64,000 nucleotides of DNA, from the NCBI GenBank assembly GCA_029834535.1, contig JAQMWT010000330.1:186001-250000 (forward strand), read 5' to 3'. Both the position numbers and the translations under genes were made by a program. Positions 1 to 64,000 of this stretch are shown piece by piece. The notes under the pieces are model-generated. The model was not told the origin of the DNA and searched no databases. It saw nothing but the letters and a program-made list of their open reading frames with translations. Numbering within the stretch: the first letter of the stretch is position 1; every line of letters begins with the position of its first letter. Origin of the DNA: Chrysophaeum taylorii. Taxonomy: Eukaryota > Sar > Pelagophyceae > Pelagomonadales > Pelagomonadaceae.

Positions 1-1439
1 CGCAAGGCACCGCCATCTACGAGTTCCATGTCGAGGGTGAGGGAATGGGCATGGCTTTTGGCGAAGGCCCGTCGAGGACTGTCGACTGGCGAGATGCCGC
101 TACATTTGCTCTCCAAGTCGAGCCCGAGCTCGAGGCACAAGTCGCCGAGGAAGCCGACGTCTGGCGCCGCACTGGCCCCGCATCGCGGGGCAAGTGTTCT
201 CCCGTTGTCGACGCCACCAACAACAACGTGCTTTTTCTGGAGAAAAACAGCGCCACCGCGAGACGCTCGATGCACAGGCGAGTGAGAGCGCGCAAGAGAG
301 AAAAGGAGAAGGTGGCGGAACGCGCGCGGCGACAACAAGCAAAACGCTTGGCTGCGATGGGTCATCGCTGCGTGTTGATGGCCTTCGAGTTCTCCGATCT
401 CAAACCAGGCTACGAGTGGCGGTTCCGAGTGAGGGCCGTCTCGGCGGTCGGCGAGGGTCCGTTCTCGCCGCCGACATACTCGGTAGCGACGCCGCCCGCC
501 GTGCCCGATCGACCCTCGCCGCCGACGGGCGTCGCCGTCTCCATGACGACGATCCAGGTGTCCTGGACGACGCCCAGGGCGAGTGGTTCGGCCGTCGAGC
601 GCTTCGAACTAGAAGATGGGGACAATAAACGGGCGAGTTTCGGGCGCCGGGTGAGCACGACGAGCATCGACGAACTCAAGCCAGGAAGGCGCTACACGTT
701 CCGCGTCCGCGCGTGGAATGCCGTCGGCTCGAGTGCATGGTCCGCCTGGTGTGACCCCGTCGTCACGCTCACCGGCGTGCCAGACACCCCCGCGCGACCG
801 GTCGTCGTCGAAGCGACCATCACCTCGCTCGCCCTCGTCGTTGCAAAGCCCGAAAACGCGGGCAAAATCCTCTCGCACCTTGTCTTCGAGCGCCGCGAAC
901 TCAGACCAGGCGGCGTCAAGTCCGAGTGGGCCTCCCCGGTGTCCGTCGCGCCGCCGCCCGGGCCGCCGGGCCTCGACTGCCGCGTTCTAATAGACCACCT
1001 CCACCCCGACACCGTCTACCAAGTGCGCTGCGCTGCTGCCAACGCTAACGGCGTGTCGGCTTGGTCGCTTCCTTCGCTCCGGGGCCGCACGCTTCCCGCG
1101 CGACCACCGACAGCGCCCGCTGACCCCCGCCCCGCCGCGCGGTTCGCAACGTTCTGCGATCTCGTTTGGACTGGCGCCGATCCCCGCGGGGCGGCCGTCA
1201 CCGGCCACCTCCTTCACCTCAAGCGCCTCCGTCGCGCCCACACGCACTTCCCAGACCGGCCGGCCGACGCCGATGGTACGCTCAGCCATATCGATGTTGG
1301 CTACCTGCCTCGCTATCGGGTCGACAATCTCGAGCCCCCACCCATCGCATACATCTTTCGCGTTGCGGCCATCAATTCCGTCGCACAAGGACCCTTCTCC
1401 TACTGGTCCCTCCCCTTCTCCTGCGCGGACCCGTCCTGA
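1..1439 (+). CDS. Fibronectin type III repeat protein, 3' part
   Basis: The reading frame is open from base 3 to the TGA at 1437-1439, so the gene begins before the window and the ATG at 45 need not be the start. From the ATG at 45 about 464 residues are visible. After a K/R-rich stretch (about residues 75-105) come about three and a half fibronectin III modules. Each has the hallmark Y-x-F-x-V-x-A strand followed by N/A-x-x-G: 'YEWRFRVRAVSAVGEGP', 'YTFRVRAWNAVGSSAW', 'YQVRCAAANANGVSAW' and 'YIFRVAAINSVAQGPF'. FN3 modules are protein or carbohydrate contact domains. The protein could be extracellular or cytoplasmic; no membrane span is seen. The frame ends soon after the last module. The neighbouring lectin gene also has an FN3 module, but no shared role can be shown. 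Confidence 0.8.
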   Translation, partial: QGTAIYEFHVEGEGMGMAFGEGPSRTVDWRDAATFALQVEPELEAQVAEEADVWRRTGPASRGKCSPVVDATNNNVLFLEKNSATARRSMHRRVRARKREKEKVAERARRQQAKRLAAMGHRCVLMAFEFSDLKPGYEWRFRVRAVSAVGEGPFSPPTYSVATPPAVPDRPSPPTGVAVSMTTIQVSWTTPRASGSAVERFELEDGDNKRASFGRRVSTTSIDELKPGRRYTFRVRAWNAVGSSAWSAWCDPVVTLTGVPDTPARPVVVEATITSLALVVAKPENAGKILSHLVFERRELRPGGVKSEWASPVSVAPPPGPPGLDCRVLIDHLHPDTVYQVRCAAANANGVSAWSLPSLRGRTLPARPPTAPADPRPAARFATFCDLVWTGADPRGAAVTGHLLHLKRLRRAHTHFPDRPADADGTLSHIDVGYLPRYRVDNLEPPPIAYIFRVAAINSVAQGPFSYWSLPFSCADPS

Positions 1440-1530
1440 CAGTGCGAACCTTGTCGTCGAGTCCGACGGTAATTCGAAATTCCCGTCGCTTCTCAGGCTG
1501 GCGGCTTCTTAGACCGGTTCTCTACATCTG

Positions 1531-1990
1531 TACAAAAAAGCAAAGTGGGGCAAAAATCAGCACCTGAAAAATACCCAAATGTTCCCTCCCCACTTTGGTG
1601 GAGCATTCTCTAGTTACTAAAATACCGGTATGAAAGGTCAGGGTTTAGTTTTAGTACTTCAGTACATGTTTTAAACCGGTTTAAAACCGGATTTAACTTG
1701 GATTTTACCGGTTTAAACATCTTCTTGGTGGCTCAACTCGGGGTTAGCACGAAGAGTGTACATGGTGAGTGAGCTGACGTGGCGGTTCGAAACCTGAACC
1801 CCCCAAATTCGTGCGTCGTTTTTTACCGGAAAATAAAACGAAAAAACCTACCTATGTAAAAAAACCAAGAGGAGGTATGATAAAGAAAATGGCAAGAAAG
1901 TTGGGGACCAAAAGTTGTACCAAAAGTACCAAAAATCAGCACTCATTTTTTTGGCCCACTTTGGCTTTTGGCCCACTTTTGCTCTGAAGA
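1531..1990. repeat. AT-rich non-coding block with repeated ends (possible MITE-like element)
   Basis: No coding sequence is seen. AGCAAAGTGGGGCAAAAA near 1539 is matched in inverted form by GGCCCACTTTTGCT near 1970-1983. AAAAATCAGCAC occurs as a direct repeat near 1552 and 1930. The interior holds several ACCGGT-centred words, including the palindrome TTTAAACCGGTTTAAA near 1670. The composition differs sharply from the GC-rich flanking genes. No target-site duplication is evident, so calling it a transposon remnant is inference. Confidence 0.35.
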
Positions 1991-2871
1991 GAACGGGCCT
2001 TTAAGTAGTAGTTGACCCTAATGAGGACAAAGCCCCCCTCGCATCGCCTCGTCGTTTCACTACTAACAACCGCCATAGACGATTATGGCACAGATCGCCG
2101 AATTCATTTCTAATAGAGGCGGTCTCTCCGACAAACGACAGCTGAAGTCTATGTGGCTCGCGTTGGGTGGCGGCTATCCGATCGATCGACAATCGTATCG
2201 TCTCACATTGGAATTCCCATCTCAACAGCGACATGCGCGCAACATGCGAAGGAAGTTGTGATCCGTTGCCTACTGCCATGCGGAAATAAAGGGCGAGGCG
2301 CGGCCTCGTCATGAAAAACATCCTGCTGATAGCGAGCGGCGTACGGCGATAAGGACGCTTCATCATCCCCGAGCGTCTGCTGGCTGGCGCTCCTGCATTT
2401 GCTCGGGGTTGATTGATGTCGGAGACACAAGGCAGTTCCAAATGATGACAGGTCGAGAGGTAAGCATGACGATCACCTTGGACACTAAAGTCGGCCTTTA
2501 TCCGACGTAGAACCAAAGTTTTTTTCCTTATCTCTTCAGCGAAGTTCTTCCCGCCGGCCGGCCAATAAACCAAGACGCTACTCGTCGCTAGCGCGCTATT
2601 TTTTTTTGTGTGCGGATTCCTTGCGCGGCGAGCCTGGATATTTCGAAGAGTCTTGTTCAACGCGCGCGCGCTTTTGCTTAAAGAGTATGTTATATCCTCG
2701 GAGCGACGTGAGATACTAGGACTCGAAAAAAAAGGAAGAAAGATAGTAAGGTTCGTGGAATGTTGACGCACTGGCCCCGGAGGAGGTTTCGGCGTGGGGC
2801 ACTCCATTCATTCATTCATTCATTCCGCCGCGGACGTCGCGAGGAGACGGCACTGCCAAAAAAAGGCGTAG
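1991..2871. other. Gene-poor spacer with an (ATTC)n microsatellite
   Basis: An open frame covers 2001-2807 on the minus strand (268 codons), but it shows no recognisable domain, has atypical residue composition and runs through AT-rich and simple sequence. I do not call it a gene. A tetranucleotide run (CATT)n lies at about 2803-2825. Nothing else is supported. Confidence 0.4.
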
Positions 2872-3489
2872 TCAACACCTTGCGAAGAGGTCGCGATAAA
2901 GACAGCATTTGAAGTCAACTAATCGGACGGTGTGTTTGAGGAAGAGGGCTTGTTGGTAGACCGCACACACGGAACACGAGAAGGCGCAATAATACGGGAG
3001 AAACGTGGTGCAGGTGCACGGGGAGACGAGCTCGTCGTTCGGCAGGCTGTAGGCGCTTTTCATCGCGTCGCGGCCATTCGCCATCCAGAGCGTCCACACC
3101 CAAGGGCCGATGATTGGTCCGACGGCGCACATGAGACCGAAGCCCCAAAAAATCGTCTCGAGGCAGCAGGCCGCGCACCACTGGCTCAGGGCGTCGGTCG
3201 TTCCGCAGAAGCCGGCGGCTCCGACTGCCTCGTGGATCTCGGCAGCCAGGCACGTCGGGCACAGTGCGGCGTACAAAGCAAGCCCGGGGTCCGCGCACAA
3301 GTGGCAGCAGCAGCTGCAGCACATCGCGAATGGCCATTGCTGGTGTTCGGTAGGACGTATGGTGGGGTTGACGATCGGAACGGCCGCCGTGACGCCGATG
3401 ACGGTGCCCACGGGCACCGCCAGCCGTGGTTGGTGCGCCACCACAACGTGCGCGACGGGGGGCGTTGCGTCTCTGTTATTTGCAGTCAT
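2872..3489 (-). CDS. PLAC8-like cysteine-rich membrane protein
   Basis: A 205-residue protein with about 20 cysteines. Residues 52-85 read WPFAMCCSCCCHLCAD then LCPTCLAAEIHE. This resembles the PLAC8 family start, where a W-x-x-x-L-x-x-C segment leads into the CxxxxCPC signature. Near residues 171-182 'SCSVCAVYQQAL' matches the second PLAC8 block (C-x-x-C-A-x-x-Q). A hydrophobic segment around 112-135 could enter a membrane. PLAC8 proteins occur at the plasma membrane in plants and protists, where some act in cell-size control or cadmium and calcium handling. The CPC motif is CPTC here, so the assignment is by overall pattern only. The gene is divergent from the lectin gene; about 180 bp separate the two likely starts. 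Confidence 0.6.
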   Translation of the reverse strand: MTANNRDATPPVAHVVVAHQPRLAVPVGTVIGVTAAVPIVNPTIRPTEHQQWPFAMCCSCCCHLCADPGLALYAALCPTCLAAEIHEAVGAAGFCGTTDALSQWCAACCLETIFWGFGLMCAVGPIIGPWVWTLWMANGRDAMKSAYSLPNDELVSPCTCTTFLPYYCAFSCSVCAVYQQALFLKHTVRLVDFKCCLYRDLFARC

Positions 3490-3671
3490 GATGATTGATT
3501 GATACTCAAGTCGTCGCCGTGTACAACAATAATTATTGCAAACGAAGAAGCGAAATAATGTTCGGAATTATCAACAACATTGAAGTTGAGTTTTTGTCGT
3601 CTGGCGATAAACGGACCGCACGCGGCGGCGGCGGCGTTAAAACAACAACAACAACTGATTTGATTTTCTTC

Positions 3672-6600
3672 ATGGCGCCGGCGGCGACGGCGGCGGCACG
3701 GTTGGTTTTGTTTTTCGGGAGCGCGGCGGCGGCGGCGGCGCATTGGAGCGAGGTGGTGTACGAGTTTGAGGATGACCTCGAGGGGTGGGCCGCTGCGACG
3801 TCCTCCGAGATGAGGATGGAAGTGAGTGCTTCGGGCGGCGGCGCACTCCGGGGGAGCATCCACGGGCAAAACGCGGCGGGCTTCGTCGATTCGCCGGTGC
3901 TCGACCTTTCTGCGTCCGGGCGCCAGAGCGTGGTCATGCGGCTCAAGTACCAAGGAGCGACCGCGCGCGTGGCGCGGTGGCGCGCGCGGTACGGCGCGTT
4001 CGCGCCCGAGGAGCCGGACGCCGGTCGCGCCGACTGGGCTCCGAGGGTCTTGACGCCGGTCAACGCGTCCGCATTAATCGACGGCGACGCGTCGACGTAC
4101 GAGGTGGAGAGAGATTTTGTGGTCGACACGGGCGGAGGACACGCGGTGACAGAGTTGGAGCTGACGGGCGGCCCCCGCGGCACGTCGGCCGCGGGCGTCG
4201 AGGGCGGCCCGCCGGAAGGGATGACGCTACAGGCCGGTCCCACGGCCGCGGGTCCCTGGCGGGACATTAGTATGTCGTCGACGACTAACCTTTCGTTCGG
4301 CAGCAGGAACAACATCGTTGGCGTCAAGACGGGATTAAAGGAGGAAGATACCTCTTACTACTACCGCGTCGCGCTCAACGCGTCGGGCGAGGCGAGGCTC
4401 GCCGAGGTGCGGGCGCTGCCCGCTGTTTTGGAGTCGCGGTTTGGGATTTCGCCCGGGCCCGACTACCAGACCTACGTGGTCCCGCTGTGGCGGCGCGCGA
4501 GGCGCGCGGGCCTCCAGTGGTCGGACCGCGGCGCGATCAAGCTCACGCGACTCCGGTTGTACTTGGGCGACCCCGCGTCGGCGCCTGCCGAGATGCGAGA
4601 ATACGACGCGTCAGCCACCGCGGCGTGCGAGGACTGGAAGAACCCGAGCCTCTCTGCTTCGTGGGCCTCGCGCAAATGGCGCCTCGTCCCGACGTACGCG
4701 CGAACGGGCCCCTGGATCGTCACGGAGCTGAGGGTTTACGAAGACGCGGCGTGCACGGCCGCGCTCGAGCCGCCGCGCGACGTCCTCGCGTCGTCGTCGT
4801 CGTCGTCGGGGGATATGGTGGTGAAGCCTGGGGTACTTCAAGACGGCGAATGTCCGAACGTCGAGGCATCGGGGTCGGACGCGTCGCGGGCCTGGACGGG
4901 CGACGCCGACGACGCGTGGCTCGGGCTCGAGTTCTACAACGAAGTCGCCGTCCGGTGCGTGGCCGTGTGCCACGGCGCTAACGAGGACGATCGCGCGGGC
5001 CGCGCCACGAGCGTCACCCTCCAGCGATGGGAAGACGGTTCGTGGATCGACCACGCGACGTTGCCTTCGCTCGACGCGCGCGCCACCCTCGCCGTCGCCA
5101 ACCCGTGCACGCTCCGATACGTGCCGCCCAGCGCTCCGCGGGCGCGACGACTCGCCTACGATCGGTCGGCGCGGGACGCCGGGGGGGGCTTTCCCGTGCA
5201 CGGGTCCGCCCTCGCCGGCGACGGGTTCGAAATCGATTGGATCCGCGTGACTCGCCCCCCCCTCGTCCGCAGCGTCACCGGCTGCGTCGACAAGTTCTGG
5301 CCCGATCTCGAGGATACGTTGGCCGCCGAGAGGCTCGACCTCGACGAAGACGACGCGGTCACCGCGCAACGAGACGCCTTTTTCCTCGAAAACGGCTTTT
5401 TGCGCCGCGGCCTGGCCAACGCCGCGTCGATCGCCTCGACCTACGCGACCACCTACAACTGTCCGCGCGCGGGCGGTTTGCGAATCGCGATACGAGGCGA
5501 GCGCCTGGGTTCGTGGAGCAGCCGCGCGCGCGTCGCGATAGGCGGATCCTGGTGTCTCGACGTCGGCTACGAGTCTGACGGGACGTTGACGTGCACGCTC
5601 CCAGCTGCTGGGACGACGGCGGCCACCGCGGAGGTCCGCGTCGAGCGCGCCGATATCCCCGAGCTCTACGACGCTGTCCCGTATTTGGCGTACGCCGTCG
5701 CGCCCGACAAGATGGCGCCGCCCACAGCGTCGAACGTTGCCGCCCGGTCCGTCGACCTTACCTGGACGCCGAGCGGGGGACTTTGGGGGGCCCTCGCGAT
5801 CACCGGCTACGTCGTCTCGTGGCGCAAGGCCCCGTCCTACACCGAGACGACGACGACGACGACGCTCGGAAACGTGACGACGACGACCGTAATCGGTCTC
5901 GAACCTAAGACGCGTTACGCGTTTGCCGTGGCGGCCGTCGTCGAGAACCGATGGGCCGACCCGGAAGCGGTCGACGCGGTCGACTTGTACGGAAGGCGGC
6001 GACTCCTGGACGACGCGCTCGTCGGCACCCGCAGCACCTTCACCGCCGAGATCGGCACGCTCGAGCACGACTTCGCCGCGACGGCTTTCGACGCCAACGC
6101 GACTCTCTCGCACGGCCCCGTCGACGACCGAAAAACCGTCGGCCCCAGCGGCGTTGTTGGTGGCGAGGGCCACTACGGCTTTGTGCTGGTCGGCGCCGCA
6201 AACGTCGAGAACTGCAACCTCAGCCACGCGTGTTGCGACGGCTTGGAGAACGGCGCGTGTCCGAACGTCACCGTCTCGTGCGCCCAACAACTACCAAGTC
6301 CGCACCAACAAAGACCACCTCGCAACGACCCGACGCTCCGAGAAGATCTCCGCGCCGAAAAACGTTTTGGCTCGAAGGCAGCGGAAAACCTTTCGTTGGT
6401 CCTCCAACCGTGCGGCCCGAGCATCCGTCTCACCGGCTCGACCGCCAGACAGGCGGGAGCCGCGTGGTACTCGTGCGTCAGGCCGATCCAGTCAGCAACA
6501 ACAACGCGCACGACGTAGGCGGCGGGTGAACGTGCGCGAGGGTTTTGACACGAGCTTTGTGCTCCGGGCGGCAAACCCGAGCGTGCGATGCGACCGGATG

Positions 6601-7305
6601 GACGAGACGTATACGCGCTGCGTCTCGCGCGGCGGCGACGGCTTCGCGTTTGTGGTCCAGGAGAACCGGTACGACGCGCTCGGCGCCGAGGGCGCTGGCC
6701 TCGGGTACGACGGCCTCAACAACTCGCTCGCGGTCGAGTTCGACACGTTCTACAACTACGAGCTCGGCGAGCCGTACCACAACCACGTCAGCGTGCAGTC
6801 GCGCGGCTGGCGCTACCCCAACACGGCGCACCACGACGCCTCCTTCGCTGCGACGGCCCGAATTCCGGATATCGCAACTCGCGCGGGCCGCGACCGAGAG
6901 CTTTTCACGGCGCGCGTTGTCTACACTCCGTATTTCGAGCCGAGCCTCCTGCAAACGGACGCGTTCGTTTCGTCGCCCCACGCCGCGCGCTTCTTCACCA
7001 ACGCCGACTTTCCCAACGGGGGCATGGCCGATTTTGGGATCGGCCTCGGCACGCTTTCTGTTTATGTCGATGACCTTCCCGTCATCATCACGCCGCTCAA
7101 CCTCGATGCCCTCCTCGCGCTACACCACGGTCGCGCCTACGTGGGGTTGACCGCGGCCACCGGTCTCGAGACCTGGCAGGCCCACGATGTCCTTCAGTGG
7201 AATTTCACGAGCCTCAGGCGAGATCCCAGGCACGTCATGCCCCCCGTCGTGAGCGCCGCCACGGCCTTTTCCTGCGTCGACCCCAGCTCCTGCGTCCACG
7301 CTTAG
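3672..7305 (+). CDS. Secreted multidomain protein with C-terminal L-type (legume-like) lectin domain
   Basis: I read two exons, 3672-6472 and 6519-7305, joined across a 46-nt intron with donor GTGCGT and acceptor GTAG. The product is about 1195 residues. The intron is needed because the lectin fold starts in one frame (IRLTGS, GAAWYS) and continues in another (VNVREGFDTSFVLR). The ATG at 3672 is preferred over in-frame codons from 3495 because it opens a hydrophobic, Ala-rich signal peptide (about residues 1-27). Visible parts in order: an N-terminal beta-rich region; a discoidin-like region (about 320-475, with GPWIVTELRVYED and WLGLEF); an IPT/TIG-like module (about 596-672); an FN3 module (about 681-775); and the L-lectin domain (about 905-1180), with GDGFAFVVQ, LAVEFDTFYN and AYVGLTAATG. 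L-type lectins bind glycans through a metal-dependent jelly-roll. A surface or wall role is inferred. Confidence 0.8.
6473..6518 (+). other. 46-nt GT-AG intron in the lectin gene
   Basis: Donor GTGCGTCAGG, acceptor ACGTAG. Removing 46 nt joins the two reading frames exactly within the lectin domain (codon TC|G, Ser). The same donor type is used in the four-exon gene at 16.2-18.2 kb, which supports the call. A transcript is not available to confirm it. Confidence 0.65.
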
Positions 7306-7317
7306 TAGGGTCACGCA

Positions 7318-7582
7318 CTTTTTTTTTTATGGTGTCGTCGTCGGTCGGGACCCCCCCCCACACGCGCGCGCGTGCGAGAACATTTATTAACGAAAGGACA
7401 AAGAGCAAGCTTTTGCTTTGTTTTTCATGGCGATGATGATGATGATGATGATCAAGTTCCGCGCGGCGGCGGCGGCGGCGGCAATTTTCTTCTTCTTCTT
7501 CTTCTTCTTCGGGAGCCCAATCCTCGGGATGATGTCTGACAGACAGACAGACAGACAGACAGACCGACAGACCGACAGACCT
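7318..7582. repeat. Cluster of simple-sequence repeats between convergent genes
   Basis: The spacer between the two convergent genes contains poly-T, (GATGAT)n near 7431-7452, (GGC)n near 7461-7482, (TTC)n near 7487-7510 and (CAGA)n near 7538-7580. No gene is seen here. Confidence 0.85.
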
Positions 7583-7625
7583 GAAGAAGCACGTCGACAA
7601 CAAGCGACCCAAAAGAGAGATGGCG

Positions 7626-10028
7626 TCATATTGTGCCAATGGACGAGGTGCAGCAGAGGTGCCAGTCGATGGGGTCGCAGGGCTGGTGCTTTTTTTTGAG
7701 TACGGTCGAGGCTCCGACGTCGTACTCGTACGTGGTCATCTCGTCGCAATAGTCCGGGTTGTCGATGTGGCGCACGAAGTCCCAGGCGCGGTTCTGGACG
7801 ACTAGAAAGGCGGGAGATTCGGGGAGGGCCTTGGCCCTCGGATCCATGAAGGAGAGGAAGGCGCGGCAGTCGCGGGACTGGGGGCTCCGAGCGCAGACGT
7901 CGAGGGCGTCGACGAAGCGCTTGCGGTTCAAGACGGGGTTGATCTCGTGCATGTGGAAGTTGCGGAGGTGGTTGCGTTGGGCGTCGAGGGCGACGTAGCG
8001 CTCGTAGTCGATCGGATTGGGCGTCCAGTCGGCAAACATCCGGAAGGAGTTCCAGGGGTACCACTCGGCGCCCCGGGCCCAGACTGCGACGAAGATCCCC
8101 ATCAGCAGCACCGAGCGGGCAAAGCCCGAGCGCGCGACAGCATCGACGTCGTTTTCAACAAATTGGTGGTCTTCGGGGGCCTCGTCGGACTGCTTTTCGA
8201 GGAGGTCTTGGCGGTGGTCCTTGTCGTCCTTGGGCGCGAGAGCCGGGAGGCCGAGAGCGTCGCGCGCGTCGCGGACGACGCGGCGCCAGTCCCAGGGACC
8301 ACCGACGTAGAGGTCGTTGTCTTCTTCGAGGAGATCGAGGTAGTGCCAGAGGTACCAGGCCGGGATCATGGTGAGGAGGTCGACGAAGACGATGTGCTGG
8401 AGGAAGACGATGCCGACGTGCATGCCCCACATGAGCGCGGGAAAGAAGAGCTTGGCGGGCGCGCGAAAGGGCACGAGACCCATCAGAAGTTCGCCATAGA
8501 GCCCGCAGATCCCAAGGAAGAGCCAGAAGGGGAGGGGCCAGCGACGCAGGAAGAGGCTCAAATAGACCCCGAAGGAACCCTGGGTGAGCGACGTCTGCAA
8601 CAACTTGGCCTTGAGGTTGATGCCGGCCGCCCACGCGACGCCCGAGGCGCACAGCTTGGAGAGCCCGGCCATAAAATAGTTGTTTGCGAACACAAGGGTG
8701 GCCATGAACCGCGTCCACCCGCGGTACGCGGCCTCGCGCTTCGTCGAGGACCGCTGCTGCTGCTGCCTCTTGCCGCGACACGACGCGTCGACCGACCAGA
8801 CGTCCGAAGCGCCTCCGCGGCACGCGATCACGACGAGGGTCCACCAGGCCGCGATAAACGAGTGGCCGCGCCAGGTGTTGTAGCTGCGGAGGACGCCCCC
8901 GTAGACCAGCCAGGCCGCGGCGGCGAGGGGGGCCGTGAGGCTCGTGCCTACGCCAAAAAAAACGGCCGCCAAAAGCGCTCTCGTCGTCGTTTCTAAACCG
9001 GAGAGCCGAGACGCCGACGCCAAAAGCGCGTCCTTGCCGAACAAAGAGGGCGCAACCTCGCCGAGCAGCCGGAGAACCCCGGTCGGCTTGCACATAAAAC
9101 GCGGGACCTCGGCGGTCTTGGCGAGGGGGGTCGTCATGAACGGAAGCGTGAACACCGCGAGGATCAACGCGCAAGTCGCGCGCATCAGCGCCAGACTTGC
9201 GGGCGACGCGTACCCCACGTACCGGTCGAAGAGCCCCCGCGAAAACGACGACGACGACGTTTTTGATTGGAGGGCCTCGCGCCACACCAGCAACGCGAGC
9301 ACCGCCGCGCACGCGACGCGCGTCGCGCGCTGCGTCGGTCCGTCCTTGTGGCCGTCGCCCAGCGGGAGCACGGCCATCGTGAGCGCCGCCACCAGAGCCG
9401 CGCCCACCGCCGTCGCCTCCTGGACCACCTGCCACGACTGCGCGGCGTCGTCGACAGTCTCCACCCCGCGGCGGCCCGCCCCGCGCCCGAACCACGCGTG
9501 TCTATTAGCGGCGACGACGTCGTAGACTCTTCCCACCAAAGCTCGCGGGAGTCTCTCGGCCGTGGCCGCCACCCACGGGTACGGCGCGTGGCATTCCCGG
9601 AGTAGCCCCAGCACGACGTCGGCCCCCACTACCACCTCGCCCTCTTTCACGCCGTGGAGCCGCGCCAGAAGATTTTCGGCCGCCGCGTCCGCGCTCCGGT
9701 ACGCGGTCGCGACGACGTCCGCGACCTGTCTCGCCTCGGTGTCCTCCGCGCCCCCCAGCGCCTTGATGACGCGCTGAGCAGGCAAAAATTTCAGGTGAAT
9801 GGCCGGGGGGGACGCGTGCCGGAACAAAACGAACGTCCGCAGCAGGTTGCACAGCGTGCACTCGCCGTCGACGATTACGGTTTGGGCTTTGTAATGCTTG
9901 GTAGATGTGCTCTTCCAGAACACTAACATCATCCGCAGCCCGTAAATTACCACGCGCAAAATCTCGCACGCGGCGACCCCGACGCCGAATACGCAAACCA
10001 CCGCCGCCATCACTGCTTGCTGCATCAT
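7626..10028 (-). CDS. DCC thiol-oxidoreductase-like / HTTM membrane fusion protein
   Basis: An 800-residue protein. A hydrophobic N-terminus (residues 5-40) precedes a DCC (DUF393) module at about 50-160 with the defining DGECTLC at 54-60. The long C-terminal part is hydrophobic with multiple membrane spans and matches the HTTM domain (horizontally transferred transmembrane, related to vitamin-K-dependent gamma-carboxylase). Examples are 'FMATLVFANNYFMAGLSKL', 'GELLMGLVPFRAP' and 'HVGIVFLQHIVFVDLLTM'. DCC and HTTM genes are often neighbours in bacteria; here they are one polypeptide. The likely role is redox-linked chemistry at a membrane, but the substrate is unknown. A Q-rich insert (KRQQQQRSS) interrupts the HTTM part. 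It converges on the lectin gene. Confidence 0.75.
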   Translation of the reverse strand: MMQQAVMAAVVCVFGVGVAACEILRVVIYGLRMMLVFWKSTSTKHYKAQTVIVDGECTLCNLLRTFVLFRHASPPAIHLKFLPAQRVIKALGGAEDTEARQVADVVATAYRSADAAAENLLARLHGVKEGEVVVGADVVLGLLRECHAPYPWVAATAERLPRALVGRVYDVVAANRHAWFGRGAGRRGVETVDDAAQSWQVVQEATAVGAALVAALTMAVLPLGDGHKDGPTQRATRVACAAVLALLVWREALQSKTSSSSFSRGLFDRYVGYASPASLALMRATCALILAVFTLPFMTTPLAKTAEVPRFMCKPTGVLRLLGEVAPSLFGKDALLASASRLSGLETTTRALLAAVFFGVGTSLTAPLAAAAWLVYGGVLRSYNTWRGHSFIAAWWTLVVIACRGGASDVWSVDASCRGKRQQQQRSSTKREAAYRGWTRFMATLVFANNYFMAGLSKLCASGVAWAAGINLKAKLLQTSLTQGSFGVYLSLFLRRWPLPFWLFLGICGLYGELLMGLVPFRAPAKLFFPALMWGMHVGIVFLQHIVFVDLLTMIPAWYLWHYLDLLEEDNDLYVGGPWDWRRVVRDARDALGLPALAPKDDKDHRQDLLEKQSDEAPEDHQFVENDVDAVARSGFARSVLLMGIFVAVWARGAEWYPWNSFRMFADWTPNPIDYERYVALDAQRNHLRNFHMHEINPVLNRKRFVDALDVCARSPQSRDCRAFLSFMDPRAKALPESPAFLVVQNRAWDFVRHIDNPDYCDEMTTYEYDVGASTVLKKKHQPCDPIDWHLCCTSSIGTI

Positions 10029-11519
10029 GCTTCTTCTTTGTTGACGTCAACTTCAAACCTTACCCCATCTCTCGTGCAGTCCTAAACCCTGCCGTTGTGA
10101 GCGGCAACCGTTTTCCTTTTTTCGGCAGGCTTTTTCGCAGCGAACGCGAAGCCTCATTACTGGACGAGACTGTCGCAGACAAGCTCTCTCACCACGCCGA
10201 TGCTGCTCAGCTGCGGGACTTTCTTTGGCCGCTTCATATTTATTAAGCAACAACTTGGCGGACGGACGGACGGACTATAGCCCCTCGCGCCGCCGCCTCT
10301 ATAAGGGAGCGCCCGGCAACGCGATCCAACTTACTGCTTGGCGACACGTGACGCCGCATGGGCCCTCGATACTGCCAGCTCGCGCGCGTGTGGTAGCTTG
10401 CTTTAGAGCGCCTGGTCTACGACGTCGTCGTCTTCGATTGTCGATGCTCTCCCGCGGTCGTGACATCCAAGCTATAGCGGTCGGGAGTTCCGTTTGGAGG
10501 GCGAGTGCGCGGCTTTTTCTGTCAGTGGGTATCCTTGACCACCCCGACGCCCAACACCTCCTCATCCAAGTTGTTGTGCCGGATGTCACTCGCACTCTTC
10601 TTGCAGGCAGGCATCCCTGTTGTCGCCGACGGCCTCGTTGTCTTGTACTGCGGGCCTGTCGGAGACTCCTATGTTCTCTTTGCAACCCGAGGTTGACGAC
10701 GATCAAGTGATTTAGTGCGCGGAAGTGCCGAACTCCAAACCTCTCTCTCCTTCCAATGCACGTACTCCTTGGCCCGCTACTGCATCGCGACGTTGGCGTG
10801 GAATACTACTACAAGTCCTGCTATCCCGCTACTCCCTCAGTCAGTCGTCGCCGCTTCGTCGACGATGCCGTTCTGAACTTCGTTTTCACCGCCCTCGGAG
10901 CCGAGCCGCTTCGGGTCTTTCTTGGCGACTGACGACATCATCATCCATGACGCCTCCGGGCGTAGTGGAATGGGGGTTGCGGTATACGCTCCTGACCTCT
11001 GTGCCTTCCTCAGCCCGGCGACCCAGGCCCTTCCGCGCCTCGTTGACTGACCTCTGGAACAACCCGTCGTCGAGGTTTCTGAATACCTACCCTGGCTCGC
11101 CTAGGTCCCCTGGGCGCATGCCAACTCCTTCCGCGCAGGCAGTGAGATGTGCCGCTGGCACATCCCTCTCCGTACTGGCTCTCCACATCCTTGTCTCCGG
11201 CAACCGCCATGCGCAGGCGCACGGGACAGGCTTCGCACTACTCTCTGCATGACGACGCAGGCTTCTGGCGCTTGATCCGGTGATCCCGTCAACGTCCGGC
11301 TCGTCGACGACGATCCTCTCGCCCGCGGTTCCTGGGCTGTTTCATGAATGGACTCCGCGGCTCTGACGCCCCAAGGACACGAGGTCCTGCAGGCTGATAT
11401 CCAAGGTGCAACGCGGCTTCACTGGGACATCATCTCGGGCCGCTGCGGTCCGGTCCCCAGCGCTGCAAGGGCGCTGAGAATCCGTGCCCGATTAATTCAT
11501 TGGATATCCTTGTCCGAGG
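10029..11519. other. Spacer without a confident gene
   Basis: This stretch holds the region upstream of the HTTM gene, a short (GGAC)n run near 10257-10275, and many short, interrupted frames. None shows a family I recognise. The plus-strand frames between about 10420 and 11500 could be remains of an old gene or element, but this is not supportable by eye. Confidence 0.4.
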
Positions 11520-11773
11520 CTTATTATCAGCGTTGGGAATTCACTTCAGCAAGTGAACGTGAACCACTTCACCAGCCACGCAATATTGGTGAAGTGATTT
11601 GAAGTGAACACGTCACGCTACGTGGCCATCGTGAACCTTAGTGAAGTGAACCCCACTTTTTTTTTTAACGCCAGCGCCGGTCCCTGCCGCGCCCCGTCAG
11701 TTCCGTGCCCCCCGCGCGCTATTGCCTAGGTCTGGTGCTCTTAGATTCATTCGCGTTTCGGGACGAAGGAGGA

Positions 11774-11810
11774 GTTTGTGGGGTATGAGGGATGTGCCTG
11801 ACGGGCGGAG
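11774..11810 (-). repeat. 37-bp fragment of the Helitron-like family inside the hAT element
   Basis: By eye this is an exact reverse-complement match to part of the conserved block near 21293-21330 and 22250-22290 (GTTTGTGGGGTATGAGGGAT and what follows). It shows that the hAT element captured, or was hit by, a piece of the window's Helitron-like repeat. Confidence 0.7.
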
Positions 11811-11989
11811 GAGTTACCGTGGATGGGGTTCAGTGTTTCTTACTTTAGGCGATGTGACCGACCTCGGTATCTTCGTCTGGTTCTTCCTCATCAACCTCGA
11901 TCTCAAAAGAGTCTTCGGGGATGGTGCTCTCAGCGTTTTTGAACTCCGTCTCGTGTCCGAGTTCCCTGTACTTAATCCGGGCCGCCGCA

Positions 11990-14140
11990 ATGAAACTTCG
12001 TTCATGCGCAGTAGGGCAGCTTTGTCCGTCTCGTCCGCGCCGAGCAACGTGTTTCCCTCGGTCAGGACAAGATTTCCAATGCTCAGGCAGCGGTCACAGT
12101 AGCTCTGCGCGCCATGTGTGCCAATTGAACCAACCCTTGGAGGCTCTCGCCATGTCCGGAAGGAACCCATACTGCTCCTTGGTGAGCGGTCGATACAGCT
12201 TTCCAACATCGAGCACAGCCAGATCTGTGAAGCCGACTCCATCCTTCTTCTCAAGTTCAGGATAATGCACTTTCCAGTTGGGCGATCTCGAGAGCCTGAT
12301 CCATTGAGTGAAGACCTGTGCAAACTCCACATTGAAATCGGGCATCTGGTTTTCAGGCATAGCAAAAGAAGGCACGTCGCCACTAATGTCGTCCCAAGCG
12401 CCGGGTGCGTCGAGTGCCGCCAAGAGACTGCGGGCAGGCGCAGGCTCGGAGGGCGGCGCAGACTCGGAGGAAGTCTTTGCCTTTTCGTGGTGGAATGCGG
12501 TCCGTGCGTAAATCACATATTCTTCCTTGAGCAACTTCCTGGCCTGAGCTCTCTGATTGGACGACAGGTGCCGGCAGTTGATAGTCCGAAAGTCAAGAAG
12601 GAAGGCAATCAGCTCGCGATCGTTGAATTCGTAGTCGAAGTGACGCACGCAGTTTTCATTATTCCCGCTAAACCGACGCTCACATTCGAGTATAGCGCGC
12701 TCAAGACAGATTTTGCCGGTCTCGCTGAGGTCGTCAACATCGACAGTCTTACGTGGCGTGGATTTCGCAGTTATGTTCGGGAGATCAATGACTTCTAGCG
12801 TCCCAGCTCGCAGAGAGTCGATCATGTTGTGCCTGATCAATGCGGCGTACGCCCCCAGGTATAAGTGTTCATGTTGCACGAAAACAACGGGGTCATCCGT
12901 TATAGCAAAAATCGCCTCGAATTCAGCCAACGCCACCCATTGCTCCTCACTGATTGTCCAGGGGAGTCTAATGTTGGTAGCCGTGTACAGTTTGAGCACG
13001 TGGTGCATACGCAGCAAGGAACGAATAAGTTGGTATCGCGCCCGGAACTACGTCTTATTGAGGTCGAGCTTGAGCTTCGGCGATTTCGCCGGCTGGAATG
13101 GCAAAAGCGCATGGTGATCCTTCAAACGTGTGCCGTAAGAAAAGTACTTGGCTCCATCGTGGGCACTGTTCAGCAGCTCCTTGCCAGCTGGGAATGGATT
13201 GATCAACTGCTTGCCTCTGGATCGTGTCAAGTCGCCACATGCCGCTGCCGAGATTTTTGAGATATCATGCATGTCACACGCTTCGACCTCAACAAAAATT
13301 TCTTCAGCGACGCCAATTGCAGCCCGGTCTTGAACAATGGTTGCGGCCGCCAAATCGATATCGATTCTCGCACGCTCCGCGACCACAGAACGAAGCAGAG
13401 AAGCCGTGCCGGAATCGGTTCCGTCGTCAGCTGGAACAAGGCCCACGCACACCGTCTCAATGCCACTCCAGTCGGGCCAGATGAAGGATAGGCCAATGGC
13501 CTGTCGCTTGAACTTATCCTTGAGTGTCCCGCCGTCATGCAGCACCTGGACGAATGGATTGCCGAAAGCCGCCGCTTCATAACACTCCGTAACGACGTGC
13601 TTGAAGATTCGAACAGAGCAACGATATTCAGCGTCTACCCATTCAAAGAGCGCCTTTCGAGTCATGAACGGGCACTTGCCTTTCACGCCACCGACGCTGT
13701 AATACGCCTCAATTAGGTTGCGATGATCTTCGTCGTCAAAGGTGCGCTTTGAAATCCGCTGCGACGTGTACCCGTAGTGCCGAGCCGAGAACGCCATCAG
13801 GGAAGAGTGCTTTGCCTGGCTGGGCATGGCCATGAAGAATCTCGTAATATCCGATTTACCCTTCGAGGCTGCCACAACGCCCACGGTCGTCATAACGCCC
13901 ACCTTTTCTTGGTCTGTCTTCTGTTTCTTGCTGAGCTGTTGACGTCCCAGCTCGTCGAATCCTCCTCCGGATGCGGAGCCTTGAAGTGGGCCCCAAGAGG
14001 GCTTGGTCGTCTGCCATGTGCCCCTTTCTTGAAGTCTGTCGTCACCTCCAGGCACTCCCTCCCAGCACCGGATACACACATGCGTCGCCTTCCCACTGGT
14101 CAACGCGGTCAGGATGATTTTCCTTCAGTCGACGCACGCA
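11990..14140 (-). pseudogene. hAT transposase, disrupted
   Basis: Two long minus-strand frames, 14103-13048 and 13017-12094, lie in the same phase and are separated by a TAG plus ten sense codons. A third block in a shifted frame (about 12110-11990) supplies the hAT C-terminal signature 'RCLSIGNLVLTEGN' and 'LLRMNE'. Upstream of 14103 a further frame carries RLKENHPD, like the end of a BED-type zinc finger. The core reads VLHDGGTLKDKF then QDRAAIGVAEE, consistent with the RNase-H-like fold of a DDE transposase. The C-terminal half matches the element at 51.8-54 kb (PDFNVEFAQVF versus PDFNVEFERVF; GFLPDMAR versus GYLPDMAR). At least one stop and two frame changes are present, so it is not functional as it stands unless spliced. 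Confidence 0.75.
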
Positions 14141-14529
14141 GCCCCACACCTTGGAAAACCTGGTTGATCGTCCACTTTTGTTGCCGGGTGTGTTCTACGT
14201 CACAACACCGACGTCGCAATCGGTTCGTTCTTGTGAACTTCCTCCTTCTGTTCCGCGTATTTCTCCTCACCATCAACATTATCCTCCTCCACCTCCAGGT
14301 AGCGCGGTTCGACTTTGCTCATCAGACTTGGCCGTCTGGCAAAGTGAATGAACGTGAAGTGAACATTGGAAAGTGAAGTGAAGTGAACCAAATTCAGCGA
14401 ACCTAGTGAATTCCCAACGCTGTTTATTATTTAGCCGTCGACCAATAAAAACCCTAGTAGTCGCTTAAAAAACCCTAGTAGCTTCAAGCAACCACACGCA
14501 CAGTTGAGCTTGAAAAACCCTAGTCGCCT

Positions 14530-15786
14530 ATGTTGGTGGTCGTCGCCGTGTCCGCGTTTGCTCTCGCGCCGCTGCGACACGGGAGCGTGCGGAGCCTGCG
14601 GGGCGGGACCTCGAGCAAGCCCGTGGAGGTGCCGGTGGTGTTTGCCGAGCCGCAGTCAATCCTCGCCGAACCCGAATCGCTGCCCGAGGGCCCGTCGGTG
14701 GGACTCGTTGCTTTCCTGTGGCTCAACACCATTCTCCTCGTGCCGTTCGGGCTCGTGGGCCACTGGCTCGGGTTGAACGTCTGGGGTTCAAAGTTTGCCG
14801 TCGACGCAAACGCGTGGTGCCTGGGCATCGCCTTCACCGCGGCGTGGGTTTCGGTGAGCGCGCTCCCATTGGAAAAATGGTTTCCACGCCGCCTCGGCTT
14901 CATGAGAGACGTCCAGGCCCACACCGAGCTCTTTACGGCGACGACCTTTGGGGCAAACCGGGGCACCTGGCGCCGCACGTCCAAGGTCGTCTTCGCGTCT
15001 GCCCTTCTCAGCGCCTCGGCCGGCGCCTTCGAGGAGCTCGCCTTTCGCGGCGCCGCGCAGCAGGCGATGGCGGGTCTCTTCGGTTTTTTGCTCCCGGGGA
15101 CCGCGGCGACCGTCCTCGCCATCGCCACCGTCGCCACCGTCTTCGGATCCCTCCACGACTACTGTCCCGGCTACGCGCTCTTGGCCACTATAGCCGGCGC
15201 CTTCTTCGGCACGGTCTACGCTCTCACGCGCAACCTCTTCGTCGCGGCCCTCACCCACGCGCTTGTCGACTTCGTCGCTTTCATGGTCGGCTACCACGTC
15301 CTCGTCTCGGCGACGCCAGAATACAAGCGGAAACTCGCGCGCCGCGACTTCCAGATAACTAACGCGATGCGCGGCATCCGCAAGAGCATCGACGAGGCCT
15401 GGCTCCCGCGCCTCAGCGAGGACTTTTCCTTTTTTTTCAAAACTTTTTTCCCCCCCCGACACCACCACCACCAGTCGTCGTCGTCGCCGCCTGACGTTTA
15501 TCCGCCGACCCCCCCGCGAGGCACCTTCGCCCTCGGGGCCGGCAGGTCCCCGCCACCCCTCCCGCCGATGCCCCCCTCGCCCCTCCAGCCCTACTTCTCG
15601 CCCCTCGCCGAGGCCAAGAGCCACAACCAAGACGGCCCCGCTTGTCATCACCACCAGACGAAGATGGATCCCTCCGCCGCCGCCGCCGCCGCCGCCGCGG
15701 GAAGAACCGAAAATAACGACGACAACAACAACGAAAACGACGACCAGCCGAAACATCATCCTTCGTCGTCGTCGTCGTCGAGCTGA
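14530..15786 (+). CDS. CPBP-family (CAAX/Rce1-like) intramembrane metalloprotease, probably plastid-targeted
   Basis: A 418-residue membrane protein. It has the three CPBP (Abi) motifs: EELAFR at 168-173, FGSLH with His209, and ALTHALVDF with His243 and Asp247. These supply the metal ligands of glutamyl intramembrane proteases. The N-terminus 'MLVVVAVSAFALAP' is a signal peptide ending in an A-F junction, then a basic, Ser-rich stretch (RHGSVRSLRGG). That is the bipartite, ASAFAP-type plastid signal of algae with complex red plastids, so a plastid location is inferred. CPBP proteins in plastids act in membrane or thylakoid maintenance; the substrate is unknown. The C-terminal 120 residues are low complexity (His, Ser, Pro, Ala and Asn runs) and may be partly disordered. 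It starts 107 bp after the hAT element. Confidence 0.85.
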   Translation: MLVVVAVSAFALAPLRHGSVRSLRGGTSSKPVEVPVVFAEPQSILAEPESLPEGPSVGLVAFLWLNTILLVPFGLVGHWLGLNVWGSKFAVDANAWCLGIAFTAAWVSVSALPLEKWFPRRLGFMRDVQAHTELFTATTFGANRGTWRRTSKVVFASALLSASAGAFEELAFRGAAQQAMAGLFGFLLPGTAATVLAIATVATVFGSLHDYCPGYALLATIAGAFFGTVYALTRNLFVAALTHALVDFVAFMVGYHVLVSATPEYKRKLARRDFQITNAMRGIRKSIDEAWLPRLSEDFSFFFKTFFPPRHHHHQSSSSPPDVYPPTPPRGTFALGAGRSPPPLPPMPPSPLQPYFSPLAEAKSHNQDGPACHHHQTKMDPSAAAAAAAAGRTENNDDNNNENDDQPKHHPSSSSSSS

Positions 15787-16157
15787 TGATATTTGCGCTG
15801 CGCTGCTTCTCCTGCTGGTTCTGACTTTTTTTTCTTTCTTCTTTGCGGCGGCGGCGGGTGTTGATTTGTGTTATCTTTCTTCTTCTTTCACGCTTTTTCT
15901 TGCTTGCTTGCTTTTAGAGACGTTAGTTATTATCATCTAACGGACCATGTGCGCGATGCCGCGCAAATGTCGCGCCCTCGCGGCGAGGGAGTACGTTGGG
16001 ATTGTGACCATGTTCGAAGGTTGGCAATTACGATGCAATATGTGTGGGGGTTTGGGACCCAAATTTTTGAAAATATTAGAGTACGGTTTTAACTCTTGTT
16101 GTAGAACAATTACAGTCGTCTCTGCAGTTCGGATACTCGGGCACTTGAGGGAACGTG
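15787..16157. other. Spacer upstream of the four-exon gene
   Basis: Pyrimidine-rich sequence (15820-15915) followed by AT-richer sequence. No gene is seen. It presumably holds the 3' end of the protease transcript and the promoter of the next gene. Confidence 0.5.
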
Positions 16158-18190
16158 ATGGGAGAGCGCACAAACCTCGTCAATCTCAAGGCGGCGGACA
16201 CGGATGAGGCCTTAACTGAGGTCTCAGCGCCGCGGTCCAGCGCGAGGATCGTCGAGATGGTCTCGCCGCCGGATGACCTCGAAGCTGCGGTCTTCGACAG
16301 CCTCGACGTGCGTGGGTGACGCCGCCAACCGCCGCACCACCCTTCTCCGACGCAGGTGGCTTACAGCACGTACACCACCAACCGCGATGACGCTGGTGTC
16401 TCACAAGCAGTCGTGCGCAAGGAGTGGGTGCGTCGCTAGATACTAATTTTTGATCGCGGCACACCGCTTTAACCCGCCCAGGTCGCGGGCGGCCACGACT
16501 TCTCCAAGAAAGACGAGGCAAAGTACCGCTTCAGTCTGGGCCACGCGGAGGACGACGACGACACGGCGCACGACATGGATCCGATGAAGCCGCTTCGGGA
16601 CCAGGAGCGCTACGATCGAATGATTCCCCTCGACACCGCGTGCTCGCTCCTCGCCAAGAGGCGCCTCAGCTTTGGCTTGGAGGAGTGGAAGGAAAGGGTC
16701 CTCATCGAAGGGGAGACGGCCTTGTACCTCATCCCGTGCGTTGCCTTCGACGGCATGCCGACCGCGCCCAAGCTCAAGCAAGCCGGTTTTAACGCGATCA
16801 TGCTCACCAAGCTCATCGAGGAGGAAGACGTCGAGGAAAGGAACCGCGAAGGATACCTCACGGGCGCCGTCACCAGAATGACACGAACGACGCACAGGAT
16901 GCATTTTATGACGTGAGTGACTCGCTCGGTCGATCGATCGATGTAGAGAGAGAGAAAGAGAGAGAGAGAGTCAGTCACGCGAGTTCCAACAACTACGACC
17001 GCAGGCGCGAGCACGCGGCGGTGATGGAAGGCATGGAGAACTACGGGGTTTCGTCCAAGATTGGGTCCGATGAGACGAGTGTCGCGGGAGCGTACTTGTC
17101 GCAGCACCACGCGAGGGTGACGTACGCTGTCCTCAATATCGAAGGCAACCTGTTCCACATCCACGGCGAGGCGCTCGATAAGGCGAGGCTCATGGTGAGT
17201 TGGGCGGGCGGACGCCGCAGGGATACGTGCAGCAACTGCTGCGCGATGGACCAGTGCTGCGCGTTGGACCAGTGCTGTAATTGCCTCGAGTGCAGCTGCA
17301 AGTGCTGGTGCTACCAAGGGTCGTACGCCTGGCACGAGTGGACGTCGCGCCGCGACGACATGAAGCAGCTCGCCCAGGTGTTAAAGACGCGCGATCGCGA
17401 GCTGCACTTCGACCTCCACACCATCTTCCCAAGGCTCGTCAAAAATAAGGTCGCTGCCGTGACGGGAAAGGAGGGCGAGCTCACCGAGACCTACCACGGC
17501 ATATTCCTCGCCTTCCGCGATCCCTCGTCCCTCGAGGTTTGCACGATGGTCGCCTACGCCGACCCAAGCTGGGACTTTCGCGAGGTCATTGCATTTATCT
17601 CCAAGGCCCAGCGTCTGACGGTTAAGGTCGACTACGCGGAGCGCAACAAGAAACTCGTGTCGATTTCGCCCAACAAGTCGGTCAAGCAGGTCCACGGCAA
17701 CTTCTCCACCATCTCGACCTTCTTCGAGTCCAAACTCCATAAGACGCGGAGCACCCTTGCGTTGTCTGGGGTCGTTGGCCTCATCCTTGCCATCGCATTC
17801 TCCTCCGCTGACCAAAAGACCGGAGGGGCTTTTATGGTTCCGTCGCTCTTGCTCGAAATCATCACTTCCTTGTACAAGGGCCTCACGGGATCCCAGTGGT
17901 ACAGCCCCACCAAGCAAGTCGAGCGCACGATTGACCTTTACATGCAAGGTTTCTCCGCCTTGGTCTTCTTCATCAACATTATTCTCGCCGCTGCGTTTGC
18001 CGACCCGTTGTTGAGGACCTCGGGCATCATCATGGCCCTCTACTCCATGGGCCAGGGCCTCGGCTTCAATTACTCATGCAAGATTCTCCTCAAGTTGATC
18101 AAGGATGCCGACGACGCGACGTTCCTCGATGTAGAAGCCGTGACCGTCATGCCGCCGCTCACCTGGTTTCGTCCGAATGCGTGGAAGTAA
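16158..18190 (+). CDS. Four-exon membrane protein of unknown family with a cysteine-rich cluster
   Basis: I read exons 16158-16307, 16356-16427, 16482-16912 and 17005-18190, giving 612 residues. All three introns are GT-AG (48, 54 and 92 nt) with donors GTGCGT, GTGCGT and GTGAGT and CAG acceptors. The second holds a CTAAT branch-like word. Splicing keeps one frame throughout and starts at ATG 16158 (MGERTNLVNLK). Exon 4 carries a dense cysteine patch ('CCAMDQCCALDQCC', then 'CLECSCKCWCYQG') and at least four hydrophobic spans in the last 150 residues (LALSGVVGLILAIAF, GFSALVFFINIILAAAF and others). I do not recognise the family. The cysteine patch could bind metal or be acylated, but this is inference. 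Third-intron sequence includes (GATC)n and (GA)n runs. Confidence 0.75.
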
Positions 18191-20067
18191 TTTCACCATT
18201 CCCAAGGCGCCTGAGTTGGACGATTTTCTCTTTTTTTTTTCAAGATTAGGAACGGAGCCTGTTTTCTGCGTTTTGACCGGCACTCATGACGCGTGCAAAG
18301 AGCGTACTTGTTTCTTCAACTCCGCGCGGCTCCGCGCTTCCGTCCTCCTCTCCCTTACTAAATAGCCGACTATTACAAATCCAGAAAACAACAAAAAGGA
18401 ATCGGCGAGTGAAACCAAGGAGCCAGATACCCCCCAGGGGCTGCCTCCTGTTGTGCAACTCCCCCCTCCCACTCTTAGCACTCGAGCAGCCAACGGCGAT
18501 TACGTCAACGCGAAGGAAGGAGGATGCTGAAGATAGACAGAAAGAGATTGAGGCCAGAGGAGGGGGTGACCGCAAGAACGCAGACAAAGGTCCCGCGTAC
18601 TTATCTCCGCCCGTCAGACACATCCCTCATACCCCACAAACCCACCCACATCCTTCATGCTACCCACACACACACCCCCCTCTTAGCAGTCGACATTTAA
18701 AGACAGACAAAGAGCACTTGGCAGAGAGGTTTACAGACCAGAACCCTAATGATTATATTTCACGAGTGTATGGTGTATGCCATTTACGTGTTTTTACGTG
18801 GAGCATAATAACTGTGTTATGTAATTTGTAAATGTGGAGGAGAATGAATACCCCCGAAAGCTTTTAAAGGTCGACTGCTAAAAGGGGGATTTGTGCGAGC
18901 GGGGGCTTGAGAGTTTTGGTGCGTAGTGTGGAGACATGAGGGATGCGCCAAAAGCTTCCCAAAATCGTGTGGATTGACTGGCCAATTCGAAGAAAATGCA
19001 ACGAGGAGGTCAAGGTATTGGAAGGTCGATGCGTCGCGAGTCGATTGTTCGGGCTGGCGGCTAGGGAAGACATGCCAGGCTCGAACATCCTTCAGCTCGG
19101 GACACGGTTACGTCGGCTCGTCGAGAGGTGCGTGGGTGAAGAGATCGACACGTCAGTAGAACATCAGCAATTCTACGAATGGATCGTCTCGCAGCGTCAC
19201 GTTATGCTTGTTCGTGTCGCTAATCGTGGTCATCATCATCCGGGTTCTCACGCTGTCAGACGTCGTTTCGGTCAAACATGCTTCTCGGTGGAAAGCTTGG
19301 CGATAGTCGTCGCCTTGACGGCTCACTGTCCCGCACCGCCTCGGCGGGGTTGTGCACGAGTTGCGGGAGCGTCGACGCTTGCATTTGTCCGTGCAATTGA
19401 CTTCATTTTTTTCGGCGATGGGAGATTATATCGACAGTGAGAATTCGCAACGAAATAAACTACCTGCCCTTTTACGGCGTGTAGCGCACTGCCATGTCAA
19501 TCGCAGCCAGCGTGATCAACGTCGCGTACACAACTCACGAGTCGGTCGATATCGGCTTGGCTGAGGTGGAGTGCATCTTCGCATTCTGATCATCACTTCC
19601 GGTGGTCGACGATTCGCGCAAAAGGGGGAACAAAATTAATGGAGGTGATGGCCACCCCCGCGTAGAATATCCATCTCGTGAGACGGCGAGCCAAGTGTTC
19701 GAACCACCACTGGACTGCACCAAGGCACTTAGAATTTGTTGCGGGGCGTTAAGTCGGTACCGCCCGTGCACTGCTGTGAGAACGTCGCCGCCGCGACTTA
19801 CGAGGGGCATTCAAGTGACGTGTCCAATGTAGGCGCGACCTCGCGCCAGCGGTTCGTCGAGAATCACCTGAGATGGTAACAAATTTCCAAGCTTGCTGTC
19901 ACGAGCGATGTCGCTTTCACGCCCAATGTTAAATCTCGGCATGTTCTGCTGCAAGCGCGGTGATCGCGAATAAAGGCCAATACACTGTAGTATGCGCTTG
20001 GTTTTTTCTTTTTTGTAGACTGTGGATAAAGATGAACGAACGCGGGCTTACGCCCATAGTATAACTA
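18191..20067. other. Repeat-containing spacer without a confident gene
   Basis: After the membrane-protein gene come purine- and pyrimidine-rich sequences, a solo piece of the Helitron-like repeat (18593-18712) and its inverted end (about 18862-18890). A plus-strand frame at 18943-19440 (165 codons) has no recognisable domain. The rest shows nothing I can assign. Confidence 0.4.
18593..18890. repeat. Fragment of the Helitron-like repeat, with inverted end
   Basis: 18593-18712 matches the conserved block seen near 21275-21400, 22245-22360 and 49065-49180, ending CTCTTAGCAGTCGACATTTA. At about 18864-18890 TTTTAAAGGTCGACTGCTAA is an imperfect inverted copy of that end. The roughly 150 bp between are AT-rich and non-coding. 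This looks like a small derivative of the family or two facing fragments. Confidence 0.6.
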
Positions 20068-20439
20068 CAAGTGCAGGCCAGTAAGTTCACCTAGTCCCAA
20101 TCTCTAACCCCAGTAAGTTCACGGTCCCGTTAAGTTCACCTAGTCCCAATCTCTAACCCCAGTAAAATTGGCGTAAACCCAATCTCTAACCCCAGTAAGT
20201 TCGGCGTAAACCCGCACCCACTCACCGCACTCTCCTTCGAGCTCGTCGCTCTCACCCCTGCCAATCTAAGCTGCTTTGATCCGCACACGCCGCTAAGCTT
20301 TGAGTTTACTCTAAAAGCCCCAGTAAGTTCACACTTGGTCTCAGTAAGTTCACCTGGTCACTAAGTTCACCTAGTCCCAATCTCTAACCTCCGTAAGTTC
20401 ACCTGGTTCCAGTAAGTTCACCTGGTCCCAGTAAGTTAA

Positions 20440-21035
20440 CCTATAGTGCGCGTGTAGACGCCGGGAGGGGGCTTATCGGTATTGCGCAGCACGTGTGGAG
20501 TAGGGTGGAGTCGTCGACCAAAAAGAGGATATCCTCGGGGTTGCCGATCGACAGAGAGCCACGTAGAGCTGGACGTGGCAGAAGACGGGCTTCGCCAAGA
20601 GGACGCCGACCTCGCGGGGCGTCTGGCCCTGGCTCTTGGTGATCGTTTGGCGTCGGCGGGCCTTAAGGGATACAGGTTGGAGGTGCCTCGGTGACAACAA
20701 CACGATCGATCATGTATCTGGTACCGTTGCAGTGGCCGTGCGACGGGTCGAGGTTGCGAAGACTTTAAGCTCGCGATCAAAGTCAGCATGCCGTTGGTTG
20801 TCAGGGAGTTGAAAACTCGACTCTTGAGAGCGAGGCGTCGTCTTCCGACCCAACCTAGTCGGCCGAAAAGAACTCCGACGCCTCGTCTCCGGGAAAAAAA
20901 GGCCGCGGTCATGCGCGCGTTGTCAGCATCGACAACATCGTTTCGACGGGGCGTGAGAATGGCGCGCTGAAAGAACCGCCGCGGGTCGTGGAAATAGTCT
21001 GCGAGGTCGCCGTAGACGGCTTGGAGGATCAATGC
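20440..21035 (-). pseudogene. PIF1-type helicase remnant, copy A
   Basis: The minus strand reads ILQAVYGDLADYFHDPRRFF then QRAILTPRRNDVVDADN. This matches the helicase segment in which Helitron or PIF1 proteins read 'ILTP-x-N-x-DV'. In other frames further on lie SQPRPVARPLQ and an INKSQGQT-like motif-V block that is clearer in copies C and D. Only the C-terminal third of a helicase is represented and frame changes are present, so this is a dead fragment. Confidence 0.65.
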
Positions 21036-21644
21036 CTCGCGGGCCTATCTGATCCTTACCCTAAATCGGGGGACAGACAAACAGACAGACAGGCTCGCTG
21101 TGCCCTCACCACCCTCACCCATGTCGCCGCCGCGGGGAACCCCGCCCAGGCCGCCCGATCCCAGCAGGACGTCACCCTTCGTCGCACATACGTCCGGCGG
21201 CAGCATGCGTACGACCTACGGGCGGGGCCCGTCCTCTCTTCGCCTGCCCCACGCCTCGGCGATGACCCCGACTAGGTCCCGCGTACTTATCTCCGCCCGT
21301 CAGGCACATCCCTCATACCCCACAAACCCACCCACATCCTTCATGCTCCCCACACACACCCCCCCCTCTTAGCAGTCGACATTTAGAGACAGACAGACAA
21401 ACATCCCCCTCTTAGCAGTCGACAAGTGCAGGCCAGTAAGTTCACCTAGTCCCAATCTCTAACCCCAGTAAGTTCACCTGGTCCCAGTAAGTTTCATATA
21501 AGTTCACCTGGTCAGTAAGTTCACCTAGCTCACACCAACTCCTTTGAGCTCGTCGCTCTCGCCTCCGCCAATCTAAGCTGCTTTGATCCGCACGCGCCGC
21601 CAACCTTTGAGTTCACCCTTTACTCTAAAAACCCCAGTATGTAC

Positions 21645-21990
21645 ACGATCGATCATGTATCTGGCACCGTTGCAGTGGCCGTGCGACGGGTCGAGGTTGC
21701 GAAGACATTAAGCTCGCGCTCAAAGTCAGCATCCCGTTGGTTGTCAGGGAGTTGAAAACTGTACTGTAAAGAGCGAGGCGTCGTCTTCCGACCCAGCCTA
21801 GTCAGCCGAAAAGAACTCCGACGCCTCGTCTCCGGGAAAAAAAGGCCACGGTCATGCGCGCGTTGTCAGCATCGACAACATCGTTTCGACGGGGCGTGAG
21901 AATGGCGCGCTGAAAGAGCCGCCGCGGGTCGTGGAAATAGTCTGCGAGGTCGCCGTAGACGGCTTGGAGGATCACTGTCTGGCTCTCGCG
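21645..21990 (-). pseudogene. PIF1-type helicase remnant, copy B (shorter)
   Basis: By eye this is close to 90% or more identical to the 3' two-thirds of copy A's coding block (21040-20700). It starts inside the same ILQAVYGDLADYF segment and stops near the conserved ACGATCGATCATGTATCTGG. The segment encoding the INKSQGQT motif and the C-terminus is absent. Non-functional. Confidence 0.6.
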
Positions 21991-22621
21991 CCTACCTGAT
22001 CCTTACTCGAGCGCCTACCTGATCCTTACCCTAAATCGAGGGACATACGCATTAGGCCGGGCTCGCTGTGCCCTCACCGCCCTCACCCATGTCGCCGCCT
22101 CGGGGAACCCCGCCCAGGCCGCCCGATCCCAGCAGGACGTCACCCTTCGTCGCACATACGTCCGGCGGCAGCATGCGTACGACCTACGGGCGGGGCCCGT
22201 CCTCTCTTCGCCTGCCCCACGCCTCGGCGATGACCCCGACTAGGTCCCGCGTACTTATCTCCGCCCGTCAGGCACATCCCTCATACCCCACAAACCCACC
22301 CACATCCTTCATGCTCCCCACACACACCCCCCCCTCTTAGCAGTCGACATTTAAAGACAGACGACCTACGGCCCGTAGACTGCGTAGTACGGGCGGGGCC
22401 CGTCCTCTCTTCGCCTGCCCCACGCCTCGGCGATGACCCCGACTAGGTCCCGCGTACTTATCTCCGCCCGTCAGGCACATCCCTCATACCCCACAAACCC
22501 ACTCACATCCTTCATGCTCCCCACACACACCCCCCTCTTAGCAGTCGACATTTAAAGACAGACAGACAAACAGACAAACAGACGAACAGACAAACAAACA
22601 TCTGTCGATTAGTAGTTAAAG

Positions 22622-22880
22622 TAGGGTCGGATAAGAAAACGAGACTAGCCCGCGCCGCAACGACGGGTCCTACAGCGCGTGGGCTTTTTCCTTTTTTTGC
22701 GTGAGGGGACGAAAGGATGCCGACTTCACTATGGGGACTAGTTCCATCGCGATGATCTCGCGGCGTGGCGGCACATACTGCTTGAGTACAAATGAACATA
22801 GCTCAGCGATCCGTTGAGTATGTCTTAGTACAAACTGAAACATAGTTAACGGCTCGTACGAACTTTCTTATCCGACCCTG
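22622..22880. mobile_element. 259-bp MITE (hAT-like non-autonomous element)
   Basis: AGGGTCGGATAAGAAA at 22623-22638 is repeated perfectly inverted at 22864-22879. The outermost bases are T and G, so the repeats read YAGGG..., like hAT ends. GTTAAAG occurs directly on both sides (22615-22621 and 22881-22887), which fits a 7-8 bp target duplication. The inside has no coding capacity. It is inserted in the end region of Helitron-like copy B, so it is younger than that copy. Confidence 0.8.
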
Positions 22881-23084
22881 GTTAAAGACATTTAAAAACA
22901 GACAAACATCTGTCGATTAGTAGTTAGGATAGGGCCATACAGTTAGTGCCCAATGTGTGGCTTGCGGCTATCAACCACGTCTCGCTCATCATCCGCCGCA
23001 TCGGCCGCGTTCTGGACGTTGCCGAAGCTTGAGACCGCGTCGCCCGTGCGTTTTCAGCCCGAATAGGTGTCGCCAGTCGGCAGC

Positions 23085-23414
23085 TGTGGCAGTAACGCCC
23101 ATTTCTCCCACTTGCCTGCCTGCCACCTGACTTACCCTGGTTGTTGCTCTGGTATTGACCTTGCATTTATGGGGGGGTGTCACCTCGTCACCTTCACCTG
23201 CGCTTCCACTGGACCCAATGTACCGGGCATTTGTATTGCGTTCTTGCTGTCTTCTTGATATTACCCTCTTTTGATTGTCCGATTTCGTGATGGCGTGAGG
23301 TATTGCGCTGAGATCGGGCGTGTGGTGGTTTCACCCGCGGTCCGGGTTGGGAGGAAGGGTTGTTGAGGCCCCCGGTCCGGCCAGGAGGGGCGGGTATCTG
23401 AGAAAACCACTACA
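23085..23414 (+). repeat. 5' LTR
   Basis: Begins TGTGGCAGTAACG and ends AAACCACTACA. It pairs with 30647-30977. GCAGC lies just outside. Confidence 0.9.
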
Positions 23415-26400
23415 GTGGTCTCAGAAACGGGAATCGATAGTCCAACTCCCGGACTATCGATCTCCTGTTTTTCGGCGGCGAGTCGGTTCGTAACGGTCGA
23501 GTGAGTGCGAAGCCGACGCATTTGCGGGTGAAGATCCAGAGGATCACGGGTACCGCCGCGGGGTTCATTTTACGTGATTCGGATCGAACGGGGAGCGGAG
23601 TCACTACGACTCATTTCGCATACTTTTGCATATCGTAAGGCATATAAGTCCTAACCTAGCTCGCGCGAGGCAGACCACCTCCCTGACGGCGAGCGACAAC
23701 ACCGGGAAGGCCGTCCATAGTCTTCACGCGCAAGGCAAGTGCTTCCGTAAGACCAGCGCACCGGTACAGCGCGCAGTAGTCAGACGGCTGCCGGCAATTG
23801 TCGTCTGACGAAAAGAATACAACAAGTGAGTTGAGAACGTCCGGAACAAACCTATTATCCGGGCAAATCGCGGTCATGGCAGAGAGGCCAATGACAGAAC
23901 GATCGCAGTGGTTTCGGGACGCACAGGAGCGTCTGCAACGATTCAGTGCAGGGACTCCATTTGCGTCTATTGGAAGAACACCGTTCAGTACGCCCTTTCA
24001 ACGGCCGGAAGCCGAGGAAAGTGGCATCGGAAGAGAGGCAAGATCATCTGATAGCCTCGACAGCCCCCCAAGCGCGGTCATCCTTCCGGATCCACGCGGC
24101 GGCGAAGGGGGAGCTACGGTTGCGCCAGACGCAACCTCAAGACAAGGTGAGCCGACGTTCCCGTACGCACGACCCTACGAACGTGCGATGAATATTACGG
24201 AGTCATCTCGAGTGGAACCCGGACCGTTTACGGCGATGCGTGGACCAGAGGAGAGTGCACCTCCAAGGCCACCATCTGCGAATACGAGAGCGACAGATTT
24301 TTTGCGTGGATGTCGACCCCGAGGTTCTGCAGACCATCAACGAACGATTCGAGATGTACCAGTCGCAGATGGAGCAAGTCATACGTGAACTTGAGAACAC
24401 CCGCCGCGACGCTCAACAACAACGCTCAGAAAAGGAGCGACCGCGGATCGACAACGATCGACTTCGGCGAATGATGGAGGAATCCATGCGGGCGCATGCT
24501 CGAGAGGCACGGCCAACCTCTCCGAATGCTACGCGTGTTACGCCCGACGACGATGGTGACGCTGTATCGGCATTGACCGACGATCAGCCACCGCGAAGTC
24601 GACCGGAGCCTACCCCGCACCATTATACTGACCCCGGTTCAGCGCGTCCTCGTGACGAAGAAGAGATACTTCGTGTCAAGAAGGGAGCTGCTGGTATGAC
24701 ACGTATCACATTTTCGAATCTCACGGGGCAAATTACCAAGGACCGTGATGAGGTGGACGCGTGGTGGATGCAATTGCGGCGTATGATGGAAGGCAAGATT
24801 GATAAACCCTCAATAGCGATGAATGTGATTGGAGGCGAGTATCAACTCGCCCCTATGGAAGCTTATCGCAAGTGGGAAGTTGAACGGCCGCAGATGTGGA
24901 AACAATACAAGGATGGGACCATCACAATGAAAGAGTTGCGCCAGCATGATGAGGATTGTCTGGATGCTATGCAAGAGGCGACGAAGCTTCCTTGTCCACC
25001 TCGGGCTACGGTTGAGGAGCTTGAACGTGAATGGTTCAATTTACGGCAGGGGAATTTGTCATTGAATAAGTATATCGCGCGATGGGTGCAGAAATTCGGC
25101 CAGTGGAGAGCAATGTCAGGTCGCGATACTGATCCGGCTGCGTTCCGTTCGCACTTCATTGCTGGTCTCAATTCTGAGCGCTTGCGGACGAGCGTCGAAC
25201 TTGCTCAGGCCTCACCGCATATGAAAGCATCTACTCTCACCCTCAACGATGTCATTCAATTGACCATCCAAATTTCCAAGATTCTGGAAGCCAACCCTAC
25301 TGCCAACATCGAAGAGGCGATTAAGAAGGAGAAAGGAAAGGAGCACGCACCACGGATGAGGAGAGAGCAGCAGCAGCAGAGGCAGCAGTTGCAGCCAGTC
25401 CAACGGGTTGGTTATGTTACTGACTCGGGAGTTGGAACCTGGCTACCACAGGGGATAGATAACCATACGCGTCAAGCAATTACGACGTGCCTCAGTTGCG
25501 GCCGGCATGGTAGTTTTGACCACGACAACGGTGTGTGTCCTGTGCCGGACAATCCCTCGAGGAAGAGGCGTGCTGCTCAGACGTTGACGACTGCGGGTTT
25601 TCCAGCAACGCCAGAGGGACAGGAGCAATACCGACGGACGCTTTTAGCTGCAGCAGGACAGGCTTCAGTGACTCAGCTGGCGCCGCGCGTTGTGCAACAG
25701 CCGCAGGTGGTCTACACAGCAGCACAGGTGCCAGGTGCAGGTCAACAGCAGCTGGTTGCAGGCACTCAGCAGCGTTTGGTTGCAAGCTCTCAACAAAGGT
25801 GGTCCGAAGGCAGCCCGCAGTGCAGCGGACCGCTCAGACCTCGGTGCGTCTGGAGGATCTGACTACGGTTCTCAACACGATGAACTTGATTCGTCCGGCA
25901 CAGCAGACGGCTCCGCCGGGTAGAGGGCGACAGTCTCAGAGAGCGAACCCTAGCCAGCACAATGATGGTGTCGCCGCTCAGTGGCTTGAAGTGCTTGGCG
26001 AAGATCAGGATGACACTAAGCGAGCGGATTACTGCACTGTACAGTATTCTGAGCTCATGGAGGGCAACGTGTATGACGATGACGAGGTTGGGGGCGATGA
26101 TAATAGCTTCTCTGCAGAAGGCTATTCCCCTGGTGACCCCATGGAACCTCCTTCCTTTTTGGTCATCACTGAAGATGCATGGGTGGAGGAACAGGAGCAA
26201 AGTACCGAAGTGACTGGAGTTGCATCTAGAGTTCTCTCGGAAGACGAAGATAATCGTGACGAATTGGGTTATACCATTGTTCGTGTGGGACAAGATACCT
26301 TGGTTGCCATGGATATAGTGCCACCGAGGGACGACTGTGCCGAGCGCTATGTTGCTCACCCTTCCATCTCTTCGGATTTCGAGAATTTCTGCCCTCAGAC

Positions 26401-27639
26401 TGCGTTGAATATTACTTAGGATCCCGACCATCGTAAAAATAAAGCCGTAAGGTACGATGGCGCGAGATCCGCCTCTTTGACGTATGTGCCTGTGGCTATC
26501 TCTTCGCAAGATGGTTCGAAATATTCCATCATCGCTGCCGGTTTGGATGGCATGGCTGATTCCCCCTACATCGATCACCGCTTGTATCGCAAACTTGACC
26601 GTGACGGCAAAATCATCTATCTTCAGCCACTCCCTACTATTCGTGCTCTAAATGGATCAGGAGGTTCGGGAGCTCCTATTCGAGAATGGGTCATTCTCCG
26701 AATCTCCTTGGTGCCGACGACATCCATGCTGCTCATGTTCTTCGTTGGTCAAACGAATGGGCAGTTACTATTAGGAGCACGAGAATTACGACTCTTGGGT
26801 ACGATTTTGGATTATGCGACAGAGAGAGCTATTTTTCGGCGTTCTGAAGTGACCATTGGAGTTCTCAAGAATCGGACTTCCGCCTCGCCACAAGACCAGC
26901 ATGGAATTGTCCTTTACAATACAATGATGCATTCGATGCGACTCCGCAGGTAGTGCAGATGTTCCCGACAGCTAAGCTTGCTGTGCAATACGGAAATATC
27001 CAAACTTGGACGCCAGTTGGTAAACCGTGGAGTTATGACAGTCTATTGCGTTCTATTCGTATCAGAGCGAATCACCATCACATTCCTCCCGGTGATCAGA
27101 CTGCTGAAAAAGCTGAAGACCAACTTGAATGCCCTGCAGACGAGGAAGATATCACCCCTCATTTCGCGTACGTGACGAGTACTCGATTTCTTCTTCCAAG
27201 CCAACCGTACTTCTTGGAGATGGAGTGCGATGTGCCGCTGGAAAAGGGTCACGTATTCCGACCTTATCGGTCACTCCTCCAAGATCTCCACCTTGTACCT
27301 GGTTCCTATTCATCGTATTGTGCTGATGAGCCCAACGCAGTTCATGTGGCTGTGGGGCACATTGGTGACGAACCCATAGGTATCGACCCCGAAGTCCCGG
27401 TGGTCGAAGGCGAGATCATGCCGCATGAAGGATGTGTCAACATGCAGCTAGAAGCCACTGATGACGTGTGTCATGCCACTCTTACGGCTGCTGTTGACGA
27501 CGATGAAGTCGAGGAAGATGTCTTTAGTGACAGACCTCCTCCTCAGCCACCTCCAGATGAAGAAGTGAAAAAAACACCAGAAATGGAGATGGAGGCGATT
27601 GCTAAAGAGCTGCTATCTAAGCACGCCTCCTTGGTTTGG

Positions 27640-28505
27640 ATACCCATCACCTACACCTTTGTCGTCGTCTACTTTGCTGGCGCTGGAGGATCAACGTTGG
27701 GTATCCGGCGATGCAATGAACTATATGGCAGTTCATTTCGCATTGTCCTGGCTTTGGATGCTTGTCCTCAAGCCCAAGCCACCTTTGAACTCAATTTTCC
27801 GAAGATTCCCTATGTTTTGTATGAGTTGGGAAAATCTCATCGTCGCACATACGACTTGGTGTTGTCATATTTACACTCAGATTTTTGGAAGCACTCTTAT
27901 TTTCACGCCAGTCCGCCGTGTATCTATGGATCGACTGCCAATTTGCACTACAGGGACGCACGCAAGGGCGCTACTATTACTTCTTGGGTCCTGCGTCACT
28001 TCCGCAGCGCACCTTATGTGATTGGACGATGGACGCTCGAGCAGGAACCATCAGTAATCCCTTTTGTGCATCATCAATTTTATGTGCCGCGTATTGTTGA
28101 TTTCTATAGTATCACGCCAGAGCTGCTGTGCTCGCGCACGCGCCTACTTGCTTGCAATGTTCGCTTGGAACTGCCGTTATTATCGCGTGTACCACCGAAT
28201 TTACGGGACCGTTTTGGCCCAGCATTGGGATTTACAGGTGGTCACCCGCTCATTTTAGTGAGCACTTTCTCCTCTACGCGCCCGGCTATCGGCCCTGCCT
28301 TCACGGTGACGCGCAATAAGCTCCACTTAGGACCTCATTTTTCGAACACCCGTCCACTCACGTTGCAGATGCACCAAGAAATTATGACCGTTCCTGCTAC
28401 GTGGCAATGGGGTGCGACAGTTTCCGAGACAGTAGCTATGAATATGCTTGGCAGTATGGTGCCACCCGCGACTATGATGCGGATTGCGCGAGCAGTGCAC
28501 AATTC
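27640..28505 (+). other. C5-DNA-methyltransferase domain within the LTR retroelement
   Basis: The conserved motif series of cytosine-5 methyltransferases is visible in order: motif I FAGAGG (cofactor loop, about 27672); a motif II-like acidic position (ALDACPQA); motif IV SPPC (about 27910, with the catalytic cysteine); motif VIII-like SRTR (about 28131); motif IX RPLTLQMHQEI; and motif X LGSMVPPATM (about 28447). A clear ENV motif VI was not found. It lies between the protease-like and reverse-transcriptase regions. It is described here as a part of a fossil element; whether it was ever active is unknown. Confidence 0.8.
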
Positions 28506-30646
28506 GTTTGACCCTTCACTTCGAAATTTGGGTAAGTTGCGGAATATTGCAACGACTACGCTAGCCCAACCTGATCACCATATTCTACGGTTTTCACCTT
28601 TTGCTGTAGAGTCGCGCATTCCAACGCTCGACCCTGCCACTCGAAGTGTATCATGGATTGCGCCCGATGAACTCTATTCTCCTGCGAGTCCTGCACCATC
28701 AGCTGCTGCCACCACCACACCGCCACCACCTTCAGTTACATCGCCTGGGACGGCTTCATCTTTTGCAGGGGGCACCGTCGCCACTGCTGTTATGCAGAGC
28801 AGCCAAGTTGATAACCAGCCCTCCGCAACTGCTGAAGAAGAAGGCACCGCGAAAGAGCGACCAGCGTATTTCAATACGTACGACGTTCCGTGGGCGGACG
28901 CGCCTCACGACGAACATGGTCAATCTTCACCGGTGATGCCTCCTCATTTAGCGGATCAGGAGAGCATGCAGCTCATCCCTCCGACCGTCGCGCAGGTCGA
29001 CGGTGTGATGACTGAGTTGGGTATTACAGAGCATCCTGCTTTACATAATGACGAGAAGCTGATGATGAAGCATTTAATCTCGTATTCATGGGCATTTCTC
29101 GATGATGTGATGAGACCTGTTGATTCACCTGAAGTGACGCTCCGGTTCAAAGAAGAGAACCCGACTCCCGTCAAACTCTCGCCATATCGGTTGTCGAAAG
29201 AAAAGATAAAATGTTTGCGGATGCAGATTGAAGCATAGACCCGAGACGGAGTTATTCGTCCTGCGAATTCTCCGTGGGGTTTCCCTATTTTGATGTTGCC
29301 TAAGAAAGGTGCCGAGCCTGGCACTTCCAATGCTTACAGAGCAGCTGTCGACCTACGGCGCCTCAATGCATTGCTCAAGGATGATAGCTGGCCGAGTGTG
29401 AGCATGGCTGACGCGTTGATGTTTCTCATTGACAAGTTTGTCGTTCCAGTTTGGATATTCGTTGGGGCTATCACAATTTACGATTGTCGCTAGATGCACA
29501 AGATGTGGTCACCTTCACTAGTCCTCTGGGAGCGTACAGCTACATGCGTCTACCTGTGGGAGTCAAACCAGCCGGAAGTTTGTTTTGCAAGCAGTTGAAC
29601 ACTGACTTGTCGCAATGGTTATATCGTGATCTCGTGGCATATATCGACGATATTCTCGCCGGTCACGCAGATACAAAGAGTCACTTGCAGTGCCTTGTGC
29701 AAGTTATTCCCCATCTCGCCTTGAAGGGGTACAGCGCCAAGACCAAGAAGATTTCACCTTTCATGATGCGTACTGGCAAGCAACCCCTGTTACCACCCGA
29801 TTACAATCTTTTGAGTGAACAGCGTGATCTACCGCAATCACGTCATCAGATTTTGGTGGACTATAAGAACAAGTTTGAATTTTATAGTCGACTCGTTACA
29901 CGAGCTCATCAGAAAGCACAGGAGAGTCAAAAACTCAACTATGATGCCCACCAAATTGACATCCAGTTTTCCCCAGGTGATTATGTTCTGCGTTTCGTGC
30001 CTAAGACACGCCACAAGCTACGGCCCATTTGGCGCGGACCTTACATGGTTACTAGAAAGATCTCTCCCGTCGTTTATGAAAGTCAAGACGTTAACGACGA
30101 TGATGCTGAATCGGTTGTAGTATCTGTCCAACAGATTGTGCCTTTGAAAGTGCCAACCATCGACACTTCTTCAGCCCCTCTGCATTTACCCTCAGACCGC
30201 GACCGGTTCAAACATGGTAAGTTCGTGATTTTCAGGGTGAGAGGACGATCCAACGCGTGGAAGAAGCGTATCTATGTTGCCGAAGTCTACGAAGAATATG
30301 ACCACGACAATGATACAGTCGCGCTTCACTACTATACCGATTTGGGACCACGCGATGATCCTCGCGTCTTTGATCCTACTAAGCCTCTGGCTGAGCGGCG
30401 CTTAAGACCAGAATACAAAGATCCTGACGGAGGTAGCTTCACACGCCTACGACCAAACATGGAGGGCTGTGAACCCTGTGTGACTGATTTTCACCCGGAT
30501 GAAATCGATGTCCTCGTCACTAACTTCGGTCTCCACAGCAACAAAGTTCCTGCTGATGTAGCAGAACGAGCTTATCGTACCATTCGTGAGCGTGACCTTC
30601 GTCACCCTTGAAGTCGAGGACGACTTCATCTCAAGTAGGGGGCTCC

Positions 30647-30977
30647 TGTGGCAGTAACGCCCATTTCCCCCACTTGCCTGCCTGCCACCTGACTTACCCT
30701 GATTGTTGCTCTGGTATTGACCTTGCATTTATGGGGGGGGTGTCATCTCGACACCTTCACCTGCGCTTCCACTGGACCCAATGTACCGGGCATTTGTATT
30801 GCTTTCTTGCTGTCTTCTTGAAATTACCCTCTTTTGATTGTCCGATTTCGTGATGGCGTGAGGTATGGCGCTGAGATCGGGCGTGTGGTGGTTTCACCCG
30901 CGGTCCGGGTTGGGAGGAAGGGTTGTTGAGGCCCCCGGTCCGCCCAGGAGGGGCGGGTATCTGAGAAAACCACTACA
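30647..30977 (+). repeat. 3' LTR
   Basis: Begins TGTGGCAGTAACG and ends AAACCACTACA; followed by CAGC. It matches 23085-23414 except at about ten positions. Confidence 0.9.
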
Positions 30978-33907
30978 CAGCTTGTATTGTCATTGAGCCT
31001 ATGTTTTCATATTTGCGCATGTATATCACACGCACCCCCCCCTCCCTCTTTGAAGTCGACCTTTAAAAACCTATGTTTTCAAGCAAGTCTCGTTCCAACG
31101 GAAGGCCCGGCAATAAACATTGACTAGTTAAGCACCTACTCTTACACACCTGCGTAAGGGACGGCGGAAAAGATACTCCCTTGCCCCCTATTCTAGTAAC
31201 GCAAGTGCGTATTTTCACTCCACCCCCCCTAGAGGAGGACTGGCTCGTCCACACGATGCGCGGCCGCACAGCGAACGGGTTGTAGCCACAAGAACTACAG
31301 TCGAGTCGAATAATTCCAGCACTTGCTGTCACTCCGCCCAACATCAAAGTTGATGGCCGGTTCGTCTAGTGTAAGGTCTACGGTAGCCAAGGGAAACTCC
31401 ACTTTGAACGTCACTAGAGCTTATTAGGCTGACTACTGCCTTTTCCAAAAAAGGCTGCTTGTGCCAGTTGCATAATGTCCGAGTGCAATGATATCGCGCC
31501 TGTTAAGTACGCCCATCCATTCTGGTTCTTTGAGCTTGGGAGTTGCAAACCACAATTGTAATAAGTGATTCCTACGCCTCCACCGAGCCGCATCAGCGGC
31601 TTTCATGCTATAAACCGAAACGACGGCCCCCTTGAGCTACTCCGCACGTTTCTGCGTGAGTTATTACCGTAGCCGTTCTCGCGACGTCAACTGTTGCCGG
31701 CGTCTAGCTGTCAGAGCCTCGATAACTGCCGAATTGTGGCCCTTTGAGCCTTTTGAGCCTTGCAAACCATAATGATAATAATTATCTGTCGACCCCCTTG
31801 GCATTGTTTTTGCTCCTTCTTTGTTTCCCCCTGCGCCCATACATTCTGGATATTCGAGCGCGGGAGTTGCAAACCACAAAAAATATTTCTTGTCCTTGGT
31901 GTTCTTTTTCCATTTACCCCACACCCGCTGAGCGGGATCACTCTCCCGATTTCGAAATGCGGCGGCCTTGGATTGCCCCGTCTCCTCGGGTGGTAGCGCC
32001 GACAACGGCGGTTGTGGCGGCCCTGCCCCTGAACCAACCGCCTCTGTGGCGGACATGCGCCAGAATTACGAGATTGTGCGTAAGAACACAACTCCGCCAG
32101 CATGACCAAATTCCCGACCAGTGTTCCTTCCTGTTGAAAATGGTCAATCCCATAAACCTTCTGTCATGTTATTGTGTTCCGGTCTGTCAACCCCTGCGTT
32201 TCTTTCACAAGCCTCTAATGACTTAGCCTCGAACGTCAATGTGAACCTTTTTGTTGAGTCTGTCTGATGATATTCTTGCAAAAATGTTGCGTCGATATTT
32301 TCCGAATGTGATAAATTTTCGACCTTCACCGTCTTTTATTAACCACCTCCACTCCATTTCGGAGCAGGAGAGGTGTGCGGTTTACTGTGATATAGCGGGG
32401 TTTACACCTCCGTGCACTAATCGTAATGTCCTTAAGCATACCAAAACGTCAGACTTACCCAATCTTCTCGACGATGACCTGTTTAACAGTATCCTTTCGG
32501 CCATTAAACTACTCAAGCCTCTTGCGCGTCTGGCGGAAATGACCTCTCCGCACCAGCAGGTGCACCGGGCTCACATATCCGTCGCAAACCCTATTCACTC
32601 AACGCTTGAGTATGCAGTGGATGTTGTCGACAAGTTTCCGACTTATCTCTGTGGCGACTACCACGCTGGAGAACGATGGATATGCATTGCCCGCAGGTAT
32701 ACCACTGGCAACATCAACATCCTGTCTTGGCCAAATCAATACTCCAAGAATTTTCTGGGCATAGCGGATGATCTTTCTGCCATTCCAAAATGCTTATGGC
32801 TGTCCAAAGATCTCGCAAAGGACTGGGTACGAGTTTATCCAGATCCTCCGGTTGTGTCTTCCCCCTAGATATTCCCTCTCTTCTCACGCACAGGATCCAT
32901 CCAGAGGATCCATCCGGCTGAGTATGACTGAACTTGAAGCCCTAAATCTCCTGTTCCTCAGGCTACACTCTCAGCAAGCATTGGAACAACCCACTCATAA
33001 ATCGCACCCGGAGTGTACTCATCATCATCATCATCTGGGTTTCTTGCGCAACTCGAACTGTCTAACTCCTCCAATCCTGTTCGCCTTGCAGCATTCACCA
33101 TTCTCTACAATGTGTTTGCTAGGCTTTTGCCTAATTCCCCAACACCTGTGTCCTTCTATGCTAGGACTTTCGAAGCTAACCAATGTTCACACAGGTTACT
33201 CCTCACAAACTCATCAACCAAACACAACATCTACTTCCTCACTGGAGGTAAGCACACACATGGTAACCTCCTCGTCGAGGTCGGGGGTGCAGAGAAATCT
33301 GCAGACTCCAGCTCTAATTCCGTCCGTTGAGAGCGCGATCTCTTCCCTACCCTTCTTCCCTTTCACCAAATCAATAGTCCTCTGATTTGTGCTCAAGCTC
33401 ATCATCATGGTCTAGCGCGCGTACGTACGTAGACTTACATGTAAAATTAAGTGTAGTTCTGCGTGTCGTCTGTCGTGTGCTGAGGCTAGGGGAACTAACC
33501 ACTTCCCTGAACTCATACCTGCCAGACTCACACGTTGAGGCGGGATGGTTCTTCAGTGACTTTATACCACTGCACTGTAGAATACTCTGCAGTTTATTTT
33601 GTTGAGCATTTTCTCTTCGCATGCTGGGATCTGTAGTATCTTCACTCGTGCCTTTTTTATTAAGCGTCTCAATTTCCCCCGTTCAAAGTTGGGTCGCACT
33701 CATGTTTGCGCCTGGTTGCCCCCTCCCAGACTTCTACACCTGCTTTATTCGCGCACAGTCTACAAAGTGCACAGCACATGTGTTCGTCATAGCGCATGTA
33801 TTAGGTGAATTTCGCGGATGTTAACTTTTTACTCACGTTAAAAATGCGCCTTGGAAGAGGATCAATACCACACTAGCGGCGCTAGTAGCATGTGCTGCAT
33901 CTGGAGT
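30978..33907. other. Gene-poor region with short dispersed repeats
   Basis: A degenerate piece of the Helitron-like end lies near 31036-31070. A direct repeat of about 45 bp (31511-31555 and 31835-31879) ends in GGAGTTGCAAACCACAA. A plus-strand frame covers 32251-32868 (about 195 codons from its first ATG at 32284), reading MLRRYFPNVINFRPSPSF and LPNLLDDDLFNSILSAIKLL. It may be an old gene or element piece, but I do not recognise it. Sequence from 33400 to 33907 shows nothing assignable. Confidence 0.4.
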
Positions 33908-36900
33908 CTAGAAACTGCTGCACTCTATCTGCGACTCTTCCGAAACACTCACTGATGGGCCAACAGACCACTCCGCAGAGTGCTGCAGACCATTCGTCGC
34001 CTCTTGAAGCAGGTAGACAACCTCTTGTATGGATTCACAAACTCCTGGTCGGGTGCTGCGCAAAGCGATTGCCAGCGGGGTTTCGCCGTCGAGGTTACTC
34101 ATAGCCGCCGCCGCTCCATGCGACAGCAAGAGCTTGATTATTGTTGGACTGGATGCCCGTAGCTGCAACGATTCGATGTGTAGAGGGGTGTCGCCAAGAG
34201 CATTGGTCGCGTTCACGTCCGCACCATGTTTGAGCAAAAAATCAATGACAGCGACGACAACGGACGGCGCGCAGATACCCACGGCTTTGTGAAGCACGCT
34301 GTCGCGTTTTGAATCCACCGCCTGGATATCGGCGCCTAAGCGCACGAGGACGTGCAACGTGCGCATAAGTCGCCGTTCATCGGAGTGGTAATTGTAACCG
34401 CCCATGGCCCGATGGAAAGGCAGAATAGTAGCAGTAGAGCAGCGTAGAGTCCGAGCTGGAGCACCCTCGAAGCTTGCCAAGCCACAATCGGCAAGTATAG
34501 CCTCCAAGCTTGCGGCGTCACCCTCGACCGCGGCAGCAACAATACGGCTGCCAATCGACGTCGTCGATACGTGACCTGCCACTGTCGGCGCGATAGGTTG
34601 GTTCATCGCACCCGACAGCAAGTCCCATCGTGCTTGCCTCTCTCGCTCGAGCTGTAATTTGAGCTCGTGAATTTCCGAGACAGTCTGCTTATTCGCAACG
34701 TCGTCGAACGCTTGTCTGTTGTGCCCACCAGAACAGTGTTGAGATGACATCGGCGCAGTCGTCGCTTTCTTCGACTCGACGTCCTCCGTCGAGGCTGAAT
34801 GCGCTCTGTAGGCGCTGTGTTTCGTGTCGCTTTCTTGCAATGCAGCTTTCAAGAGCTCTTGCCAGTACGTGTCGCGCAACTTGATGAGCACGTTCACACG
34901 GCGCAAGTGGCGCGAGTTCGCGCGCCGCAGAGCGGCATCGAGCGCAGATGCGCTGTTCTGGTCGCGCCGCGCGAGCGCTTTGGATACCGTGCACAGTAGC
35001 TCGTCATCGCGGACTCGCAGCGCGTCCGCAATCTGGTCGAGCCGCTTCCTGGGTGAAGATGGGTTTCTCTTTGAAGCGTGAAGATTCTGTTGCTCGTGCG
35101 GTGGAGTTTGGTTGCATCCGTGGCGTCCTCTGGAGGTTGCCGCTGCGGTCGGCGCCACCGCCGTCAGCAACTTGACGCGCCTTGCGTCACAAAGCTGTTG
35201 CCAGTTTTGATGGTAGCGCCGAAACGCGCGATTGAATGTGCGCCAAACTTGCTGCACGAGACCTTTCAGCGCGCTGGCCACTGCCGAGTCTCGACGCCGC
35301 CACATTTGTTCATGCTTGTGCTCATTTTTTAGAGCAGTAATCGTGCGTTTATGTTCGAGTTTGAGCGCGTTCTCCCCTTCTGCGAGAGTCGAAGACATCG
35401 ATCGCGCATGAGTATCTTGGCAGTCAGCAATCGCCGCTGCGACTTTGTCGTCGTAAACACGACACAGCACGGCCTCGTGATCCGAAATGGCAGTTGAAAT
35501 GTCGTGCTCGCGTGCGTCGTCAAGTCGCGCTTCTTGGTCTTTGAGAGCCTTCGCGACGGTACTCGCTGTAGCGCGTTCACATTTCGCCACTGCGGCTTGG
35601 AGCAATCGCTCGTGGTCGGCCGTCAGCGTCGCTTCGCGCTTTGCTAACGCGTCTTCCAAAACTCTCTCGTGTGCCTCCCTAAGTTCGGCTTGCATTTCTT
35701 TGAGCGCCGATTTCCGGACTCTCTCATGCTCAGACATGGCAGTTGCTAGTGCACGTTCGTGTGTTTCATCAAATAACGCCTTCTGCTTCGCTGCCGATGA
35801 AGCAAGGGCAGTCTCATGCTCCGAGACGAGTGAACGGCGTTGATGCTCGAGCTGGCGCGCCATCTGCTCTTCGTGCTTCGCTGTCAATTCTCGTAGTTGA
35901 CGTGCCAGCTCCAGGGATACGTGCTCCTCGTGCTCTGACGACAAAGTTCGGTGTTGTTGCGCCAGTTTTGATTCCAGAGTAACATTGTGCTCCAACTCAA
36001 GTTGATTGCGCTGATGTGCCAGCTCTTGCGATAAGGTTTCGTGATATTGTTTGAGCTCTGTGTTCAAGCGCTCGTCGCGTTCTGACTCAAACTGCCGGCG
36101 CTGCTCCGTCAGTTCTCGTCTCAGACGCACCTCGTGCTCTGTGATGAGATATTGTTTTTGCCGATCAAGCTCGATAGTCAAGCTCCTTTCGTGTTCTGCC
36201 GTCAGCTTTAAACGTAGTTGATTCAGCTCGCGCACTAAAGTCTCTTCGTGCTCCAACGATTGCACTCGAAGCTGCCGCTCCAGTTCCTGCTTTAGGTGCT
36301 CTTGCTCACTCAATAGTGCTTTGCGTTGCTGCTCTAGCTCGCCTCTCATGCATTCACTTCGCATGGAGTCTAGAGATTGGCGTTGCTCGTCCAGCTCTCG
36401 TGCCACTTGGGCGCGGTGCTCGAAATTGAGTGCTCGAAGCTGCTCGTCGAGTGCACGAGTAAGTTCCTGCTCGTGCTCCGTCGCGAGCGTTTTACGCAGT
36501 GTCTCCAACTCACGGGTCACGTTACTTTCGTGTTCTGCCGTGAGCCTTCGGCAGTACTGATTTAGCGCCTGCGCCACGTGCTCGGTTTGATCTTGTAGCA
36601 GCTGTTGACGTTGCTCATCCAGTGCACGAGCCAGTAATTTGTCTTGATCTGAGGCAAGGGCCTGACGTTGCCTCTCCAATTCCCGAGCCAAGTTGCAATC
36701 GAAATCTACACTGAGCTCCTGGCTCCGTTCCTCGAGCTTCACAGCAAGCTTCTGTTCGAAGGTTTCCGTTAGGTGAGTGCGTTGCTGGTCCATCTCACGC
36801 GCTAAGTGCTCTGAGTGACCTGTGGCAAGCGCTTGGTGTTGTTCGCTAAGTGCGAGATCCAAGCGCTCCTCGTACTCTGCAACAAGATTTTCGCGCAGGG

Positions 36901-39900
36901 CGTCCAATTTCTGGGCCGCGTTGCTATTGTGCTCAACTGTCAGCTCGCAGCACTTCTGATTTAACGCCTCACTTTGCTCTTCCAGCAGCTGTTGACGTTG
37001 CTTGTCAAGTGCGCGCGCCAATTCTTTGTCGTGTTCTGACAAGAGGGTCTGACGTTGCATCTCCAAGTCGTGAGTCAAGGTGCGCTCAAAATCAACAGTA
37101 AGTTCCTGGTGTTGTTCCTCGAGCTTGACAACCAACGTGTGTTCGTGAATTTCCGTTAGCTGCTTACGTAGCTGGTCCATCTCATGCGCCATTTGTCCAG
37201 AGTGCTCTGAGGAGAGCGTTCGGCGTTGTTGATCCAGTGCGAGAGCTAAGCGCTCCTGGTGCTCTGTTACGAGCTCTTGGCGTAGTGTGTCAAGTTTCTG
37301 TGCCTCGCTACTATCGTATTCGGCCGTCAGCGCGCGACAATGCTGTTTTAGCGACTCGTTTTGCTCTACAAGCAGCTGATGGCGTTGCTTTTCAAGTGAG
37401 GCTGCCAACGTCTCGCGATGCTCTGACACGAGCATCTGGCGTTGCTTGTCTAACTCCCGACCCATGTTGCGATCGAAGTCCGCATTGAGCTTTCGGCACT
37501 GCTGCTCGAGCTCCAAAGCCAGCCTCTTTTCATGCATCTCCAACAGCTGGGTGCGTTGCTCACCCATCTCATGCGCCAACTGTTCAGAGTTCTCTGAGGC
37601 GAGCGTTCGGCGTTGTTGATCCAGCGCGAGAGCTAAGCGCTCCTGGTGCTCTGTTACGAGCTCTTGGCGTAGTGTGTCAAGTTTCTGTGCCTCGCTACTA
37701 TCGTGTTCGGCCGTCAGCTCGCGACAACGCTGTTTTAGCGACTCGTTTTGCTCTACAAGCAGCTGATGGCGTTGCTTTTCAAGTGAGGCTGCCAACGTCT
37801 CGCGATGCTCTGACACGAGCATCTGGCGTTGCTCGTCTAACTCGCGACCCATGTTGCGATCGAAGTCCGCGTTGAGCTTTCGGCACTGCTTCTCGAGCTC
37901 CAAAGCCAGCCTCTTTTCGTGCATCTCCAACAGCTGGGTGCGTTGCTCACCCATCTCACGCCCCAATTGTTCAGAGTGCTCTGAGGCAAGCGTTCGGCGT
38001 TGTTCATCCAGCGCAAGAAACAAGCGCTCCTGGTGCTCTGTCACGAGTTTTTGGCGCAAAGTTTCCAATTCCTCGGCCGCATTGTTATCGTGTTCGGCCG
38101 CCAGCTCACGACGATGCTGATTTAGCGCCTCGTTTTGCTTTTCCAGCAGCTCTTGACGTTGCTCGTCCAGAGCCCGTGCCAACGTTGTGTTATGTTCTGA
38201 AACGAGTGCCTGAAGTTGCGTCTCCAACTCGCGAGTCAATTTGCACTCGAAATCAACAGCGAGTTCCTGCTGTCGTTCCTCAAGCTTGACTACCAACGTC
38301 TGTTCGTGAAATTCTGCAAGCTGCATACGAAGCTGGTCCATCTCATGCGCCAAGCGTACGGAGTGCTCAGAGGCTAGCGATCGGCGCTGTTCGTCCAGTA
38401 CGAGATTCAGGCGCTCTTGGTGCTCGGTCAAGAGTGTTTGACGCAGTGCGTCCAACTCCTGGCCCAACATGCATTTATGCTTTGCGGCTAGATCAACAGA
38501 GTGCTGATTCATCGTCTCCGTTTGCTCTTCCAGCAGCTGTTGACGTTGCTCGTCAAGTGCGAATGTCAGTGCAGCACTATGCTCCGATGCCAGCGTCTGA
38601 CGTTGCCGGTCCAACTCGCGAGCCAAGTTGCGATCAAAATCCGCAGTGAGTTTGTAGCGCAAATCGTCAAGCATGGCAACCAACTTCTTCTCGTGGAATT
38701 CCGTAAGGTGGATGCGCTGATGGTTCATCTCACGCACCAGGTGCTCGGAGTGTTCAGAGGCTAGCGATTGGCGTTGCTCGTCCAGAGCGAGAGCCAAGGA
38801 CTCCTGGTGCTCTGTCACGAGCGCTTCGCGGTATTTGTGGAGCTCGTCCGCCAAGCGTTCTTCGTTCTCTACCGAAAGCGCAGCCTGGCGGTCCGAGATG
38901 GCTGCCATTGTGCGAGCTTCGTGAACTGCTGTCAACGCATCGTGTTGCTCGGATAATGCGCGCGCCAATGCTTCGTCGTGGGCTGTCGAGAGCACCATGC
39001 GAAGGTCGGCAAGATTGCGTGCTCCCTCATCGTTGAATTTCTTTTTAATCTCCACCTCGCGCTTAGTGACGGCGGCATGAAAGGCATCGTCAAACTCTCG
39101 CCTGAGCTTGGTTTCTTTTGCGGCCAAGGAACTCTCGACCTCGCGCTTGTGGTGCTCCGTCCATGATGCATCGCGCTCCTCGATTGCTGTCGCCAAAATT
39201 TGCTCGTAGGCCTGCAGGACGATAATCTTTTGCTTCTCGGTGGCGCCTGCGAGGTCTTCGGCGTGTGTTGCTTGTTGCGCGGCGAGTGCGGCATCCAATT
39301 TTAAGTGACATCGATCCGTAGTTGCTGCTTCGCACTCGGCAAGAGCAACACCAAGAGCCTGTTCGTGCTTTCGGACAAGGGAGGTTTCGCAATCCTCGAT
39401 AGCCGCTGCAATCTTTAGCGCATGCGCTTCCGCCATCGATGTCTTCTGGGTCGCGAGTGCTGCGGTCAAGTTCCCTTCATGCATAGCTTGAAGTTCCTTC
39501 TCTCGCGCCTGGACGGCGACCTCAAGTGCCTTGGCGTGTGCTGCCGCCGCCCGCGTACGTTCGCCTTCAACCGCATCATTCAGCGCGCGCTTGTGCTCAT
39601 CGTCCCTCTCGTGAAGAGCAGTCATCAGCGCCCGCGTGTGTCTAGAAGTCAGCGATTCTTCCTGATGCCGCAGCGCAGCATTGAGTGTATCATCGTGTTT
39701 GGCTTGAAGGTTGGCCTTGGCAGCAGCGTGGCTCGCTTCGAGGGCGGTCGTCGCGGCTTCGCTCGCAGCCATCGCTGCGTTGTGTTCCTCGCTTCTTGCT
39801 CGAAGAGCCGACTCGAGGGCGTCGGCAAGTTCGCGGTCCTTGTCCTTTGCCAGCTTATCGATATCAAAATGCCGCTGGTAGCGTTCGTGCTCGAGGCTCT

Positions 39901-42900
39901 GAACAGCTTCAGCAGTGCGCGCTTGGGCTTCGCGGAGCTCGACGTTGAGCCTCTTTTCCTCTGTCTCCAGCCTATGGCGCGCCTCAGCGGCATGCGCTTG
40001 GGCTTTGCTTAGCTCGGTGTTGAGCCTCGTCTCCTCTGTCTGCAGCCTCTGGTGCGCCTCTGCGGCTCGAGCGTGGGCTTGGCCGAGCTCGGCATTAAGT
40101 CTCGCACCCTCCATCTCGAGCCTTTGGCGTGCCTCGGTGGCATCGGCGCGGGCGCGATCGAGGTGATCTCGGAGCTCGTTGGTCGCCAACTCATGGTCTG
40201 AGAGCGTCCGAGCGTGCTCGACGCGGAGCGCCGCCTCGGCCGAGCGCAGAAGCTCCTCTCGTTGTTTCGCCTTCTCTGCGGCCTGGCGTGCTTCATCGAC
40301 AAGGCGCTCGTGGTGCGGCACTTCGATTTCCTCTTCCGGCGGCGGAGGTGCTGTCGCAGCGTCGCGCGTCTCGGTCTTACGAAGCCCAGCGCTTCGCAGC
40401 TCGCCAGCGGCCCTCGCGGCGACGGCAAGCGCGCGGTCGCGATCGGCGTCGCGTTCGCGCGTCGTCTCATGCCAGGTCTCGATCTGCCGCAGCACCGATT
40501 TGGCCGTGGCGGCGGCGTCGTTGGCCATCCGCGCCTCCCAACGCCGCGCCGCAGCGTCGAGGTCTGCGCGCCCCCGTTGACGTTCGGCGGCGACGAGACG
40601 CGCGGACCTGTTGTGGCGCGCCTCGCGGTGCCAGGCCGTCCACACCGCGCGCATCGTTGAGCCCCTGGAACGCGCCAATGCAGCGGCCACGGCACGCCGG
40701 CGGGCGGTGGCACGGCGCCATCGCGTCCAGGCCGTGCGTTGGAATGACACGCCGCGCTGCCGAGAGAGCACGGCCAGACGCCGGGCGCCGGTCCGTCCAA
40801 GTGCAATCGTCGCCGCCGCGCGTCCTGCAGCGAGCGCCGCGCCGGCAGCTGCGTCTCGGTGGAGCGTCGCCTCGAGGCGGTCCTGCTTGCGGGCCTCGAT
40901 CTCGGCCGCGTGGCGCTCAGCGAGTTCCTCCATGAGTCCCATGGCGGCCTTAAGGCGGTCGTCGTCTCTGGGCTTGGCCTCGGCCTGGCGGGCGCGCGCG
41001 TCGGCGGCACGCGCGGCGGCGCGAACGGCTTCGTGCGGCGCACGCTCGAGCGCGTCGCGCTTCTGCTTGTCCAATTTGGAGAGCGCCGCGTCGCGGTAGG
41101 CTTGGAGCTCGTCGGCGAGCGTCTTGAGCTTGGCGTGCCAAATCCCGCGCTTCTCCATCTTGTTCCCGTGGGCACGCAGCGCGTCACGCACGGCGTCGTG
41201 CGGCGCACACGCGAGCGTGTTTTGAATGTGGTCGTCGAGCGTCGCGAGAGCCACTTCCCGGTACGCTCGAAGCTCGAATTTGAGGGCGTCGAGGCACTTA
41301 GCATTGCGCTGTGGTGTTGCTGCTGCTGCTGCTGCTGCTATGTTGCTGTTGGTACGCAGCGCTTCACGGATGGCGTCGTGTGGCTTACTTTGGATCGAGC
41401 TTCGCAGGCGGTCGTCGAGTGTAGCGAGCGCGGCTTCACGGTAGGCCTGGATTTCCCCCGTGAGCGACTCAACCTTGGCGCGCTGTGCCGCCTTGCTGTC
41501 GTTGGCGCGCAGCGCGTTGCGCACGTCGTCGTGCGTCGCGCGCTCGAGCTCGTCGCGTACAACACCTCGGTTGTTGTTGTTGTTGTGGTCGTCGAGCGCA
41601 GCGAGAACCACCTCGCGGTAGGCCTCGAGCTCCTCCGTGAGCGATCTAGCGCGGTGCGCCGCCTCGGTCTCGCTGGTGCGCAGCGCGTCGCGCACGTCGT
41701 CGTGCGGCGCATTTTCGAGGTTTTTGCGCGCGCTGTCGTCGAGCGCGGCGAGCGCGAGCTCGCGGTACTTCCCGAGCTCCCGCTCGAGCGACGCGATTCG
41801 TTCCGTTCGCCGCGCCAGCTTGGTCGTGGCGATAACGCGCAACGCGTCGCGCACAACGTCGTGCGGCGCGAGCGGGGTAAGGAGATCGCCGTCGTCGAGC
41901 ACGCCGAGCGCGATTTCGCGGTAGGCGTCGAGGTCGGCTACGTGCGTCTCGAGCTTGGCGTCGAAGGCGTCGCGCTGCGCTTTGAGCTCCCTTTGGAGCG
42001 CGACCGCCTGGCGCTGCCAGGCCTCCAGTACGCGCTGCATGTCCTCGACCTCCGCACGCGTGGCACCAGCTTCGACGGCGGCCTTGAGGGTCGCGATCTC
42101 GTGCTGCTGTTTGGTGCAGGTCTCCCGGTATTCGCTCAAGCGGTGGTGCAATCGGTGCTCGAGGCGCGCGAACTCGTCCTGCTGCCTGGCGAGCTTGCCC
42201 TGGTGGTCGTACAAGACGCCCGAGAGGTTTGCCTCGAGCTGTGCCTTTTCGTCGCGGTTGGCCGCTTCGAGTGCGGCGAGCTTTTTGCGAAGCGCGGAAT
42301 TTTCGTCGGCGGTGACGACGCGCTGCTTGCACAAGTCGTCGAACTCCTTCTCGCGTTCGACGAGGCGCGCGTGCAAGCCCTGGATCTCGGCGCTGACCTT
42401 GGTGAGGTCGGCGTCGTCGACGTTGACGACGGTGTGGTTCTTAATCTTGCGAGCTCGCGACGCGTACATCAAACTCACCAAACTCTGGCGCTTGTAGGCC
42501 GCGTCGGCTCGCAGCGCGGTGATCATGAGCGTCTTGGAATTGCCGCCGAGCGAGTCCTTGAGGAGGTGGGTAAGTTTGCTGTTGCGGTAGGGGGGGATCC
42601 TCCGCTCCGACGATGACGTGGTGGTGCTGCTGCTGAGGGCGGCCAGCACGTCACCCAAAAGCGCGAGGCTGCGGTTTATGTTCTGGGCCTCGACGAGCGT
42701 CTCGCCCTCCGCGCCGCTCAACCTCACGCGTTCCGAGCCGGCGAGGTCGACCAAGTTGAGCTTTCCGGTCGTGGCGACCTCGGAATCGCGCGACTGGACG
42801 TGCAAGGTCAGGATCGCATGGCTCCTCGAGGAGTGATCGTTGCATTTGGTGGCGGCGGTCGCGCGCGCGCGGTCGCCGACGTTGACCAAATCTCGGACGT

Positions 42901-43417
42901 CGCTTTCGGTCCGGACGGCGATCTTCAAGTTGTCGGGTCCGGCGAGAAAGACCCCCGAGGCCGTGTCGCGGATCTCGATCTTCTTCGAGGATTCCCCGAG
43001 GAGGTTGCGGAAGGTGTTGTTGTAGAGCTCGACGTAGGACACGTGGACGAGGAACATGGCGTCGCGACTCTTCGCCTGACGCTCGATCTCCGCGAAGAGG
43101 TCCCTCACGGCGCGCGGCGTGATCCCCGGGGCCGTCGCCGAGCCCATCATCGTGTAGCTCTTGCCGCTCCCCGTATGTCCGTAGGCGAAGATGGTCGCGT
43201 TGTAACCCCTGGTACACGAGACGACGAGGGGCCTGGCCCACTCGTAGACCTCCGGCTGCGTCGCCGAAGGCCCTAGCACGCGGTCGACGTGAAAAAGTTT
43301 GCGCTTCTTCGCATCGACAACCTCCACGGTCTTTTCCCCCCGCGAAAACAAGCACGCCTCGGCCTCGGCGTCGGGTGGCTCGGGCCGAATCCGCGCGATG
43401 ACCTTGACGTGCTCCAT
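33908..43417 (-). CDS. Giant kinesin with repetitive coiled-coil tail and C-terminal ankyrin repeats
   Basis: A single 3169-residue frame. The motor domain (about 1-330) is complete: P-loop GHTGSGKS (80-87), switch I NDHSSRSH (193-200), switch II LVDLAGSE (222-229) and YRNSKLTHLLKDSLGG (277-292). An N-terminal motor predicts plus-end microtubule movement. The tail from 340 to about 2950 is Glu/Lys/Leu/Gln-rich coiled coil. A Trp/Arg block at about 870-945 (TAWTRWRRATARRR, RAVWTAWHREARHNR) resembles Sfi1/centrin-binding repeats. About residues 1500-2200 are 129-residue tandem repeats. Ankyrin-like repeats follow at about 2955-3150 (LVRLGADIQAVDSKRDSVLH; LLKHGADVNATNALGDTPLH). The size and architecture are unusual. 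A long-range spacer, flagellar or basal-body role is speculation. No introns are seen in 9.5 kb. Confidence 0.9.
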   Translation of the reverse strand: MEHVKVIARIRPEPPDAEAEACLFSRGEKTVEVVDAKKRKLFHVDRVLGPSATQPEVYEWARPLVVSCTRGYNATIFAYGHTGSGKSYTMMGSATAPGITPRAVRDLFAEIERQAKSRDAMFLVHVSYVELYNNTFRNLLGESSKKIEIRDTASGVFLAGPDNLKIAVRTESDVRDLVNVGDRARATAATKCNDHSSRSHAILTLHVQSRDSEVATTGKLNLVDLAGSERVRLSGAEGETLVEAQNINRSLALLGDVLAALSSSTTTSSSERRIPPYRNSKLTHLLKDSLGGNSKTLMITALRADAAYKRQSLVSLMYASRARKIKNHTVVNVDDADLTKVSAEIQGLHARLVEREKEFDDLCKQRVVTADENSALRKKLAALEAANRDEKAQLEANLSGVLYDHQGKLARQQDEFARLEHRLHHRLSEYRETCTKQQHEIATLKAAVEAGATRAEVEDMQRVLEAWQRQAVALQRELKAQRDAFDAKLETHVADLDAYREIALGVLDDGDLLTPLAPHDVVRDALRVIATTKLARRTERIASLERELGKYRELALAALDDSARKNLENAPHDDVRDALRTSETEAAHRARSLTEELEAYREVVLAALDDHNNNNNRGVVRDELERATHDDVRNALRANDSKAAQRAKVESLTGEIQAYREAALATLDDRLRSSIQSKPHDAIREALRTNSNIAAAAAAATPQRNAKCLDALKFELRAYREVALATLDDHIQNTLACAPHDAVRDALRAHGNKMEKRGIWHAKLKTLADELQAYRDAALSKLDKQKRDALERAPHEAVRAAARAADARARQAEAKPRDDDRLKAAMGLMEELAERHAAEIEARKQDRLEATLHRDAAAGAALAAGRAAATIALGRTGARRLAVLSRQRGVSFQRTAWTRWRRATARRRAVAAALARSRGSTMRAVWTAWHREARHNRSARLVAAERQRGRADLDAAARRWEARMANDAAATAKSVLRQIETWHETTRERDADRDRALAVAARAAGELRSAGLRKTETRDAATAPPPPEEEIEVPHHERLVDEARQAAEKAKQREELLRSAEAALRVEHARTLSDHELATNELRDHLDRARADATEARQRLEMEGARLNAELGQAHARAAEAHQRLQTEETRLNTELSKAQAHAAEARHRLETEEKRLNVELREAQARTAEAVQSLEHERYQRHFDIDKLAKDKDRELADALESALRARSEEHNAAMAASEAATTALEASHAAAKANLQAKHDDTLNAALRHQEESLTSRHTRALMTALHERDDEHKRALNDAVEGERTRAAAAHAKALEVAVQAREKELQAMHEGNLTAALATQKTSMAEAHALKIAAAIEDCETSLVRKHEQALGVALAECEAATTDRCHLKLDAALAAQQATHAEDLAGATEKQKIIVLQAYEQILATAIEERDASWTEHHKREVESSLAAKETKLRREFDDAFHAAVTKREVEIKKKFNDEGARNLADLRMVLSTAHDEALARALSEQHDALTAVHEARTMAAISDRQAALSVENEERLADELHKYREALVTEHQESLALALDEQRQSLASEHSEHLVREMNHQRIHLTEFHEKKLVAMLDDLRYKLTADFDRNLARELDRQRQTLASEHSAALTFALDEQRQQLLEEQTETMNQHSVDLAAKHKCMLGQELDALRQTLLTEHQERLNLVLDEQRRSLASEHSVRLAHEMDQLRMQLAEFHEQTLVVKLEERQQELAVDFECKLTRELETQLQALVSEHNTTLARALDEQRQELLEKQNEALNQHRRELAAEHDNNAAEELETLRQKLVTEHQERLFLALDEQRRTLASEHSEQLGREMGEQRTQLLEMHEKRLALELEKQCRKLNADFDRNMGRELDEQRQMLVSEHRETLAASLEKQRHQLLVEQNESLKQRCRELTAEHDSSEAQKLDTLRQELVTEHQERLALALDQQRRTLASENSEQLAHEMGEQRTQLLEMHEKRLALELEQQCRKLNADFDRNMGRELDKQRQMLVSEHRETLAASLEKQRHQLLVEQNESLKQHCRALTAEYDSSEAQKLDTLRQELVTEHQERLALALDQQRRTLSSEHSGQMAHEMDQLRKQLTEIHEHTLVVKLEEQHQELTVDFERTLTHDLEMQRQTLLSEHDKELARALDKQRQQLLEEQSEALNQKCCELTVEHNSNAAQKLDALRENLVAEYEERLDLALSEQHQALATGHSEHLAREMDQQRTHLTETFEQKLAVKLEERSQELSVDFDCNLARELERQRQALASDQDKLLARALDEQRQQLLQDQTEHVAQALNQYCRRLTAEHESNVTRELETLRKTLATEHEQELTRALDEQLRALNFEHRAQVARELDEQRQSLDSMRSECMRGELEQQRKALLSEQEHLKQELERQLRVQSLEHEETLVRELNQLRLKLTAEHERSLTIELDRQKQYLITEHEVRLRRELTEQRRQFESERDERLNTELKQYHETLSQELAHQRNQLELEHNVTLESKLAQQHRTLSSEHEEHVSLELARQLRELTAKHEEQMARQLEHQRRSLVSEHETALASSAAKQKALFDETHERALATAMSEHERVRKSALKEMQAELREAHERVLEDALAKREATLTADHERLLQAAVAKCERATASTVAKALKDQEARLDDAREHDISTAISDHEAVLCRVYDDKVAAAIADCQDTHARSMSSTLAEGENALKLEHKRTITALKNEHKHEQMWRRRDSAVASALKGLVQQVWRTFNRAFRRYHQNWQQLCDARRVKLLTAVAPTAAATSRGRHGCNQTPPHEQQNLHASKRNPSSPRKRLDQIADALRVRDDELLCTVSKALARRDQNSASALDAALRRANSRHLRRVNVLIKLRDTYWQELLKAALQESDTKHSAYRAHSASTEDVESKKATTAPMSSQHCSGGHNRQAFDDVANKQTVSEIHELKLQLERERQARWDLLSGAMNQPIAPTVAGHVSTTSIGSRIVAAAVEGDAASLEAILADCGLASFEGAPARTLRCSTATILPFHRAMGGYNYHSDERRLMRTLHVLVRLGADIQAVDSKRDSVLHKAVGICAPSVVVAVIDFLLKHGADVNATNALGDTPLHIESLQLRASSPTIIKLLLSHGAAAAMSNLDGETPLAIALRSTRPGVCESIQEVVYLLQEATNGLQHSAEWSVGPSVSVSEESQIECSSF
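36851..38950 (-). repeat. 387-bp in-frame tandem repeats in the kinesin tail
   Basis: The word around CCAG-TGCGAG-x-x-x-x-AAGCGCTCCTGGTGCTC recurs with an exact 387-bp period. Landmarks lie at 36847, 37234, 37621, 38008, 38395 and 38782. The unit encodes 129 residues of coiled coil, including DTLRQELVTEHQER, LDQQRRTLAS and KRLALELEQQC. The copies at about 37234-38008 are nearly identical, so that expansion is recent; outer copies are more diverged. 387 is divisible by three, so each step keeps the frame. Confidence 0.9.
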
Positions 43418-43491
43418 AATTCAAACTCTAACGTCCCGACGAGAGGGTAAGTTTTCTTCTTCCTATTCTCCTTCTCGTTGCCGTTCAAGGC
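43418..43491. promoter_or_regulatory. 74-bp divergent intergenic region (kinesin / Mpv17)
   Basis: The start codons of two oppositely oriented genes are only 74 bp apart. Any core promoters and 5' UTRs must overlap here or extend into coding sequence. A bidirectional promoter is inferred; no TATA box is evident. Confidence 0.5.
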
Positions 43492-44310
43492 ATGACTGAC
43501 GTGGGGATGCTCGTCCGCGCGGCGGCCTTGATGGTCGTCGGCACGGCCTTCACCACCACGACGACGACCACGAGTCTCCCTCGTGCGCTGCCGCCTCGAC
43601 ATCGCCTTGATCTGAGGAGAAAAAGCAGTAGCACGGATAATATTATTATCCAGGCCTCGCCGGCAACGACGTCTGATGAGATGGTGCACCCGGTTGTTGT
43701 TGTCGCGGCGCCGCCTATCCTCGCCAACGTGTCGCTCGAGGTCGCCGCCGCTCGGAAAGAAGAGAGCTTAATTGACCGGTACCCTCTGTTGGCCAAGTCG
43801 GCGTCGATGGGGGTGACTTACGGTCTCGCCGACGTCGCGGCGCAGTTGTTCTCGTGGCTCGCCGCGGGCGAGGTCATCCCGCTCGCGCAGCGACTGCGAC
43901 GATCCGTGTCGCTGATGTTCGTTGGGTGCTTTGCCGTGGGGCCGTTGCTGGCAATCTGGTTCGACCTCCTCGAGTTTCTCGTGCCGGGTCGAAAGCCGAG
44001 GGCGATCGCGACCCGGACCGCGCTGGACCAGATCGTCCAGGTGCCCATCATGATCTGCATTATCTTTTCTCTCTCGGCCCTCGCCGAGGGCCACACCTTA
44101 GCCTTTTGCCTCCACAAGTGTCAGGAGAAGCTGGTCCCGACGTGGCGAGACTGCGTCGGGATATGGACGCCGGCCCAGCTCATAAACCAGGGGTTCGTGC
44201 CCCTCAAGTACCGCGTCCTCTTCCAGGCCGTCATCTCCTTTTTCTGGGACACCTACCTCTCGATCGTCGCACACTCGGTCACCCCCCCCCTCGTCGTCGT
44301 CGCCTCGTAA
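43492..44310 (+). CDS. Mpv17/PMP22-family membrane protein
   Basis: A 272-residue protein. The C-terminal half matches the Mpv17/PMP22 family: RYPLLAKSASMGVTYGLADV, then GPLLAIWFDLLE, VPTWRDCVGIWTPAQLINQG (the W-x-x-W/T-P-x-Q-x-x-N signature), FVPLKYRVLFQAVISFFWDT and YLS. Four membrane spans are expected. Family members sit in peroxisomal, mitochondrial or plastid inner membranes and act as channels or in nucleotide homeostasis. The N-terminus (MLVRAAALMVVGTAFTTTT) is a signal-like hydrophobic segment with an A-F junction and then a Thr/Arg-rich stretch, so plastid targeting is possible, though less clear than in the CPBP gene. Confidence 0.85.
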   Translation: MTDVGMLVRAAALMVVGTAFTTTTTTTSLPRALPPRHRLDLRRKSSSTDNIIIQASPATTSDEMVHPVVVVAAPPILANVSLEVAAARKEESLIDRYPLLAKSASMGVTYGLADVAAQLFSWLAAGEVIPLAQRLRRSVSLMFVGCFAVGPLLAIWFDLLEFLVPGRKPRAIATRTALDQIVQVPIMICIIFSLSALAEGHTLAFCLHKCQEKLVPTWRDCVGIWTPAQLINQGFVPLKYRVLFQAVISFFWDTYLSIVAHSVTPPLVVVAS

Positions 44311-44412
44311 GGAAGGAAGGAAGGAAGTACTTTATTCTAGTAGTTGTACAAACAAAAAGGGAGGGAGGTTTTTTTTTTTTTTTTGTTGTTGCTTCTCTCA
44401 ACCCCACCCCCT

Positions 44413-45618
44413 ATGGTGGAAGAAGAAGAGGAGAAGACGGCGTTGGAGCGGCTGCGCGTCGACTGCGCCGCGCAGTTCGAGTCGACGTGCGTCGCCCTGA
44501 AAGGTGCATTCGAGCGGAAGCTCGCCAAGGAGCGCGACGCCCTGGCGGCGTCGTGGGCCGCGACGGAAGCGCGGCTCGTGTTAGAGATGGGCGCCAAGAC
44601 GCGGGAAGCCTGGGAGCGCGTCGAGGCCCGGCTCGCGGCCTACGAGGCTCGACGGGCTTTGCGGCAGCCCAAGCCCTTGCCCCCTTTGGAGTCGGAGTCC
44701 GAGTCGCCGGATTTACTCAAGGAGAAGACGGAGGAGCTCGAACTCGTCTACGAGACTTACGGTCCCACGCTCAAGGCGCAGCGCGAGGCCCAGCTCAAGC
44801 TCGTCGCCGCCCGCGACGCCGCGGTCGAAGCCGCGAAACTCAAGCCCAACGCCGTCCCCATAAAAATTATGGGAGTTTTGGACCCTGCCAAGTTGTCGGC
44901 CGTCGGCATGTCTCCGGAAGAAATTTCTGCCCTCCAAGAACGACTCCGACACCCCGAATTTTACCCCGTCAAGGTGATCGCCGAGGGGGACGAGGTCAGG
45001 GAGGAGCTCGACCGCGCGCACCCCGAGCTCGTCGCCTTGGCCTTTGAATTTGGCGACGTCGCCGTCGACGAGGTCCTTCGCTGCTTCCTCGAACTCAGCG
45101 AATGGAATCCCTCGAGCCGCTACTCGGTCTCGGTCCCGTGGGACGACGAGCGCCAGGCCGAGCTCGAGCCCGCCGACGTCATCAAACGACTCGCGAGGCC
45201 TGCGCGCCACAGGGTCCCCCGTCACGCCAACAGACCCCGCCAGAGAGACGACGAAGACCACGTCCTATTCGAGCCCGCCGCCTTTCTCCCGAGGACGGCG
45301 ACGCGCGCCTGGCCACGGGCTTTGTTGAACAACAACGCCCCGCGCCCCCCGCCGAGAGGATACCCGCGAGTCGGATCATCCGACCCCGACCCTGCCAGGC
45401 CTGCTGCTCCGGGACCCTCGCCGCCCCAGCAGGCCTCTTCCTGGGCCGTTCGTGCTCCGCGATCCCTCTCATCTTTCTTCTTCGGCCAACCGACCGGCGG
45501 CGTCGTCGTCCAGCAGCAAACCTCCGCGACTCCCAACGCCAATGCCGTCGCCCGCCAACCACAACCGCCCTCGTCTCCTCCTCGCGACAACAACAACGAC
45601 AACAACAACAACGCCTGA
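44413..45618 (+). CDS. XH-domain protein (plant FDM/IDN2-like)
   Basis: A 401-residue protein. The ATG at 44413 is chosen because the longer frame from 44344 starts at a non-ATG codon. Residues 5-140 form a charged coiled coil. Residues 155-262 match the XH (rice gene X homology) domain: 'LQERLRHPEFYPVKVI', 'ELVALAFEFGDVAVDEVLRC', 'FLELSEWNPSSRYSVSVPWD'. Plant XH proteins read LKDPEWHPFK, EYGEEVY and EINEYNPSGRYPVPELW at these places. In plants, XH proteins with XS domains (IDN2, FDM1-5) work with small RNAs in RNA-directed DNA methylation. No XS domain is visible here, and the last 140 residues are low complexity (Pro, Arg, Gln, Asn). A methylation role is inference. Confidence 0.7.
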   Translation: MVEEEEEKTALERLRVDCAAQFESTCVALKGAFERKLAKERDALAASWAATEARLVLEMGAKTREAWERVEARLAAYEARRALRQPKPLPPLESESESPDLLKEKTEELELVYETYGPTLKAQREAQLKLVAARDAAVEAAKLKPNAVPIKIMGVLDPAKLSAVGMSPEEISALQERLRHPEFYPVKVIAEGDEVREELDRAHPELVALAFEFGDVAVDEVLRCFLELSEWNPSSRYSVSVPWDDERQAELEPADVIKRLARPARHRVPRHANRPRQRDDEDHVLFEPAAFLPRTATRAWPRALLNNNAPRPPPRGYPRVGSSDPDPARPAAPGPSPPQQASSWAVRAPRSLSSFFFGQPTGGVVVQQQTSATPNANAVARQPQPPSSPPRDNNNDNNNNA

Positions 45619-45828
45619 GGTTTCGGACGGACCATTATCACCACGACATCGCCATCCAAACGAACCCGAACTCCCCAAGGCTCCGTCTCCACCTCGTCGT
45701 TCTTCACCGGATCTTCTTCTTCTCTGCCACCTCCGTGATGATACGCGGGTGAGTGAACTACCGCCACGGCGTGCCTCCTCTCCGCGTGGCGACTCGAGAC
45801 GAGGGCTCTCGCCTCCCCCAACGTATTT

Positions 45829-45906
45829 CAGTCAGTCAGCCAGCCAGCCAGCCAGCTAGCCAGTCAGCCAGTCAGTCAGTCAGTCAGTCAGTCAGTCAGT
45901 CAGTCA
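45829..45906. repeat. (CAGT/CAGC)n microsatellite
   Basis: About 78 bp of tandem CAGT and CAGC units between two convergent genes. It could form part of the 3' UTR of the XH gene. Confidence 0.9.
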
Positions 45907-45964
45907 TACGCATCGAAAGACCACAACAATATACACCGGCCGCAGAAGTTTTAACCTCGATTGA

Positions 45965-46948
45965 CTAGTCGGCGGCGAGATAGGCGCGATGGGCCGCGGG
46001 CGACTTGACGAGCAAGGCGTACATCTCGAGGGTTTCGTCGGTCACGGCGTCTCCGAGGAAGTGGAGGTAATTGTCATGCGCGAGCTTGATGTATCCCTTG
46101 GCCTTGGCGAGCGTCTTGCGACGCGCCACTGCGAGTTGGAACATCTCGTAGTATGTCTTGGCGTAGAGCTTGTGAGACTCCTGGAGATCGTCGTAGAGGC
46201 GGAGAATGGCCTCCCCGCACCGCAGGGCCTGCGCAAAATCGCCGCGCTGGCCGAGCTTCAAGATCCGAGCGTCGCGCTCGCGAAGCTCCTCGATCTTCGC
46301 GTTCAACTTGGGATCGCTGCACGCACGGCACCCGCACACAAACCGCCACTTGAGGGCAAGAAACTGCGCGCGGGTCAAGCTCCCGCCCAACAGCGCGTCC
46401 TGACTCTCCGTCGGGAGATAGGACATAGTCACTTCCTCGCCCGCGGATATGTCCCGGCATGCGACCAGCAGCTTGACTCCAGATGGCGCATGGTAGTGGT
46501 GCAAGGCGTTCGGGACGCAGTCGTGATTGACGCGCGACATCCGCACGAAGAGACCCGTCCCCGTCGAATGGACTTCGGCGTCGAGGCTCATGCCGTTGAG
46601 AGCTATTTTGTCCTCTCGAGACCCTCCAACCGGGAGCAGTGCGTCCACGGCCGCTCGCGTCGCCGCGGGCTCCTCCTTCTCCTCCTTCCCATGGCGCGTC
46701 GCGACCGGTCTCTCGGCCATGATCTTGAACCCTCGCTTCATGTCGACGAGCGCGAACACGCCGAGACCTTTGCTTCCGAGGGCCTCACGCACCTCGAACT
46801 CGAATCCCGCTTCCCCCGACCGACCGCACCACTGCTTGTGCCCGCGCTTCCAGTCCTGTACCTGGCACGCTCGCGAGCAAAACACCCGCTTCTTGCACTT
46901 GCCGCACGCCAGCCTTGCTTCGGACCCATAGCACCAGCCACACGACAT
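45965..46948 (-). CDS. MYND-SET protein (SMYD-like lysine methyltransferase)
   Basis: A 327-residue protein starting at the ATG at 46948. A longer frame begins at a TTG and is not used. Residues 3-41 form a MYND zinc finger with C3, C6, C15, C18, C24, C28, H37 and C41 all in place. The SET domain follows, with its catalytic knot NHDCVPN (141-147), GEEVTMSY (170-177) and post-SET cysteines C205, C207 and C210 (CGCRAC). A helical C-terminal region (about 215-320) resembles the TPR-like end of SMYD proteins. The family methylates lysines on histones and other proteins using S-adenosylmethionine. The SET part is short between MYND and NHDC. Confidence in the family is high; the substrate is unknown. 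Confidence 0.88.
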   Translation of the reverse strand: MSCGWCYGSEARLACGKCKKRVFCSRACQVQDWKRGHKQWCGRSGEAGFEFEVREALGSKGLGVFALVDMKRGFKIMAERPVATRHGKEEKEEPAATRAAVDALLPVGGSREDKIALNGMSLDAEVHSTGTGLFVRMSRVNHDCVPNALHHYHAPSGVKLLVACRDISAGEEVTMSYLPTESQDALLGGSLTRAQFLALKWRFVCGCRACSDPKLNAKIEELRERDARILKLGQRGDFAQALRCGEAILRLYDDLQESHKLYAKTYYEMFQLAVARRKTLAKAKGYIKLAHDNYLHFLGDAVTDETLEMYALLVKSPAAHRAYLAAD

Positions 46949-47285
46949 AATTTTCCAAATCTTCAATCTTCCTACAGTGTTCGCGAGGCATGTCTAGCGT
47001 GACGAACACGGTAACGGTTGAGTCCCGACAACAACGGCTCGAAAAAAGAAAGTAAGAAATCCTAACAAAATTTCTGAAAAAAAAAAAAAAATGGCCGCGC
47101 CGGCGGGGGAAGAAATAAGAGCCCAAGAAGCGCCCAGCACGCCACGCCAGAGCTGCTCGCTCATGGCCCCAGCAAACCACGGTCGTTGGCCTTCGTCGCG
47201 CGCTGGATCTCGTGATCTGGATAATTACTATTACTATTATCATTATTACTAAGGTGAGCACCTCCCAGGCTCGAATTATCAAGTC
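46949..47285. other. Spacer with simple repeats
   Basis: Contains a poly-A run near 47077-47091 and an ATT/ATC-rich run (about 47220-47251). No gene is seen. Confidence 0.5.
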
Positions 47286-47909
47286 TCATGACTTGAGAGC
47301 GCGGGAGACTCGGGCCTGGGGGAGCGGGGTATCGAGGTGGATGACCACATCGAATCCGACGTTGGAGAAGAAGCAGACGAGGCGCACCGAGCGTCGGTTT
47401 CGGTGGACTCCCATGCGAACGGTAAAGGCGAGACCGGCCGTTCCCGCGACAGCTCCCTCGAGGCCGACCATGCGGTACCCCCGGAGGTCGACCCAGCCGA
47501 GGTAAACCCCGCCCGTGACTCCGACTCCGACGTACAAATACACGACGCCTTCAAGGGTCTTGTTGAGGGTTAGATCCACGCCAATCCTTTCAGCCACGGC
47601 GGCCGTGATATTCGGCACTGCCTCGACGATATTGTCGAGAGCGGGGACGCGCTCCTGAGCCTGGACGTTGCTCAGCAGCTCCTGGAGTGTCGAGCCCTTG
47701 GTTGCGTACGACTTGACGAACCCGGCGGCGGCCTCCGCGGCGAGGCCGTTTCGCACGTCTCTCACCCCAACCATTGCCTTGAGCACGCCGCCGCGGATCC
47801 CAAAGTTGAACTTGGGCTTTAACGCGATGCCGTCAGGCCCGGCCTCCAACGGCCCGATGTGTACCTCCATTTTCTCAAATGTCGTCGTTTTCGACCCGCT
47901 GCACCCCAT
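47286..47909 (-). CDS. Unknown protein with N-terminal myristoylation/palmitoylation motif
   Basis: A 207-residue product. The ATG at 47909 gives MGCSGSK, a consensus for N-myristoylation at Gly2 with palmitoylation at Cys3. The frame upstream of it begins at a TTG and is not used. The body is rich in Gly, Val and Ala, with alternating segments such as GIALKPKFNFGIRGGVLKAM and VVYLYVGVGVTGGVYLGWVD. These look like beta strands of a membrane-associated or barrel-like protein. I do not recognise a family. The last 20 residues (HLDTPLPQARVSRALKS) are polar. Membrane anchoring by lipid is inferred from the N-terminus alone. Confidence 0.6.
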   Translation of the reverse strand: MGCSGSKTTTFEKMEVHIGPLEAGPDGIALKPKFNFGIRGGVLKAMVGVRDVRNGLAAEAAAGFVKSYATKGSTLQELLSNVQAQERVPALDNIVEAVPNITAAVAERIGVDLTLNKTLEGVVYLYVGVGVTGGVYLGWVDLRGYRMVGLEGAVAGTAGLAFTVRMGVHRNRRSVRLVCFFSNVGFDVVIHLDTPLPQARVSRALKS

Positions 47910-48031
47910 CGTCGACGACTGCGGCAGAGTCAACGGGGCATCGATACAACGGAACCGGCGCGCATCTGCGGGGTACTAGTAGTAGCCAGAACTAACTATA
48001 CTTGCACTAACAACTTGGTAGGTAGGTAGCA

Positions 48032-49424
48032 ACAAGTGCAGGCCAGTAAGTTCACCCAATCTCTAACGCTAGTAAGTTCACCTGGTCCCAGTAAGTTCTC
48101 CTGGTCAGTTAGTTCACTTAGTCCCAATCTCTAACCCGGCGCAAACCCACTCGCGCTCACACCCACTCTCCTTCGAGCTCGTCGCTCTCACCCCCGCCAA
48201 TCTAAGCTGCTTTGATCCGCACACGCCGCTAACCTTCGCGTTTACTCTTAAAACCCCAGTAAGTTCACCTGGTCCCAGTAAGTTCACCTCGTCACTAAGT
48301 TCACCTAGTAACAATCTCAAACCCCGGTAAGTTAACCTGGACCCAGTAAGTTAACCTACAGTGCGCGTGTAGACGCCGGGAGGGGGCTTATCGGTATTGC
48401 GCAGCACGTGTGGGGTAGGGTGGAGTCGTCGACCCAGAAGAGGATATCCTCGGGGTTGCCGACTCGCCGACTCGACAGAGAGCCACTTAGAGCTGGACGT
48501 GGCAGAAGACGGGCTTGGGCAAGAGGACGCCAACTTTGCGGGGCGTCTGCCCCTGGCTCTTGTTGATTGTTTGGCGTAGGCGGGGCTTAAGGGATACAAA
48601 TTTGATGGGAGGAGCCTCGGTGATACGACACGATTGATGATGTATCGGGTATCGTTGCAGTGGCCGTGCGACGGGTCGAGGTTGCGAAGACCTTAAGCTC
48701 GCGCTCAAAGTCAGCATGCTGTTGGTTGTCAGGGAGTTGACAATTCGACTGTAAAGAGCGAGGCGCCGTCTTCCGACCCAACCTAGTCGGCCGAAAAGAA
48801 CTCCAACGCCTCGTCTCCGGGAAAAAAAAGGCCGCGGTCATGCGCACGTTGTCAGCATCGACAACATCGCTTCGACGGGGCGTGAGAATGGCGCGCTGAA
48901 AGTGCCGCCGCGGGTCGTGGAAATAGTCTGCGAGGTCGCCGTTGACGGCTTGGATGATCACCTTATTTACCTTCCTCACTTCTCTGAGTACGGATTGTTT
49001 GTGTGATCCTAAACCCTGGGGACAAACAGACAGACAGACAGACAATGCGATGACCCCGACTAGGTCCCGCGTACTTATTTCCGCCCGTCAGGCACATCCC
49101 TCATACCCCACAAACCCACCCACATCCTTCATGCCCCCCCCACACACACCCCTCTTAGCAGTCGACATTTAAAGACAGACAATCACCCTTCGTCGCACAT
49201 ACGTCCGGCGGCAGCATGCGTACGACCTACGGGCGGGGCCCGCCCTCTCTTCGCCTGCCCCACGACTCGGCGATGACCCCGACTAGGTCCCGCGTACTTA
49301 TCTCCGCCCGTCAGGCGCATCCCTTCTACCCCACAAACCCACCCACATCCTTCATGCCCTCCCCCCCCCCCCCCTCTTAGCAGTCGACATTTACAGACAA
49401 ACATCTCTCGATTAGTAGTAAGGA
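48032..49424 (-). mobile_element. Helitron-like copy C, broken
   Basis: Same structure and orientation as the copies at 20-23 kb. On the minus strand it begins TCCTTACTACTAATCG at 49424 and ends CTTACTGGCCTGCACTTGT near 48032. It holds two partial G-rich/CAGTCGAC blocks, a PIF1-helicase remnant and the GGTGAACTTACTGG cluster. By eye it is more diverged from copy A than B is. Confidence 0.65.
48355..48990 (-). pseudogene. PIF1-type helicase remnant, copy C
   Basis: The clearest helicase motifs in the window. They are VNGDLADYFHDPRRHFQRAI with LTPRRSDVVDADNVRM, and, in another frame, RQTINKSQGQTPRKVGVLLP with KPVFCHVQLYVALCR. The latter corresponds to PIF1/Helitron motifs V-VI, where the consensus reads TINKSQGQT, then VFSHGQLYVALSR. 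Frame changes between these blocks show it is dead. Confidence 0.75.
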
Positions 49425-50995
49425 CTGTGTGTAGCGGTCAAAATCCGATGGTGGCATACAACTTGTAGTAGTTGGCGATTTTCGTCCATCCATGGTGATC
49501 GATGCTGGTCTGATGGGTGCTCTCATGATGCGTATCGTGGTCGGCGTTGACGAGGTCTCGCAGAAGGCCGCCATGCTGTGGCGCTCTTGCCGTGAATTTT
49601 CTAGACTGCAAGATGCAAAGTACGTCGCCTGAGACAGGTCCCAACTGCAAGGTTCGTGACGACCAGGTCGTTGCGCTAGTTACATAGGTCGACGTCTTCG
49701 ACGGTCTTTGAAGAGTCTAGTATCGAATTGATTTTGCCGCAAGGACCGCGGTAGGCGAGCGTCAGTGCCGTTCCTGCGCGCAAGGTCCTGTCGAGTATCC
49801 TAAGGGGGACGCGGTTTCGTCCTTTCGGATACGAAGTGTCAGGCGCACGTAGTACTTGAGATTGTTGAGCAAAGCTTGTCCGATTTCGCGAAGTTTGTTC
49901 GAGCGCCGCACATCCTCTGTGGCGTGCGAATATGGAATATTAGTGAAAGCGTCAGAATGCACCGCTCGGTGTATGTGCAGTGGATCGCCGGAATTCTCGA
50001 GGCCCCAGGTTGGAGCGATGCGCGCACGCCGACCGTCGCGATGGTACAGTACGCCAGTTGGCATAGGCCCGGAGTCGTACTTGAAAAGTGGCGGCGGAAG
50101 GCGATAATCTGATAGCAGAGCGCGCCGGTCTACGAGGACTGGCTTCGGGCGTCTTGGGTGTGGTAAGGGCGCATGCTTACGACCCTGCGTCCGGAGATTG
50201 TTAAATGACACAGGCTGAGGCATATGCTTTCGCACGGGCGCTGGAAGTCGGACGGGTGCGTCATTAACGTTATCCTCGTGACCACCGGCTGCGTGCAGTT
50301 CGAGAGTCGTGCGGCGTTCGGTCAGGTTAGTAGTAGTCGTGGGGTCCATGTCGGTGACGACGCACATGCAGCCGATGTCACAAGCGAAATATCTAGGCAA
50401 AAGAGCATTGAAATATGTGTTTTTTGAAGCGTTCTCAGACGGTCACGGATTGCTCTGCGCGTCTCAGACGGTCACGGATTGCTCTGCGCGACTTGCCTTC
50501 GATGTTGATGTCTTTTCGGTTGTACGTCGTCGGCGCTGCCCTCGTCGCTCAGAACTTCAAAATGAGGTTCAGGTCGTCGTCGGCGGAGAAAGTGTGGCGT
50601 CCTCCTCATCGTCCGAGCTAAGAGAAGAAGCGCGCCGAGTCGTCTCTTGCTCGACGCAACGCCTCCAAGACGTTCGCGGTGACATAGGACATGATGTGTA
50701 AATACCGTCATTGGCGCCGGCATGGCCGAGCGGATCTAGCCTGGTTTAGCCCCGGAAAAATAAAAGAGCAAGTTTGGTTTTTGTGGGAGCTTTCGATGCA
50801 AAATTTATCGGGCGGTTTGTTGGGTTTAATGATTATCACGAAGCGATTCGTCTCCTGTTTGGTGTGGTTTGATTCATCTCTTCGCCGACGCACGCTTTTA
50901 TGGTTGCTTTGGTTTGATTCTTTCTCTTCCAACGCATGCTTTTTTTTCTCCAAATTTTAGAACTTTCCCTCTTCGCCGACACGTTCCAGAACCAT
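49425..50995. other. Spacer without a confident gene
   Basis: A minus-strand frame at 49762-50400 begins at a non-ATG codon and shows no family I know. A 29-bp perfect tandem duplication lies at 50433-50490 (TCTCAGACGGTCACGGATTG and what follows). A tRNA-like A-box word lies near 50722-50745 but is not part of a complete tRNA. Confidence 0.4.
50433..50490. repeat. 29-bp perfect tandem duplication
   Basis: Two identical 29-bp units in direct contact, starting TCTCAGACGGTCACGG. A recent slippage event. Confidence 0.85.
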
Positions 50996-51391
50996 ATGGA
51001 GAACACAGCTCGAGCTGCGCGCCGGGCGGAGTTGAAGGATTTGAAGGACCTGTTCGACGAGAAGTTGCAGACCCAGGAGAAGTACGACGCTGTCGTCGAG
51101 GAAATCCTAAAGAAGTACGCTGCAGAGCCTGCGCCGCCGCAAGTGTCAGCACCAGCATTGGCACCAGCGACGACAACGGCGGCGGTGGCGGCTCCGGCTG
51201 AAGCCGCTGTGCCGTTGGCAACGAAACGATATGCAAAACCATCGATTGAATCTTTCTTTGGTCCCAGGGCGGCTGCGAGAGCGCCGGCCGTCGCCATGCC
51301 GCCGTGCTATTTGGATAAGGAGATAAACTCAAAACTTGTTCGTCAGCTCCCTGCCAAGATTTTTTTGCCACAACGCTGCGCGTCGCTCTGA
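50996..51391 (+). CDS. Small hypothetical protein with coiled-coil N-terminus
   Basis: A possible 131-residue product from the ATG at 50996 (MENTARAARRAELKDLKDLF). It has a charged helical N-terminus, an Ala/Pro/Thr-rich middle and KPSIESFFGPR, which loosely resembles a PCNA-binding (PIP) box although the leading Gln is absent. It lies 450 bp before a hAT relative and could equally be the front of a broken transposon gene. No family is assigned. Confidence 0.3.
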   Translation: MENTARAARRAELKDLKDLFDEKLQTQEKYDAVVEEILKKYAAEPAPPQVSAPALAPATTTAAVAAPAEAAVPLATKRYAKPSIESFFGPRAAARAPAVAMPPCYLDKEINSKLVRQLPAKIFLPQRCASL

Positions 51392-51842
51392 AGGAATGGC
51401 GTACGTGTCTTGCGGGCCCTAGAAGACGACGCGACCGAGAACGCTGGTTTTGGTTGGTTTAATGGTAGGATTGGTTGGGTTGCTCAGGCTGGTTGCGTTC
51501 GCCTGATTGGTTGGGTTTGATTTTTTGGGTCAAGAGTTTTCGAGACGTTGGAACGGCCACATAGCTAAAACGGCTCGGCCAATGACGGTGGTTAGGTTTT
51601 AGGGTATTTTAGGGTAGCGCCGTGTCGACTCAGTCTCGGCAAAACCGGCGTATTTATGGCATCATATCTGAAGCTTCCACTGTTTGCGTCATGACTCCAA
51701 GCCGGCCCTGCGACCTTTCGACGTACGACATCGTACCTACACCCGACCTAGGTGCTGAAGCTTCCAGACGACGTATTATCCACGTGTGCGTCGTTCCACA
51801 GAACTTTCCAGGCGCTCTATCCGTGCGTAACGTCTTAATTTG

Positions 51843-54009
51843 CATGGTTGTGCATTTACTCAAACGTTAGTAAAGAAAATACAAATTTACTTTACTTTAC
51901 TTTACCAATTTTACTTTACTTTACTGTTGTATCAACCCAAATGCGATGGTAAAGTACGAATAATTTCGAAATAAAGTACTGTTTTTACATTACCGAAATC
52001 CGTCCTGTACGTCACCCAAAGTCGACCAATCGATGGCTCTGTGCCAAGCCTGTAGACGATGTCTACGTTACGGACCCCGCATGCGACGGCCATGCCGGCC
52101 GACGCGGAGCAGTCGCCTCCGGTGGCGTGCCATAACGTGGAGGATGAGAGCAAAGGTGGTGCTGATGACGACGGTGAGGAGGAGGGCGGCAACGCCTTTG
52201 TGCTAGGGACCAGTACAGCGACAACACGCCAAGAACGGAGGGTAACGTTAAGCGACGGGGCCAGAAGAGCAGCGTCCGGGGCATGGTCAAGCGCCTCAAG
52301 GACGACCACCCCGAGTGCCTGAAGCCGCACGCCAACAAGTCCAAGAAGACGCATGCGCGCTTGAACCAGGACGACACCGGCATGTGCTACACATTGCTGA
52401 GGCTGCAGTATAACAAAAAGAAGAGGTGCTGGAACACGACCGAGGCTATCGAACACTTCGCCGAGAAGCACCCGCAGTCGGACATCGGCGGGAAAAAGTG
52501 CAAGCAGGTCCATGAGAGGCAGACAGGGAACAAGGAGGCGCTCAACATCACGCCCGGTGACGCAAGCGCGGCTAGCAGAGCGATCGCGGCGGGGGTACGC
52601 CCGGGGACGGTTGACTCGTTCGTGCTGAAAGGGACAACGACATGAAGTCGTTGGCGCTCGCTCAGACGGGACACTTCTACATCTACGGCAAATGTCAGGT
52701 TTCGAAGTCTAACTTCGAGGCTTCTTCTTCCAGGACACGCTCGTCGGGTACTACAATGCTGGTGGGGGGCGCGGCGAGTGCAAGTACTTGACGCGCAAGG
52801 CACTCACCTACTACGTTCGGGTCGAGTTCACGAAGTTTTTCGAGCTCCTGACTCACGTCATCAACATCTGCTTGACAAGGCCCACGGCAACCAGTTCGGC
52901 CAGGGCCTTCATGATGGCGGTAACATCCGGACAAGACTATGCGCCTGGCCGCCGGGTTTCAATTTGTGTCACGTCCTGAGTGAGTGAAGAGTATAGGCCG
53001 CCATGCTCTTGGACCTGCGGCTGGTTTGTAAAGCTTTCGACAATCAAGACGAGTCGGACAAGGCCAAGACCATCCTCAAGGAGATGTACATGGAATATGT
53101 TTCGACCGCATTTTGGTACCACCGGGCGAGGGAAGCCAACGTAGCTGACTCTGCAGCCGCGGCAGCGACGGTGGCGGCATCATTCGAGGCGCCGGAACGG
53201 GATGGATCTGCGACGGCACCGGCGTCCGACTCAGATGACAATGACGACGTCGAGCCCGACTGCTGGACTGAAGCCATTACTCAGAGCGAGAAGGAGCAGC
53301 AGCAGCAGCAAGCTGGGGAATCGGAGGGGGCGATGCCGGACTTCAATGTGGAGTTCGAACGCGTCTTTGTGAAGTGGGTCCAGTACGCTCGCAGCATGGA
53401 TTGGATCAAGGAAATTCCTGACGACCTTTCGGATTTCTCCAAAACCTCCAGGATCCCCAAGCTCTTGGACCTGATAATGCTCAACTCGGCAAGCTCTACG
53501 CGCGAATCGAAGGTAACCAGGAGTACGGCTACCTTCCGGACATGGCACGAGGGGCAATATCGGCGCGCTGCCTGCTGAGAGCTTCTGCGAGCGCATCATC
53601 TCAGCTGCAAACATCGTCATGACCGAGAGCAACACCCTCCTGAGCGACGAGGAGCTGGACATGCTGGTGACCCTGCGCATGAACAAGGAATTTGTTTAGT
53701 GGGCTCGAAACAAGTACAGCCACATATTCAAGGAGTTCAAGTCCGAAGTCATTCCCCTCGATGAAAACAAAGAAGACGACGATTAACCATCAAGACGAAT
53801 CCCGTTAGATCATCACATCGTTGTGTAATGCACGAGGTTGGCACTGGAATAGAAGTGATGCGGCAAAACTAAATCTTCAGCCCAAGCAGCCTTTACCATT
53901 ACTTTACGCGGTACCCCCGATCTACTTACTTTACGAATTACTTTACTCAAAACGCATGTAAGGTAATGCTGTTACTTAACTCAAAGTTTTGAGTAAATGC
54001 ACAGCCCTG
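51843..54009 (+). mobile_element. Second hAT-like element, internally reduced
   Basis: The terminal inverted repeats match at 20 of 22 positions. The right end reads CAGGGCTGTGCATTTACT inwards, the left CATGGTTGTGCATTTACT. The CAGGG start is typical of hAT elements. TTACTTTAC words cluster inside both ends as subterminal repeats. Flanking 8-mers TTAATTTG and ATATTATG agree at only 5 positions, so the target duplication is weak or decayed. At 2.17 kb the element is shorter than the 2.9-kb element at 11.5 kb and has lost the middle of the transposase. Confidence 0.75.
52059..53786 (+). pseudogene. hAT transposase remnant (second element)
   Basis: Pieces in several frames align in order with the transposase at 12-14 kb: MVKRLKDDHPE (BED-finger end), KYLTRKALTYY, NQFGQGLHDGG, LLDLRLVCKAFDN, ILKEMYMEYVSTAFWYHRA, MPDFNVEFERVFVKW, GYLPDMAR, then IISAANIVMTESNTLLSDEE and LRMNK. 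The central catalytic part between LHDGG and LLDLR is missing. A TAG follows NKEFV, and the last block ends DENKEDDD at 53786. It is non-functional, although the protein similarity to the first element is still easy to see. Confidence 0.75.
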
Positions 54010-55828
54010 ATATTATGAAGCCGTCTCGTGACTGACCATAACTTTCCAGGCGTATTTTCCACGCTATCTTATCTTAAGCCGCACCTGGACGGGTGGTGTT
54101 CAAAGGAGACGGCCTCTCCGGATCAGCCTGATGTCCCATGTCATTTCCGCTACTTACGGGCCTTACTGTGACACACAGCACAAATTCTCGGTGTCACATG
54201 CAACTTACAAGGATGAATAGTCTGCGTGGTGGCTCACATAGCGACGATTAGTTCACAAGACGCACCTTATTTATCGTCGCGGAGACGCACACAATGTTTT
54301 CATCATTATGCGGCGGCCCCATGGCACGACCGACACCACCATGGTCAACAGCGCAAGACACTGATTGCGGTGGGAGTACTTATGCTATATTAATGGAGAC
54401 AACCTTGAAGCCAAATCCTTGATGATCAGGGGTTGCACAGAGGGCGCATGTACACACGAGGGCGTGAGAGCTGAGTGAGCAGCGTGGGGTCGACGGCGGC
54501 CTTTGCGCGCGCGGAGGTGGGAGAGGGTCTCCCGGAGGGGGTGGCGTGATGGAGGCACCGATTTTGTTGGCGCCACACCCATCGTGCTGGTGGGAGAGAA
54601 ATGGCGCTCGCGAAAGCAGCAGAATACCATCGCAAGCCGCGCAAAAATGAAGCCCTGGAGTTGCAAACCACAAAATAATAAAACCGCCATAAGACAAACA
54701 CGTCTGCTATACGGTTAAGAAGAGCCTTGAGAAGTCTGCTTGCGCGAAACGCGGCACAACGGCGTCCCAGTAAAAAGAGGTACCCTCAATAACAGGCGTC
54801 CAAAAAAAAATGGCAATTCGGGCAGCCTCGATGTGCACCCGAGTCAAATTAATTGACGGACGGACCGAGAGCGACCCCACTTGACCGCGGACGGAAGGCC
54901 CGCGAGCGCCTAGCCGCGAGGCTGTGAGGTACCGAAGCAGAGCTCGTCGGGCCACCCAGCTTCCTTCGGGCACGTAGCCAGATCCATCAAGTGGCGGCTC
55001 ACCCCAGTCCTCCGAGACGCGAAACGTCGAGGAGCTATTGTGCCTGTGTTGCCGTGGCACTCCGTGGCGCAACCACTACCGTATTTACCAAATGAGCCCG
55101 ACACACCCGCTCGTTGATGAATAGGGGCTTCTCAACCCTCGAGCCCTACAACGGCGCGTCATTTTCGTTCGAATAATAAAAATTCGACGACCACGGCAAT
55201 ATGTGCGGCCGCCAGGAGACCGTCGCGACGGCGGTTGGGAAGGAAGAATTCCGGAGGAGGAAGCAACAGGGACGAACCAAAGGTCGACCCAAACGGATTT
55301 TACCTCAGCGCGGTTTGGTGGTTCGTAGGAGGACTGAGATCGGCACTTGCGTCGCACCCCGACGTGGTGGTGGTGGTGGTGGTGGTGGTGGTGTTGAGAT
55401 TCGTTATACTGCGATATATATACGTGGGCACATGAATGGATGAAACAGCATGGTAGTAGTATCTGATGATGATGGTGCGCCCGCCATCGCGCCTGATACG
55501 AAAAAGAAGCCTCGTGTGGTGGCGGGTTAATTGTAATCAATCAGGATTCCACCACCATCATCACCACCACCACCACCTTGACCACAAGGAAGAGTTAAAC
55601 TCCCCCCGTTGGTATTGTAAGCTCACGAGCCGAATCTGTTGGGGCCCACGCACTAGTGAAGTCAGATCCCCAAAAAGAGGAGTCAGACCCCCCTTTGAAA
55701 CCACGTCTCGCCACCTGGCAAAATTCACAAAATCAAGTTAAAAGGCGCGTAGATCGTTTCAAGTTGAGTCGCTAGAAACGTGAGTGTCCCCAAAGGAGGA
55801 CGACGACGATTCGATTCAATTCAATTCA
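54010..55828. other. Gene-poor spacer
   Basis: No confident gene. It contains another GGAGTTGCAAACCACAA (54657-54673), a (GTG)n run at about 55363-55394, a (CCA)n/(TCA)n run at about 55548-55578 that is partly complementary to it, and the probable promoter of the SQD2 gene (55600-55828). Confidence 0.5.
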
Positions 55829-57430
55829 ATGAGGCCAGCGCGCGGAGGTGTGTGCGGCCCAGGTGGCGCGTGGCGCAAGCTGATGTTGGTGGTACACGTG
55901 AGCACCGTCGCCGCGCTTGTGTCGACGCCGCAGGTCGGCGGCGGGGGTCGCGTGGGGTCGCTCGCGCTGGGGGGTGAGGCGCGAGCGCTGGCGGCGTACG
56001 CGAAAAAAAGCGGGCGGGATGGAGGAATGTTCGGTGTAGGGAAAAAAATGGAGGCCGACGCCGAGGCGTCGCACTACCTCCGGCGGTGGCAGAAGCGGCA
56101 GCCGATGAAGGTGGCGTTGCTCGTGGAGCCGACGCCGTTTACGCACGTGTGCGGATACGCGAACCGATTCAAGGAAATGCTGCGATACCTGCGCGAGCTC
56201 GGGGACACGGAGGTGGCGATCGCGACGCCCGACGACAAAGTGGAGGCGCCGCGGGAGTTCGCGGGGTTCGAGGTGTCGACGATTCCCGGGTTGCGTCTCC
56301 CCATGTACCCCGAGGTGTGTCTGACGGGCGATTTGAGGGGGGAGGCGAAGCGGATGGTCGAGAGGTTCAAGCCCGACCTGATCCACGTGTCGTCCCCGGG
56401 AATCTTATGCCTGCCCGCGATCCTTTACTCGAAGCTGATGCGGATTCCGCTCGTCATGTCGTACCACACGCACCTGCCGGTGTACGCCGAGAAGTATACG
56501 TCGTGGCTTCCGTTCTCGCGGCACTCGGCCTGGCGCTACATCAAGGCGGTCCACAGCTACGCGGACCTCACTCTCGTCACGAGCCCTCAGATGCTGGAGG
56601 AGTTTGTCGAGCAGAAGATTAAGCGAGTCGCGGTGTGGCGGAAGGGCGTCGACGTCGACGTCTTCAATCCGCAGCACCGCGACCCCGTCGCCCGCTCGCT
56701 GCTCACCGACAGCGAGGGTCCCGTGTTGTTGTACGTGGGCCGCCTCAGCGTCGAGAAGCGGCTCGAGGACCTCGCCGTGGTCCTGGACGAGTGTCCCGAT
56801 TGCTCGTTGGCTTTGGTCGGCGGAGGTCCGCACGAGCGCGAGCTTCGGAATTATTTTCGCCGCTTCGGGGACCGCGTCAAGTTCCTGGGAGTCTTGAGGG
56901 GCGCCGCCCTCTCGAAAGCCTACGCATCGGCCGACATATTTTGCATGCCGAGCGACTCGGAGACTCTCGGCTTCGTGGTTATCGAGGCGATGGCCTCGGG
57001 CCTCGCCGTCGTCGGCGCGGATGCTGGTGGCATTCCCTCGATCATCGACGACGCCCGCAACGGCCTCCTTTCGACCCCCCGCGACCCCCACCACCTCGCC
57101 CACCTCGTCAAACAAATTGTCGAGAGTCCCGACCTCCGTCGCGACCTCGCGACGCGCGCGAGGAAGGACGCCGAGGGTTGGGGGTGGAAGGCCGCGACGA
57201 CTCACCTCCGGGACGTCCAGTACCCCGCCGCGATCCGCCGCCACGCCGCCATGCAGAAACGAGCCGACAAATTCAAGGCGAGAAAAAAAGCGCTTTTTAC
57301 GCCCACGATGCGTCGCGTTCTCCGCCGCGTCTTCTTCGACCGCTTCAGGCTCCTTTCCCGCGCCTTTTCTCCCCGACGCTTCCTCAACACCTTCACCACC
57401 AAGTACCGCCTCGCCACTGCCGGCATATAA
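55829..57430 (+). CDS. SQD2: Sulfoquinovosyl transferase, SQD2-like (sulfolipid synthesis)
   Basis: A 533-residue GT4-type glycosyltransferase. It starts at the ATG at 55829; the frame open from 55784 begins with GTG. The core from residue 93 (KVALLVEPTPFTHVCGYANRF) follows plant and cyanobacterial SQD2 closely: RFKPDLIHVSSPGI, VMSYHTHLPVYAEKYTSW, WRKGVDVDVFNP, YVGRLSVEKRLEDL and the E-x7-E motif in SDSETLGFVVIEAMASG. The enzyme moves sulfoquinovose from UDP-sulfoquinovose to diacylglycerol, the last step of plastid SQDG synthesis. Residues 17-33 are hydrophobic (signal-like), followed by a Gly/Arg-rich stretch, consistent with plastid import. The extended basic C-terminus (from about 475) is not typical of the family. 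Confidence 0.9.
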   Translation: MRPARGGVCGPGGAWRKLMLVVHVSTVAALVSTPQVGGGGRVGSLALGGEARALAAYAKKSGRDGGMFGVGKKMEADAEASHYLRRWQKRQPMKVALLVEPTPFTHVCGYANRFKEMLRYLRELGDTEVAIATPDDKVEAPREFAGFEVSTIPGLRLPMYPEVCLTGDLRGEAKRMVERFKPDLIHVSSPGILCLPAILYSKLMRIPLVMSYHTHLPVYAEKYTSWLPFSRHSAWRYIKAVHSYADLTLVTSPQMLEEFVEQKIKRVAVWRKGVDVDVFNPQHRDPVARSLLTDSEGPVLLYVGRLSVEKRLEDLAVVLDECPDCSLALVGGGPHERELRNYFRRFGDRVKFLGVLRGAALSKAYASADIFCMPSDSETLGFVVIEAMASGLAVVGADAGGIPSIIDDARNGLLSTPRDPHHLAHLVKQIVESPDLRRDLATRARKDAEGWGWKAATTHLRDVQYPAAIRRHAAMQKRADKFKARKKALFTPTMRRVLRRVFFDRFRLLSRAFSPRRFLNTFTTKYRLATAGI

Positions 57431-57886
57431 TCTGTCTCATATCTTTCTCTCCTTCGACAACCAAGACCCTCTTGTCCACACTCTCAGCAACCGCGACGAC
57501 GACGACGTCGCCTTTTCTTCCTTGTGGTGGGCTTTCTGCTGCTGCTGCTGCTGCTGCCAGATCCTTTCTTTCGTTCTTTCTTTCTTGAGGGGGTTGGGGT
57601 CTGCGAGATGCTTGTTGTTGTTCTTTATGTGAGGTGTCGTTGTTAATCTAGATATACGACATGCGTGCCCCAAGCTTCCAAAGCATGACGACGAGCTTTG
57701 CACAGTCGGTTCATCGGTTCCCCTACCATCTGATCACACACCTTCTGCTGTTCGTTTCTCACTGTCGGCCGAGGATCGCGACACAACATCTCCCTGCTGC
57801 GGTATCGATATTGCTCGCCGCGAATCCCGAATCCTTACTACTAATCGACAGATCCTTACTACTAATCGACAGATAATGTTTGTCTG

Positions 57887-58700
57887 TCTTTAAATGTCGA
57901 CTGCTAGGAGGGGGGTGTGACAGATGTTTGTCTGTCTGCCTGTCTGTCTGTTTGTTTGTTTGTCTTTAAATGTCGACTGCTAAGAGGGGGGGGGGTGTGT
58001 GGGGGGCATGAAGGATGTGGGTGGGTTTGTGGGGTAAGAGGGATGTGCCTGACGGGCGGAGATAAGTGCGCGGGACTTAGTCGGGGTCATCGCCGAGTCG
58101 TGGGGCAGGCGAAGAGAGGACGGGCCCCGCCCGTAGGTCGTACGCATGCTGCCGCCGGACGTATGTGCGTTTGTTTGTTTGTCTTTAAATATCGACTGCT
58201 AAGAGGGGGGTGTGTTGTGTGTTTGTTTGTTTGTCTTTAAATGTCGACTGCTAAGAGGGGGGTGTGTGTGGGGGGCATGTCTGATTTTTTGTCTTTAAAT
58301 GTCGACTGCTAAGAGGGGGGTGTGTGTGGGGAGCATGAAGGATGTGGGTGGGTTTGTGGGGTAGAAAGGATGTGCCTGCGTTTGTTTGTCTTTAAATGTC
58401 AACTGCTTAGAGGGGTGTGTGTGTGGGGAGCACGTTTGTCTGTCTTTAAATGTCGACTGCTAAGAGGGGGGGGTGTGTGGGGAGCATGAAGGATGTGGGT
58501 GGGTTTGTGGGGTAGGAAGGATGTGCCTGACGTTTGTTTGTCTTTAAATGTCAACTGCTAAGAGGGGGGTGTGTGTGGGGAGCACGTTTGTCTGTCTTTA
58601 AATGTCGACTGCTAAGAGGGTGGGGTGTGTGGGGAGCATGAAGGATGTGGGTGGGTTTGTGGGGTAGGAGGGATGGGCCTGACGGGCGGAGATAAGTACG
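57887..58700 (+). repeat. Irregular tandem array inside Helitron-like copy D
   Basis: Nine units of CTTTAAATGTCGACTGCTAA plus G-run plus TGTGTGTGGGG occur at about 57890, 57964, 58183, 58236, 58292, 58389, 58443, 58540 and 58595. Spacing is about 53-56 or 97 bp, with two longer gaps, so units of two lengths alternate. The array is non-coding. Confidence 0.85.
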
Positions 58701-58753
58701 TTAGTTTGTCCCCAGATTCAGAGTAAGGATCAGGTAGGCCCGCGAGCCAGACA

Positions 58754-59350
58754 GTGATCCTCCAAGCCGTCTACGGCGACCTCGCAGACTATTTCCACGA
58801 CCCGCGGCGGCTCTTTCAGCGCGCCATTCTCACGCCCCGTCGAAGCGATGTTGTCGATGCTGACAACGTGCGCATGACCGCGGCCTTTTTTTTCCCGGAG
58901 ACGAGGCGTCGGAGTTCTTTTCGGCCGACTAGGTTGGGTCGGAAGCCGACGCCTCGCTCTTTACATTCGAGTTTTCAACTCCCTGACAATCAACGGCATG
59001 CTGACTTTGATCGCGAGCTTAAAGTCTTCGCAACCTCGACCCGTCGCACGGCCACTGCACCGGTACCAGATACATGATTGATCGTGTCGTTGTCACCGAG
59101 GCTCCTCCAACCTGTATCCCTTAAGCCCCACCGACGCCAAACGATCAACAAGAGCCAGGGCCAGACGCCCCGCGAGGTCCGCGTCCTCTTGCCCACAAGT
59201 CCGTCTTCTGTCACGTCCAGCTCTACGTGGCTCTCTGTCGATCGGCAACCCGGAGAATATGCTCTTCTGAGTCGACGACTCCACCCTACCCCACACGTGC
59301 TGCGCAATACCGATAAGCCCCCTCCCGGCGTCTACACGCGCACTGTAGGT
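58754..59350 (+). pseudogene. PIF1-type helicase remnant, copy D
   Basis: Reads ILQAVYGDLADYFHDPRRLF, QRAILTPRRSDVVDADNVRM and, after frame changes, LKPHRRQTINKSQGQTPREV. The same C-terminal third of the helicase is kept as in the other copies, and nothing upstream of it, so all four copies descend from an already truncated element. Confidence 0.7.
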
Positions 59351-59693
59351 GAACTTACTGGGGCCAGGTGAACTTACTGGAACCAGGTGAACTTACTAGG
59401 GTTAGAGATTGGGACAATGTGAACTTAGTGACCAGGTGAACTTACTGGGACCAAGTGAGCTTACTGGGGTTTTTAGAGTAAACTCAAAGGTTAACGGCGT
59501 GTGCGGATCAAAGCAGCTTATATTTGGCGGGGGTGAGAGCGACGAGTTCAAAGGAGAGTTGGGTGAGTGGATGTGAGCACGAGTGGGTTTACGCCGAATT
59601 TACTGGGGTTAGAGATTGGGACTAGGTGAACTTAACGGGATTAGGTGAACTTACTGGGGTTAGAGATAGGTGAACTTACTGGCCTGCACTTGT

Positions 59694-60281
59694 TTGTTCT
59701 ATAAAAAAACATAGCACTTTAGTCTTTTTTTTCTGCGAATGTACGGGATTCCGCGTGTACGTACGGTGCAGTTCCGGGGTATTCGCTTTCCTCGTGTTCT
59801 GCGCCAAGGGCCCAAAAACTCAAGGCTATGAAAATCCGCTGATTCTCAAGAGCCAGACGAGAGCTCACTCGCGTAAGCCCAAATTTTGGAGTCCGTCCGT
59901 CCGCTTCCGCGCGCCGCGTCTTTCCAATGGGGAGGGAACCTTCTTGGGGTTGTTGTTGTTGTTGCGATGATCTAGACCCCATCTTGCGCCTCGAGACTCT
60001 CGGCTTTGTTCGAAGAATGGCGGGTCTCCATCTGAAACGGGTCCGTGTTTGTTTGGGATGCGCCTTCGATGGACAGCACTACCTATGGAACTGCAAGCAG
60101 CTTAATAAAGTTGTTGCTGTCGTCGAGAGAAAACAAACGGCTGGTGCTCGCTCCATTGTCCGCGCGAGAATAAGTTCTAGTAGAAGCTACACGCCGCTTC
60201 CCTCGACAAGAAGGAAGCAAGGAAGGAAGGAAGGAAGGAGGGTTTTAAAAAAAAAAGGGGCACACGTCGATCCTTTGGGGA
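59694..60281. other. Spacer without a confident gene
   Basis: Short frames only. It includes (GTT)n at about 59949-59963 and (GGAA)n at about 60209-60239. It probably contains the 3' end of the sugar transporter transcript. Confidence 0.5.
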
Positions 60282-62009
60282 TCAGGTGGGGGTGGTTTTG
60301 TAGGCGGGGAGAGGGTAGTGGGTCGGATGGCTGGTCATGGCCGCTTGGATTTCGGCGACCGAGGCGCCGCGGGTCTCGGGGAGGGAGTAAGAGACGAAGG
60401 TCAAGGTGAGGGCGAGGACGAGGCCAAAGGGGAGGAAGCACCAGGGTCCCAAGAAGGCAACGAGGTAGGGAAAGGTAAGTCCGACGACAAAATTGGCGAG
60501 CCAGTTGACCTGGGAGGCGATGGACTGGGCGGCGTCGACGTGGCGGAGTTCGAACATCTCGGCCACAATGAGCCAGGGGATGGGCCCGAGGCCAATCTCG
60601 AAGAAGCTGACGTAGGCCATGACGGCGGCGAGGGAGGCGAGGTCGGGGAGGACGCCGAGGAGGGAAAAGGTGATGGCGACGACGCAGGCGAGCATGCCGG
60701 CCGAGGAGCAGGCGAGGAGGGTCTTGCGGCCGCAGCGGTCCATGAGGATGATGGCGAGCCAGGTAGCGGCGACGTTGACGGCCGCGACGAGGGCGGTGCC
60801 GAGAAGGGGGTTGTCGATGACGCCGTCGAAAAACAAAGTCGAGTAGTAGAAAACGGCGTTGATGCCGCAGAGTTGCTGGGCGAGGTGGATGATGACGCAG
60901 GAAAGGAGGACGGGGCGGACGGCGTCGTTCTGGAAGAGGTCGGCCCAGGCCTTGTGGGTCTGGGGGTCGCAAGCGGTCGAGCGCTCGCCGCGGAGCTTGC
61001 ACTTGACGTTCGCGCCGGCAATGTGGTCGACCTCCATCTCGACCTCCTCGGGGTCGATCAGGCCGTAGAGGGCCGCGAGGGCGTCTCGTGCTTGAGTCGA
61101 GGCGACGTTTTTGTCGAGGAGCCAGCGCGGCGACTCGAAAAGGAAGAAGCCCGCTCCGACGAGCTGGAGCGCGGCGAGGATCGGCGATACGGCGAAGAGA
61201 ACTCGCCAGCGGAGGTGGGGCCAGAAGGCGAGAAGGTCCGAGGCCAAAATACCCAAGACGAGGGCGAACTGCGTCATGGTCCCAAACGCTCCCCGGAGCA
61301 CGGGCGGGGCGAGCTCGCCGAGGTACAACGGGACGAGGACGCTACTAAAGCCCGAGGCGACTCCGACGACGAAGCGGCCGACGGCGAGCGCGCTCATCGA
61401 GGGCGCGAGGCTCGTCACGAGTCCTCCCCCAAGAAACAAGAGCCCGTCGACCACGAGGGCGGGCTTGCGGCCCTGGTGGTTGGCGACCGAGCCGGCGGCG
61501 AGCGCTCCGACGGGTCCTCCGACCGCGAACGCGGCGACCGCGAGGGACCACTCGGCCGTCGCGTGGCCGGGGAAGACCTGCTTCTCGGGGGCGTTCATGA
61601 CGCTCGTGTTGAAGCCGCACAAAAACTGCGATATCGCGGCGACCCCGGCGGCCGCGAGCATCGCCCAAGTCACGTAATCGTGCGACAGCTCCAGCTCGAC
61701 GGCGGTCGCCTCGGTCGTCGCGAACGAGGTCCGCGACGACAGCCGCAGCATGCTTCCCGTGCGCGGTGCGAACTCGGTGTCGTCGGGGTACCGGGTCGAC
61801 AGGTTTCGGACGAGGGCCCGGGTCTTGCCGCCCATTCCCGCCGCGGCGACGAAGGGCAGCTCGGCGTAGAGCGTCGACCGTGCCTCGACGTACGAGGTGG
61901 TCAACGTGCTCATCGACTGCGTCGCGCGGATGCCGCGCACGGGCAGCTCCGTGTGCCCGCCGACGGCGTCGTAGCTGTAGCCCCGCTGCAGCCCGCGGCC
62001 GGACAGCAT
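60282..62009 (-). CDS. MFS sugar transporter (sugar porter family)
   Basis: A 575-residue, 12-span transporter of the GLUT/STP type. All sugar-porter signatures are seen in order: NHQGRKPALVVDG (loop 2-3), VPLYLGELAPPVLRG, ESPRWLL, QQLCGINAVFYYST (helix 7), MDRCGRKTLL (loop 8-9), PWLIVAEMFELR (helix 10 region) and PETRG at the C-terminus. A polar N-terminal extension of about 120 residues precedes the first span, longer than in most GLUTs. It likely moves a hexose with or without protons across the plasma, plastid or vacuolar membrane. The substrate is not predictable. No introns are seen. It is divergent from the next gene. Confidence 0.92.
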   Translation of the reverse strand: MLSGRGLQRGYSYDAVGGHTELPVRGIRATQSMSTLTTSYVEARSTLYAELPFVAAAGMGGKTRALVRNLSTRYPDDTEFAPRTGSMLRLSSRTSFATTEATAVELELSHDYVTWAMLAAAGVAAISQFLCGFNTSVMNAPEKQVFPGHATAEWSLAVAAFAVGGPVGALAAGSVANHQGRKPALVVDGLLFLGGGLVTSLAPSMSALAVGRFVVGVASGFSSVLVPLYLGELAPPVLRGAFGTMTQFALVLGILASDLLAFWPHLRWRVLFAVSPILAALQLVGAGFFLFESPRWLLDKNVASTQARDALAALYGLIDPEEVEMEVDHIAGANVKCKLRGERSTACDPQTHKAWADLFQNDAVRPVLLSCVIIHLAQQLCGINAVFYYSTLFFDGVIDNPLLGTALVAAVNVAATWLAIILMDRCGRKTLLACSSAGMLACVVAITFSLLGVLPDLASLAAVMAYVSFFEIGLGPIPWLIVAEMFELRHVDAAQSIASQVNWLANFVVGLTFPYLVAFLGPWCFLPFGLVLALTLTFVSYSLPETRGASVAEIQAAMTSHPTHYPLPAYKTTPT

Positions 62010-62070
62010 GATTCTGCCGAACCCGCACCACTAAAGAAGATAAACAACGGCTGAAAGTATCATCATCACG
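62010..62070. promoter_or_regulatory. 61-bp divergent intergenic region (sugar transporter / GOST-like receptor)
   Basis: Two start codons facing away from each other are 61 bp apart. The region contains (CAT)n just before the plus-strand start. A shared promoter is inferred. Confidence 0.5.
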
Positions 62071-63462
62071 ATGCTTACCATCATCATCATCAGCAGCAGG
62101 ATAGCGCTGTTGTTGGGCGGCGCCAGCGGCAAGGTGGTGCGGGGGTCGGCCGCGCTTGATGGCGTACACAGCGAGCACGAGCTGGCCAAGTTCGCGTACG
62201 ACGTGGGCGACGGGTCGATGACGGCAAACTTGTGGGTCGACGACGACGGGGAGGGCGTCATGTACGGGGACCAGAGGCACCACAGCCTGAGCGTGTACGC
62301 GTACACCGACGAGCGGCGGCGCGCCGTGGAGCGTGCCCCGAGCTGCGAGGAAAAGGGCGCGCTCGCGGAGTGGCGGGTGCGGGTGCCCCTGCAGCGCAAG
62401 TTCCGCGTGGAAGAGTTTGTCGCGACGTCGAATTCGGCGCGCGTGTGGTTCTTCGTGCTCGCCGACTGTTCGCTCGAACAGTACTACCACGAGGTGCCCG
62501 TGGTACGGTTCGAGATCGAGATGCGGGGTCCGGGGAGGCAGCACCTGCCCTTCGACGAGAAGGGCATGGGACGGCTCCACGCGGTCAACTCGGTCGCGTC
62601 GGCGATCGTATGCGCTACGTCGGTTCGAGCGCACCGCGGAAAACCTCACGTGGCGGCGTTTATTTTGGAGGTGAGCGCGGCTTTGGACGCGGTGTCGTCG
62701 TTGTGCGAATGGCGACACATCACCGCGTTTGCGCGCGACGGCGTCGGGAGCTACTTTTTCGACGCGACGGCAGCGCTCCTCGAGGCGACGTGCGACGCGG
62801 CCATCGCCGCGCTCCTCCTGGCCATCGGCGCGGGCTGGACGCTCCGCGCCTCTCTGAGCGACGACGAAAAGGCGGGACGATCGCCGTTGCGCGAGGAGAC
62901 CTTGCCCGAACAAGCCGCGAGCGCCGTCGCGCCGCTCGCGACCGCGCTGCGCGCGCCGCTCGCGCTCCCGCCTTTTGTCGTGGCGGCCTTCTTCGGGATC
63001 CACCTCGTCCTCGCCCAGTGGTCCCGCATCTACGACGACGACTTCGACTCCTTCCATGACTGGGAGCACCTCCCGGGCCGCATCCTCGTGGTTTTCCGCG
63101 TGTTCCTCGCGCTCGTCTTCGTCCCTATTTCGCTGAGGACCCAGGCGTGCGCCGGGACCCGCCTCCGCCGCTTCTACGTGGGCTGGGCCCTCGTCGGGAC
63201 CGCCTGGTTCCTCGCGCTCCCCGCCCTCAGCCTGATTGCCGCGGTGTCCCCCGCCGCGACGAGGCACGCGCGCATGTCGGGCGGCTCGGCCTTGGTGCAG
63301 ACCGCGTCCCTCCTCTCGCTCGCGCTCCTCTTTTCTGGTGCCTTCGCCCCGTACTACCACTCCATCTCCACCGTCGGCCAGGCCGACGCCAACCTCGACC
63401 TCGGCGGCGCCCCCAACCACGCCGTCCTCAAGCTTGCCGGCATCAAGGTCCGCCTCGATTGA
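62071..63462 (+). CDS. GPR180/TMEM145-like seven-transmembrane (GOST) protein
   Basis: A 463-residue protein with a signal peptide (about 1-19), an ectodomain (about 20-200) and a multi-span C-terminal domain. The ectodomain has the GOST-like 'SNSARVWFFVLADCS' and the second half reads AALLLAIGAGWTLR, LVLAQWSRIYDDDFDSFHDWEHLPG, RILVVFRVFLALVFVPISL and APYYHSIS, which resembles the intimal-thickness-related receptor domain. GOST proteins traffic through Golgi and endosomes and GPR180 is linked to signalling in animals. Protist members have unknown ligands. The part between about residues 185 and 240 is shorter or more diverged than usual for the first helices. Confidence 0.75.
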   Translation: MLTIIIISSRIALLLGGASGKVVRGSAALDGVHSEHELAKFAYDVGDGSMTANLWVDDDGEGVMYGDQRHHSLSVYAYTDERRRAVERAPSCEEKGALAEWRVRVPLQRKFRVEEFVATSNSARVWFFVLADCSLEQYYHEVPVVRFEIEMRGPGRQHLPFDEKGMGRLHAVNSVASAIVCATSVRAHRGKPHVAAFILEVSAALDAVSSLCEWRHITAFARDGVGSYFFDATAALLEATCDAAIAALLLAIGAGWTLRASLSDDEKAGRSPLREETLPEQAASAVAPLATALRAPLALPPFVVAAFFGIHLVLAQWSRIYDDDFDSFHDWEHLPGRILVVFRVFLALVFVPISLRTQACAGTRLRRFYVGWALVGTAWFLALPALSLIAAVSPAATRHARMSGGSALVQTASLLSLALLFSGAFAPYYHSISTVGQADANLDLGGAPNHAVLKLAGIKVRLD

Positions 63463-63529
63463 TCACGATTTTTTTAAATCTATAATAAACACCTCGTCGT
63501 CGTCGTCGTCGTCGTCGTCGTCCATAATC

Positions 63530-63979
63530 TTATGGCGGCGCGGGGGGGGCAGCGACGATGGTGTCGAAGATGCGGCGCATGTCCGAGGCGACGGCGCCGG
63601 TCTTGCCGAGTTTGAGGATAACGCGGTCGTCCTCGACGCGCGAGGCGCTGGCCGACACGAGGAAGAGGGACTTCGCGGCGATGATCGAGTCCCGCGTGAC
63701 CGGGCACGCGAAGAGACGGTCCCGGAGCTCGGTCCCGGTAACGGTGACCATGTCGAGGGCGTCGTCGATCTCGAGGAGCATCTCGTCCAAAATGAGGACG
63801 GTAGGCCTCCTGTTCGCGGCGAACTTTGTGGCGTACACGACTATCTTGACGAGATTGGCCACGTCCGCCGGGTTATGTATGATCTTCAGGTCAATCCCAA
63901 ACATCTTTTTGACCAACAGCTGGTACTTGCGGCAGATGACGGCGTCGTCGTCGACGAGGATCCAATTCCATTCGTTCAT
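63530..63979 (-). CDS. Response-regulator receiver domain protein, possibly the 3' end of a longer gene
   Basis: A 149-residue frame with the receiver fold. It shows the acidic pocket (NWILVDDDAVICRKY), the phospho-acceptor Asp in VLILDEML, the conserved Ser/Thr in LFLVSASAS and Lys in LGKTG. The frame stays open upstream of the ATG at 63979 to the window edge, so this could be the C-terminal receiver of a hybrid histidine kinase. Receivers accept a phosphoryl group from a histidine or phosphotransfer protein. It converges on the GOST-like gene with only 67 bp between stops. Confidence 0.75.
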   Translation of the reverse strand: MNEWNWILVDDDAVICRKYQLLVKKMFGIDLKIIHNPADVANLVKIVVYATKFAANRRPTVLILDEMLLEIDDALDMVTVTGTELRDRLFACPVTRDSIIAAKSLFLVSASASRVEDDRVILKLGKTGAVASDMRRIFDTIVAAPPAPP

Positions 63980-64000
63980 CCTTCGATCTTCGTCGCGAGG

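What the first reader, a model, noticed from the sequence alone, without database searches (positions are those of the whole stretch)
27640..28505. Cytosine-5 DNA methyltransferase domain inside an LTR retroelement
Between the protease-like and reverse-transcriptase regions of a Ty3/Gypsy-like element lies a domain with motifs I (FAGAGG), IV (SPPC), VIII-like (SRTR), IX and X (LGSMVPP) of C5-methyltransferases. As far as I recall, retroelements with such a domain have been reported in a charophyte and in dinoflagellates; if this host is a stramenopile, it would be a further independent case. Such an element might mark its own copies with methylation, but that is speculation. The element here is a broken fossil.
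Basis: partly seen in the sequence, partly recalled or inferred. Interest (0 to 1): 0.92.

Follow-up and report, generated by a model that had tools for sequence, protein, structure and literature searches.

The report
DNA methylase carried by retrotransposons
A family of "copy-and-paste" mobile elements, present in many copies in what looks like an algal genome, carries its own DNA-methylating enzyme, and a second, unrelated family in the same genome carries a different one at a matching place, which suggests that the enzyme helps such elements to spread.

Summary
Window 27616-28504 encodes a C5-cytosine methyltransferase domain (PF00145 E 1.8e-8, over cut-off) between a protease-like region and the RT of a broken Ty3/Gypsy element with 97%-identical LTRs. 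It is a family trait: 20 of 21 copies of this family and 10 of 11 of a second Gypsy family (domain 39% identical) show PR-MT-RT. Purifying selection is strong (Gypsy Ka/Ks 0.07-0.08). About 200 places in 71 Mb, a lower bound. The host has DNMT2- and DNMT5-like genes. Retrotransposon DNMTs are known (LINE, DIRS, one Gypsy; PMC5890265), so this is a new variant of a known kind; I saw no clear report of a Copia case. Likely role: methylating the element's own new DNA copy, unproven; integrated copies show no CpG decay. The host, probably an ochrophyte alga, was not identified.

The parts
23085..23414 (+). 5' LTR (TG...CA), preceded by CAGC (4-bp target duplication)
   Evidence: (97.3% identical to the 3' LTR over 332 columns)
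24192..25862 (+). Gag open frame with a CX2C..H..C knuckle-like motif
   Evidence: (Retrotrans_gag E 0.0054, below cut-off)
26420..26953 (+). Protease-like region (frame differs from those of gag and MT); no Pfam match
   Evidence: similar to the PR region of other copies
26848..29238 (+). 796-aa open frame holding the MTase domain and the start of RT; ends in a stop
27616..28504 (+). C5-cytosine methyltransferase domain; motifs I, IV, VI, VIII, IX-like and X at 27673, 27910, 28036, 28132, 28300 and 28447
   Evidence: PF00145 E 1.8e-8; motif places; alignment A1
28760..29050 (+). MT-RT spacer with lowered synonymous divergence between two families and an unusually stable predicted RNA fold (unexplained)
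29433..30611 (+). RT core (YIDD at 29640) joined by a deletion to the integrase C-terminus and a C-terminal domain of about 170 aa
   Evidence: RVT_1 E 2.6e-9, Integrase_p58_C E 0.001 below cut-off; comparison with L017
30627..30646 (+). Polypurine tract-like AAGTAGGGGGCTCC directly before the 3' LTR
   Evidence: read
30647..30977 (+). 3' LTR, followed by CAGC

Best explanation
A Ty3/Gypsy lineage acquired a C5-cytosine methyltransferase between protease and reverse transcriptase, before two of its families (domain 39% identical) and a relative in another data set split, and has kept it under selection. Made as part of Pol, it would be packed with RT in the particle (inferred) and methylate the element's own double-stranded cDNA before or at integration (inferred), so that the new copy arrives carrying the mark of host DNA; the host's DNMT5-like enzyme could then maintain or lose it (inferred). 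Shown: domain, position, copy number, purifying selection, conserved catalytic motifs, a parallel in Copia. Not shown: catalysis, substrate, benefit. Identity and capture: about 0.95; this mechanism: about 0.4.
For: PF00145 over cut-off in the window and in L016, L017, L018; PR-MT-RT in 30 of 32 distinct Gypsy copies examined; MT Ka/Ks 0.080 (bootstrap 0.048-0.117) in Gypsy A and 0.073 (0.042-0.107) in Gypsy B; within Gypsy A, Ka is lower in MT (0.086-0.102) than in the spacers on either side (0.315, 0.179); SPPC in 24 of 26 and [LI]EQE in 25 of 26 distinct Gypsy copies surveyed; MT and RT rank three lineages alike, as expected if they travelled together; a different MTase directly after the protease of Copia; placement in Pol beside RT. 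Precedent: SymbioDIRS DNMTs methylate CG de novo in yeast, while the KnitGypsy and SymbioLINE ones gave no methylation there, which its authors call inconclusive (PMC5890265).
Against: No excess of C-to-T at CpG in integrated copies: 18 of 2460 CpG opportunities against 40 of 5497 at non-CHG CpH and 8 of 1167 at CHG. CpG o/e in element loci is 1.01-1.13, lower than the window's flanks (1.24-1.28) but not depleted. Motif VI reads EQ, not the usual EN (recalled). The AlphaFold model is poor (pLDDT 43.5, pTM 0.42) and its fold search gave only weak Rossmann-type hits, none at E 0.001. No activity, expression or methylome data.
Confidence: 0.45

Rival explanations
1. The enzyme acts in trans on host DNA or competing elements (for example silencing loci or blurring the host's marks), and self-methylation is not the point.
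For: About 200 places could supply much enzyme; two different MTases in one genome suggest a benefit tied to this host's epigenome.
Against: Pol enzymes act mostly inside the particle, a cis setting (inference); CpG o/e in the window's flanks is 1.24-1.28, no sign of CpG loss there.
Confidence: 0.15
2. The substrate is RNA (the genomic RNA or its tRNA primer), as in DNMT2, helping packaging, priming or stability.
For: No CpG decay in DNA copies; profile hits to DNMT2 among others at E 0.55-0.65, not significant; PMC5890265 raises RNA for SymbioLINE.
Against: The best profile hit is a chain titled Cytosine-specific methyltransferase at E 0.0084, and HaeIII methylase scores like DNMT2, so the profile does not favour an RNA enzyme.
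Confidence: 0.15
3. The domain has lost catalysis and is kept as a nucleic-acid- or SAM-binding module of the polyprotein.
For: Motif VI EQ instead of EN; P0001 has SPSC, not SPPC; low-confidence fold.
Against: In alignment A1 (9 sequences of Gypsy A, Gypsy B and P0001) the motif IV Cys, motif VI Glu and both motif VIII Arg are invariant; the Copia enzyme keeps LPCQH and VEN in 26 of 26 distinct copies whose best match covers them.
Confidence: 0.12
4. Self-limitation or host benefit: the mark makes new copies silent on arrival, lowering the damage so that the element persists.
For: Raised in PMC5890265; a DNMT5-like gene is present that could keep a mark once set.
Against: No expression or methylation data; no CpG decay.
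Confidence: 0.1

Closest known systems
KnitGypsy-Dnmt3 (Klebsormidium nitens; PMC5890265, parts 1-4 of 7 of the text read)
   Same: C5-MTase inside Pol of an LTR Gypsy element, several intronless copies, Ka/Ks below 0.2.
   Different: There a DNMT3-related domain and a repeat arrangement like that of DIRS (figure legend); here two plain direct LTRs in the window copy and a divergent MTase whose DNMT class was not settled. The place of the domain in KnitGypsy Pol could not be seen (figure not held).
SymbioLINE-Dnmt and SymbioDIRS-Dnmt3 (dinoflagellates, same paper)
   Same: Hundreds of retrotransposon-borne C5-MTases in one genome.
   Different: Other retroelement orders (LINE, DIRS); the Copia elements there lack a DNMT domain, here Copia elements have one.
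P0001, a 2086-aa Gypsy polyprotein of unnamed origin (sources lgn, ena)
   Same: MT, RT, RNase H and IN in this order, and a shared C-terminal domain (29% over 170 aa); MT 32-35% identical.
   Different: Not from the window's record, a long extra segment between MT and RT, SPSC in motif IV; PF00145 not reached at E 0.01.
Dam-like adenine MTases of DIRS elements (PMC5890265; PMC6338049 passages)
   Same: A retroelement carrying a DNA methylase.
   Different: Different enzyme class and element order.

Membership tests
C5-cytosine methyltransferase (PF00145) | Profile score over curated cut-off | tested here: met
   34.6 bits vs 22; L016 30.8, L017 28.5, L018 33.5; L052 23.5; P0001 not reached at E 0.01
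C5-cytosine methyltransferase (PF00145) | Motif IV Pro-Cys nucleophile, motif VIII Arg pair, motif X (recalled) | tested here: met
C5-cytosine methyltransferase (PF00145) | Motif VI Glu-Asn-Val (recalled) | tested here: inconclusive
   Glu kept, followed by Gln: LEQE, IEQE, LEQI
C5-cytosine methyltransferase (PF00145) | Class I MTase fold | tested here: inconclusive
   Model pLDDT 43.5; only weak Rossmann-type matches, none at E 0.001
Ty3/Gypsy LTR retrotransposon | LTRs, and RT-RNase H-IN order | tested here: met
   LTRs in the window; RVT_1, RT_RNaseH, Integrase_H2C2, rve (rve below cut-off) in this order in L017; the window copy itself lacks RNase H and IN core
Ty1/Copia (second carrier) | IN before RT; RVT_2 | tested here: met
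   In one copy, L053: RVT_2 E 1.6e-38 at 1686-1933 after a weak rve at 1016-1110 (E 0.0061, below cut-off) and MTase at 349-475; the other 27 copies are assigned by PR and MT similarity
KnitGypsy-Dnmt3 | Domain of the DNMT3 family | not tested
   No tree with reference DNMTs was built. No chain named DNMT3 among the 7 PDB hits at E 1
KnitGypsy-Dnmt3 | DIRS-like repeat structure | tested here: not met
   Two direct LTRs with CAGC flanks in the window copy
Active retrotransposon DNMT | De novo methylation by the isolated domain | not testable with these tools
   needs expression

The most novel reading that the evidence does not exclude
In this alga the standing DNA methylase is DNMT5, a maintenance type, and the de novo methylation of the genome comes mainly from LTR retrotransposons, which captured C5-MTases at least twice (Gypsy, Copia), each time between protease and the next Pol enzyme. 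Not excluded: of the 30 best PF00145 places fetched, the 2 that are not elements are DNMT2- and DNMT5-like. But the scan scored 123 of 474 candidates and ignores introns, not all of the other 91 places were assigned, two of them that looked unlike the elements (C57, C260) could not be read, and no methylome was seen.
Probability: 0.13. Interest if true: 0.88.

Novelty: new variant of a known kind. Interest (0 to 1): 0.72.

Why it matters
It adds what looks like a further host lineage to the short list of retrotransposons that carry cytosine methylases, and gives two carriers of different LTR orders in one compact genome, both with the enzyme directly after the protease. That convergence argues that the enzyme pays, and makes a testable system: which nucleic acid is methylated, and whether elements can supply de novo methylation in an organism that has a DNMT5.

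Tried and rejected
Rejected: chance motif match (E 1.8e-8, and selection); MTase unique to this fossil. Sought and not found: a close viral or bacterial source (viral contigs: 101 and 85 pattern matches, none a relative by tblastn, for A1 and A2; genome contigs, A1 only: 32, none); a stand-alone relative of the Gypsy MT domain (none of 2437 candidates at E 0.001); any relative of the Copia MT (none of 3598). These searches need shared words or patterns and miss distant kin. Gypsy and Copia MTs show no similarity to each other (hhalign probability 0.1%; BLASTP nothing better than E 3); weak evidence for separate capture, since both profiles are shallow. Led nowhere: Rfam and tRNA scans of the window; fold comparison; a paper search by assembly size. 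The second fold job (A2) was not finished and is not used. Not done because these requests did not complete: host rRNA (RF01960), counts of Gypsy and Copia elements without MT (PF17917; PF07727) and two weak DNMT places. A tree with named DNMTs was not built. Results against my reading: no CpG decay in Gypsy A; in Copia the CpG transition rate is even lower than at non-CHG CpH (4 of 712 against 19 of 1260); in Gypsy B it is slightly higher (8 of 3751 against 9 of 6404), too few to weigh. Rows dropped or doubled: L052 and L054 are the same copy, as are L038 and L053 and the window and L001; counts of copies here are after removing these doubles.

Full report
Observation. The window lies in an unnamed assembly of 70.8 Mb in 697 contigs. 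Between two LTRs (23085-23414, 30647-30977; 97.3% identical; CAGC on both outer sides) lie gag, protease-like, MTase, RT and integrase-end sequences on the + strand. The 796-aa frame 26848-29238 matches Pfam DNA_methylase at E 1.8e-8 in two stretches, with motifs I, IV, VI, VIII, IX-like and X in order (motif names recalled). The copy is a fossil: gag, protease-like, MT and RT parts are in different frames, a stop ends the MT frame, and the RT end, RNase H and integrase core are missing by comparison with L017. The MT frame itself has no stop.

A family trait. The frame has 66 matching stretches in the genome, at 57 places after merging neighbouring pieces by eye (a lower bound, 57 of 1501 first-look candidates scored). 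A second set of Gypsy families, met through PF00145, gave 117 places with the MT of L052 as query, 78-100% identical to it (117 of 1060 candidates scored); L052's MT is 39% identical to the window's. I examined 32 distinct Gypsy copies (the window and L002-L021; L052/L054 and L055-L064): 30 have PR-MT-RT on one strand; L021 and L064 have MT-RT with no PR hit (L064 begins at the MT). Pfam finds MTase, RT, RNase H and integrase in this order in L017. LTR-like repeats 99% identical flank two further copies (L018, L021; none was found within the stretches held of L016 and L017), so some insertions are recent. Some copies hold long open frames over gag to pol; none is singled out here.

A second carrier. 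Of the 30 loci that one search returned, 28 are another element (28 of 28 match the MT of L053), L022 and L023 being host genes. L053 (the same copy as L038) carries, in one frame, a protease-like region, a C5-MTase (PF00145 E 1.1e-7), integrase (rve E 0.0061, below cut-off) and a Copia RT (RVT_2 E 1.6e-38). Of 28 distinct copies, 27 have PR before MT; L041 shows MT alone; IN is seen after MT in 3, one of them with RT (most stretches held end before it). The Copia MT keeps LPCQH and VEN in 26 of 26 distinct copies whose best match covers them and has no detectable similarity to the Gypsy MT. So two LTR orders in one genome each hold a C5-MTase after the protease, most simply by separate capture; deep common ancestry of the two domains cannot be excluded with shallow profiles. 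Together 117 + 57 + 28 gives about 200 places.

Selection. Between families the Gypsy MT has Ka/Ks 0.080 (L002/L016), 0.070 (window/L016) and 0.073 (L052/L064), the Copia MT 0.089 (L053/L033) and 0.107 (L053/L025), bootstrap upper limits 0.117, 0.106, 0.107, 0.128 and 0.160; eight Copia pairs range from 0.089 to 0.158. Ks is high (0.5-1.6), so ratios are approximate. In Gypsy A the RT ratio is lower still (0.021-0.034) and the PR-like region similar (0.088); the PR-MT and MT-RT spacers are higher (0.219, 0.375), the latter partly because Ks is low there. Between close copies ratios are 0.14-0.21 (L002/L003, L002/L008), but 0.64 and 0.96 for L016/L017 and L016/L018, from very few changes. Of 26 distinct Gypsy copies surveyed, SPPC is kept in 24 (L009 SPSC, L020 lost) and [LI]EQE in 25.

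Relatives elsewhere. A search of 5.8 billion proteins with the MT part of a Gypsy polyprotein gave one cluster, P0001, of 1376 candidates: a Gypsy polyprotein of unnamed source with MT, RT, RNase H and IN. MT and RT order the three lineages alike (Gypsy A-B, A-P0001, B-P0001: MT 40.9, 31.8, 34.8%; RT 63.9, 45.5, 46.3%), which fits one old capture in Gypsy. No relatives in viral contigs (A1, A2) or prokaryote contigs (A1).

Host. L022 is DNMT2-like (PDB chain 1g55, DNMT2, E 3.9e-39). L023 matches at E 3e-143 the PDB chain 7r76, titled DNA repair protein Rad8, which I recall to be Cryptococcus DNMT5; its helicase part was not read. Beside the DNMT2-like gene lies a light-harvesting-like protein whose best PDB match is VCPI-6 (E 3.7e-18; recalled as eustigmatophyte), followed by PCPI-8, FCP8 and peridinin-type proteins. 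This makes a red-lineage, probably ochrophyte alga likely. The species is not known.

Does it mark its own copies? If integrated copies were heavily CpG-methylated and decayed as in vertebrates (recalled), CpG transitions would be in excess. They are not: Gypsy A 18 of 2460 at CpG, 8 of 1167 at CHG, 40 of 5497 at other CpH (15 copies, private changes only). CpG o/e is 1.01-1.13 in element loci and 1.24-1.28 in the window's flanks. There is no positive control in this genome, so this argues only against lasting, mutagenic CpG methylation; methylation of short-lived cDNA, of other contexts or of RNA remains open.

Mechanism. I judge cDNA methylation most likely (0.4), as proposed for DIRS elements in PMC5890265 (parts 1-4 of 7 read). 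In that paper two SymbioDIRS DNMTs methylated CG in yeast, while the KnitGypsy one, the nearest precedent here, gave none, called inconclusive. The Copia parallel strengthens the case that a Pol-borne MTase benefits LTR elements, which make double-stranded cDNA before integration.

Novelty. PMC5890265 reports LINE, DIRS and one Gypsy case and says that the Symbiodinium Copia elements lack DNMTs. PMC12344493 (passages only) mentions 'LTR Copia and DIRS' as previously reported, citing that paper, where I saw Gypsy and DIRS; it may be a slip or an unseen case. PMC6338049 (passages) mentions methylase-bearing Gypsy and DIRS elements, adenine and cytosine types together, in groups including stramenopiles, so a stramenopile cytosine case may already be hinted at. 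Passages seen in PMC9998398, PMC11244446, PMC12477816, PMC3145265 and PMC10538959 gave no further case. My ten paper searches listed none by title; subscription journals and preprints were not covered, and the reports of DNMT-RT links that PMC5890265 cites as its references 3 and 7 were not read. Hence: new variant of a known kind.

Side lead. Around the MT-RT spacer of Gypsy A (L002/L016) Ks is 0.17-0.71 in the 40-codon windows starting at codons 1568-1704, against 0.96-2.6 or saturation in the other windows, and the predicted RNA fold is stable in both sequences folded (window z -3.5; L016 z -3.8; 0 of 200 shuffles each). But only 1 of 91 pairs shows compensation, Gypsy B shows no clear patch, and sliding windows find other stable stretches, near the start of MT in both and in the gag part of L016.

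Noticed in passing
window 28760-29050 (L016 6740-7020): Spacer between MT and RT in Gypsy A: synonymous sites conserved and a stable predicted RNA fold; contains GCAGGGGGCACC, like the tract before the 3' LTR (by eye). A second priming site or packaging signal is conceivable.
   Followed up: partly
L053 and L024-L051: Ty1/Copia-type elements with a different C5-MTase after the protease.
   Followed up: yes
L023 (G000:C621), L022 (G000:C634): Host DNMT5-like and DNMT2-like genes; the DNMT5-like frame is reported as 2086 aa, only its first part was read.
   Followed up: partly
window 30100-30611 and P0001 C-terminus: A shared domain of about 170 aa after integrase (29% identical, E 4e-17) without any Pfam match.
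   Followed up: partly
window 26540-26660: The protease-like region reads LDGM where D[ST]G is usual (by eye, recalled motif); the Copia one reads IDGG.
   Followed up: no
L020: MT only 52-61% identical with lost catalytic motifs while RT is still 87.5% identical: MT decay, perhaps by a frameshift.
   Followed up: no
window 33908-43420, - strand: 3170-aa open frame: kinesin motor at the start, tandem repeats of 387 bases, ankyrin repeats near the end.
   Followed up: no
window 20076-22562: Cluster of direct repeats with GTAAGTTCACC units.
   Followed up: no
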